64,000 nucleotides of DNA from Loxodes magnus (taxonomy: Eukaryota; Ciliophora; Karyorelictea; Loxodida; Loxodidae): positions 186,001 through 250,000 of the forward strand of contig CAMPDV010000364.1 in assembly GCA_946699065.1 (NCBI GenBank), given 5' to 3'. The notes beneath the pieces are model-generated. The model had not been told where the DNA came from. It ran no database searches and saw only the letters and a list, made by a program, of their open reading frames with translations. Shown here in pieces: positions 1 to 64,000 of this stretch (position 1 is its first letter; each line of letters starts with the position of its first letter). The translations under genes and the position numbers were made by a program.

Positions 1-3000
1 TGGTCTTACAGGTACCTGTCTTGACGTCACATAGTCTCACCGTCTAATCATTACTTCCCGATACGATGAACTCTGAATCACTGGATATAGCCACATATAA
101 TACAGAATTAGTGTGACCACTCATGGTCTTACAGGTACCTGTCTTGACGTCCCATAGTCTCACCGTCTTATCTCTACTTCCCGATACGATGAACTCTGAA
201 TCACTGGATATAGCCACAGCATATACATAATTAGTGTGACCACTCATGGTCTTACAGGTACCTGTCTTGACGTCACATAGTCTCACCGTATTATCTGCAC
301 TTCCCGATACGATGAACTCTGAATCACTGGATATAGCCACAGATAATACAGAATTAGTGTGACCACTCATGGTCTTACAGGTACCTGTCTTGACGTCCCA
401 TAGTCTCACCGTCTAATCATTACTTCCCGATACGATGAACTCTGAATCACTGGATATAGCCACAGATAATACATGACTAGTGTGACCACTCATGGTCTTA
501 CAGGTACCTGTCTTGACGTCCCATAGTCTCACCGTCTAATCATTACTTCCCGATACGATGAACTCTGAATCACTGGATATAGCCACAGCATATACATGAC
601 TAGTGTGACCACTCATGGTCTTACAGGTACCTGTCTTGACGTCCCATAGTCTCACCGTCTAATCATTACTTCCCGATACGATGAACTCTGAATCACTGGA
701 TATAGCAACAGCAAATACATAATTAGTGTGACCACTCATGGTCTTACAGGTACCTGTCTTGACGTCCCATAGTCTCACCGTATTATCATAACTTCCCGAT
801 ACGATGAACTCTGAATCACTGGATATAGCCACAGCATATACATGACTAGTGTGACAACTCATGGTCTTACAGGTAACTGTCTTGACGTCCCATAGTCTCA
901 CCGTCTAATCATGACTTTCCGATACGATGAACTCTGAATCACTGGATATAGCCACAGCATATACATGACTAGTGTGACCACTCATGGTCTTACAGGTACC
1001 TGTCTTGACGTCCCATAGTCTCACCGTCTAATCATTACTTCCCGATACGATGAACTCTGAATCACTGGATATAGCAACAGCAAATACATGACTAGTGTGA
1101 CCACTCATGGTCTTACAGGTACCTGTCTTGACGTCCCATAGTCTCACCGTCTAATCATTACTTCCCGATACGATGAACTCTGAATCACTGGATATAGCCA
1201 CAGCAAATACATGACTAGTGTGACCACTCATGGTCTTACAGGTACCTGTCTTGACGTCCCATAGTCTCACCGTCTAATCATAACTTCCCGATACGATGAA
1301 CTCTGAATCACTGGATATAGCCACAGATAATACATGACTAGTGTGACCACTCATGGTCTTACAGGTACCTGTCTTGACGTCCCATAGTCTCACCGTCTAA
1401 TCATGACTTTCCGATACGATGAACTCTGAATCACTGGATATAGCCACAGATAATACATGACTAGTGTGACCACTCATGGTCTTACAGGTAACTGTCTTGA
1501 CGTCCCATAGTCTCACCGTCTAATCATTACTTCCCGATACGATGAACTCTGAATCACTGGATATAGCCACAGATAATACAGAATTAGTGTGACCACTCAT
1601 GGTCTTACAGGTACCTGTCTTGACGTCACATAGTCTCACCGTCTAATCATTACTTCCCGATACGATGAACTCTGAATCACTGGATATAGCCACAGATAAT
1701 ACATGACTAGTGTGACCACTCATGGTCTTACAGGTACCTGTCTTGACGTCCCATAGTCTCACCGTCTAATCATTACTTCCCGATACGATGAACTCTGAAT
1801 CACTGGATATAGCCACAGCATATACATGACTAGTGTGACCACTCATGGTCTTACAGGTACCTGTCTTGACGTCACATAGTCTCACCGTCTAATCATTACT
1901 TCCCGATACGATGAACTCTGAATCACTGGATATAGCCACAGATAATACATGACTAGTGTGACCACTCATGGTCTTACAGGTACCTGTCTTGACGTCCCAT
2001 AGTCTCACCGTCTAATCATTACTTCCCGATACGATGAACTCTGAATCACTGGATATAGCCACAGCATATACATGACTAGTGTGACCACTCATGGTCTTAC
2101 AGGTACCTGTCTTGACGTCCCATAGTCTACGATATAATCATTACTTCCCGATACGATGAACTCTGAATCACTGGATATAGCCACAGCATATACAGAATTA
2201 GTGTGACCACTCATGGTCTTACAGGTACCTGTCTTGACGTCCCATAGTCTCACCGTATAATCATTACTTCCCGATACGATGAACTCTGAATCACTGGATA
2301 TAGCCACAGCATATACATGACTAGTGTGACCACTCATGGTCTTACAGGTAACTGTCTTGACGTCCCATAGTCTCACCGTCTAATCATGACTTTCCGATAC
2401 GATGAACTCTGAATCACTGGATATAGCCACAGTATATACATGACTAGTGTGACCACTCATGGTCTTACAGGTAACTGTCTTGACGTCCCATAGTCTCACC
2501 GTCTAATCATTACTTCCCGATACGATGAACTCTGAATCACTGGATATAGCCACAGATAATACAGAATTAGTGTGACCACTCATGGTCTTACAGGTACCTG
2601 TCTTGACGTCCCATAGTCTCACCGTATAATCTCTACTTCCCGATACGATGAACTCTAAATCACTGGATATAGCCACAGCATATACATGAATTAGTGTGAC
2701 CACTCATGGTCTTACAGGTACCTGTCTTGACGTCCCATAGTCTCACCGTATAATCTCTACTTCCCGATACGATGAACTCTGAATCACTGGATATAGCCAC
2801 AGATAATACAGAATTAGTGTGACCACTCATGGTCTTACAGGTACCTGTCTTGACGTCCCATAGTCTCACCGTCTAATCATTACTTCCCGATACGATGAAC
2901 TCTGAATCACTGGATATAGCCACAGATAATACATGACTAGTGTGACCACTCATGGTCTTACAGGTACCTGTCTTGACGTCCCATAGTCTCACCGTCTAAT

Positions 3001-6000
3001 CATTACTTCCCGATACGATGAACTCTGAATCACTGGATATAGCCACAGCATATACATGACTAGTGTGACCACTCATGGTCTTACAGGTACCTGTCTTGAC
3101 GTCACATAGTCTCACCGTCTAATCATTACTTCCCGATACGATGAACTCTGAATCACTGGATATAGCCAAAGATAATACAGAATTAGTGTGACCACTCATG
3201 GTCTTACAGGTACCTGTCTTGACGTCACATAGTCTCACCGTCTAATCATTACTTCCCGATACGATGAACTCTGAATCACTGGATATAGCCACAGATAATA
3301 CAGAATTAGTGTGACCACTCATGGTCTTACAGGTACCTGTCTTGACGTCCCATAGTCTCACCGTCTTATCTCTACTTCCCGATACGATGAACTCTGAATC
3401 ACTGGATATAGCCACAGCATATACAGAATTAGTGTGACCACTCATGGTCTTACAGGTACCTGTCTTGACGTCCCATAGTCTCACCGTATAATCATTACTT
3501 CCCGATACGATGAACTCTGAATCACTGGATATAGCCACAGCATATACATGACTAGTGTGACCACTCATGGTCTTACAGGTAACTGTCTTGACGTCCCATA
3601 GTCTCACCGTCTAATCATGACTTTCCGATACGATGAACTCTGAATCACTGGATATAGCCACAGTATATACATGACTAGTGTGACCACTCATGGTCTTACA
3701 GGTAACTGTCTTGACGTCCCATAGTCTCACCGTCTAATCATTACTTCCCGATACGATGAACTCTGAATCACTGGATATAGCCACAGATAATACAGAATTA
3801 GTGTGACCACTCATGGTCTTACAGGTACCTGTCTTGACGTCCCATAGTCTCACCGTATAATCTCTACTTCCCGATACGATGAACTCTAAATCACTGGATA
3901 TAGCCACAGCATATACATGAATTAGTGTGACCACTCATGGTCTTACAGGTACCTGTCTTGACGTCCCATAGTCTCACCGTATAATCTCTACTTCCCGATA
4001 CGATGAACTCTGAATCACTGGATATAGCCACAGATAATACAGAATTAGTGTGACCACTCATGGTCTTACAGGTACCTGTCTTGACGTCCCATAGTCTCAC
4101 CGTCTAATCATTACTTCCCGATACGATGAACTCTGAATCACTGGATATAGCCACAGATAATACATGACTAGTGTGACCACTCATGGTCTTACAGGTACCT
4201 GTCTTGACGTCCCATAGTCTCACCGTCTAATCATTACTTCCCGATACGATGAACTCTGAATCACTGGATATAGCCACAGCATATACATGACTAGTGTGAC
4301 CACTCATGGTCTTACAGGTACCTGTCTTGACGTCACATAGTCTCACCGTCTAATCATTACTTCCCGATACGATGAACTCTGAATCACTGGATATAGCCAA
4401 AGATAATACAGAATTAGTGTGACCACTCATGGTCTTACAGGTACCTGTCTTGACGTCCCATAGTCTCACCGTCTAATCATTACTTCCCGATACGATGAAC
4501 TCTGAATCACTGGATATAGCCACAGCATATACATAATTAGTGTGACCACTCATGGTCTTACAGGTACCTGTCTTGACGTCCCATAGTCTCACCGGCTTAT
4601 CTCAACTTCCCGATACGATGAACTCTGAATCACTGGATATAGCCACAGATAATACAGAATTAGTGTGACCACTCATGGTCTTACAGGTAACTGTCTTGAC
4701 GTCACATAGTCTCACCGTATAATCTGCACTTCCCGATACGATGAACTCTGAATCACTGGATATAGCCACAGCATATACATAATTAGTGTGACCACTCATG
4801 GTCTTACAGGTACCTGTCTTGACGTCCCATAGTCTCACCGTCTTATCTCTACTTCCCGATACGATGAACTCTGAATCACTGGATATAGTAACAGATAATA
4901 CAGAATTAGTGTGACCACTCATGGTCTTACAGGTACCTGTCTTGACGTCCAATAGTCTCGCCGTCTAATCATGACTTTCCGATACGATGAACTCTGAATC
5001 ACTGGATATAGCCACAGATAATACAGAATTAGTGTGACCACTCATGGTCTTACAGGTACCTGTCTTGACGTCCCATAGTCTCACCGTCTAATCATTACTT
5101 CCCGATACGATGAACTCTGAATCACTGGATATAGCAACAGCAAATACATGACTAGTGTGACCACTCATGGTCTTACAGGTACCTGTCTTGACGTCCCATA
5201 GTCTCACCGTCTAATCATTACTTCCCGATACGATGAACTCTGAATCACTGGATATAGCCACAGCAAATACATGACTAGTGTGACCACTCATGGTCTTACA
5301 GGTACCTGTCTTGACGTCCCATAGTCTCACCGTCTAATCATAACTTCCCGATACGATGAACTCTGAATCACTGGATATAGCCACAGCATATACAGAATTA
5401 GTGTGACCACTCATGGTCTTACAGGTACCTGTCTTGACGTCCAATAGTCTCACCGTCTAATCATGACTTTCCGATACGATGAACTCTGAATCACTGGATA
5501 TAGCCACAGATAATACATGACTAGTGTGACCACTCATGGTCTTACAGGTAACTGTCTTGACGTCCCATAGTCTCACCGTCTAATCATTACTTCCCGATAC
5601 GATGAACTCTGAATCACTGGATATAGCCACAGATAATACAGAATTAGTGTGACCACTCATGGTCTTACAGGTACCTGTCTTGACGTCCCATAGTCTCACC
5701 GTCTAATCATTACTTCCCGATACGATGAACTCTGAATCACTGGATATAGCCACAGATAATACATGACTAGTGTGACCACTCATGGTCTTACAGGTACCTG
5801 TCTTGACGTCCCATAGTCTCACCGTATTATCTGCACTTCCCGATACGATGAACTCTGAATCACTGGATATAGCCACAGCATATACATGACTAGTGTGACC
5901 ACTCATGGTCTTACAGGTACCTGTCTTGACGTCCCATAGTCTCACCGTCTAATCATTACTTCCCGATACGATGAACTCTGAATCACTGGATATAGCAACA

Positions 6001-9000
6001 GCAAATACATAATTAGTGTGACCACTCATGGTCTTACAGGTACCTGTCTTGACGTCCCATAGTCTCACCGTATTATCATAACTTCCCGATACGATGAACT
6101 CTGAATCACTGGATATAGCCACTGATCTTACATAACTAGTGTGACCACTCATGGTCTTAAAGGTACCTGTCTTGACGTTCCATAGTCTCACCGTCTCATC
6201 ATGACTTTCCGATACGATGAACTCTGAATCACTGGATATAGCCACAGCATATACATGACTAGTGTGACCACTCATGGTCTTACAGGTACCTGTCTTGACG
6301 TCACATAGTCTCACCGTCTAATCATTACTTCCCGATACGATGAACTCTGAATCACTGGATATAGCCACATATAATACAGAATTAGTGTGACCACTCATGG
6401 TCTTACAGGTACCTGTCTTGACGTCCCATAGTCTCACCGTCTTATCTCTACTTCCCGATACGATGAACTCTGAATCACTGGATATAGCCACAGCATATAC
6501 ATAATTAGTGTGACCACTCATGGTCTTACAGGTACCTGTCTTGACGTCACATAGTCTCACCGTATTATCTGCACTTCCCGATACGATGAACTCTGAATCA
6601 CTGGATATAGCCACAGATAATACAGAATTAGTGTGACCACTCATGGTCTTACAGGTACCTGTCTTGACGTCCCATAGTCTCACCGTCTAATCATTACTTC
6701 CCGATACGATGAACTCTGAATCACTGGATATAGCCACAGATAATACATGACTAGTGTGACCACTCATGGTCTTACAGGTACCTGTCTTGACGTCCCATAG
6801 TCTCACCGTCTAATCATTACTTCCCGATACGATGAACTCTGAATCACTGGATATAGCCACAGCATATACATGACTAGTGTGACCACTCATGGTCTTACAG
6901 GTACCTGTCTTGACGTCCCATAGTCTCACCGTCTAATCATTACTTCCCGATACGATGAACTCTGAATCACTGGATATAGCAACAGCAAATACATAATTAG
7001 TGTGACCACTCATGGTCTTACAGGTACCTGTCTTGACGTCCCATAGTCTCACCGTATTATCATAACTTCCCGATACGATGAACTCTGAATCACTGGATAT
7101 AGCCACAGCATATACATGACTAGTGTGACAACTCATGGTCTTACAGGTAACTGTCTTGACGTCCCATAGTCTCACCGTCTAATCATGACTTTCCGATACG
7201 ATGAACTCTGAATCACTGGATATAGCCACAGCATATACATGACTAGTGTGACCACTCATGGTCTTACAGGTACCTGTCTTGACGTCCCATAGTCTCACCG
7301 TCTAATCATTACTTCCCGATACGATGAACTCTGAATCACTGGATATAGCAACAGCAAATACATGACTAGTGTGACCACTCATGGTCTTACAGGTACCTGT
7401 CTTGACGTCCCATAGTCTCACCGTCTAATCATTACTTCCCGATACGATGAACTCTGAATCACTGGATATAGCCACAGCAAATACATGACTAGTGTGACCA
7501 CTCATGGTCTTACAGGTACCTGTCTTGACGTCCCATAGTCTCACCGTCTAATCATAACTTCCCGATACGATGAACTCTGAATCACTGGATATAGCCACAG
7601 ATAATACATGACTAGTGTGACCACTCATGGTCTTACAGGTACCTGTCTTGACGTCCCATAGTCTCACCGTCTAATCATGACTTTCCGATACGATGAACTC
7701 TGAATCACTGGATATAGCCACAGATAATACATGACTAGTGTGACCACTCATGGTCTTACAGGTAACTGTCTTGACGTCCCATAGTCTCACCGTCTAATCA
7801 TTACTTCCCGATACGATGAACTCTGAATCACTGGATATAGCCACAGATAATACAGAATTAGTGTGACCACTCATGGTCTTACAGGTACCTGTCTTGACGT
7901 CACATAGTCTCACCGTCTAATCATTACTTCCCGATACGATGAACTCTGAATCACTGGATATAGCCACAGATAATACATGACTAGTGTGACCACTCATGGT
8001 CTTACAGGTACCTGTCTTGACGTCCCATAGTCTCACCGTCTAATCATTACTTCCCGATACGATGAACTCTGAATCACTGGATATAGCCACAGCATATACA
8101 TGACTAGTGTGACCACTCATGGTCTTACAGGTACCTGTCTTGACGTCACATAGTCTCACCGTCTAATCATTACTTCCCGATACGATGAACTCTGAATCAC
8201 TGGATATAGCCACAGATAATACATGACTAGTGTGACCACTCATGGTCTTACAGGTACCTGTCTTGACGTCCCATAGTCTCACCGTCTAATCATTACTTCC
8301 CGATACGATGAACTCTGAATCACTGGATATAGCCACAGCATATACATGACTAGTGTGACCACTCATGGTCTTACAGGTACCTGTCTTGACGTCCCATAGT
8401 CTACGATATAATCATTACTTCCCGATACGATGAACTCTGAATCACTGGATATAGCCACAGCATATACAGAATTAGTGTGACCACTCATGGTCTTACAGGT
8501 ACCTGTCTTGACGTCCCATAGTCTCACCGTATAATCATTACTTCCCGATACGATGAACTCTGAATCACTGGATATAGCCACAGCATATACATGACTAGTG
8601 TGACCACTCATGGTCTTACAGGTAACTGTCTTGACGTCCCATAGTCTCACCGTCTAATCATGACTTTCCGATACGATGAACTCTGAATCACTGGATATAG
8701 CCACAGTATATACATGACTAGTGTGACCACTCATGGTCTTACAGGTAACTGTCTTGACGTCCCATAGTCTCACCGTCTAATCATTACTTCCCGATACGAT
8801 GAACTCTGAATCACTGGATATAGCCACAGATAATACAGAATTAGTGTGACCACTCATGGTCTTACAGGTACCTGTCTTGACGTCCCATAGTCTCACCGTA
8901 TAATCTCTACTTCCCGATACGATGAACTCTAAATCACTGGATATAGCCACAGCATATACATGAATTAGTGTGACCACTCATGGTCTTACAGGTACCTGTC

Positions 9001-9143
9001 TTGACGTCCCATAGTCTCACCGTATAATCTCTACTTCCCGATACGATGAACTCTGAATCACTGGATATAGCCACAGATAATACAGAATTAGTGTGACCAC
9101 TCATGGTCTTACAGGTACCTGTCTTGACGTCCCATAGTCTCAC
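1..9143 (-). repeat. Third, partial copy of the 51-unit repeat (1-2870 matching 6275-9143)
   Basis: Features at 44, 659, 2089, 2503 and 2660 recur at 6318, 6933, 8363, 8777 and 8934, an offset of 6,274 (51 x 123 plus 1). The match includes the same -1 lesion (2127 and 8401) and the same +1 lesion (2685 and 8959). Beyond about 2870 the two copies stop aligning at this offset because the order of units has changed: the block at 3242 is instead found at 10871, 7,629 bp away. The first 20 kb is therefore about three periods with local reshuffling. Confidence 0.75.
4605..8400 (-). pseudogene. TAG-only block, about 31 WD40 units
   Basis: The frame is constant (0 modulo 3) from the TGA at 4602-4604 to the -1 lesion at 8401. 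Most units from 4960 to 5820 and from 7175 to 8360 have TAG at x41, giving long series without even a two-unit open run under the standard code. Open stretches occur at 5703, 5949, 6318 and 6933. One unit near 4960 also has V2 changed to alanine (gcg). A unit at about 6120-6190 has GAG at x41 and resembles the island at 25.1-25.7 kb. Confidence 0.35.
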
Positions 9144-12100
9144 CGTCTAATCATTACTTCCCGATACGATGAACTCTGAATCACTGGATATAGCCACAGA
9201 TAATACATGACTAGTGTGACCACTCATGGTCTTACAGGTACCTGTCTTGACGTCCCATAGTCTCACCGTCTAATCATTACTTCCCGATACGATGAACTCT
9301 GAATCACTGGATATAGCCACAGCATATACATGACTAGTGTGACCACTCATGGTCTTACAGGTACCTGTCTTGACGTCACATAGTCTCACCGTCTAATCAT
9401 TACTTCCCGATACGATGAACTCTGAATCACTGGATATAGCCAAAGATAATACAGAATTAGTGTGACCACTCATGGTCTTACAGGTACCTGTCTTGACGTC
9501 ACATAGTCTCACCGTCTAATCATTACTTCCCGATACGATGAACTCTGAATCACTGGATATAGCCACAGATAATACAGAATTAGTGTGACCACTCATGGTC
9601 TTACAGGTACCTGTCTTGACGTCCCATAGTCTCACCGTATAATCTCTACTTCCCGATACGATGAACTCTAAATCACTGGATATAGCCACAGCATATACAT
9701 GAATTAGTGTGACCACTCATGGTCTTACAGGTACCTGTCTTGACGTCCCATAGTCTCACCGTATAATCTCTACTTCCCGATACGATGAACTCTGAATCAC
9801 TGGATATAGCCACAGATAATACAGAATTAGTGTGACCACTCATGGTCTTACAGGTACCTGTCTTGACGTCCCATAGTCTCACCGTCTAATCATTACTTCC
9901 CGATACGATGAACTCTGAATCACTGGATATAGCCACAGATAATACATGACTAGTGTGACCACTCATGGTCTTACAGGTAACTGTCTTGACGTCCCATAGT
10001 CTCACCGTCTAATCATGACTTTCCGATACGATGAACTCTGAATCACTGGATATAGCCACAGTATATACATGACTAGTGTGACCACTCATGGTCTTACAGG
10101 TAACTGTCTTGACGTCCCATAGTCTCACCGTCTAATCATTACTTCCCGATACGATGAACTCTGAATCACTGGATATAGCCACAGATAATACAGAATTAGT
10201 GTGACCACTCATGGTCTTACAGGTACCTGTCTTGACGTCCCATAGTCTCACCGTATAATCTCTACTTCCCGATACGATGAACTCTAAATCACTGGATATA
10301 GCCACAGCATATACATGAATTAGTGTGACCACTCATGGTCTTACAGGTACCTGTCTTGACGTCCCATAGTCTCACCGTATAATCTCTACTTCCCGATACG
10401 ATGAACTCTGAATCACTGGATATAGCCACAGATAATACAGAATTAGTGTGACCACTCATGGTCTTACAGGTACCTGTCTTGACGTCCCATAGTCTCACCG
10501 TCTAATCATTACTTCCCGATACGATGAACTCTGAATCACTGGATATAGCCACAGATAATACATGACTAGTGTGACCACTCATGGTCTTACAGGTACCTGT
10601 CTTGACGTCCCATAGTCTCACCGTCTAATCATTACTTCCCGATACGATGAACTCTGAATCACTGGATATAGCCACAGCATATACATGACTAGTGTGACCA
10701 CTCATGGTCTTACAGGTACCTGTCTTGACGTCACATAGTCTCACCGTCTAATCATTACTTCCCGATACGATGAACTCTGAATCACTGGATATAGCCAAAG
10801 ATAATACAGAATTAGTGTGACCACTCATGGTCTTACAGGTACCTGTCTTGACGTCACATAGTCTCACCGTCTAATCATTACTTCCCGATACGATGAACTC
10901 TGAATCACTGGATATAGCCACAGATAATACAGAATTAGTGTGACCACTCATGGTCTTACAGGTACCTGTCTTGACGTCCCATAGTCTCACCGTCTTATCT
11001 CTACTTCCCGATACGATGAACTCTGAATCACTGGATATAGCCACAGCATATACAGAATTAGTGTGACCACTCATGGTCTTACAGGTACCTGTCTTGACGT
11101 CCCATAGTCTCACCGTATAATCATTACTTCCCGATACGATGAACTCTGAATCACTGGATATAGCCACAGCATATACATGACTAGTGTGACCACTCATGGT
11201 CTTACAGGTAACTGTCTTGACGTCCCATAGTCTCACCGTCTAATCATGACTTTCCGATACGATGAACTCTGAATCACTGGATATAGCCACAGTATATACA
11301 TGACTAGTGTGACCACTCATGGTCTTACAGGTAACTGTCTTGACGTCCCATAGTCTCACCGTCTAATCATTACTTCCCGATACGATGAACTCTGAATCAC
11401 TGGATATAGCCACAGATAATACAGAATTAGTGTGACCACTCATGGTCTTACAGGTACCTGTCTTGACGTCCCATAGTCTCACCGTATAATCTCTACTTCC
11501 CGATACGATGAACTCTAAATCACTGGATATAGCCACAGCATATACATGAATTAGTGTGACCACTCATGGTCTTACAGGTACCTGTCTTGACGTCCCATAG
11601 TCTCACCGTATAATCTCTACTTCCCGATACGATGAACTCTGAATCACTGGATATAGCCACAGATAATACAGAATTAGTGTGACCACTCATGGTCTTACAG
11701 GTACCTGTCTTGACGTCCCATAGTCTCACCGTCTAATCATTACTTCCCGATACGATGAACTCTGAATCACTGGATATAGCCACAGATAATACATGACTAG
11801 TGTGACCACTCATGGTCTTACAGGTACCTGTCTTGACGTCCCATAGTCTCACCGTCTAATCATTACTTCCCGATACGATGAACTCTGAATCACTGGATAT
11901 AGCAACAGCAAATACATGACTAGTGTGACCACTCATGGTCTTACAGGTACATGTCTTGACGTCCCATAGTCTCACCGTATTATCTGCACTTCCCGATACG
12001 ATGAACTCTGAATCACTGGATATAGCCACAGCATATACATGACTAGTGTGACCACTCATGGTCTTACAGGTACCTGTCTTGACGTCCCATAGTCTCACCG

Positions 12101-15100
12101 TCTAATCATTACTTCCCGATACGATGAACTCTGAATCACTGGATATAGCAACAGCAAATACATGACTAGTGTGACCACTCATGGTCTTACAGGTAACTGT
12201 CTTGACGTCACATAGTCTCACCGTATAATCTGCACTTCCCGATACGATGAACTCTGAATCACTGGATATAGCCACAGCATATACATAATTAGTGTGACCA
12301 CTCATGGTCTTACAGGTACCTGTCTTGACGTCCCATAGTCTCACCGTCTAATCATTACTTCCCGATACGATGAACTCTGAATCACTGGATATAGCAACAG
12401 CAAATACATAATTAGTGTGACCACTCATGGTCTTACAGGTACCTGTCTTGACGTCCCATAGTCTCACCGTCTAATCATTACTTCCCGATACGATGAACTC
12501 TGAATCACTGGATATAGCAACAGCAAATACATGACTAGTGTGACCACTCATGGTCTTACAGGTACATGTCTTGACGTCCCATAGTCTCACCGTCTAATCA
12601 TGACTTTCCGATACGATGAACTCTGAATCACTGGATATAGCCACAGCATATACATGACTAGTGTGACCACTCATGGTCTTACAGGTACCTGTCTTGACGT
12701 CCCATAGTCTCACCGTCTAATCATTACTTCCCGATACGATGAACTCTGAATCACTGGATATAGCCACAGCATATACATGACTAGTGTGACCACTCATGGT
12801 CTTACAGGTACCTGTCTTGACGTCCCATAGTCTCACCGTCTAATCATAACTTCCCGATACGATGAACTCTGAATCACTGGATATAGTAACAGCATATACA
12901 TAATTAGTGTGACCACTCATGGTCTTACAGGTACCTGTCTTGACGTCCCATAGTCTCACCGTCTAATCATAACTTCCCGATACGATGAACTCTGAATCAC
13001 TGGATATAGCAACAGCAAATACATAATTAGTGTGACCACTCATGGTCTTACAGGTACCTGTCTTGACGTCCCATAGTCTCACCGTATTATCATAACTTCC
13101 CGATACGATGAACTCTGAATCACTGGATATAGCCACAGCATATACATGACTAGTGTGACCACTCATGGTCTTACAGGTACCTGTCTTGACGTCCCATAGT
13201 CTCACCGTCTAATCATTACTTCCCGATACGATGAACTCTGAATCACTGGATATAGCAACAGCAAATACATAATTAGTGTGACCACTCATGGTCTTACAGG
13301 TACCTGTCTTGACGTCCCATAGTCTCACCGTATTATCATAACTTCCCGATACGATGAACTCTGAATCACTGGATATAGCCACAGCATATACATGACTAGT
13401 GTGACCACTCATGGTCTTACAGGTACCTGTCTTGACGTCCCATAGTCTCACCGTCTAATCATTACTTCCCGATACGATGAACTCTGAATCACTGGATATA
13501 GCAACAGCAAATACATAATTAGTGTGACCACTCATGGTCTTACAGGTACCTGTCTTGACGTCCCATAGTCTCACCGTATTATCATAACTTCCCGATACGA
13601 TGAACTCTGAATCACTGGATATAGCCACAGCATATACATGACTAGTGTGACCACTCATGGTCTTACAGGTAACTGTCTTGACGTCCCATAGTCTCACCGT
13701 CTAATCATGACTTTCCGATACGATGAACTCTGAATCACTGGATATAGCCACAGCATATACATGACTAGTGTGACCACTCATGGTCTTACAGGTACCTGTC
13801 TTGACGTCCCATAGTCTCACCGTCTAATCATTACTTCCCGATACGATGAACTCTGAATCACTGGATATAGCCACAGATAATACATGACTAGTGTGACCAC
13901 TCATGGTCTTACAGGTACCTGTCTTGACGTCCCATAGTCTCACCGTCTAATCATGACTTTCCGATACGATGAACTCTGAATCACTGGATATAGCCACAGA
14001 TAATACATGACTAGTGTGACCACTCATGGTCTTACAGGTAACTGTCTTGACGTCCCATAGTCTCACCGTCTAATCATTACTTCCCGATACGATGAACTCT
14101 GAATCACTGGATATAGCCACAGATAATACAGAATTAGTGTGACCACTCATGGTCTTACAGGTACCTGTCTTGACGTCACATAGTCTCACCGTCTAATCAT
14201 TACTTCCCGATACGATGAACTCTGAATCACTGGATATAGCCACAGATAATACATGACTAGTGTGACCACTCATGGTCTTACAGGTACCTGTCTTGACGTC
14301 CCATAGTCTCACCGTCTAATCATTACTTCCCGATACGATGAACTCTGAATCACTGGATATAGCCACAGCATATACATGACTAGTGTGACCACTCATGGTC
14401 TTACAGGTACCTGTCTTGACGTCACATAGTCTCACCGTCTAATCATTACTTCCCGATACGATGAACTCTGAATCACTGGATATAGCCACAGATAATACAT
14501 GACTAGTGTGACCACTCATGGTCTTACAGGTACCTGTCTTGACGTCCCATAGTCTCACCGTCTAATCATTACTTCCCGATACGATGAACTCTGAATCACT
14601 GGATATAGCCACAGCATATACATGACTAGTGTGACCACTCATGGTCTTACAGGTACCTGTCTTGACGTCCCATAGTCTACGATATAATCATTACTTCCCG
14701 ATACGATGAACTCTGAATCACTGGATATAGCCACAGCATATACAGAATTAGTGTGACCACTCATGGTCTTACAGGTACCTGTCTTGACGTCCCATAGTCT
14801 CACCGTATAATCATTACTTCCCGATACGATGAACTCTGAATCACTGGATATAGCCACAGCATATACATGACTAGTGTGACCACTCATGGTCTTACAGGTA
14901 ACTGTCTTGACGTCCCATAGTCTCACCGTCTAATCATGACTTTCCGATACGATGAACTCTGAATCACTGGATATAGCCACAGTATATACATGACTAGTGT
15001 GACCACTCATGGTCTTACAGGTAACTGTCTTGACGTCCCATAGTCTCACCGTCTAATCATTACTTCCCGATACGATGAACTCTGAATCACTGGATATAGC

Positions 15101-18100
15101 CACAGATAATACAGAATTAGTGTGACCACTCATGGTCTTACAGGTACCTGTCTTGACGTCCCATAGTCTCACCGTATAATCTCTACTTCCCGATACGATG
15201 AACTCTAAATCACTGGATATAGCCACAGCATATACATGAATTAGTGTGACCACTCATGGTCTTACAGGTACCTGTCTTGACGTCCCATAGTCTCACCGTA
15301 TAATCTCTACTTCCCGATACGATGAACTCTGAATCACTGGATATAGCCACAGATAATACAGAATTAGTGTGACCACTCATGGTCTTACAGGTACCTGTCT
15401 TGACGTCCCATAGTCTCACCGTCTAATCATTACTTCCCGATACGATGAACTCTGAATCACTGGATATAGCCACAGATAATACATGACTAGTGTGACCACT
15501 CATGGTCTTACAGGTACCTGTCTTGACGTCCCATAGTCTCACCGTCTAATCATTACTTCCCGATACGATGAACTCTGAATCACTGGATATAGCCACAGCA
15601 TATACATGACTAGTGTGACCACTCATGGTCTTACAGGTACCTGTCTTGACGTCACATAGTCTCACCGTCTAATCATTACTTCCCGATACGATGAACTCTG
15701 AATCACTGGATATAGCCAAAGATAATACAGAATTAGTGTGACCACTCATGGTCTTACAGGTACCTGTCTTGACGTCACATAGTCTCACCGTCTAATCATT
15801 ACTTCCCGATACGATGAACTCTGAATCACTGGATATAGCCACAGATAATACAGAATTAGTGTGACCACTCATGGTCTTACAGGTACCTGTCTTGACGTCC
15901 CATAGTCTCACCGTATAATCTCTACTTCCCGATACGATGAACTCTAAATCACTGGATATAGCCACAGCATATACATGAATTAGTGTGACCACTCATGGTC
16001 TTACAGGTACCTGTCTTGACGTCCCATAGTCTCACCGTATAATCTCTACTTCCCGATACGATGAACTCTGAATCACTGGATATAGCCACAGATAATACAG
16101 AATTAGTGTGACCACTCATGGTCTTACAGGTACCTGTCTTGACGTCCCATAGTCTCACCGTCTAATCATTACTTCCCGATACGATGAACTCTGAATCACT
16201 GGATATAGCCACAGATAATACATGACTAGTGTGACCACTCATGGTCTTACAGGTAACTGTCTTGACGTCCCATAGTCTCACCGTCTAATCATGACTTTCC
16301 GATACGATGAACTCTGAATCACTGGATATAGCCACAGTATATACATGACTAGTGTGACCACTCATGGTCTTACAGGTAACTGTCTTGACGTCCCATAGTC
16401 TCACCGTCTAATCATTACTTCCCGATACGATGAACTCTGAATCACTGGATATAGCCACAGATAATACAGAATTAGTGTGACCACTCATGGTCTTACAGGT
16501 ACCTGTCTTGACGTCCCATAGTCTCACCGTATAATCTCTACTTCCCGATACGATGAACTCTAAATCACTGGATATAGCCACAGCATATACATGAATTAGT
16601 GTGACCACTCATGGTCTTACAGGTACCTGTCTTGACGTCCCATAGTCTCACCGTATAATCTCTACTTCCCGATACGATGAACTCTGAATCACTGGGATAT
16701 AGCCACAGATAATACAGAATTAGTGTGACCACTCATGGTCTTACAGGTACCTGTCTTGACGTCCCATAGTCTCACCGTCTAATCATTACTTCCCGATACG
16801 ATGAACTCTGAATCACTGGATATAGCCACAGATAATACATGACTAGTGTGACCACTCATGGTCTTACAGGTACCTGTCTTGACGTCCCATAGTCTCACCG
16901 TCTAATCATTACTTCCCGATACGATGAACTCTGAATCACTGGATATAGCCACAGCATATACATGACTAGTGTGACCACTCATGGTCTTACAGGTACCTGT
17001 CTTGACGTCACATAGTCTCACCGTCTAATCATTACTTCCCGATACGATGAACTCTGAATCACTGGATATAGCCAAAGATAATACAGAATTAGTGTGACCA
17101 CTCATGGTCTTACAGGTACCTGTCTTGACGTCACATAGTCTCACCGTCTAATCATTACTTCCCGATACGATGAACTCTGAATCACTGGATATAGCCACAG
17201 ATAATACAGAATTAGTGTGACCACTCATGGTCTTACAGGTACCTGTCTTGACGTCCCATAGTCTCACCGTCTTATCTCTACTTCCCGATACGATGAACTC
17301 TGAATCACTGGATATAGCCACAGCATATACAGAATTAGTGTGACCACTCATGGTCTTACAGGTACCTGTCTTGACGTCCCATAGTCCTCACCGTATAATC
17401 ATTACTTCCCGATACGATGAACTCTGAATCACTGGATATAGCCACAGCATATACATGACTAGTGTGACCACTCATGGTCTTACAGGTAACTGTCTTGACG
17501 TCCCATAGTCTCACCGTCTAATCATGACTTTCCGATACGATGAACTCTGAATCACTGGATATAGCCACAGTATATACATGACTAGTGTGACCACTCATGG
17601 TCTTACAGGTAACTGTCTTGACGTCCCATAGTCTCACCGTCTAATCATTACTTCCCGATACGATGAACTCTGAATCACTGGATATAGCCACAGATAATAC
17701 AGAATTAGTGTGACCACTCATGGTCTTACAGGTACCTGTCTTGACGTCCCATAGTCTCACCGTATAATCTCTACTTCCCGATACGATGAACTCTAAATCA
17801 CTGGATATAGCCACAGCATATACATGAATTAGTGTGACCACTCATGGTCTTACAGGTACCTGTCTTGACGTCCCATAGTCTCACCGTATAATCTCTACTT
17901 CCCGATACGATGAACTCTGAATCACTGGATATAGCCACAGATAATACAGAATTAGTGTGACCACTCATGGTCTTACAGGTACCTGTCTTGACGTCCCATA
18001 GTCTCACCGTCTAATCATTACTTCCCGATACGATGAACTCTGAATCACTGGATATAGCCACAGATAATACATGACTAGTGTGACCACTCATGGTCTTACA

Positions 18101-20100
18101 GGTACCTGTCTTGACGTCCCATAGTCTCACCGTCTAATCATTACTTCCCGATACGATGAACTCTGAATCACTGGATATAGCAACAGCAAATACATGACTA
18201 GTGTGACCACTCATGGTCTTACAGGTACATGTCTTGACGTCCCATAGTCTCACCGTATTATCTGCACTTCCCGATACGATGAACTCTGAATCACTGGATA
18301 TAGCCACAGCATATACATGACTAGTGTGACCACTCATGGTCTTACAGGTACCTGTCTTGACGTCCCATAGTCTCACCGTCTAATCATTACTTCCCGATAC
18401 GATGAACTCTGAATCACTGGATATAGCAACAGCAAATACATGACTAGTGTGACCACTCATGGTCTTACAGGTAACTGTCTTGACGTCACATAGTCTCACC
18501 GTATAATCTGCACTTCCCGATACGATGAACTCTGAATCACTGGATATAGCCACAGCATATACATAATTAGTGTGACCACTCATGGTCTTACAGGTACCTG
18601 TCTTGACGTCCCATAGTCTCACCGTCTAATCATTACTTCCCGATACGATGAACTCTGAATCACTGGATATAGCAACAGCAAATACATAATTAGTGTGACC
18701 ACTCATGGTCTTACAGGTACCTGTCTTGACGTCCCATAGTCTCACCGTCTAATCATTACTTCCCGATACGATGAACTCTGAATCACTGGATATAGCAACA
18801 GCAAATACATGACTAGTGTGACCACTCATGGTCTTACAGGTACATGTCTTGACGTCCCATAGTCTCACCGTCTAATCATGACTTTCCGATACGATGAACT
18901 CTGAATCACTGGATATAGCCACAGCATATACATGACTAGTGTGACCACTCATGGTCTTACAGGTACCTGTCTTGACGTCCCATAGTCTCACCGTCTAATC
19001 ATTACTTCCCGATACGATGAACTCTGAATCACTGGATATAGCCACAGCATATACATGACTAGTGTGACCACTCATGGTCTTACAGGTACCTGTCTTGACG
19101 TCCCATAGTCTCACCGTCTAATCATAACTTCCCGATACGATGAACTCTGAATCACTGGATATAGTAACAGCATATACATAATTAGTGTGACCACTCATGG
19201 TCTTACAGGTACCTGTCTTGACGTCCCATAGTCTCACCGTCTAATCATAACTTCCCGATACGATGAACTCTGAATCACTGGATATAGCAACAGCAAATAC
19301 ATAATTAGTGTGACCACTCATGGTCTTACAGGTACCTGTCTTGACGTCCCATAGTCTCACCGTATTATCATAACTTCCCGATACGATGAACTCTGAATCA
19401 CTGGATATAGCCACAGCATATACATGACTAGTGTGACCACTCATGGTCTTACAGGTACCTGTCTTGACGTCCCATAGTCTCACCGTCTAATCATTACTTC
19501 CCGATACGATGAACTCTGAATCACTGGATATAGCAACAGCAAATACATAATTAGTGTGACCACTCATGGTCTTACAGGTACCTGTCTTGACGTCCCATAG
19601 TCTCACCGTATTATCATAACTTCCCGATACGATGAACTCTGAATCACTGGATATAGCCACAGCATATACATGACTAGTGTGACCACTCATGGTCTTACAG
19701 GTACCTGTCTTGACGTCCCATAGTCTCACCGTCTAATCATTACTTCCCGATACGATGAACTCTGAATCACTGGATATAGCAACAGCAAATACATAATTAG
19801 TGTGACCACTCATGGTCTTACAGGTACCTGTCTTGACGTCCCATAGTCTCACCGTATTATCATAACTTCCCGATACGATGAACTCTGAATCACTGGATAT
19901 AGCCACAGCATATACATGACTAGTGTGACCACTCATGGTCTTACAGGTAACTGTCTTGACGTCCCATAGTCTCACGTCTAATCATGACTTTCCGATACGA
20001 TGAACTCTGAATCACTGGATATAGCCACAGCATATACATGACTAGTGTGACCACTCATGGTCTTACAGGTACCTGTCTTGACGTCCCATAGTCTCACCGT
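7580..20100 (-). repeat. 51-unit higher-order repeat (about 6.276 kb), two adjacent near-identical copies
   Basis: Landmarks near 8363, 8777, 9516, 10132, 11363, 11856, 12963 and 13455 recur 6,276 to 6,278 bp later at 14639, 15053, 15792, 16408, 17641, 18134, 19241 and 19733. The period equals 51 x 123 plus a few frameshift bases carried in each copy. Across the roughly 6.2 kb compared, the differences I noticed are a G insertion at 16694-16696, a C insertion at 17386-17387 and a C deletion near 19974. Such similarity implies a very recent duplication or an assembly effect. Borders are judged by eye to within about one unit. Confidence 0.85.
11555..14676 (-). pseudogene. TAG-only block, about 25 WD40 units
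   Basis: Constant frame (0 modulo 3) between the +1 lesion at 11545-11554 and the -1 lesion at 14677-14686. It is rich in the S20-H21-V22-F23 type with V25 written gtt (plus strand agcaacagcaaatac), and in G10C units (ggtacatgtc). Its counterpart in the next 51-unit copy is 17833-20100 and beyond, where a C missing near 19974 shifts the frame. Confidence 0.35.
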
Positions 20101-22429
20101 CTAATCATTACTTCCCGATACGATGAACTCTGAATCACTGGATATAGCAACAGCATATACATGACTAGTGTGACCACTCATGGTCTTACAGGTACCTGTC
20201 TTGACGTCCCATAGTCTCACCGTATAATCTCTACTTCCCGATACGATGAACTCTGAATCACTGGATATAGCCACAGTATATACATGACTAGTGTGACCAC
20301 TCATGGTCTTACAGGTACCTGTCTTGACGTCCCATAGTCTCACCGTCTAATCATTACTTCCCGATACGATGAACTCTGAATCACTGGATATAGCCACAGC
20401 ATATACATGACTAGTGTGACCACTCATGGTCTTACAGGTAACTGTCTTGACGTCCCATAGTCTCACCGTCTAATCTCTACTTCCCGATACGATGAACTCT
20501 GAATCACTGGATATAGCCACAGTATATACATGACTAGTGTGACCACTCATGGTCTTACAGGTACCTGTCTTGACGTCCCATAGTCTCACCGTCTAATCAT
20601 AACTTCCCGATACGATGAACTCTGAATCACTGGATATAGCCACAGATAATACAGAATTAGTGTGACCACTCATGGTCTTACAGGTACCTGTCTTGACGTC
20701 CAATAGTCTCACCGTATAATCTGCACTTCCCTATACGATGAACTCTGAATCACTGGATATAGCCACAGATAATACATGACTAGTGTGACCACTCATGGTC
20801 TTACAGGTACATGTCTTGACGTCCCATAGTCTCACCGTCTAATCATGACTTTCCGATACGATGAACTCTGAATCACTGGATATAGCCACAGCATATACAT
20901 GACTAGTGTGACCACTCATCGTCTTACAGGTACCTGTCTTGACGTCCCATAGTCTCACCGTATAATCTGCACTTCCCTATACGATGAACTCTGAATCACT
21001 GGATATAGCCACAGCATATACATGACTAGTGTGACCACTCATGGTCTTACAGGTACCTGTCTTGACGTCCCATAGTCTCACCGTCTAATCATAACTTCCC
21101 GATACGATGAACTCTGAATCACTGGATATAGCCACAGATAATACAGAATTAGTGTGACCACTCATGGTCTTACAGGTACCTGTCTTGACGTCCAATAGTC
21201 TCACCGTCTAATCATGACTTTCCGATACGATGAACTCTGAATCACTGGATATAGCCACAGATAATACATGACTAGTGTGACCACTCATGGTCTTACAGGT
21301 ACATGTCTTGACGTCCCATAGTCTCACCGTCTAATCATTACTTCCCGATACGATGAACTCTGAATCACTGGATATAGCCACAGATAATACAGAATTAGTG
21401 TGACCACTCATGGTCTTACAGGTACCTGTCTTGACGTCCCATAGTCTCACCGTCTAATCATAACTTCCCGATACGATGAACTCTGAATCACTGGATATAG
21501 CCACAGATAATACAGAATTAGTGTGACCACTCATGGTCTTACAGGTACCTGTCTTGACGTCCAATAGTCTCACCGTCTAATCATGACTTTCCGATACGAT
21601 GAACTCTGAATCACTGGATATAGCCACAGATAATACATGACTAGTGTGACCACTCATGGTCTTACAGGTACATGTCTTGACGTCCCATAGTCTCACCGTC
21701 TAATCATTACTTCCCGATACGATGAACTCTGAATCACTGGATATAGCAACAGCATATACATAATTAGTGTGACCACTCATGGTCTTACAGGTACCTGTCT
21801 TGACGTCCCATAGTCTCACCGTCTAATCATAACTTCCCGATACGATGAACTCTGAATCACTGGATATAGCCACAGCATATACATGACTAGTGTGACCACT
21901 CATGGTCTTACAGGTACCTGTCTTGACGTCCCATAGTCTCACCGTCTAATCATAACTTCCCGATACGATGAACTCTGAATCACTGGATATAGCCATTGCA
22001 AATACATGACTAGTGTGACCACTCATGGTCTTACAGGTACCTGTCTTGACGTCCCATAGTCTCACCGTCTAATCATAACTTCCCGATACGATGAACTCTG
22101 AATCACTGGATATAGCCACATATAATACAGAATTAGTGTGACCACTCATGGTCTTACAGGTAACTGTCTTGACGCACCATAGTCTCACCGTCTAATCATA
22201 ACTTCCCGATACGATGAACTCTGAATCACTGGATATAGCCACAGCAAATACATGACTAGTGTGACCACTCATGGTCTTACAGGTACCTGTCTTGACGTCC
22301 CATAGTCTCACCGTCTAATCATAACTTCCCGATACGATGAACTCTGAATCACTGGATATAGCCACAGCAAATACATGACTAGTGTGACCACTCATGGTCT
22401 TACAGGTACCTGTCTTCACGCACCATAGT
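19976..22429 (-). pseudogene. Mixed TAG-rich block, about 20 units, TAG at x41 and at residue 36
   Basis: Lies between the 51-unit and 36-unit regions. Constant frame (1 modulo 3) from the missing C near 19974 to the -1 lesion at 22430. Almost every unit has TAG at x41. Two units (20731-20733 and 20977-20979) have it at Ser36 instead, with TAT at x41. Further odd alleles include D6 lost in a unit near 22170 (gcacc for gtccc), V25M near 21996 and G10C units. These suggest weaker homogenisation than in the flanking regions. Confidence 0.35.
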
Positions 22430-22906
22430 CTACGATATAATCATAACTTCCCGATACGATGAACTCTGAATCACTGGATATAGCCACAGCATATACATAA
22501 TTAGTGTGACCACTCATGGTCTTACAGGTACCTGTCTTGACGTCCCATAGTCTCACCGTCTAATCATAACTTCCCGATACGATGAACTCTGAATCACTGG
22601 ATATAGCCACAGCATATACATGACTAGTGTGACCACTCATCGTCTTACAGGTACCTGTCTTGACGTCCCATAGTCTCACCGTATAATCTGCACTTCCCTA
22701 TACGATGAACTCTGAATCACTGGATATAGCCACAGCATATACATGACTAGTGTGACCACTCATGGTCTTACAGGTACCTGTCTTGACGTCCCATAGTCTC
22801 ACCGTCTAATCATAACTTCCCGATACGATGAACTCTGAATCACTGGATATAGCCACAGATAATACATGACTAGTGTGACCACTCATGGTCTTACAGGTAC
22901 CTGTCT

Positions 22907-23416
22907 TCACGTACCATAGTCTACGATATAATCATTACTTCCCGATACGATGAACTCTGAATCACTGGATATAGCCACAGCATATACATAACTAGTGTGA
23001 CCACTCATGGTCTTACAGGTACCTGTCTTGACGTCACATAGTCTCACCGTATTATCATAACTTCCCGATACGATGAACTCTGAATCACTGGATATAGCCA
23101 CAGCATATACATGACTAGTGTGACCACTCATGGTCTTACAGGTACCTGTCTTGACGTCCCATAGTCTCACCGTATAATCTGCACTTCCCGATACGATGAA
23201 CTCTGAATCACTGGATATAGCCACAGCATATACATAATTAGTGTGACCACTCATGGTCTTACAGGTACCTGTCTTGACGTCCCATAGTCTCACCGTCTTA
23301 TCTCTACTTCCCGATACGATGAACTCTGAATCACTGGATATAGCCACAGCATATACATGACTAGTGTGACCACTCATGGTCTTACAGGTACCTGTCTTGA
23401 CGTCACATAGTCTCAC
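22907..23416 (-). CDS. Four-unit WD40 open stretch, ends in a -1 lesion
   Basis: 169 codons under the standard code: four complete units (R39-K41, A39-Y41, Y39-N41 and N39-Y41 types) followed by a few out-of-frame residues caused by the recurrent one-base loss at 22921-22930. The unit just beyond carries D6Y (tac) and a changed V7 codon. Opens at a GTG inside a unit, so it is a fragment rather than a gene with its own start. Confidence 0.3.
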   Translation of the reverse strand: MRLCDVKTGTCKTMSGHTSHVYAVAISSDSEFIVSGSRDKTVRLWDVKTGTCKTMSGHTNYVYAVAISSDSEFIVSGSADYTVRLWDVKTGTCKTMSGHTSHVYAVAISSDSEFIVSGSYDNTVRLCDVKTGTCKTMSGHTSYVYAVAISSDSEFIVSGSNDYIVDYGT

Positions 23417-23542
23417 CGTCTAATCATAACTTCCCGATACGATGAACTCTGAATCACTGGATATAGCCACATATAATACAGAATTAGTGTGACCACTCAT
23501 GGTCTTACAGGTACCTGTCTTGACGTCACATAGTCTCACCGT

Positions 23543-24277
23543 CTAATCATTACTTCCCGATACGATGAACTCTGAATCACTGGATATAGCCACATATAAT
23601 ACAGAATTAGTGTGACCACTCATGGTCTTACAGGTACCTGTCTTGACGTCCCATAGTCTCACCGTCTTATCTCTACTTCCCGATACGATGAACTCTGAAT
23701 CACTGGATATAGCCACAGCATATACATAATTAGTGTGACCACTCATGGTCTTACAGGTACCTGTCTTGACGTCACATAGTCTCACCGTATTATCTGCACT
23801 TCCCGATACGATGAACTCTGAATCACTGGATATAGCCACAGATAATACAGAATTAGTGTGACCACTCATGGTCTTACAGGTACCTGTCTTGACGTCCCAT
23901 AGTCTCACCGTATAATCATAACTTCCCGATACGATGAACTCTGAATCACTGGATATAGCCACAGCATATACATGACTAGTGTGACCACTCATGATCTTAC
24001 AGGTACCTGTCTTGACGTCACATAGTCTCACCGTATTATCTGCACTTCCCGATACGATGAACTCTGAATCACTGGATATAGCCACAGCATATACATAATT
24101 AGTGTGACCACTCATGATCTTACAGGTACCTGTCTTGACGTCCCATAGTCTCACCGTCTTATCTCTACTTCCCGATACGATGAACTCTGAATCACTGGAT
24201 ATAGCCACAGCATATACATAATTAGTGTGACCACTCATGGTCTTACAGGTACCTGTCTTGACGTCCCATAGTCTCAC
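23543..24277 (-). CDS. Six-unit WD40 open stretch, copy 1
   Basis: 244 codons, the longest standard-code opening in the window, found five times (also 27847, 32274, 43219, 51583). Order from the amino side: an LYV-type unit with R39-K41, an NYV unit with A39-N41, an LSV unit with Y39-Y41, an SHV unit with A39-N41, an NYV unit with R39-K41 and an LYV unit reaching TAG. Two units carry T14I (catgatctt) and several carry W5C (gtcacatag). Six blades would be near the minimum for a propeller, but there is no start codon other than GTG at V2 or ATG at M15. Confidence 0.3.
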   Translation of the reverse strand: MRLWDVKTGTCKTMSGHTNYVYAVAISSDSEFIVSGSRDKTVRLWDVKTGTCKIMSGHTNYVYAVAISSDSEFIVSGSADNTVRLCDVKTGTCKIMSGHTSHVYAVAISSDSEFIVSGSYDYTVRLWDVKTGTCKTMSGHTNSVLSVAISSDSEFIVSGSADNTVRLCDVKTGTCKTMSGHTNYVYAVAISSDSEFIVSGSRDKTVRLWDVKTGTCKTMSGHTNSVLYVAISSDSEFIVSGSND

Positions 24278-25140
24278 CGTCTAATCATTACTTCCCGATA
24301 CGATGAACTCTGAATCACTGGATATAGCCAAAGATAATACAGAATTAGTGTGACCACTCATGGTCTTACAGGTACCTGTCTTGACGTCACATAGTCTCAC
24401 CGTCTAATCATTACTTCCCGATACGATGAACTCTGAATCACTGGATATAGCCACATATAATACAGAATTAGTGTGACCACTCATGGTCTTACAGGTACCT
24501 GTCTTGACGTCCCATAGTCTCACCGTATAATCATAACTTCCCGATACGATGAACTCTGAATCACTGGATATAGCCACAGCATATACATGACTAGTGTGAC
24601 CACTCATGATCTTACAGGTACCTGTCTTGACGTCACATAGTCTCACCGTATTATCTGCACTTCCCGATACGATGAACTCTGAATCACTGGATATAGCCAC
24701 AGCATATACATAATTAGTGTGACCACTCATGATCTTACAGGTACCTGTCTTGACGTCCCATAGTCTCACCGTCTTATCTCTACTTCCCGATACGATGAAC
24801 TCTGAATCACTGGATATAGCCACAGCATATACATGACTAGTGTGACCACTCATGGTCTTACAGGTACCTGTCTTGACGTCACATAGTCTCACCGTCTAAT
24901 CATTACTTCCCGATACGATGAACTCTGAATCACTGGATATAGCCAAAGATAATACAGAATTAGTGTGACCACTCATGGTCTTACAGGTACCTGTCTTGAC
25001 GTCACATAGTCTCACCGTCTAATCATTACTTCCCGATACGATGAACTCTGAATCACTGGATATAGCCACAGATAATACAGAATTAGTGTGACCACTCATG
25101 GTCTTACAGGTACCTGTCTTGACGTCCCATAGTCTCACCG

Positions 25141-25740
<600 letters not shown>

Positions 25741-27846
25741 CCATAGTCTCACCGTCTAATCATTACTTCCCGATACGATGAACTCTGAATCACTGGATAT
25801 AGCAACAGCAAATACATGACTAGTGTGACCACTCATGGTCTTACAGGTAACTGTCTTGACGTCACATAGTCTCACCGTATAATCTGCACTTCCCGATACG
25901 ATGAACTCTGAATCACTGGATATAGCCACAGCATATACATAATTAGTGTGACCACTCATGGTCTTACAGGTACCTGTCTTGACGTCCCATAGTCTCACCG
26001 TCTAATCATTACTTCCCGATACGATGAACTCTGAATCACTGGATATAGCCACAGATAATACAGAATTAGTGTGACCACTCATGGTCTTACAGGTACCTGT
26101 CTTGACGTCCCATAGTCTCACCGTATTATCATAACTTCCCGATACGATGAACTCTGAATCACTGGATATAGCCACAGCATATACATAATTAGTGTGACCA
26201 CTCATGGTCTTACAGGTAACTGTCTTGACGTCCCATAGTCTCACCGTCTAATCATGACTTTCCGATACGATGAACTCTGAATCACTGGATATAGCCACAG
26301 CATATACATGACTAGTGTGACCACTCATGGTCTTACAGGTACCTGTCTTGACGTCCCATAGTCTCACCGTCTAATCATTACTTCCCGATACGATGAACTC
26401 TGAATCACTGGATATAGCCACAGCATATACATGACTAGTGTGACCACTCATGGTCTTACAGGTACCTGTCTTGACGTCCCATAGTCTCACCGTCTAATCA
26501 TTACTTCCCGATACGATGAACTCTGAATCACTGGATATAGCAACAGCAAATACATGACTAGTGTGACCACTCATGGTCTTACAGGTACCTGTCTTGACGT
26601 CCCATAGTCTCACCGTATTATCTGCACTTCCCGATACGATGAACTCTGAATCACTGGATATAGCCACAGCATATACATGACTAGTGTGACCACTCATGGT
26701 CTTACAGGTACCTGTCTTGACGTCCCATAGTCTCACCGTCTAATCATTACTTCCCGATACGATGAACTCTGAATCACTGGATATAGCAACAGCAAATACA
26801 TAATTAGTGTGACCACTCATGGTCTTACAGGTACCTGTCTTGACGTCCCATAGTCTCACCGTATTATCATAACTTCCCGATACGATGAACTCTGAATCAC
26901 TGGATATAGCCACAGATAATACATGACTAGTGTGACCACTCATGGTCTTACAGGTACCTGTCTTGACGTCCCATAGTCTCACCGTCTAATCATTACTTCC
27001 CGATACGATGAACTCTGAATCACTGGATATAGCCACAGCATATACATGACTAGTGTGACCACTCATGGTCTTACAGGTACCTGTCTTGACGTCACATAGT
27101 CTCACCGTCTAATCATTACTTCCCGATACGATGAACTCTGAATCACTGGATATAGCCAAAGATAATACAGAATTAGTGTGACCACTCATGGTCTTACAGG
27201 TACCTGTCTTGACGTCACATAGTCTCACCGTCTAATCATTACTTCCCGATACGATGAACTCTGAATCACTGGATATAGCCACAGATAATACAGAATTAGT
27301 GTGACCACTCATGGTCTTACAGGTACCTGTCTTGACGTCCCATAGTCTCACCGTCTTATCTCTACTTCCCGATACGATGAACTCTGAATCACTGGATATA
27401 GCCACAGCATATACATAATTAGTGTGACCACTCATGGTCTTACAGGTACCTGTCTTGACGTCCCATAGTCTCACCGTATTATCATAACTTCCCGATACGA
27501 TGAACTCTGAATCACTGGATATAGCCACAGCATATACATAATTAGTGTGACCACTCATGGTCTTACAGGTAACTGTCTTGACGTCCCATAGTCTCACCGT
27601 CTAATCATGACTTTCCGATACGATGAACTCTGAATCACTGGATATAGCCACAGCATATACATGACTAGTGTGACCACTCATGGTCTTACAGGTACCTGTC
27701 TTGACGTCCCATAGTCTCACCGTCTAATCATTACTTCCCGATACGATGAACTCTGAATCACTGGATATAGCCACATATAATACAGAATTAGTGTGACCAC
27801 TCATGGTCTTACAGGTACCTGTCTTGACGTCACATAGTCTCACCGT

Positions 27847-28581
27847 CTAATCATTACTTCCCGATACGATGAACTCTGAATCACTGGATATAGCCACATA
27901 TAATACAGAATTAGTGTGACCACTCATGGTCTTACAGGTACCTGTCTTGACGTCCCATAGTCTCACCGTCTTATCTCTACTTCCCGATACGATGAACTCT
28001 GAATCACTGGATATAGCCACAGCATATACATAATTAGTGTGACCACTCATGGTCTTACAGGTACCTGTCTTGACGTCACATAGTCTCACCGTATTATCTG
28101 CACTTCCCGATACGATGAACTCTGAATCACTGGATATAGCCACAGATAATACAGAATTAGTGTGACCACTCATGGTCTTACAGGTACCTGTCTTGACGTC
28201 CCATAGTCTCACCGTATAATCATAACTTCCCGATACGATGAACTCTGAATCACTGGATATAGCCACAGCATATACATGACTAGTGTGACCACTCATGATC
28301 TTACAGGTACCTGTCTTGACGTCACATAGTCTCACCGTATTATCTGCACTTCCCGATACGATGAACTCTGAATCACTGGATATAGCCACAGCATATACAT
28401 AATTAGTGTGACCACTCATGATCTTACAGGTACCTGTCTTGACGTCCCATAGTCTCACCGTCTTATCTCTACTTCCCGATACGATGAACTCTGAATCACT
28501 GGATATAGCCACAGCATATACATAATTAGTGTGACCACTCATGGTCTTACAGGTACCTGTCTTGACGTCCCATAGTCTCAC
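27847..28581 (-). CDS. Six-unit WD40 open stretch, copy 2
   Basis: Protein sequence identical to copy 1 at 23543-24277. It is bounded by TAG at x41 on both sides and opens the first regular 36-unit repeat. The adjoining carboxy-side and amino-side units all carry TAG, so the openness of this six-unit run is a property of the cassette rather than of the region. Confidence 0.3.
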   Translation of the reverse strand: MRLWDVKTGTCKTMSGHTNYVYAVAISSDSEFIVSGSRDKTVRLWDVKTGTCKIMSGHTNYVYAVAISSDSEFIVSGSADNTVRLCDVKTGTCKIMSGHTSHVYAVAISSDSEFIVSGSYDYTVRLWDVKTGTCKTMSGHTNSVLSVAISSDSEFIVSGSADNTVRLCDVKTGTCKTMSGHTNYVYAVAISSDSEFIVSGSRDKTVRLWDVKTGTCKTMSGHTNSVLYVAISSDSEFIVSGSND

Positions 28582-28707
28582 CGTCTAATCATTACTTCCC
28601 GATACGATGAACTCTGAATCACTGGATATAGCCAAAGATAATACAGAATTAGTGTGACCACTCATGGTCTTACAGGTACCTGTCTTGACGTCACATAGTC
28701 TCACCGT

Positions 28708-29319
28708 CTAATCATTACTTCCCGATACGATGAACTCTGAATCACTGGATATAGCCACATATAATACAGAATTAGTGTGACCACTCATGGTCTTACAGGT
28801 ACCTGTCTTGACGTCCCATAGTCTCACCGTATAATCATAACTTCCCGATACGATGAACTCTGAATCACTGGATATAGCCACAGCATATACATGACTAGTG
28901 TGACCACTCATGATCTTACAGGTACCTGTCTTGACGTCACATAGTCTCACCGTATTATCTGCACTTCCCGATACGATGAACTCTGAATCACTGGATATAG
29001 CCACAGCATATACATAATTAGTGTGACCACTCATGATCTTACAGGTACCTGTCTTGACGTCCCATAGTCTCACCGTCTTATCTCTACTTCCCGATACGAT
29101 GAACTCTGAATCACTGGATATAGCCACAGCATATACATGACTAGTGTGACCACTCATGGTCTTACAGGTACCTGTCTTGACGTCCCATAGTCTCACCGTC
29201 TTATCTCTACTTCCCGATACGATGAACTCTGAATCACTGGATATAGCCACAGCATATACATAATTAGTGTGACCACTCATGGTCTTACAGGTACCTGTCT
29301 TGACGTCCCATAGTCTCAC
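28708..29319 (-). CDS. Five-unit WD40 open stretch
   Basis: 203 codons. The first two units are R39-K41 types, then come R39-K41 with T14I, A39-N41 with W5C and T14I, and Y39-Y41. In the next two 36-unit copies the third unit of this cassette is replaced by a V10, W5C, S20-H21-F23 unit (33135-33746 and 37562-38173). This shows single-unit replacement within an otherwise conserved cassette. Confidence 0.3.
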   Translation of the reverse strand: MRLWDVKTGTCKTMSGHTNYVYAVAISSDSEFIVSGSRDKTVRLWDVKTGTCKTMSGHTSHVYAVAISSDSEFIVSGSRDKTVRLWDVKTGTCKIMSGHTNYVYAVAISSDSEFIVSGSADNTVRLCDVKTGTCKIMSGHTSHVYAVAISSDSEFIVSGSYDYTVRLWDVKTGTCKTMSGHTNSVLYVAISSDSEFIVSGSND

Positions 29320-30060
29320 CGTCTAATCATTACTTCCCGATACGATGAACTCTGAATCACTGGATATAGCCAAAGATAATACAGAATTAGTGTGACCACT
29401 CATGGTCTTACAGGTACCTGTCTTGACGTCACATAGTCTCACCGTCTAATCATTACTTCCCGATACGATGAACTCTGAATCACTGGATATAGCCACATAT
29501 AATACAGAATTAGTGTGACCACTCATGGTCTTACAGGTACCTGTCTTGACGTCCCATAGTCTCACCGTATAATCATAACTTCCCGATACGATGAACTCTG
29601 AATCACTGGATATAGCCACAGCATATACATGACTAGTGTGACCACTCATGATCTTACAGGTACCTGTCTTGACGTCACATAGTCTCACCGTATTATCTGC
29701 ACTTCCCGATACGATGAACTCTGAATCACTGGATATAGCCACAGCATATACATAATTAGTGTGACCACTCATGATCTTACAGGTACCTGTCTTGACGTCC
29801 CATAGTCTCACCGTCTTATCTCTACTTCCCGATACGATGAACTCTGAATCACTGGATATAGCCACAGCATATACATGACTAGTGTGACCACTCATGGTCT
29901 TACAGGTACCTGTCTTGACGTCACATAGTCTCACCGTCTAATCATTACTTCCCGATACGATGAACTCTGAATCACTGGATATAGCCAAAGATAATACAGA
30001 ATTAGTGTGACCACTCATGGTCTTACAGGTACCTGTCTTGACGTCACATAGTCTCACCGT

Positions 30061-30672
30061 CTAATCATTACTTCCCGATACGATGAACTCTGAATCACTG
30101 GATATAGCCACAGATAATACAGAATTAGTGTGACCACTCATGGTCTTACAGGTACCTGTCTTGACGTCCCATAGTCTCACCGTCTTATCTCTACTTCCCG
30201 ATACGATGAACTCTGAATCACTGGATATAGCCACAGCATATACATAATTAGTGTGACCACTCATGGTCTTACAGGTACCTGTCTTGACGTCACATAGTCT
30301 CACCGTATTATCTCTACTTCCCGATACGATGAACTCTGAATCACTGGATATAGCCACAGCATATACAGAATTAGTGTGACCACTCATGGTCTTACAGGTA
30401 CCTGTCTTGACGTCCCATAGTCTCACCGTCTTATCTCTACTTCCCGATACGATGAACTCTGAATCACTGGATATAGCCACAGCATATACAGAATTAGTGT
30501 GACCACTCATGGTCTTACAGGTACCTGTCTTGACGTCCCATAGTCTCACCGTCTTATCTCTACTTCCCGATACGATGAACTCTGAATCACTGGATATAGC
30601 CACAGCATATACATAATTAGTGTGACCACTCATGGTCTTACAGGTACCTGTCTTGACGTCACATAGTCTCAC
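30061..30672 (-). CDS. Five-unit WD40 open stretch dominated by R39-K41 units
   Basis: 203 codons made mostly of N20-S21-V22-Y23 and N20-Y21-V22-Y23 units ending R39-D40-K41, with W5C in two units. The same protein recurs at 38915-39526. In the middle copy (34485-35097) it is split in two by an extra C at 34830, which is absent from the other two. Confidence 0.3.
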   Translation of the reverse strand: MRLCDVKTGTCKTMSGHTNYVYAVAISSDSEFIVSGSRDKTVRLWDVKTGTCKTMSGHTNSVYAVAISSDSEFIVSGSRDKTVRLWDVKTGTCKTMSGHTNSVYAVAISSDSEFIVSGSRDNTVRLCDVKTGTCKTMSGHTNYVYAVAISSDSEFIVSGSRDKTVRLWDVKTGTCKTMSGHTNSVLSVAISSDSEFIVSGSND

Positions 30673-32273
30673 CGTCTAATCATTACTTCCCGATACGATG
30701 AACTCTGAATCACTGGATATAGCCACAGATAATACATGACTAGTGTGACCACTCATGGTCTTACAGGTACCTGTCTTGACGTCCCATAGTCTCACCGTCT
30801 AATCATTACTTCCCGATACGATGAACTCTGAATCACTGGATATAGCAACAGCAAATACATGACTAGTGTGACCACTCATGGTCTTACAGGTAACTGTCTT
30901 GACGTCACATAGTCTCACCGTATAATCTGCACTTCCCGATACGATGAACTCTGAATCACTGGATATAGCCACAGCATATACATAATTAGTGTGACCACTC
31001 ATGGTCTTACAGGTACCTGTCTTGACGTCCCATAGTCTCACCGTCTAATCATTACTTCCCGATACGATGAACTCTGAATCACTGGATATAGCCACAGATA
31101 ATACAGAATTAGTGTGACCACTCATGGTCTTACAGGTACCTGTCTTGACGTCCCATAGTCTCACCGTATTATCATAACTTCCCGATACGATGAACTCTGA
31201 ATCACTGGATATAGCCACAGCATATACATAATTAGTGTGACCACTCATGGTCTTACAGGTAACTGTCTTGACGTCCCATAGTCTCACCGTCTAATCATGA
31301 CTTTCCGATACGATGAACTCTGAATCACTGGATATAGCCACAGCATATACATGACTAGTGTGACCACTCATGGTCTTACAGGTACCTGTCTTGACGTCCC
31401 ATAGTCTCACCGTCTAATCATTACTTCCGATACGATGAACTCTGAATCACTGGATATAGCCACAGCATATACATGACTAGTGTGACCACTCATGGTCTTA
31501 CAGGTACCTGTCTTGACGTCCCATAGTCTCACCGTCTAATCATTACTTCCCGATACGATGAACTCTGAATCACTGGATATAGCAACAGCAAATACATGAC
31601 TAGTGTGACCACTCATGGTCTTACAGGTACCTGTCTTGACGTCCCATAGTCTCACCGTATTATCTGCACTTCCCGATACGATGAACTCTGAATCACTGGA
31701 TATAGCCACAGCATATACATGACTAGTGTGACCACTCATGGTCTTACAGGTACCTGTCTTGACGTCCCATAGTCTCACCGTCTAATCATTACTTCCCGAT
31801 ACGATGAACTCTGAATCACTGGATATAGCAACAGCAAATACATAATTAGTGTGACCACTCATGGTCTTACAGGTACCTGTCTTGACGTCCCATAGTCTCA
31901 CCGTATTATCATAACTTCCCGATACGATGAACTCTGAATCACTGGATATAGCCACAGATAATACATGACTAGTGTGACCACTCATGGTCTTACAGGTACC
32001 TGTCTTGACGTCCCATAGTCTCACCGTCTAATCATTACTTCCCGATACGATGAACTCTGAATCACTGGATATAGCCACAGCATATACATGACTAGTGTGA
32101 CCACTCATGGTCTTACAGGTACCTGTCTTGACGTCCCATAGTCTCACCGTCTAATCATTACTTCCCGATACGATGAACTCTGAATCACTGGATATAGCCA
32201 CATATAATACAGAATTAGTGTGACCACTCATGGTCTTACAGGTACCTGTCTTGACGTCACATAGTCTCACCGT

Positions 32274-33008
32274 CTAATCATTACTTCCCGATACGATGAA
32301 CTCTGAATCACTGGATATAGCCACATATAATACAGAATTAGTGTGACCACTCATGGTCTTACAGGTACCTGTCTTGACGTCCCATAGTCTCACCGTCTTA
32401 TCTCTACTTCCCGATACGATGAACTCTGAATCACTGGATATAGCCACAGCATATACATAATTAGTGTGACCACTCATGGTCTTACAGGTACCTGTCTTGA
32501 CGTCACATAGTCTCACCGTATTATCTGCACTTCCCGATACGATGAACTCTGAATCACTGGATATAGCCACAGATAATACAGAATTAGTGTGACCACTCAT
32601 GGTCTTACAGGTACCTGTCTTGACGTCCCATAGTCTCACCGTATAATCATAACTTCCCGATACGATGAACTCTGAATCACTGGATATAGCCACAGCATAT
32701 ACATGACTAGTGTGACCACTCATGATCTTACAGGTACCTGTCTTGACGTCACATAGTCTCACCGTATTATCTGCACTTCCCGATACGATGAACTCTGAAT
32801 CACTAGATATAGCCACAGCATATACATAATTAGTGTGACCACTCATGATCTTACAGGTACCTGTCTTGACGTCCCATAGTCTCACCGTCTTATCTCTACT
32901 TCCCGATACGATGAACTCTGAATCACTGGATATAGCCACAGCATATACATAATTAGTGTGACCACTCATGGTCTTACAGGTACCTGTCTTGACGTCCCAT
33001 AGTCTCAC
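32274..33008 (-). CDS. Six-unit WD40 open stretch, copy 3
   Basis: Same 244-residue product as copies 1 and 2. At DNA level it carries the synonymous change at 32805 (serine 28 tcc to tct) shared with 37232. The corresponding cassette of the next repeat (36700-37435) is split by the extra base at 36952 into two overlapping frames, so that copy is disrupted. Confidence 0.3.
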   Translation of the reverse strand: MRLWDVKTGTCKTMSGHTNYVYAVAISSDSEFIVSGSRDKTVRLWDVKTGTCKIMSGHTNYVYAVAISSDSEFIVSGSADNTVRLCDVKTGTCKIMSGHTSHVYAVAISSDSEFIVSGSYDYTVRLWDVKTGTCKTMSGHTNSVLSVAISSDSEFIVSGSADNTVRLCDVKTGTCKTMSGHTNYVYAVAISSDSEFIVSGSRDKTVRLWDVKTGTCKTMSGHTNSVLYVAISSDSEFIVSGSND

Positions 33009-33134
33009 CGTCTAATCATTACTTCCCGATACGATGAACTCTGAATCACTGGATATAGCCAAAGATAATACAGAATTAGTGTGACCACTCATGGTCTTAC
33101 AGGTACCTGTCTTGACGTCACATAGTCTCACCGT

Positions 33135-33746
33135 CTAATCATTACTTCCCGATACGATGAACTCTGAATCACTGGATATAGCCACATATAATACAGAATT
33201 AGTGTGACCACTCATGGTCTTACAGGTACCTGTCTTGACGTCCCATAGTCTCACCGTATAATCATAACTTCCCGATACGATGAACTCTGAATCACTGGAT
33301 ATAGCCACAGCATATACATGACTAGTGTGACCACTCATGATCTTACAGGTACCTGTCTTGACGTCACATAGTCTCACCGTATTATCTGCACTTCCCGATA
33401 CGATGAACTCTGAATCACTGGATATAGCCACAGCAAATACATGACTAGTGTGACCACTCATGGTCTTACAGGTAACTGTCTTGACGTCACATAGTCTCAC
33501 CGTCTTATCTCTACTTCCCGATACGATGAACTCTGAATCACTGGATATAGCCACAGCATATACATGACTAGTGTGACCACTCATGGTCTTACAGGTACCT
33601 GTCTTGACGTCCCATAGTCTCACCGTCTTATCTCTACTTCCCGATACGATGAACTCTGAATCACTGGATATAGCCACAGCATATACATAATTAGTGTGAC
33701 CACTCATGGTCTTACAGGTACCTGTCTTGACGTCCCATAGTCTCAC
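33135..33746 (-). CDS. Five-unit WD40 open stretch with a replaced third unit
   Basis: 203 codons, identical in protein to 37562-38173. Compared with 28708-29319, the third unit has W5C, G10V and S20-H21-V22-F23, an allele combination otherwise seen in the two-unit blocks such as 25756 and 30799. Gene conversion of one unit is the simplest explanation. Confidence 0.3.
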   Translation of the reverse strand: MRLWDVKTGTCKTMSGHTNYVYAVAISSDSEFIVSGSRDKTVRLWDVKTGTCKTMSGHTSHVYAVAISSDSEFIVSGSRDKTVRLCDVKTVTCKTMSGHTSHVFAVAISSDSEFIVSGSADNTVRLCDVKTGTCKIMSGHTSHVYAVAISSDSEFIVSGSYDYTVRLWDVKTGTCKTMSGHTNSVLYVAISSDSEFIVSGSND

Positions 33747-36700
33747 CGTCTAATCATTACTTCCCGATACGATGAACTCTGAATCACTGGATATAGCCAA
33801 AGATAATACAGAATTAGTGTGACCACTCATGGTCTTACAGGTACCTGTCTTGACGTCACATAGTCTCACCGTCTAATCATTACTTCCCGATACGATGAAC
33901 TCTGAATCACTGGATATAGCCACATAATACAGAATTAGTGTGACCACTCATGGTCTTACAGGTACCTGTCTTGACGTCCCATAGTCTCACCGTATAATCA
34001 TAACTTCCCGATACGATGAACTCTGAATCACTGGATATAGCCACAGCATATACATGACTAGTGTGACCACTCATGATCTTACAGGTACCTGTCTTGACGT
34101 CACATAGTCTCACCGTATTATCTGCACTTCCCGATACGATGAACTCTGAATCACTGGATATAGCCACAGCATATACATAATTAGTGTGACCACTCATGAT
34201 CTTACAGGTACCTGTCTTGACGTCCCATAGTCTCACCGTCTTATCTCTACTTCCCGATACGATGAACTCTGAATCACTGGATATAGCCACAGCATATACA
34301 TGACTAGTGTGACCACTCATGGTCTTACAGGTACCTGTCTTGACGTCACATAGTCTCACCGTCTAATCATTACTTCCCGATACGATGAACTCTGAATCAC
34401 TGGATATAGCCAAAGATAATACAGAATTAGTGTGACCACTCATGTCTTACAGGTACCTGTCTTGACGTCACATAGTCTCACCGTCTAATCATTACTTCCC
34501 GATACGATGAACTCTGAATCACTGGATATAGCCACAGATAATACAGAATTAGTGTGACCACTCATGGTCTTACAGGTACCTGTCTTGACGTCCCATAGTC
34601 TCACCGTCTTATCTCTACTTCCCGATACGATGAACTCTGAATCACTGGATATAGCCACAGCATATACATAATTAGTGTGACCACTCATGGTCTTACAGGT
34701 ACCTGTCTTGACGTCACATAGTCTCACCGTATTATCTCTACTTCCCGATACGATGAACTCTGAATCACTGGATATAGCCACAGCATATACAGAATTAGTG
34801 TGACCACTCATGGTCTTACAGGTACCTGTCCTTGACGTCCCATAGTCTCACCGTCTTATCTCTACTTCCCGATACGATGAACTCTGAATCACTGGATATA
34901 GCCACAGCATATACAGAATTAGTGTGACCACTCATGGTCTTACAGGTACCTGTCTTGACGTCCCATAGTCTCACCGTCTTATCTCTACTTCCCGATACGA
35001 TGAACTCTGAATCACTGGATATAGCCACAGCATATACATAATTAGTGTGACCACTCATGGTCTTACAGGTACCTGTCTTGACGTCACATAGTCTCACCGT
35101 CTAATCATTACTTCCCGATACGATGAACTCTGAATCACTGGATATAGCCACAGATAATACATGACTAGTGTGACCACTCATGGTCTTACAGGTACCTGTC
35201 TTGACGTCCCATAGTCTCACCGTCTAATCATTACTTCCCGATACGATGAACTCTGAATCACTGGATATAGCAACAGCAAATACATGACTAGTGTGACCAC
35301 TCATGGTCTTACAGGTAACTGTCTTGACGTCACATAGTCTCACCGTATAATCTGCACTTCCCGATACGATGAACTCTGAATCACTGGATATAGCCACAGC
35401 ATATACATAATTAGTGTGACCACTCATGGTCTTACAGGTACCTGTCTTGACGTCCCATAGTCTCACCGTCTAATCATTACTTCCCGATACGATGAACTCT
35501 GAATCACTGGATATAGCCACAGCATATACATAATTAGTGTGACCACTCATGGTCTTACAGGTACCTGTCTTGACGTCCCATAGTCTCACCGTATTATCAT
35601 AACTTCCCGATACGATGAACTCTGAATCACTGGATATAGCCACAGCATATACATAATTAGTGTGACCACTCATGGTCTTACAGGTAACTGTCTTGACGTC
35701 CCATAGTCTCACCGTCTAATCATGACTTTCCGATACGATGAACTCTGAATCACTGGATATAGCCACAGCATATACATGACTAGTGTGACCACTCATGGTC
35801 TTACAGGTACCTGTCTTGACGTCCCATAGTCTCACCGTCTAATCATTACTTCCCGATACGATGAACTCTGAATCACTGGATATAGCCACAGCATATACAT
35901 GACTAGTGTGACCACTCATGGTCTTACAGGTACCTGTCTTGACGTCCCATAGTCTCACCGTCTAATCATTACTTCCCGATACGATGAACTCTGAATCACT
36001 GGATATAGCAACAGCAAATACATGACTAGTGTGACCACTCATGGTCTTACAGGTACCTGTCTTGACGTCCCATAGTCTCACCGTATTATCTGCACTTCCC
36101 GATACGATGAACTCTGAATCACTGGATATAGCCACAGCATATACATGACTAGTGTGACCACTCATGGTCTTACAGGTACCTGTCTTGACGTCCCATAGTC
36201 TCACCGTCTAATCATTACTTCCCGATACGATGAACTCTGAATCACTGGATATAGCAACAGCAAATACATAATTAGTGTGACCACTCATGGTCTTACAGGT
36301 ACCTGTCTTGACGTCCCATAGTCTCACCGTATTATCATAACTTCCCGATACGATGAACTCTGAATCACTGGATATAGCCACAGATAATACATGACTAGTG
36401 TGACCACTCATGGTCTTACAGGTACCTGTCTTGACGTCCCATAGTCTCACCGTCTAATCATTACTTCCCGATACGATGAACTCTGAATCACTGGATATAG
36501 CCACAGCATATACATGACTAGTGTGACCACTCATGGTCTTACAGGTACCTGTCTTGACGTCACATAGTCTCACCGTCTAATCATTACTTCCCGATACGAT
36601 GAACTCTGAATCACTGGATATAGCCACATATAATACAGAATTAGTGTGACCACTCATGGTCTTACAGGTACCTGTCTTGACGTCACATAGTCTCACCGTC

Positions 36701-37561
36701 TAATCATTACTTCCCGATACGATGAACTCTGAATCACTGGATATAGCCACATATAATACAGAATTAGTGTGACCACTCATGGTCTTACAGGTACCTGTCT
36801 TGACGTCCCATAGTCTCACCGTCTTATCTCTACTTCCCGATACGATGAACTCTGAATCACTGGATATAGCCACAGCATATACATAATTAGTGTGACCACT
36901 CATGGTCTTACAGGTACCTGTCTTGACGTCACATAGTCTCACCGTATTATCATGCACTTCCCGATACGATGAACTCTGAATCACTGGATATAGCCACAGA
37001 TAATACAGAATTAGTGTGACCACTCATGGTCTTACAGGTACCTGTCTTGACGTCCCATAGTCTCACCGTATAATCATAACTTCCCGATACGATGAACTCT
37101 GAATCACTGGATATAGCCACAGCATATACATGACTAGTGTGACCACTCATGATCTTACAGGTACCTGTCTTGACGTCACATAGTCTCACCGTATTATCTG
37201 CACTTCCCGATACGATGAACTCTGAATCACTAGATATAGCCACAGCATATACATAATTAGTGTGACCACTCATGATCTTACAGGTACCTGTCTTGACGTC
37301 CCATAGTCTCACCGTCTTATCTCTACTTCCCGATACGATGAACTCTGAATCACTGGATATAGCCACAGCATATACATAATTAGTGTGACCACTCATGGTC
37401 TTACAGGTACCTGTCTTGACGTCCCATAGTCTCACCGTCTAATCATTACTTCCCGATACGATGAACTCTGAATCACTGGATATAGCCAAAGATAATACAG
37501 AATTAGTGTGACCACTCATGGTCTTACAGGTACCTGTCTTGACGTCACATAGTCTCACCGT

Positions 37562-38173
37562 CTAATCATTACTTCCCGATACGATGAACTCTGAATCACT
37601 GGATATAGCCACATATAATACAGAATTAGTGTGACCACTCATGGTCTTACAGGTACCTGTCTTGACGTCCCATAGTCTCACCGTATAATCATAACTTCCC
37701 GATACGATGAACTCTGAATCACTGGATATAGCCACAGCATATACATGACTAGTGTGACCACTCATGATCTTACAGGTACCTGTCTTGACGTCACATAGTC
37801 TCACCGTATTATCTGCACTTCCCGATACGATGAACTCTGAATCACTGGATATAGCCACAGCAAATACATGACTAGTGTGACCACTCATGGTCTTACAGGT
37901 AACTGTCTTGACGTCACATAGTCTCACCGTCTTATCTCTACTTCCCGATACGATGAACTCTGAATCACTGGATATAGCCACAGCATATACATGACTAGTG
38001 TGACCACTCATGGTCTTACAGGTACCTGTCTTGACGTCCCATAGTCTCACCGTCTTATCTCTACTTCCCGATACGATGAACTCTGAATCACTGGATATAG
38101 CCACAGCATATACATAATTAGTGTGACCACTCATGGTCTTACAGGTACCTGTCTTGACGTCCCATAGTCTCAC
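37562..38173 (-). CDS. Five-unit WD40 open stretch, repeat of 33135
   Basis: Same product as 33135-33746, lying one 36-unit period further on. Flanked by TAG at x41 on both sides; the next open run (38300-38788, 162 codons) begins one unit further up. Confidence 0.3.
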   Translation of the reverse strand: MRLWDVKTGTCKTMSGHTNYVYAVAISSDSEFIVSGSRDKTVRLWDVKTGTCKTMSGHTSHVYAVAISSDSEFIVSGSRDKTVRLCDVKTVTCKTMSGHTSHVFAVAISSDSEFIVSGSADNTVRLCDVKTGTCKIMSGHTSHVYAVAISSDSEFIVSGSYDYTVRLWDVKTGTCKTMSGHTNSVLYVAISSDSEFIVSGSND

Positions 38174-38914
38174 CGTCTAATCATTACTTCCCGATACGAT
38201 GAACTCTGAATCACTGGATATAGCCAAAGATAATACAGAATTAGTGTGACCACTCATGGTCTTACAGGTACCTGTCTTGACGTCACATAGTCTCACCGTC
38301 TAATCATTACTTCCCGATACGATGAACTCTGAATCACTGGATATAGCCACATATAATACAGAATTAGTGTGACCACTCATGGTCTTACAGGTACCTGTCT
38401 TGACGTCCCATAGTCTCACCGTATAATCATAACTTCCCGATACGATGAACTCTGAATCACTGGATATAGCCACAGCATATACATGACTAGTGTGACCACT
38501 CATGATCTTACAGGTACCTGTCTTGACGTCACATAGTCTCACCGTATTATCTGCACTTCCCGATACGATGAACTCTGAATCACTGGATATAGCCACAGCA
38601 TATACATAATTAGTGTGACCACTCATGATCTTACAGGTACCTGTCTTGACGTCCCATAGTCTCACCGTCTTATCTCTACTTCCCGATACGATGAACTCTG
38701 AATCACTGGATATAGCCACAGCATATACATGACTAGTGTGACCACTCATGGTCTTACAGGTACCTGTCTTGACGTCACATAGTCTCACCGTCTAATCATT
38801 ACTTCCCGATACGATGAACTCTGAATCACTGGATATAGCCAAAGATAATACAGAATTAGTGTGACCACTCATGGTCTTACAGGTACCTGTCTTGACGTCA
38901 CATAGTCTCACCGT

Positions 38915-39526
38915 CTAATCATTACTTCCCGATACGATGAACTCTGAATCACTGGATATAGCCACAGATAATACAGAATTAGTGTGACCACTCATGGTCT
39001 TACAGGTACCTGTCTTGACGTCCCATAGTCTCACCGTCTTATCTCTACTTCCCGATACGATGAACTCTGAATCACTGGATATAGCCACAGCATATACATA
39101 ATTAGTGTGACCACTCATGGTCTTACAGGTACCTGTCTTGACGTCACATAGTCTCACCGTATTATCTCTACTTCCCGATACGATGAACTCTGAATCACTG
39201 GATATAGCCACAGCATATACAGAATTAGTGTGACCACTCATGGTCTTACAGGTACCTGTCTTGACGTCCCATAGTCTCACCGTCTTATCTCTACTTCCCG
39301 ATACGATGAACTCTGAATCACTGGATATAGCCACAGCATATACAGAATTAGTGTGACCACTCATGGTCTTACAGGTACCTGTCTTGACGTCCCATAGTCT
39401 CACCGTCTTATCTCTACTTCCCGATACGATGAACTCTGAATCACTGGATATAGCCACAGCATATACATAATTAGTGTGACCACTCATGGTCTTACAGGTA
39501 CCTGTCTTGACGTCACATAGTCTCAC
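38915..39526 (-). CDS. Five-unit WD40 open stretch, repeat of 30061
   Basis: Same product as 30061-30672. Its intact state here and there supports treating the extra C at 34830 in the middle copy as a recent change or a consensus error. Confidence 0.3.
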   Translation of the reverse strand: MRLCDVKTGTCKTMSGHTNYVYAVAISSDSEFIVSGSRDKTVRLWDVKTGTCKTMSGHTNSVYAVAISSDSEFIVSGSRDKTVRLWDVKTGTCKTMSGHTNSVYAVAISSDSEFIVSGSRDNTVRLCDVKTGTCKTMSGHTNYVYAVAISSDSEFIVSGSRDKTVRLWDVKTGTCKTMSGHTNSVLSVAISSDSEFIVSGSND

Positions 39527-42500
39527 CGTCTAATCATTACTTCCCGATACGATGAACTCTGAATCACTGGATATAGCCACAGATAATACATGACTAGTGT
39601 GACCACTCATGGTCTTACAGGTACCTGTCTTGACGTCCCATAGTCTCACCGTCTAATCATTACTTCCCGATACGATGAACTCTGAATCACTGGATATAGC
39701 AACAGCAAATACATGACTAGTGTGACCACTCATGGTCTTACAGGTAACTGTCTTGACGTCACATAGTCTCACCGTATAATCTGCACTTCCCGATACGATG
39801 AACTCTGAATCACTGGATATAGCCACAGCATATACATAATTAGTGTGACCACTCATGGTCTTACAGGTACCTGTCTTGACGTCCCATAGTCTCACCGTCT
39901 AATCATTACTTCCCGATACGATGAACTCTGAATCACTGGATATAGCCACAGCATATACATAATTAGTGTGACCACTCATGGTCTTACAGGTACCTGTCTT
40001 GACGTCCCATAGTCTCACCGTATTATCATAACTTCCCGATACGATGAACTCTGAATCACTGGATATAGCCACAGCATATACATAATTAGTGTGACCACTC
40101 ATGGTCTTACAGGTAACTGTCTTGACGTCCCATAGTCTCACCGTCTAATCATGACTTTCCGATACGATGAACTCTGAATCACTGGATATAGCCACAGCAT
40201 ATACATGACTAGTGTGACCACTCATGGTCTTACAGGTACCTGTCTTGACGTCCCATAGTCTCACCGTCTAATCATTACTTCCCGATACGATGAACTCTGA
40301 ATCACTGGATATAGCCACAGCATATACATGACTAGTGTGACCACTCATGGTCTTACAGGTACCTGTCTTGACGTCCCATAGTCTCACCGTCTAATCATTA
40401 CTTCCCGATACGATGAACTCTGAATCACTGGATATAGCAACAGCAAATACATGACTAGTGTGACCACTCATGGTCTTACAGGTACCTGTCTTGACGTCCC
40501 ATAGTCTCACCGTATTATCTGCACTTCCCGATACGATGAACTCTGAATCACTGGATATAGCCACAGCATATACATGACTAGTGTGACCACTCATGGTCTT
40601 ACAGGTACCTGTCTTGACGTCCCATAGTCTCACCGTCTAATCATTACTTCCCGATACGATGAACTCTGAATCACTGGATATAGCAACAGCAAATACATAA
40701 TTAGTGTGACCACTCATGGTCTTACAGGTACCTGTCTTGACGTCCCATAGTCTCACCGTATTATCATAACTTCCCGATACGATGAACTCTGAATCACTGG
40801 ATATAGCCACAGATAATACATGACTAGTGTGACCACTCATGGTCTTACAGGTACCTGTCTTGACGTCCCATAGTCTCACCGTCTAATCATTACTTCCCGA
40901 TACGATGAACTCTGAATCACTGGATATAGCCACAGCATATACATGACTAGTGTGACCACTCATGGTCTTACAGGTACCTGTCTTGACGTCACATAGTCTC
41001 ACCGTCTAATCATTACTTCCCGATACGATGAACTCTGAATCACTGGATATAGCCAAAGATAATACAGAATTAGTGTGACCACTCATGGTCTTACAGGTAC
41101 CTGTCTTGACGTCACATAGTCTCACCGTCTAATCATTACTTCCCGATACGATGAACTCTGAATCACTGGATATAGCCACAGATAATACAGAATTAGTGTG
41201 ACCACTCATGGTCTTACAGGTACCTGTCTTGACGTCCCATAGTCTCACCGTCTTATCTCTACTTCCCGATACGATGAACTCTGAATCACTGGATATAGCC
41301 ACAGCATATACATAATTAGTGTGACCACTCATGGTCTTACAGGTACCTGTCTTGACGTCCCATAGTCTCACCGTATTATCATAACTTCCCGATACGATGA
41401 ACTCTGAATCACTGGATATAGCCACAGCATATACATAATTAGTGTGACCACTCATGGTCTTACAGGTAACTGTCTTGACGTCCCATAGTCTCACCGTCTA
41501 ATCATGACTTTCCGATACGATGAACTCTGAATCACTGGATATAGCCACAGCATATACATGACTAGTGTGACCACTCATGGTCTTACAGGTACCTGTCTTG
41601 ACGTCCCATAGTCTCACCGTCTAATCATTACTTCCCGATACGATGAACTCTGAATCACTGGATATAGCCACAGCATATACATGACTAGTGTGACCACTCA
41701 TGGTCTTACAGGTACCTGTCTTGACGTCCCATAGTCTCACCGTCTAATCATTACTTCCCGATACGATGAACTCTGAATCACTGGATATAGCAACAGCAAA
41801 TACATGACTAGTGTGACCACTCATGGTCTTACAGGTACCTGTCTTGACGTCCCATAGTCTCACCGTATTATCATTACTTCCCGATACGATGAACTCTGAA
41901 TCACTGGATATAGCCACAGCATATACATGACTAGTGTGACCACTCATGGTCTTACAGGTACCTGTCTTGACGTCCCATAGTCTCACCGTCTAATCATTAC
42001 TTCCCGATACGATGAACTCTGAATCACTGGATATAGCAACAGCAAATACATAATTAGTGTGACCACTCATGGTCTTACAGGTACCTGTCTTGACGTCCCA
42101 TAGTCTCACCGTATTATCATAACTTCCCGATACGATGAACTCTGAATCACTGGATATAGCCACAGATAATACATGACTAGTGTGACCACTCATGGTCTTA
42201 CAGGTACCTGTCTTGACGTCCCATAGTCTCACCGTCTAATCATTACTTCCCGATACGATGAACTCTGAATCACTGGATATAGCCACAGCATATACATGAC
42301 TAGTGTGACCACTCATGGTCTTACAGGTACCTGTCTTGACGTCACATAGTCTCACCGTCTAATCATTACTTCCCGATACGATGAACTCTGAATCACTGGA
42401 TATAGCCAAAGATAATACAGAATTAGTGTGACCACTCATGGTCTTACAGGTACCTGTCTTGACGTCACATAGTCTCACCGTCTAATCATTACTTCCCGAT

Positions 42501-42929
42501 ACGATGAACTCTGAATCACTGGATATAGCCACAGATAATACAGAATTAGTGTGACCACTCATGGTCTTACAGGTACCTGTCTTGACGTCCCATAGTCTCA
42601 CCGTCTTATCTCTACTTCCCGATACGATGAACTCTGAATCACTGGATATAGCCACAGCATATACATAATTAGTGTGACCACTCATGGTCTTACAGGTACC
42701 TGTCTTGACGTCCCATAGTCTCACCGTCTAATCATAACTTCCCGATACGATGAACTCTGAATCACTGGATATAGCCACATATAATACAGAATTAGTGTGA
42801 CCACTCATGGTCTTACAGGTACCTGTCTTGACGTCCCATAGTCTCACTGTCTAATCATAACTTCCCGATACGATGAACTCTGAATCACTGGATATAGCCA
42901 CAGCATATACATAATTAGTGTGACCACTC

Positions 42930-45900
42930 TGGTCTTACAGGTACCTGTCTTGACGTCCCATAGTCTCACCGTCTAATCATTACTTCCCGATACGATGAAC
43001 TCTGAATCACTGGATATAGCCACAGCATATACATAATTAGTGTGACCACTCATGGTCTTACAGGTACCTGTCTTGACGTCACATAGTCTCACCGTCTAAT
43101 CATTACTTCCCGATACGATGAACTCTGAATCACTGGATATAGCCAAAGATAATACAGAATTAGTGTGACCACTCATGGTCTTACAGGTACCTGTCTTGAC
43201 GTCACATAGTCTCACCGTCTAATCATTACTTCCCGATACGATGAACTCTGAATCACTGGATATAGCCACATATAATACAGAATTAGTGTGACCACTCATG
43301 GTCTTACAGGTACCTGTCTTGACGTCCCATAGTCTCACCGTCTTATCTCTACTTCCCGATACGATGAACTCTGAATCACTGGATATAGCCACAGCATATA
43401 CATAATTAGTGTGACCACTCATGGTCTTACAGGTACCTGTCTTGACGTCACATAGTCTCACCGTATTATCTGCACTTCCCGATACGATGAACTCTGAATC
43501 ACTGGATATAGCCACAGATAATACAGAATTAGTGTGACCACTCATGGTCTTACAGGTACCTGTCTTGACGTCCCATAGTCTCACCGTATAATCATAACTT
43601 CCCGATACGATGAACTCTGAATCACTGGATATAGCCACAGCATATACATGACTAGTGTGACCACTCATGATCTTACAGGTACCTGTCTTGACGTCACATA
43701 GTCTCACCGTATTATCTGCACTTCCCGATACGATGAACTCTGAATCACTGGATATAGCCACAGCATATACATAATTAGTGTGACCACTCATGATCTTACA
43801 GGTACCTGTCTTGACGTCCCATAGTCTCACCGTCTTATCTCTACTTCCCGATACGATGAACTCTGAATCACTGGATATAGCCACAGCATATACATAATTA
43901 GTGTGACCACTCATGGTCTTACAGGTACCTGTCTTGACGTCCCATAGTCTCACCGTCTAATCATAACTTCCCGATACGATGAACTCTGAATCACTGGATA
44001 TAGCCACAGATAATACAGAATTAGTGTGACCACTCATGGTCTTACAGGTACCTGTCTTGACGTCCCATAGTCTCACCGTCTAATCATTACTTCCCGATAC
44101 GATGAACTCTGAATCACTGGATATAGCCAAAGATAATACAGAATTAGTGTGACCACTCATGGTCTTACAGGTACCTGTCTTGACGTCCAATAGTCTCACC
44201 GTCTAATCATAACTTACCGATACGATGAACTCTGAATCACTGGATATAGCCACAGCATATACTTAATTAGTGTGACCACTCATGGTCTTACAGGTACCTG
44301 TCTTGACGTCCCATAGTCTCACCGTCTAATCATTACTTCCCGATACGATGAACTCTGAATCACTGGATATAGCAACAGCAAATACATAATTAGTGTGACC
44401 ACTCATGGTCTTACAGGTACCTGTCTTGACGTCCCATAGTCTCACCGTATTATCATAACTTCCCGATACGATGAACTCTGAATCACTGGATATAGCAACA
44501 GCATATACATGACTAGTGTGACCACTCATGGTCTTACAGGTACCTGTCTTGACGTCCCATAGTCTCACCGTCTAATCATTACTTCCCGATACGATGAACT
44601 CTGAATCACTGGATATAGCCACAGCATATACATGACTAGTGTGACCACTCATGGTCTTACAGGTACCTGTCTTGACGTCACATAGTCTCACCGTCTAATC
44701 ATTACTTCCCGATACGATGAACTCTGAATCACTGGATATAGCCAAAGATAATACAGAATTAGTGTGACCACTCATGGTCTTACAGGTACCTGTCTTGACG
44801 TCACATAGTCTCACCGTCTAATCATAACTTCCCGATACGATGAACTCTGAATCACTGGATATAGCCACAGATAATACAGAATTAGTGTGACCACTCATGG
44901 TCTTACAGGTACCTGTCTTGACGTCCAATAGTCTCACCGTCTAATCATGACTTTCCGATACGATGAACTCTGAATCACTGGATATAGCCACAGATAATAC
45001 ATGACTAGTCTGACCACTCATGGTCTTACAGGTACCTGTCTTGACGTCCCATAGTCTCACCGTCTAATCATAACTTCCCGATACGATGAACTCTGAATCA
45101 CTGGATATAGCCACAGCATATACATGACTAGTGTGACCACTCATGGTCTTACAGGTACCTGTCTTGACTTCACATAGTCTCACCGTCTAATCATTACTTC
45201 CCGATACGATGAACTCTGAATCACTGGATATAGCCACAGCATATACATGACTAGTGTGACCACTCATGATCTTACAGGTAACTGTCTTGACGTCCCATAG
45301 TCTCACCGTCTAATCATGACTTTCCGATACGATGAACTCTGAATCACTGGATATAGCCACAGCATATACATGACTAGTGTGACCACTCATGGTCTTACAG
45401 GTACCTGTCTTGACGTCCCATAGTCTCACCGTCTTATCTCTACTTCCCGATACGATGAACTCTGAATCACTGGATATAGCCACAGCATATACAGAATTAG
45501 TGTGACCACTCATGGTCTTACAGGTACCTGTCTTGACGTCCCATAGTCTCACCGTCTAATCATAACTTCCCGATACGATGAACTCTGAATCACTGGATAT
45601 AGCCACATATAATACAGAATTAGTGTGACCACTCATGGTCTTACAGGTACCTGTCTTGACGTCCCATAGTCTCACTGTCTAATCATAACTTCCCGATACG
45701 ATGAACTCTGAATCACTGGATATAGCCACAGCATATACATAATTAGTGTGACCACTCATGGTCTTACAGGTACCTGTCTTGACGTCCCATAGTCTCACCG
45801 TCTAATCATTACTTCCCGATACGATGAACTCTGAATCACTGGATATAGCCACAGCATATACATAATTAGTGTGACCACTCATGGTCTTACAGGTACCTGT

Positions 45901-48900
45901 CTTGACGTCACATAGTCTCACCGTCTAATCATTACTTCCCGATACGATGAACTCTGAATCACTGGATATAGCCAAAGATAATACAGAATTAGTGTGACCA
46001 CTCATGGTCTTACAGGTACCTGTCTTGACGTCCAATAGTCTCACCGTCTTATCTCTACTTCCCGATACGATGAACTCTGAATCACTGGATATAGCCACAG
46101 CATATACATAATTAGTGTGACCACTCATGGTCTTACAGGTACCTGTCTTGACGTCCCATAGTCTCACCGTCTTATCTCTACTTCCCGATACGATGAACTC
46201 TGAATCACTGGATATAGCCACAGATAATACATGACTAGTCTGACCACTCATGGTCTTACAGGTACCTGTCTTGACGTCCCATAGTCTCACCGTCTAATCA
46301 TAACTTCCCGATACGATGAACTCTGAATCACTGGATATAGCCACAGCATATACATGACTAGTGTGACCACTCATGGTCTTACAGGTACCTGTCTTGACGT
46401 CCCATAGTCTCACCGTCTAATCATTACTTCCCGATACGATGAACTCTGAATCACTGGATATAGCAACAGCAAATACATGACTAGTGTGACCACTCATGGT
46501 CTTACAGGTAACTGTCTTGACGTCCCATAGTCTCACCGTATTATCTGCACTTCCCGATACGATGAACTCTGAATCACTGGATATAGCCACAGCATATACA
46601 TGACTAGTGTGACCACTCATGGTCTTACAGGTACCTGTCTTGACGTCCCATAGTCTCACCGTCTAATCATTACTTCCCGATACGATGAACTCTGAATCAC
46701 TGGATATAGCCACAGCATATACATAATTAGTGTGACCACTCATGGTCTTACAGGTACCTGTCTTGACGTCCCATAGTCTCACCGACTAATCATGACTTCC
46801 CGATACGATGAACTCTGAATCACTGGATATAGCCACAGCATATACATAATTAGTGTGACCACTCATGGTCTTACAGGTACCTGTCTTGACGTCCCATAGT
46901 CTCACCGTATTATCATTACTTCCCGATACGATGAACTCTGAATCACTGGATATAGCCACAGCATATACATGACTAGTGTGACCACTCATGGTCTTACATG
47001 TACCTGTCTTGACGTCCCATAGTCTCACCGTCTAATCATTACTTCCCGATACGATGAACTCTGAATCACTGGATATAGCCACAGCATATACATAATTAGT
47101 GTGACCACTCATGGTCTTACAGGTACCTGTCTTGACGTCACATAGTCTCACCGTCTTATCTCTACTTCCCGATACGATGAACTCTGAATCACTGGATATA
47201 GCCACAGCATATACATAATTAGTGTGACCACTCATGGTCTTACAGGTACCTGTCTTGACGTCCCATAGTCTCACCGTCTAATCATTACTTCCCGATACGA
47301 TGAACTCTGAATCACTGGATATAGCCACAGCATATACATAATTAGTGTGACCACTCATGGTCTTACAGGTACCTGTCTTGACGTCCCATAGTCTCACCGT
47401 CTAATCATTACTTCCCGATACGATGAACTCTGAATCACTGGATATAGCAACAGCATATACATAATTAGTGTGACCACTCATGGTCTTACAGGTACCTGTC
47501 TTGACGTCACATAGTCTCACCGTCTAATCATTACTTCCCGATACGATGAACTCTGAATCACTGGATATAGCAACAGCAAATACATGACTAGTGTGACCAC
47601 TCATGGTCTTACAGGTACCTGTCTTGACGTCCCATAGTCTCACCGTATTATCTGCACTTCCCGATACGATGAACTCTGAATCACTGGATATAGCCACAGC
47701 ATATACATGACTAGTGTGACCACTCATGGTCTTACAGGTACCTGTCTTGACGTCCCATAGTCTCACCGTCTTATCTCTACTTCCCGATACGATGAACTCT
47801 GAATCACTGGATATAGCCACAGCATATACATAATTAGTGTGACCACTCATGGTCTTACAGGTACCTGTCTTGACGTCACATAGTCTCACCGTCTAATCAT
47901 TACTTCCCGATACGATGAACTCTGAATCACTGGATATAGCCACAGATAATACATGACTAGTGTGACCACTCATGGTCTTACAGGTACCTGTCTTGACGTC
48001 CCATAGTCTCACCGTCTAATCATTACTTCCCGATACGATGAACTCTGAATCACTGGATATAGCAACAGCAAATACATGACTAGTGTGACCACTCATGGTC
48101 TTACAGGTAACTGTCTTGACGTCACATAGTCTCACCGTATAATCTGCACTTCCCGATACGATGAACTCTGAATCACTGGATATAGCCACAGCATATACAT
48201 AATTAGTGTGACCACTCATGGTCTTACAGGTACCTGTCTTGACGTCCCATAGTCTCACCGTCTAATCATTACTTCCCGATACGATGAACTCTGAATCACT
48301 GGATATAGCCACAGATAATACAGAATTAGTGTGACCACTCATGGTCTTACAGGTACCTGTCTTGACGTCCCATAGTCTCACCGTATTATCATAACTTCCC
48401 GATACGATGAACTCTGAATCACTGGATATAGCCACAGCATATACATAATTAGTGTGACCACTCATGGTCTTACAGGTAACTGTCTTGACGTCCCATAGTC
48501 TCACCGTCTAATCATGACTTTCCGATACGATGAACTCTGAATCACTGGATATAGCCACAGCATATACATGACTAGTGTGACCACTCATGGTCTTACAGGT
48601 ACCTGTCTTGACGTCCCATAGTCTCACCGTCTAATCATTACTTCCCGATACGATGAACTCTGAATCACTGGATATAGCCACAGCATATACATGACTAGTG
48701 TGACCACTCATGGTCTTACAGGTACCTGTCTTGACGTCCCATAGTCTCACCGTCTAATCATTACTTCCCGATACGATGAACTCTGAATCACTGGATATAG
48801 CAACAGCAAATACATGACTAGTGTGACCACTCATGGTCTTACAGGTACCTGTCTTGACGTCCCATAGTCTCACCGTATTATCTGCACTTCCCGATACGAT

Positions 48901-51900
48901 GAACTCTGAATCACTGGATATAGCCACAGCATATACATGACTAGTGTGACCACTCATGGTCTTACAGGTACCTGTCTTGACGTCCCATAGTCTCACCGTC
49001 TAATCATTACTTCCCGATACGATGAACTCTGAATCACTGGATATAGCAACAGCAAATACATAATTAGTGTGACCACTCATGGTCTTACAGGTACCTGTCT
49101 TGACGTCCCATAGTCTCACCGTATTATCATAACTTCCCGATACGATGAACTCTGAATCACTGGATATAGCCACAGATAATACATGACTAGTGTGACCACT
49201 CATGGTCTTACAGGTACCTGTCTTGACGTCCCATAGTCTCACCGTCTAATCATTACTTCCCGATACGATGAACTCTGAATCACTGGATATAGCCACAGCA
49301 TATACATGACTAGTGTGACCACTCATGGTCTTACAGGTACCTGTCTTGACGTCACATAGTCTCACCGTCTAATCATTACTTCCCGATACGATGAACTCTG
49401 AATCACTGGATATAGCCAAAGATAATACAGAATTAGTGTGACCACTCATGGTCTTACAGGTACCTGTCTTGACGTCACATAGTCTCACCGTCTAATCATT
49501 ACTTCCCGATACGATGAACTCTGAATCACTGGATATAGCCACAGATAATACAGAATTAGTGTGACCACTCATGGTCTTACAGGTACCTGTCTTGACGTCC
49601 CATAGTCTCACCGTCTTATCTCTACTTCCCGATACGATGAACTCTGAATCACTGGATATAGCCACAGCATATACAGAATTAGTGTGACCACTCATGGTCT
49701 TACAGGTAACTGTCTTGACGTCCCATAGTCTCACCGTATTATCATAACTTCCCGATACGATGAACTCTGAATCACTGGATATAGCCACAGCATATACATA
49801 ATTAGTGTGACCACTCATGGTCTTACAGGTAACTGTCTTGACGTCCCATAGTCTCACCGTCTAATCATGACTTTCCGATACGATGAACTCTGAATCACTG
49901 GATATAGCCACAGCATATACATGACTAGTGTGACCACTCATGGTCTTACAGGTACCTGTCTTGACGTCCCATAGTCTCACCGTCTAATCATTACTTCCCG
50001 ATACGATGAACTCTGAATCACTGGATATAGCCACAGCATATACATGACTAGTGTGACCACTCATGGTCTTACAGGTACCTGTCTTGACGTCCCATAGTCT
50101 CACCGTCTAATCATTACTTCCCGATACGATGAACTCTGAATCACTGGATATAGCAACAGCAAATACATGACTAGTGTGACCACTCATGGTCTTACAGGTA
50201 CCTGTCTTGACGTCCCATAGTCTCACCGTATTATCTGCACTTCCCGATACGATGAACTCTGAATCACTGGATATAGCCACAGCATATACATGACTAGTGT
50301 GACCACTCATGGTCTTACAGGTACCTGTCTTGACGTCCCATAGTCTCACCGTCTAATCATTACTTCCCGATACGATGAACTCTGAATCACTGGATATAGC
50401 AACAGCAAATACATAATTAGTGTGACCACTCATGGTCTTACAGGTACCTGTCTTGACGTCCCATAGTCTCACCGTATTATCATAACTTCCCGATACGATG
50501 AACTCTGAATCACTGGATATAGCCACAGATAATACATGACTAGTGTGACCACTCATGGTCTTACAGGTACCTGTCTTGACGTCCCATAGTCTCACCGTCT
50601 AATCATTACTTCCCGATACGATGAACTCTGAATCACTGGATATAGCCACAGCATATACATGACTAGTGTGACCACTCATGGTCTTACAGGTACCTGTCTT
50701 GACGTCACATAGTCTCACCGTCTAATCATTACTTCCCGATACGATGAACTCTGAATCACTGGATATAGCCAAAGATAATACAGAATTAGTGTGACCACTC
50801 ATGGTCTTACAGGTACCTGTCTTGACGTCACATAGTCTCACCGTCTAATCATTACTTCCCGATACGATGAACTCTGAATCACTGGATATAGCCACAGCAT
50901 ATACATGACTAGTGTGACCACTCATGGTCTTACAGGTACCTGTCTTGACGTCCCATAGTCTCACCGTCTAATCATTACTTCCCGATACGATGAACTCTGA
51001 ATCACTGGATATAGCAACAGCAAATACATGACTAGTGTGACCACTCATGGTCTTACAGGTACCTGTCTTGACGTCCCATAGTCTCACCGTATTATCTGCA
51101 CTTCCCGATACGATGAACTCTGAATCACTGGATATAGCCACAGCATATACATGACTAGTGTGACCACTCATGGTCTTACAGGTACCTGTCTTGACGTCCC
51201 ATAGTCTCACCGTCTAATCATTACTTCCCGATACGATGAACTCTGAATCACTGGATATAGCAACAGCAAATACATAATTAGTGTGACCACTCATGGTCTT
51301 ACAGGTACCTGTCTTGACGTCCCATAGTCTCACCGTCTAATCATTACTTCCCGATACGATGAACTCTGAATCACTGGATATAGCCACAGCATATACATAA
51401 TTAGTGTGACCACTCATGGTCTTACAGGTACCTGTCTTGACGTCACATAGTCTCACCGTCTAATCATTACTTCCCGATACGATGAACTCTGAATCACTGG
51501 ATATAGCCAAAGATAATACAGAATTAGTGTGACCACTCATGGTCTTACAGGTACCTGTCTTGACGTCACATAGTCTCACCGTCTAATCATTACTTCCCGA
51601 TACGATGAACTCTGAATCACTGGATATAGCCACATATAATACAGAATTAGTGTGACCACTCATGGTCTTACAGGTACCTGTCTTGACGTCCCATAGTCTC
51701 ACCGTCTTATCTCTACTTCCCGATACGATGAACTCTGAATCACTGGATATAGCCACAGCATATACATAATTAGTGTGACCACTCATGGTCTTACAGGTAC
51801 CTGTCTTGACGTCACATAGTCTCACCGAATTATCTGCACTTCCCGATACGATGAACTCTGAATCACTGGATATAGCCACAGATAATACAGAATTAGTGTG

Positions 51901-54900
51901 ACCACTCATGGTCTTACAGGTACCTGTCTTGACGTCCCATAGTCTCACCGTATAATCATTACTTCCCGATACGATGAACTCTGAATCACTGGATATAGCC
52001 ACAGCATATACATGACTAGTGTGACCACTCATGATCTTACAGGTACCTGTCTTGACGTCACATAGTCTCACCGTATTATCTGCACTTCCCGATATGATGA
52101 ACTCTGAATCACTGGATATAGCCACAGCATATACATAATTAGTGTGACCACTCATGATCTTACAGGTACCTGTCTTGACGTCCCATAGTCTCACCGTCTT
52201 ATCTCTACTTCCCGATACGATGAACTCTGAATCACTGGATATAGCCACAGCATATACATAATTAGTGTGACCACTCATGGTCTTACAGGTACCTGTCTTG
52301 ACGTCCCATAGTCTCACCGTCTAATCATAACTTCCCGATACGATGAACTCTGAATCACTGGATATAGCCACAGATAATACAGAATTAGTGTGACCACTCA
52401 TGGTCTTACAGGTACCTGTCTTGACGTCCCATAGTCTCACCGTCTAATCATTACTTCCCGATACGATGAACTCTGAATCACTGGATATAGCCAAAGATAA
52501 TACAGAATTAGTGTGACCACTCATGGTCTTACAGGTACCTGTCTTGACGTCCAATAGTCTCACCGTCTAATCATAACTTACCGATACGATGAACTCTGAA
52601 TCACTGGATATAGCCACAGCATATACTTAATTAGTGTGACCACTCATGGTCTTACAGGTACCTGTCTTGACGTCCCATAGTCTCACCGTCTAATCATTAC
52701 TTCCCGATACGATGAACTCTGAATCACTGGATATAGCAACAGCAAATACATGACTAGTGTGACCACTCATGGTCTTACAGGTACCTGTCTTGACGTCCCA
52801 TAGTCTCACCGTATTATCTGCACTTCCCGATACGATGAACTCTGAATCACTGGATATAGCCACAGCATATACATAATTAGTGTGACCACTCATGGTCTTA
52901 CAGGTAACTGTCTTGACGTCCCATAGTCTCACCGTCTAATCATGACTTTCCGATACGATGAACTCTGAATCACTGGATATAGCCACAGCATATACATGAC
53001 TAGTGTGACCACTCATGGTCTTACAGGTACCTGTCTTGACGTCCCATAGTCTCACCGTCTAATCATTACTTCCCGATACGATGAACTCTGAATCACTGGA
53101 TATAGCCACAGATAATACATGACTAGTGTGACCACTCATGGTCTTACAGGTACCTGTCTTGACGTCCCATAGTCTCACCGTCTAATCATTACTTCCCGAT
53201 ACGATGAACTCTGAATCACTGGATATAGCCACAGCATATACATGACTAGTGTGACCACTCATGGTCTTACAGGTACCTGTCTTGACGTCCCATAGTCTCA
53301 CCGTCTAATCATTACTTCCCGATACGATGAACTCTGAATCACTGGATATAGCCACAGATAATACAGAATTAGTGTGACCACTCATGGTCTTACAGGTACC
53401 TGTCTTGACGTCCCATAGTCTCACCGTCTAATCATTACTTCCCGATACGATGAACTCTGAATCACTGGATATAGCCAAAGATAATACAGAATTAGTGTGA
53501 CCACTCATGGTCTTACAGGTACCTGTCTTGACGTCCAATAGTCTCACCGTCTAATCATAACTTACCGATACGATGAACTCTGAATCACTGGATATAGCCA
53601 CAGCATATACTTAATTAGTGTGACCACTCATGGTCTTACAGGTACCTGTCTTGACGTCCCATAGTCTCACCGTCTAATCATTACTTCCCGATACGATGAA
53701 CTCTGAATCACTGGATATAGCAACAGCAAATACATGACTAGTGTGACCACTCATGGTCTTACAGGTACCTGTCTTGACGTCCCATAGTCTCACCGTATTA
53801 TCTGCACTTCCCGATACGATGAACTCTGAATCACTGGATATAGCCACAGCATATACATAATTAGTGTGACCACTCATGGTCTTACAGGTAACTGTCTTGA
53901 CGTCCCATAGTCTCACCGTCTAATCATGACTTTCCGATACGATGAACTCTGAATCACTGGATATAGCCACAGCATATACATGACTAGTGTGACCACTCAT
54001 GGTCTTACAGGTACCTGTCTTGACGTCCAATAGTCTCACCGTCTAATCATGACTTTCCGATACGATGAACTCTGAATCACTGGATATAGCCACAGATAAT
54101 ACATGACTAGTGTGACCACTCATGGTCTTACAGGTACCTGTCTTGACGTCCCATAGTCTCACCGTCTAATCATTACTTCCCGATACGATGAACTCTGAAT
54201 CACTGGATATAGCCACAGCATATACATGACTAGTGTGACCACTCATGGTCTTACAGGTACCTGTCTTGACGTCCCATAGTCTCACCGTCTAATCATTACT
54301 TCCCGATACGATGAACTCTGAATCACTGGATATAGCCAAAGATAATACAGAATTAGTGTGACCACTCATGGTCTTACAGGTACCTGTCTTGACGTCACAT
54401 AGTCTCACCGTCTAATCATAACTTCCCGATACGATGAACTCTGAATCACTGGATATAGCCACAGATAATACAGAATTAGTGTGACCACTCATGGTCTTAC
54501 AGGTACCTGTCTTGACGTCCAATAGTCTCACCGTCTAATCATGACTTTCCGATACGATGAACTCTGAATCACTGGATATAGCCACAGATAATACATGACT
54601 AGTGTGACCACTCATGGTCTTACAGGTACCTGTCTTGACGTCCCATAGTCTCACCGTCTAATCATTACTTCCCGATACGATGAACTCTGAATCACTGGAT
54701 ATAGCCACAGCATATACATGACTAGTGTGACCACTCATGGTCTTACAGGTACCTGTCTTGACGTCACATAGTCTCACCGTCTAATCATTACTTCCCGATA
54801 CGATGAACTCTGAATCACTGGATATAGCCAAAGATAATACAGAATTAGTGTGACCACTCATGGTCTTACAGGTACCTGTCTTGACGTCACATAGTCTCAC

Positions 54901-56986
54901 CGTCTAATCATTACTTCCCGATACGATGAACTCTGAATCACTGGATATAGCCACAGATAATACAGAATTAGTGTGACCACTCATGGTCTTACAGGTACCT
55001 GTCTTGACGTCCCATAGTCTCACCGTCTTATCTCTACTTCCCGATACGATGAACTCTGAATCACTGGATATAGCCACAGCATATACAGAATTAGTGTGAC
55101 CACTCATGGTCTTACAGGTACCTGTCTTGACGTCCCATAGTCTCACCGTCTAATCATAACTTCCCGATACGATGAACTCTGAATCACTGGATATAGCCAC
55201 ATATAATACAGAATTAGTGTGACCACTCATGGTCTTACAGGTACCTGTCTTGACGTCCCATAGTCTCACTGTCTAATCATAACTTCCCGATACGATGAAC
55301 TCTGAATCACTGGATATAGCCACAGCATATACATAATTAGTGTGACCACTCATGGTCTTACAGGTACCTGTCTTGACGTCCCATAGTCTCACCGTCTAAT
55401 CATTACTTCCCGATACGATGAACTCTGAATCACTGGATATAGCCACAGCATATACATAATTAGTGTGACCACTCATGGTCTTACAGGTACCTGTCTTGAC
55501 GTCACATAGTCTCACCGTCTAATCATTACTTCCCGATACGATGAACTCTGAATCACTGGATATAGCCAAAGATAATACAGAATTAGTGTGACCACTCATG
55601 GTCTTACAGGTACCTGTCTTGACGTCACATAGTCTCACCGTCTAATCATTACTTCCCGATACGATGAACTCTGAATCACTGGATATAGCCACATATAATA
55701 CAGAATTAGTGTGACCACTCATGGTCTTACAGGTACCTGTCTTGACGTCCCATAGTCTCACCGTCTTATCTCTACTTCCCGATACGATGAACTCTGAATC
55801 ACTGGATATAGCCACAGCATATACATAATTAGTGTGACCACTCATGGTCTTACAGGTACCTGTCTTGACGTCACATAGTCTCACCGTATTATCTGCACTT
55901 CCCGATACGATGAACTCTGAATCACTGGATATAGCCACAGATAATACAGAATTAGTGTGACCACTCATGGTCTTACAGGTACCTGTCTTGACGTCCCATA
56001 GTCTCACCGTCTAATCATAACTTCCCGATACGATGAACTCTGAATCACTGGATATAGCCACAGCATATACATGACTAGTGTGACCACTCATGATCTTACA
56101 GGTACCTGTCTTGACGTCACATAGTCTCACCGTATTATCTGCACTTCCCGATACGATGAACTCTGAATCACTGGATATAGCCACAGCATATACATAATTA
56201 GTGTGACCACTCATGATCTTACAGGTACCTGTCTTGACGTCCCATAGTCTCACCGTCTTATCTCTACTTCCCGATACGATGAACTCTGAATCACTGGATA
56301 TAGCCACAGCATATACATAATTAGTGTGACCACTCATGGTCTTACAGGTACCTGTCTTGACGTCCCATAGTCTCACCGTCTTATCTCTACTTCCCGATAC
56401 GATGAACTCTGAATCACTGGATATAGCCACAGCATATACATGACTAGTGTGACCACTCATGGTCTTACAGGTACCTGTCTTGACGTCACATAGTCTCACC
56501 GTCTAATCATTACTTCCCGATACGATGAACTCTGAATCACTGGATATAGCCACAGCATATACAGAATTAGTGTGACCACTCATGGTCTTACAGGTACCTG
56601 TCTTGACGTCACATAGTCTCACCGTCTAATCATTACTTCCCGATACGATGAACTCTGAATCACTGGATATAGCCACATATAATACAGAATTAGTGTGACC
56701 ACTCATGGTCTTACAGGTACCTGTCTTGACGTCCCATAGTCTCACCGTCTTATCTCTACTTCCCGATACGATGAACTCTGAATCACTGGATATAGCCACA
56801 GCATATACATAATTAGTGTGACCACTCATGGTCTTACAGGTACCTGTCTTGACGTCACATAGTCTCACCGTATTATCTGCACTTCCCGATACGATGAACT
56901 CTGAATCACTGGATATAGCCACAGATAATACAGAATTAGTGTGACCACTCATGGTCTTACAGGTACCTGTCTTGACGTACCATAGT
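42930..56986 (-). CDS. Longest block open if TAG is sense: about 114 WD40 units
   Basis: From the single-base deletion at 42929 down-array to the -1 lesion at 56987, every WD40 stretch keeps one minus-strand frame (the stop-proximal coordinates 43219, 44326, 45310, 46417, 48016, 49492, 51583, 53674, 55642 and 56626 are all 1 modulo 3). I find no TGA or TAA in that frame; all interruptions are TAG at x41. Read with TAG as an amino acid, it is about 4,680 residues of nothing but WD40 repeats. As glutamine, x41 gives D-Q-T-V-R-L-W-D, an ordinary WD40 turn; N, K, Y and E occupy the same site elsewhere. Under the standard code it is a string of fragments of at most 244 codons. No start or end is visible. 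The frame continuity is seen; translation is inference. Confidence 0.4.
43219..43953 (-). CDS. Six-unit WD40 open stretch, copy 4
   Basis: Same 244-residue product as at 23543, 27847 and 32274, but now at the carboxy-side end of the 14-kb TAG-only block and outside the regular 36-unit repeat. The stop at 43219-43221 is the usual TAG at x41. Confidence 0.3.
   Translation of the reverse strand: MRLWDVKTGTCKTMSGHTNYVYAVAISSDSEFIVSGSRDKTVRLWDVKTGTCKIMSGHTNYVYAVAISSDSEFIVSGSADNTVRLCDVKTGTCKIMSGHTSHVYAVAISSDSEFIVSGSYDYTVRLWDVKTGTCKTMSGHTNSVLSVAISSDSEFIVSGSADNTVRLCDVKTGTCKTMSGHTNYVYAVAISSDSEFIVSGSRDKTVRLWDVKTGTCKTMSGHTNSVLYVAISSDSEFIVSGSND
51583..52317 (-). CDS. Six-unit WD40 open stretch, copy 5, with four private substitutions
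   Basis: 244 codons in the same unit order as the other four copies. It differs by V35I (gatatgatg at about 52091-52099), Y39N in one unit and T1S (ccgaat at about 51836). This is the most diverged of the five copies, consistent with greater age or less homogenisation at this end. Confidence 0.3.
   Translation of the reverse strand: MRLWDVKTGTCKTMSGHTNYVYAVAISSDSEFIVSGSRDKTVRLWDVKTGTCKIMSGHTNYVYAVAISSDSEFIISGSADNTVRLCDVKTGTCKIMSGHTSHVYAVAISSDSEFIVSGSNDYTVRLWDVKTGTCKTMSGHTNSVLSVAISSDSEFIVSGSADNSVRLCDVKTGTCKTMSGHTNYVYAVAISSDSEFIVSGSRDKTVRLWDVKTGTCKTMSGHTNSVLYVAISSDSEFIVSGSND
52330..54015 (-). repeat. 8-unit (984-bp) tandem duplication
   Basis: About 700 bp starting near 52330 recurs 984 bp (8 x 123) later, near 53314. 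It includes the odd unit with cttaccgatacg in place of cttcccgatacg and acttaattag in place of acataattag. The same five-unit cassette also occurs near 44090, 57240 and 58960, so it has been copied at least five times within 15 kb. Confidence 0.75.
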
Positions 56987-59900
56987 CTACGATATAATCA
57001 TTACTTCCCGATACGATGAACTCTGAATCACTGGATATAGCCACATATAATACAGAATTAGTGTGACCACTCATGGTCTTACAGGTACCTGTCTTGACGT
57101 CCCATAGTCTCACTGTCTAATCATAACTTCCCGATACGATGAACTCTGAATCACTGGATATAGCCACAGCATATACATAATTAGTGTGACCACTCTGGTC
57201 TTACAGGTACCTGTCTTGACGTCCCATAGTCTCACCGTCTAATCATTACTTCCCGATACGATGAACTCTGAATCACTGGATATAGCCAAAGATAATACAG
57301 AATTAGTGTGACCACTCATGGTCTTACAGGTACCTGTCTTGACGTCCAATAGTCTCACCGTCTAATCATAACTTACCGATACGATGAACTCTGAATCACT
57401 GGATATAGCCACAGCATATACTTAATTAGTGTGACCACTCATGGTCTTACAGGTACCTGTCTTGACGTCCCATAGTCTCACCGTCTAATCATTACTTCCC
57501 GATACGATGAACTCTGAATCACTGGATATAGCAACAGCAAATACATGACTAGTGTGACCACTCATGGTCTTACAGGTACCTGTCTTGACGTCCCATAGTC
57601 TCACCGTATTATCTGCACTTCCCGATACGATGAACTCTGAATCACTGGATATAGCCACAGCATATACATAATTAGTGTGACCACTCATGGTCTTACAGGT
57701 AACTGTCTTGACGTCCCATAGTCTCACCGTCTAATCATGACTTTCCGATACGATGAACTCTGAATCACTGGATATAGCCACAGCATATACATGACTAGTG
57801 TGACCACTCATGGTCTTACAGGTACCTGTCTTGACGTCCCATAGTCTCACCGTCTTATCATTACTTCCCGATACGATGAACTCTGAATCACTGGATATAG
57901 CCACAGATAATACATGACTAGTGTGACCACTCATGGTCTTACAGGTACCTGTCTTGACGTCCCATAGTCTCACCGTCTAATCATTACTTCCCGATACGAT
58001 GAACTCTGAATCACTGGATATAGCCACAGCATATACATGACTAGTGTGACCACTCATGGTCTTACAGGTACCTGTCTTGACGTCCCATAGTCTCACCGTC
58101 TAATCATGACTTTCCGATACGATGAACTCTGAATCACTGGATATAGCCACAGTATATACATGACTAGTGTGACCACTCATGGTCTTACAGGTAACTGTCT
58201 TGACGTCCCATAGTCTCACCGTATAATCATTACTTCCCGATACGATGAACTCTGAATCACTGGATATAGCCACAGATAATACAGAATTAGTGTGACCACT
58301 CATGGTCTTACAGGTAACTGTCTTGACGTCCCATAGTCTCACCGTATAATCTCTACTTCCCGATACGATGAACTCTGAATCACTGGATATAGCCACAGAT
58401 AATACATGACTAGTGTGACCACTCATGGTCTTACAGGTACCTGTCTTGACGTCCCATAGTCTCACCGTCTTATCTCAACTTCCCGATACGATGAACTCTG
58501 AATCACTGGATATAGCCACAGATAATACATGACTAGTGTGACCACTCATGGTCTTACAGGTACCTGTCTTGACGTCCCATAGTCTCACCGTATTATCTGC
58601 ACTTCCCGATACGATGAACTCTGAATCACTGGATATAGCCAAAGATAATACAGAATTAGTGTGACCACTCATGGTCTTACAGGTACCTGTCTTGACGTCC
58701 CATAGTCTCACCGTCTTATCTCTACTTCCCGATACGATGAACTCTGAATCACTGGATATAGCCACAGCATATACATAATTAGTGTGACCACTCATGGTCT
58801 TACAGGTACCTGTCTTGACGTCCCATAGTCTCACCGTCTAATCATAACTTCCCGATACGATGAACTCTGAATCACTGGATATAGCCACAGATAATACAGA
58901 ATTAGTGTGACCACTCATGGTCTTACAGGTACCTGTCTTGACGTCCCATAGTCTCACCGTCTAATCATTACTTCCCGATACGATGAACTCTGAATCACTG
59001 GATATAGCCAAAGATAATACAGAATTAGTGTGACCACTCATGGTCTTACAGGTACCTGTCTTGACGTCCAATAGTCTCACCGTCTAATCATAACTTACCG
59101 ATACGATGAACTCTGAATCACTGGATATAGCCACAGCATATACTTAATTAGTGTGACCACTCATGGTCTTACAGGTACCTGTCTTGACGTCCCATAGTCT
59201 CACCGTCTAATCATTACTTCCCGATACGATGAACTCTGAATCACTGGATATAGCAACAGCAAATACATGACTAGTGTGACCACTCATGGTCTTACAGGTA
59301 CCTGTCTTGACGTCCCATAGTCTCACCGTATTATCTGCACTTCCCGATACGATGAACTCTGAATCACTGGATATAGCCACAGCATATACATAATTAGTGT
59401 GACCACTCATGGTCTTACAGGTAACTGTCTTGACGTCCCATAGTCTCACCGTCTAATCATGACTTTCCGATACGATGAACTCTGAATCACTGGATATAGC
59501 CACAGCATATACATGACTAGTGTGACCACTCATGGTCTTACAGGTACCTGTCTTGACGTCCCATAGTCTCACCGTCTTATCATTACTTCCCGATACGATG
59601 AACTCTGAATCACTGGATATAGCCACAGATAATACATGACTAGTGTGACCACTCATGGTCTTACAGGTACCTGTCTTGACGTCCCATAGTCTCACCGTCT
59701 AATCATTACTTCCCGATACGATGAACTCTGAATCACTGGATATAGCCACAGCATATACATGACTAGTGTGACCACTCATGGTCTTACAGGTACCTGTCTT
59801 GACGTCCCATAGTCTCACCGTCTAATCATTACTTCCCGATACGATGAACTCTGAATCACTGGATATAGCCAAAGATAATACAGAATTAGTGTGACCACTC

Positions 59901-60840
59901 ATGGTCTTACAGGTACCTGTCTTGACGTCACATAGTCTCACCGTCTAATCATAACTTCCCGATACGATGAACTCTGAATCACTGGATATAGCCACAGATA
60001 ATACAGAATTAGTGTGACCACTCATGGTCTTACAGGTACCTGTCTTGACGTCCAATAGTCTCACCGTCTAATCATGACTTTCCGATACGATGAACTCTGA
60101 ATCACTGGATATAGCCACAGATAATACATGACTAGTGTGACCACTCATGGTCTTACAGGTACCTGTCTTGACGTCCCATAGTCTCACCGTCTAATCATTA
60201 CTTCCCGATACGATGAACTCTGAATCACTGGATATAGCCACAGCATATACATGACTAGTGTGACCACTCATGGTCTTACAGGTACCTGTCTTGACGTCAC
60301 ATAGTCTCACCGTCTAATCATTACTTCCCGATACGATGAACTCTGAATCACTGGATATAGCCAAAGATAATACAGAATTAGTGTGACCACTCATGGTCTT
60401 ACAGGTACCTGTCTTGACGTCACATAGTCTCACCGTCTAATCATTACTTCCCGATACGATGAACTCTGAATCACTGGATATAGCCACAGATAATACAGAA
60501 TTAGTGTGACCACTCATGGTCTTACAGGTACCTGTCTTGACGTCCCATAGTCTCACCGTCTTATCTCTACTTCCCGATACGATGAACTCTGAATCACTGG
60601 ATATAGCCACAGCATATACAGAATTAGTGTGACCACTCATGGTCTTACAGGTACCTGTCTTGACGTCCCATAGTCTCACCGTCTAATCATAACTTCCCGA
60701 TACGATGAACTCTGAATCACTGGATATAGCCACATATAATACAGAATTAGTGTGACCACTCATGGTCTTACAGGTACCTGTCTTGACGTCCCATAGTCTC
60801 ACTGTCTAATCATAACTTCCCGATACGATGAACTCTGAAT
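54166..60840 (-). repeat. Direct duplication at 5,533 bp (54166-55300 and 59699-60840)
   Basis: The block at 54904-55146 is repeated at 60437-60679, and flanking units match from about 54166 and 59699. The spacing is 45 x 123 minus 2, which equals the two single-base deletions at 56987-56996 and 57195 lying between the copies. The match ends near 55300/60840, where the strand a residues differ (catatac versus tataatac). Confidence 0.7.
57196..59827 (-). repeat. 14-unit (1,722-bp) tandem duplication
   Basis: About 900 bp from 57196 to 58105 recurs at 58918 to 59827. Matching landmarks are 57485 with 59207 and 57731 with 59453, each 1,722 bp (14 x 123) apart. The duplicated part contains the cttaccgatacg / acttaattag cassette and the unit at 57850 whose x41 is AAG with N39. 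Between the two copies lie divergent units, including a TGA at 58475. Confidence 0.75.
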
Positions 60841-62274
60841 CACTGGATATAGCCACATATAATACAGAATTAGTGTGACCACTCATGGTCTTACAGGTAC
60901 CTGTCTTGACGTCCCATAGTCTCACCGTCTTATCTGCACTTCACGATACGATGAACTCTGAATCACTGGATATAGCCACATCATATACTTAATTAGTGTG
61001 ACCACTCATGGTCTTACAGGTACCTGTCTTGACGTCCCATAGTCTCACCGTCTAATCATTACTTCCCGATACGATGAACTCTGAATCACTGGATATAGCC
61101 ACAGCATATACATAATTAGTGTGACCACTCATGGTCTTACAGGTACCTGTCTTGACGTCCCATAGTCTCACCGTCTTATCTCTACTTCCCGATACGATGA
61201 ACTCTGAATCACTGGATATAGCCACAGCATATACATGACTAGTGTGACCACTCATGGTCTTACAGGTACCTGTCTTGACGTCACATAGTCTCACCGTATT
61301 ATCTGCACTTCGCTATACGATGAACTCTGAATCACTGGATATAGCCACAGCATATACATAATTAGTGTGACCACTCATGGTCTTACATGTACCTGTCTTG
61401 ACGTCCCATAGTCTCACCGTATAATCATAACTTCCCGATACGATGAACTCTGAATCACTGGATATAGCCACAGCATATACATGACTAGTGTGACCACTCA
61501 TGGTCTTACAGGTACCTGTCTTGACGTCACATAGTCTCACCGTCTAATCATTACTTCCCGATACGATGAACTCTGAATCACTGGATATAGCCAAAGATAA
61601 TACAGAATTAGTGTGACCACTCATGATCTTACAGGTACCTGTCTTGACGTCCCATAGTCTCACCGTCTAATCATAACTTCCCGATACGATGAACTCTGAA
61701 TCACTGGATATAGCCACAGCATATACATGACTAGTGCGACCACTCATGGTCTTACAGGTACATGTCTTGACGTCCCATAGTCTCACCGTCTAATCATTAC
61801 TTCCCGATACGATGAACTCTGAATCACTGGATATAGCCACAGCATATACATAATTAGTGTGACCACTCATGGTCTTACAGGTACCTGTCTTGACGTCCCA
61901 TAGTCTCACCGTCTAATCATTACTTCCCGATACGATGAACTCTGAATCACTGGATATAGCCACAGCATATACATAATTAGTGTGACCACTCATGGTCTTA
62001 CAGGTACCTGTCTTGACGTCACATAGTCTCACCGTCTAATCATTACTTCCCGATACGATGAACTCTGAATCACTGGATATAGCCACATCATATACATAAT
62101 TAGTGTGACCACTCATGGTCTTACAGGTACCTGTCTTGACGTCCCATAGTCTCACCGTCTAATCATTACTTCCCGATACGATGAACTCTGAATCACTGGA
62201 TATAGCCACAGCATATACATAATTAGTGTGACCACTCATGGTCTTACAGGTACCTGTCTTGACGTCCCATAGTC
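58478..62274 (-). pseudogene. TAG-only block, about 31 WD40 units
   Basis: Frame 2 modulo 3 from the TGA at 58475-58477 to the -1 lesion at 62275-62284. One unit at 61313-61315 has TAG at residue 36 (Ser codon tcg changed to tag) together with G37R, and lacks TAG at x41. Open stretches include 119 codons just inside the lower border (58475-58834) and several two-unit runs. Confidence 0.35.
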
Positions 62275-64000
62275 TACGATATAATCATTACTTCCCGATA
62301 CGATGAACTCTGAATCACTGGATATAGCCACAGCATATACATGACTAGTGTGACCACTCATGATCTTACAGGTACCTGTCTTGACGTCACATAGTCTCAC
62401 CGTATTATCTGCACTTCGCTATACGATGAACTCTGAATCACTGGATATAGCCACAGCATATACATAATTAGTGTGACCACTCATGATCTTACAGGTACCT
62501 GTCTTGACGTCCCATAGTCTCACCGTCTTATCTCTACTTCCCGATACGATGAACTCTGAATCACTGGATATAGCCACAGATAATACATGACTAGTGTGAC
62601 CACTCATGATCTTACAGGTACCTGTCTTGACGTCACATAGTCTCACCGTCTAATCATTACTTCCCGATACGATGAACTCTGAATCACTGGATATAGCCAA
62701 AGATAATACAGAATTAGTGTGACCACTCATGGTCTTACAGGTACCTGTCTTGACGTCACATAGTCTCACCGTCTAATCATTACTTCCCGATACGATGAAC
62801 TCTGAATCACTGGATATAGCCACAGCATATACATAATTAGTGTGACCACTCATGGTCTTACAGGTACCTGTCTTGACGTCCCATAGTCTCACCGTATAAT
62901 CTGCACTTCCCTATACGATGAACTCTGAATCACTGGATATAGCCACAGCATATACATGACTAGTGTGACCACTCATGGTCTTACAGGTACCTGTCTTGAC
63001 GTCCCATAGTCTCACCGTCTAATCATAACTTCCCGATACGATGAACTCTGAATCACTGGATATAGCCACAGATAATACAGAATTAGTGTGACCACTCATG
63101 GTCTTACAGGTACCTGTCTTGACGTCCAATAGTCTCACCGTCTAATCATAACTTCCCGATACGATGAACTCTGAATCACTGGATATAGCCACAGATAATA
63201 CAGAATTAGTGTGACCACTCATGGTCTTACAGGTACATGTCTTGACGTCCCATAGTCTCACCGTCTAATCATTACTTCCCGATACGATGAACTCTGAATC
63301 ACTGGATATAGCCACAGATAATACATGACTAGTGCGACCACTCATGGTCTTACAGGTACCTGTCTTGACGTCCCATAGTCTCACCGTCTAATCATTACTT
63401 CCCGATACGATGAACTCTGAATCACTGGATATAGCCACAGCATATACATAATTAGTGTGACCACTCATGGTCTTACAGGTACCTGTCTTGACGTCCCATA
63501 GTCTCACCGGCTTATCTCAACTTCCCGATACGATGAACTCTGAATCACTGGATATAGCCACAGATAATACAGAATTAGTGTGACCACTCATGGTCTTACA
63601 GGTAACTGTCTTGACGTCCCATAGTCTCACCGTCTTATCTCTACTTCCCGATACGATGAACTCTGAATCACTGGATATAGCCACAGATAATACATGACTA
63701 GTGTGACCACTCATGATCTTACAGGTACCTGTCTTGACGTCACATAGTCTCACCGTCTAATCATTACTTCCCGATACGATGAACTCTGAATCACTGGATA
63801 TAGCCAAAGATAATACAGAATTAGTGTGACCACTCATGGTCTTACAGGTACCTGTCTTGACGTCACATAGTCTCACCGTCTAATCATTACTTCCCGATAC
63901 GATGAACTCTGAATCACTGGATATAGCCACAGCATATACATAATTAGTGTGACCACTCATGGTCTTACAGGTACCTGTCTTGACGTCCCATAGTCTCACC

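Follow-up and report, generated by a model that had tools for sequence, protein, structure and literature searches.

WD40 blades that are almost identical within a gene are known from the HNWD/NWD genes het-d, het-e and het-r of Podospora anserina, where they evolve in concert and vary mostly at two pairs of codons, each pair flanking a conserved codon and the two conserved codons lying 18 apart (PMC1805685, PMC2873952). These papers describe four NWD blade codons as being under diversifying selection in fungal receptors, and count some 70 such repeats in P. anserina. In highly-repetitive WD40 proteins, too, repeats that are very alike within a protein differ at interaction hotspots (PMC5587647). 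Karyorelict ciliates, to which Loxodes magnus belongs, use a nuclear code (NCBI table 27) in which TAA and TAG specify glutamine and TGA is either tryptophan or stop, and the L. magnus MAC assembly has been reported to contain 231 Mbp of tandem repeats (PMC11441545). The main text of the latter paper makes no mention of WD40 or a satellite. A literature search found no paper joining Loxodes with WD40, and no WD40-coding satellite of this kind was recognised by title among the matches listed.

A tandem array of WD40 blades

The window, that is, the whole stretch of 64,000 nucleotides analysed here, is filled by a tandem array on the minus strand (1..64000), whose 123-bp unit encodes one 41-residue WD40 blade and which extends past both ends of the window in contig C364. 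It reaches about 295.9 kb in this contig, which was sampled in 18 stretches (176 kb) together with the 64-kb window; the parts outside the sample are 10-20, 30-40, 50-60, 70-80, 90-100, 110-120 and 280-290 kb and others near the right end. The window holds 520 unit copies, and the unit was matched on 14 contigs. Redundancy is high: the window's 491 units of exactly 123 bp comprise 120 distinct sequences. Long, homogenised head-to-tail arrays at many loci, as expected of satellite DNA, are thus what is found. The flank of the array has a GC content of 22-24%, and ORF length gives no information on whether it is coding. The upstream edge of the C364 array (L025) was considered as a gene start and rejected, TGA occurring within 20 codons in the array frame; no Pfam family was hit at E 0.01 by a 162-residue piece of this edge, whose frame may differ from that of the array.

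Seven units containing five TAG codons (46276..47136, minus strand), read by table 27, are predicted to form a seven-bladed WD40 propeller. The WD40 profile PF00400 was matched with an E value of 2.9e-83, and the predicted fold (pLDDT 93.7) has 5yzv as its best structural match (TM 0.94). Counting unit codons from VRLWD, the codons x20, x22, x38 and x40 were the four most variable of the 41 in each of three data sets, namely the window, the sampled rest of the contig and five other contigs (1,758 units used; the other-contig set comprised 91 units of the 5 contigs, ranked without later small pieces of C29, C54, C77 and C412). These codons flank the conserved Val and the conserved Asp of the blade, at sites where WD40 proteins bind partners, and are predicted to form a binding surface. 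Their spacing is that of the four selected codons in the fungal NWD blades (PMC1805685, PMC2873952), the correspondence being a mapping by spacing. In the blades, the diversity at two codon pairs is of the HNWD type; HNWD-type genes also encode a NACHT domain and an effector domain ahead of the WD40 repeats and act in self/non-self recognition.

At the variable codons, which were chosen for their variability, nonsynonymous exceeds synonymous change by 27 to 2, and the ratio for the codons outside the seven most variable is 0.78, near neutral. Such a background, the presence of in-frame TAA, TAG and TGA at the variable codons and the non-independence of related arrays as samples would all suit mutation hotspots or the chance survival of old satellite variants instead of selection on a binding surface. 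We consider this rather unlikely, since under table 27 the three triplets are Q and W and not stops, all three data sets rank the same four codons first, and the equivalent codons had been named beforehand by the work on fungal NWD genes.

Abundance in the assembly

An exact 26-base core occurs 388,546 times in the assembly, corresponding to about 47.8 Mb or ~6.8% of its 705,730,643 bases. The scale is far from that of the HNWD/NWD repeats of P. anserina, and the 123-bp satellite is presumably part of the 231 Mbp of L. magnus tandem repeats. An artefact of assembly could have inflated it, as misassembled low-complexity repeats are held to be the likely cause of the size difference between two L. 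magnus assemblies (PMC11441545). This appears unlikely for the satellite: the reversed control contained none of the exact cores, and low-complexity shares are reported in the same source to be similar in unassembled MIC and MAC reads.

Frame breaks and gene-like loci

Units of 121, 122 or 124 bp account for 28 of 519 in the window, and each of them breaks the frame, so that the array does not form a single gene with one unbroken reading frame. Sixteen of the 28 cluster at 2132..20097 (minus strand), where frame-shifting indels recur and have been copied along with the repeats. As 91 of 93 odd-length intervals change the frame (three indel types covering 64 of the 93), the window is a satellite and not a single gene.

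The alternative that the arrays are giant or multiple coding genes, read by table 27 between frame breaks, draws on the single frame held over runs of up to 114 units, on the propeller fold predicted for the units and on the absence of odd-length units both from three sampled stretches (L016, L018 and L021, with 79, 80 and 47 units) and from four of the first five loci from other contigs. Against the frame-altering intervals with their copied indels, the near-neutral change outside the seven most variable codons and an array extending over about 295.9 kb of the sampled contig, we regard it as very unlikely.

Array-type blades were also found in gene-like loci, often close to contig ends. Pieces of one of these on contig C2 (231300-233040), read except for 239 bases in its middle, encode pentapeptide repeats, diverged WD40 blades and array-type blades, one of the latter with TAG at x40. 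A gene-like locus of the family has, by our count, three array-type blades among the diverged blades of a seven-bladed propeller. The orientation of gene-like loci was assessed for 32 of 150 rows, those on contigs C1-C200. Pentapeptide repeats adjoin the blades in these loci, unlike in the HNWD/NWD genes (PMC1805685, PMC2873952). The highly-repetitive cases of PMC5587647 are proteins, whereas the majority of the copies examined in this genome belong to arrays with a broken frame. The C364 locus is not one gene but a satellite, most probably built from blades of a pentapeptide-repeat/WD40 gene family.

The open stretch and its TAG codons

The minus strand of 42,930-56,986, the stretch of the original prediction, does consist of successive 41-codon WD40 units. 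The longest run without a frame change (42971..56991, minus strand) comprises 114 units in 14,021 bp. All of its 76 in-frame TAG codons are at x40 (x41 in the numbering of the original prediction), which bears out the proposal that the interruptions are TAG at one fixed codon of the unit. In the window as a whole, 491 units are 123 bp long; their x40 codon is TAG in 307, AAT in 73, AAG in 62, TAT in 44 and GAG in five. The standard code does leave only ~0.7 kb open, as had been stated: the longest stop-free run on the minus strand is 735 bp, and one of the 244-residue open reading frames under this code (43219..43953, minus strand) consists of units without TAG at x40. The original prediction had also found neither TGA nor TAA inside; TGA is indeed absent from the run, but three TAA are present, all at x20 (units 53548..53670, 44200-44322 and 52564-52686, minus strand). 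TAG as the only added sense codon does not open 14 kb as proposed. It gives 8,361 bp (44266..52626, minus strand), and 14,151 bp requires both TAA and TAG to be sense.

The length of the run proves nothing about the code, because frames of 14 kb are open under wrong codes too: with TAA and TGA as sense and TAG as stop, 14,502 bp are free of stops in another minus-strand frame and 14,196 bp in a plus-strand frame. Openness here is a consequence of indel-free tandem repetition and is uninformative on the genetic code, and after this control it was dropped as evidence. More generally, no genetic code can be argued from the length of an open frame within a tandem repeat. Elsewhere in the sampled parts of C364, both TAA (at x20 and x38) and TGA (at x22, x36 and x38) are common (44 of 1,805 units, too far from the consensus, were excluded from these codon counts). 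The repeated-TAG pattern is therefore not specific to TAG outside the 14-kb stretch.

Genetic code in conserved genes

Evidence for the code came from genes unrelated to the array. Two eRF1 genes (L033 and L034; the analysis left out L032, the best match of its search) contain internal TAA and TAG and terminate at TGA, which accordingly serves as a stop, and in both the Q of the GGQ motif is encoded by TAA. They were compared with the eRF1 chain of 3e1y, which we take to be the human protein. In the aligned blocks, to which all facing counts refer, Q stands opposite TAA at 6 of 12 and opposite TAG at 2 of 6 positions in L033, the corresponding values for L034 being 7 of 14 and 1 of 5. In a mitochondrial-type HSP70 gene (L055), Q stands opposite TAA at 6 of 10 positions and opposite TAG at 3 of 7. 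Pooled over the three genes, in-frame TAA and TAG meet a human Q more often than any other residue. Judged from these alignments, the evidence for glutamine appears strong for TAA and modest for TAG, and for TAG from eRF1 alone it would be thin.

Among the 68 places of an HSP70 search, 31 high-scoring ones contain at least 15 TAA/TAG each and no TGA; TGA is present in 18 of the 68, mainly in partial copies on contig C854. TGA as tryptophan within genes was found at the W of the WD motif in the piece L062 of the C2 locus, and in-frame TGA occurs in 149 of 150 places matching this piece, all of one gene family.

A tRNA-Gln(CUA)-like motif of constant span gave 76 matches compared to none in the control, which are candidate tRNA genes by their pattern. 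Looser patterns were rejected: the first one tried matched tRNA D arms, and the others, among them one with 18 matches compared to 25 in the control and one with 194 compared to 69, were mixed with tRNA-Arg(TCT) or not above control. ARAGORN found only an Arg(TCT) tRNA on the loci read.

Since the organism's code is table 27, TAG at x40 is a plain glutamine codon of the WD40 blade. The proposed reading of TAG as glutamine is thus supported by eRF1 and HSP70, with a modest share for TAG itself, and both kinds of conserved gene do carry in-frame TAG, the absence of which would have spoken against it. The proposal was right about TAG as sense but incomplete, TAA also being Gln and TGA also Trp. 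Reassignment of TAG only is rejected because TAA and TGA are also in frame, both of them in C364, TAA in the conserved genes and TGA in the C2 locus. With the Loxodes table 27 as described in PMC11441545, the genes share TAA/TAG opposite glutamine within conserved genes and TGA both as Trp and at the gene end; no feature differing from that description was found.

A nonsense TAG that arose under the standard code in one ancestral unit and spread by amplification through a dead WD40 array would fit the strong redundancy of the units and the broken frame, but is practically untenable given internal TAA and TAG in eRF1 and HSP70 genes (31 of 68 HSP70 places) and TAG at x40 in the gene-like C2 locus. 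The conserved genes refute the standard code and not the amplification, which is still compatible with our preferred explanation. The suggestion of one codon spread in this way helps to explain the frequency of TAG (120 distinct sequences among 491 units) but not TAG inside genes.

Discussion

These results are most probably explained by the karyorelict code together with a satellite made from blades of pentapeptide-repeat/WD40 genes that were diversified and then amplified. The blades probably diversified for partner binding while inside such genes. Their subsequent expansion into long, homogenised arrays would have proceeded by unequal crossing-over and gene conversion, with frame-shifting indels copied along with the variants that carry TAG, TAA or TGA. 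Of this account, the code in actual genes, the structure of the arrays and their lost frame, the four variable codons, the copy number in the assembly and the gene-like loci are direct observations; past selection, the route of amplification and any traffic between arrays and genes are inferred.

A further possibility, which we put forward tentatively and hold to be less probable than not, is that the satellite acts as a live store of binding blades. A large pentapeptide/WD40 family near contig ends (perhaps subtelomeres), pointing outward, might take up exchangeable propeller blades by gene conversion from array copies that number in the hundreds of thousands. A recognition repertoire would then be stored as satellite DNA, and its variants at the binding codons would include Gln (TAG/TAA) and Trp (TGA).

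The code change itself is known biology, already described for karyorelict ciliates (PMC11441545), and it is the repeat that would matter. The surprise is one WD40 blade, most variable at its predicted binding surface, multiplied to hundreds of thousands of copies. The four codons diversified by fungal recognition receptors also vary most in a blade that makes up a sizeable part of the assembly, and the gene-like loci hold only a few array-type blades, the bulk being in frame-broken arrays where examined. A link between satellite DNA and the generation of diverse receptors in a protist would follow, together with a countable system for asking whether satellites feed genes by conversion.

Position of TAG codons and reading frame

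The original prediction assigned the in-frame TAG codons between 42,930 and 56,986 to a single fixed position in the unit of a WD40 array, and this was borne out by the in-frame run 42,971-56,991, where 76 of 76 TAG codons occupy x40 (codons x1-x41 are numbered from the VRLWD motif of the 41-codon unit), with three TAA codons at x20 and no TGA. The longest open run measures 8,361 bp when TAG alone is read as sense and 14,151 bp when TAA and TAG both are. In an indel-free tandem repeat, a frame that contains one stop type stays open from end to end as soon as that stop counts as sense, and a wrong-code control (TAA and TGA as sense) left two wrong frames open, a minus-strand frame over 14,502 bp and a plus-strand frame over 14,196 bp. 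Because indel-free repeats open under wrong codes too, the long open frame is no evidence for the code.

Genetic code of conserved genes

TAG had also been predicted to be a sense codon, which is supported by in-frame TAG in eRF1 and HSP70 genes, with the correction that TAA is likewise sense there. The N-terminal domain of eRF1 matched three places in the assembly, all three with internal TAA and TAG, and the reading frames in two of the stretches read (L033 and L034) both terminate at TGA. The eRF1 chain of 3e1y was matched by the L034 protein at 2.9e-158; glutamine of this chain stands opposite 7 of 14 TAA and 1 of 5 TAG codons in L034 and opposite 6 of 12 TAA and 2 of 6 TAG codons in L033, the remaining sites facing other residues. 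In both, the glutamine of the GGQ motif is encoded by TAA. Among 68 HSP70 places, the best 31 each contain 4-11 TAG, 11-20 TAA and no TGA, and 18 of the lower 37, mostly partial copies on contig C854, contain TGA. In an aligned HSP70 (L055), glutamine stands opposite TAA at 6 of 10 sites, TAG at 3 of 7, CAA at 9 of 12 and CAG at 0 of 2. A gene-like locus on contig C2 carries TGA at the Trp position of a WD motif, that is, TGA as tryptophan, and, as we read the table, an in-frame TGA is present in 149 of the 150 places that this piece matches. A tRNA-Gln-arm pattern with a CUA anticodon, a pattern match only with a constant span of 31 bases, occurred at 76 places versus none in a reversed control; neither of two looser patterns was decisive. 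Judged from these sequences, the code seen in the conserved genes is NCBI table 27, and the same code is given for Loxodes in PMC11441545.

Several tandem arrangements were observed alongside. The tRNA-Gln(CUA)-like motif recurs 16 times at exactly 588-base spacing in C130:557669-566519, and tandem tRNA-like matches lie in C21:1528650-1533300 (~460 bases apart) and C22:46670-52722 (~376 bases apart). HSP70 copies are tandem in C45:448589-618790 (~2.8 kb apart) and C86:512039-567512 (~2.2 kb apart), and partial pieces with up to six in-frame TGA each lie ~2.1 kb apart in C854:136105-167565. On contig C29 (L036 and L037), the conserved Trp x4 is changed from TGG to TGA in several blade units, which is silent under table 27.

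Array structure and copy number

The window (C364:186001-250000 of the 705,730,643-base assembly) is a single tandem array from end to end, coding on the minus strand, with 520.3 copies of a 123-bp unit (95% matches) whose minus-strand consensus encodes a 41-residue WD40 blade. In the sample of C364 (the window plus 18 stretches totalling 176 kb), bases from 1 to ~295,914 are nearly all array, which is absent from the remainder of stretch L025 and all of L026. This flank (L025:5915-10000 and L026) has a GC content of 22-24% versus 43% within the array, and a tRNA search of it found none. The further apart two units lie, the less alike they are, apart from a renewed rise in similarity at ~18.6-19.6 kb; the array thus lacks a short higher-order period.

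As a whole, the array is not a single gene. In the window, 28 of 519 units deviate from 123 bp, giving 29 frame segments, and when 17 sampled stretches are taken together with the window, 91 of 93 odd-length intervals (among 1,817) change the frame. Three indel types make up 24, 22 and 18 of the 93, and therefore indels have been copied along with the repeats. The unit frame holds TAA, TAG and TGA, mostly at variable codons. On C364, the nonsynonymous/synonymous ratio (distinct changes, scaled by opportunity) is 0.78, near neutral, outside the seven most variable codons and 3.18 (27 to 2) at those seven, which were chosen for their variability.

The assembly contains 388,546 exact copies of a 26-base core of the unit, versus zero for a control, corresponding at 123 bp each to 47.8 Mb or 6.8% of the assembly. 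Of the 520 window units, 506 contain the core, and fully arrayed 10-kb stretches of ~81 units contain it 56-81 times each, so the count misses units; repeat misassembly, described in PMC11441545, could bias it in the opposite direction, too high.

Gene-like loci of the blade family

The minus-strand C2 locus, whose pieces were read separately, comprises in order pentapeptide repeats, a diverged WD40 blade, array-type blades (cores at 232273, 232150 and 232027, minus strand) and diverged blades. We count seven blades, with 239 bases mid-locus unread, and one has TAG at x40. The pentapeptide family PF00805 matched at 0.00033 in one piece (L061), just above the family cut-off, and at 0.0021 in another (L063), below it. 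The loci on contigs C3 and C5 resemble that on C2, the C-terminal match lying 227 bases past the last core at all three. This C-terminal piece matches at 150 places, all those scored, with 67-93% identity.

Within contigs C1-C200 (32 of the 150 rows), coordinates differ by strand: the 18 places on the minus strand fall between 3 and 840 kb (median ~40 kb), the 14 on the plus strand between 113 and 2,275 kb (Mann-Whitney p 1e-5). Members of this pentapeptide/WD40 gene family tend to be found close to the ends of contigs and to face outward, for example at C5:7439-7705 and, among the few contigs of determined size, at C13:1756807-1757073 (contig of 1,759,726) and C54:1021195-1021461 (contig of 1,030,188). 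The C364 array, on the minus strand at the left contig end, is consistent with this pattern. Subtelomeric families likewise lie near ends and point outward; the placement may also reflect contigs simply breaking at repeats.

Variable codons and blade fold

In fungal NWD blades, according to PMC1805685, codons 7, 9, 25 and 27 are under strong positive selection and flank conserved codons 8 and 26 at the top of the propeller. The conserved pair of the satellite unit, Val x21 and Asp x39, has the same spacing of 18. The four most variable of the 41 codons are exactly the neighbours of this pair, x20, x22, x38 and x40, in all three data sets (475 window units, 1,192 from the sampled rest of C364 and 91 from five other contigs); the chance of exactly this set is 1 in 101,270 for one data set, and the three are not independent. 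By our mapping, x20, x22 and x38 correspond to the WD40-protein hotspots R1-2, R1 and D-1 given in PMC3419727. The TAG codon x40, which varies among Q, K, E, N and Y, is thus a predicted binding position. Seven window units translated with table 27 gave a predicted propeller (pLDDT 93.7) with 5yzv as the best solved match (TM 0.94).

Thus, TAG here is an ordinary glutamine codon of an already known code, and the novelty is a satellite composed of diversified propeller blades of a gene family.
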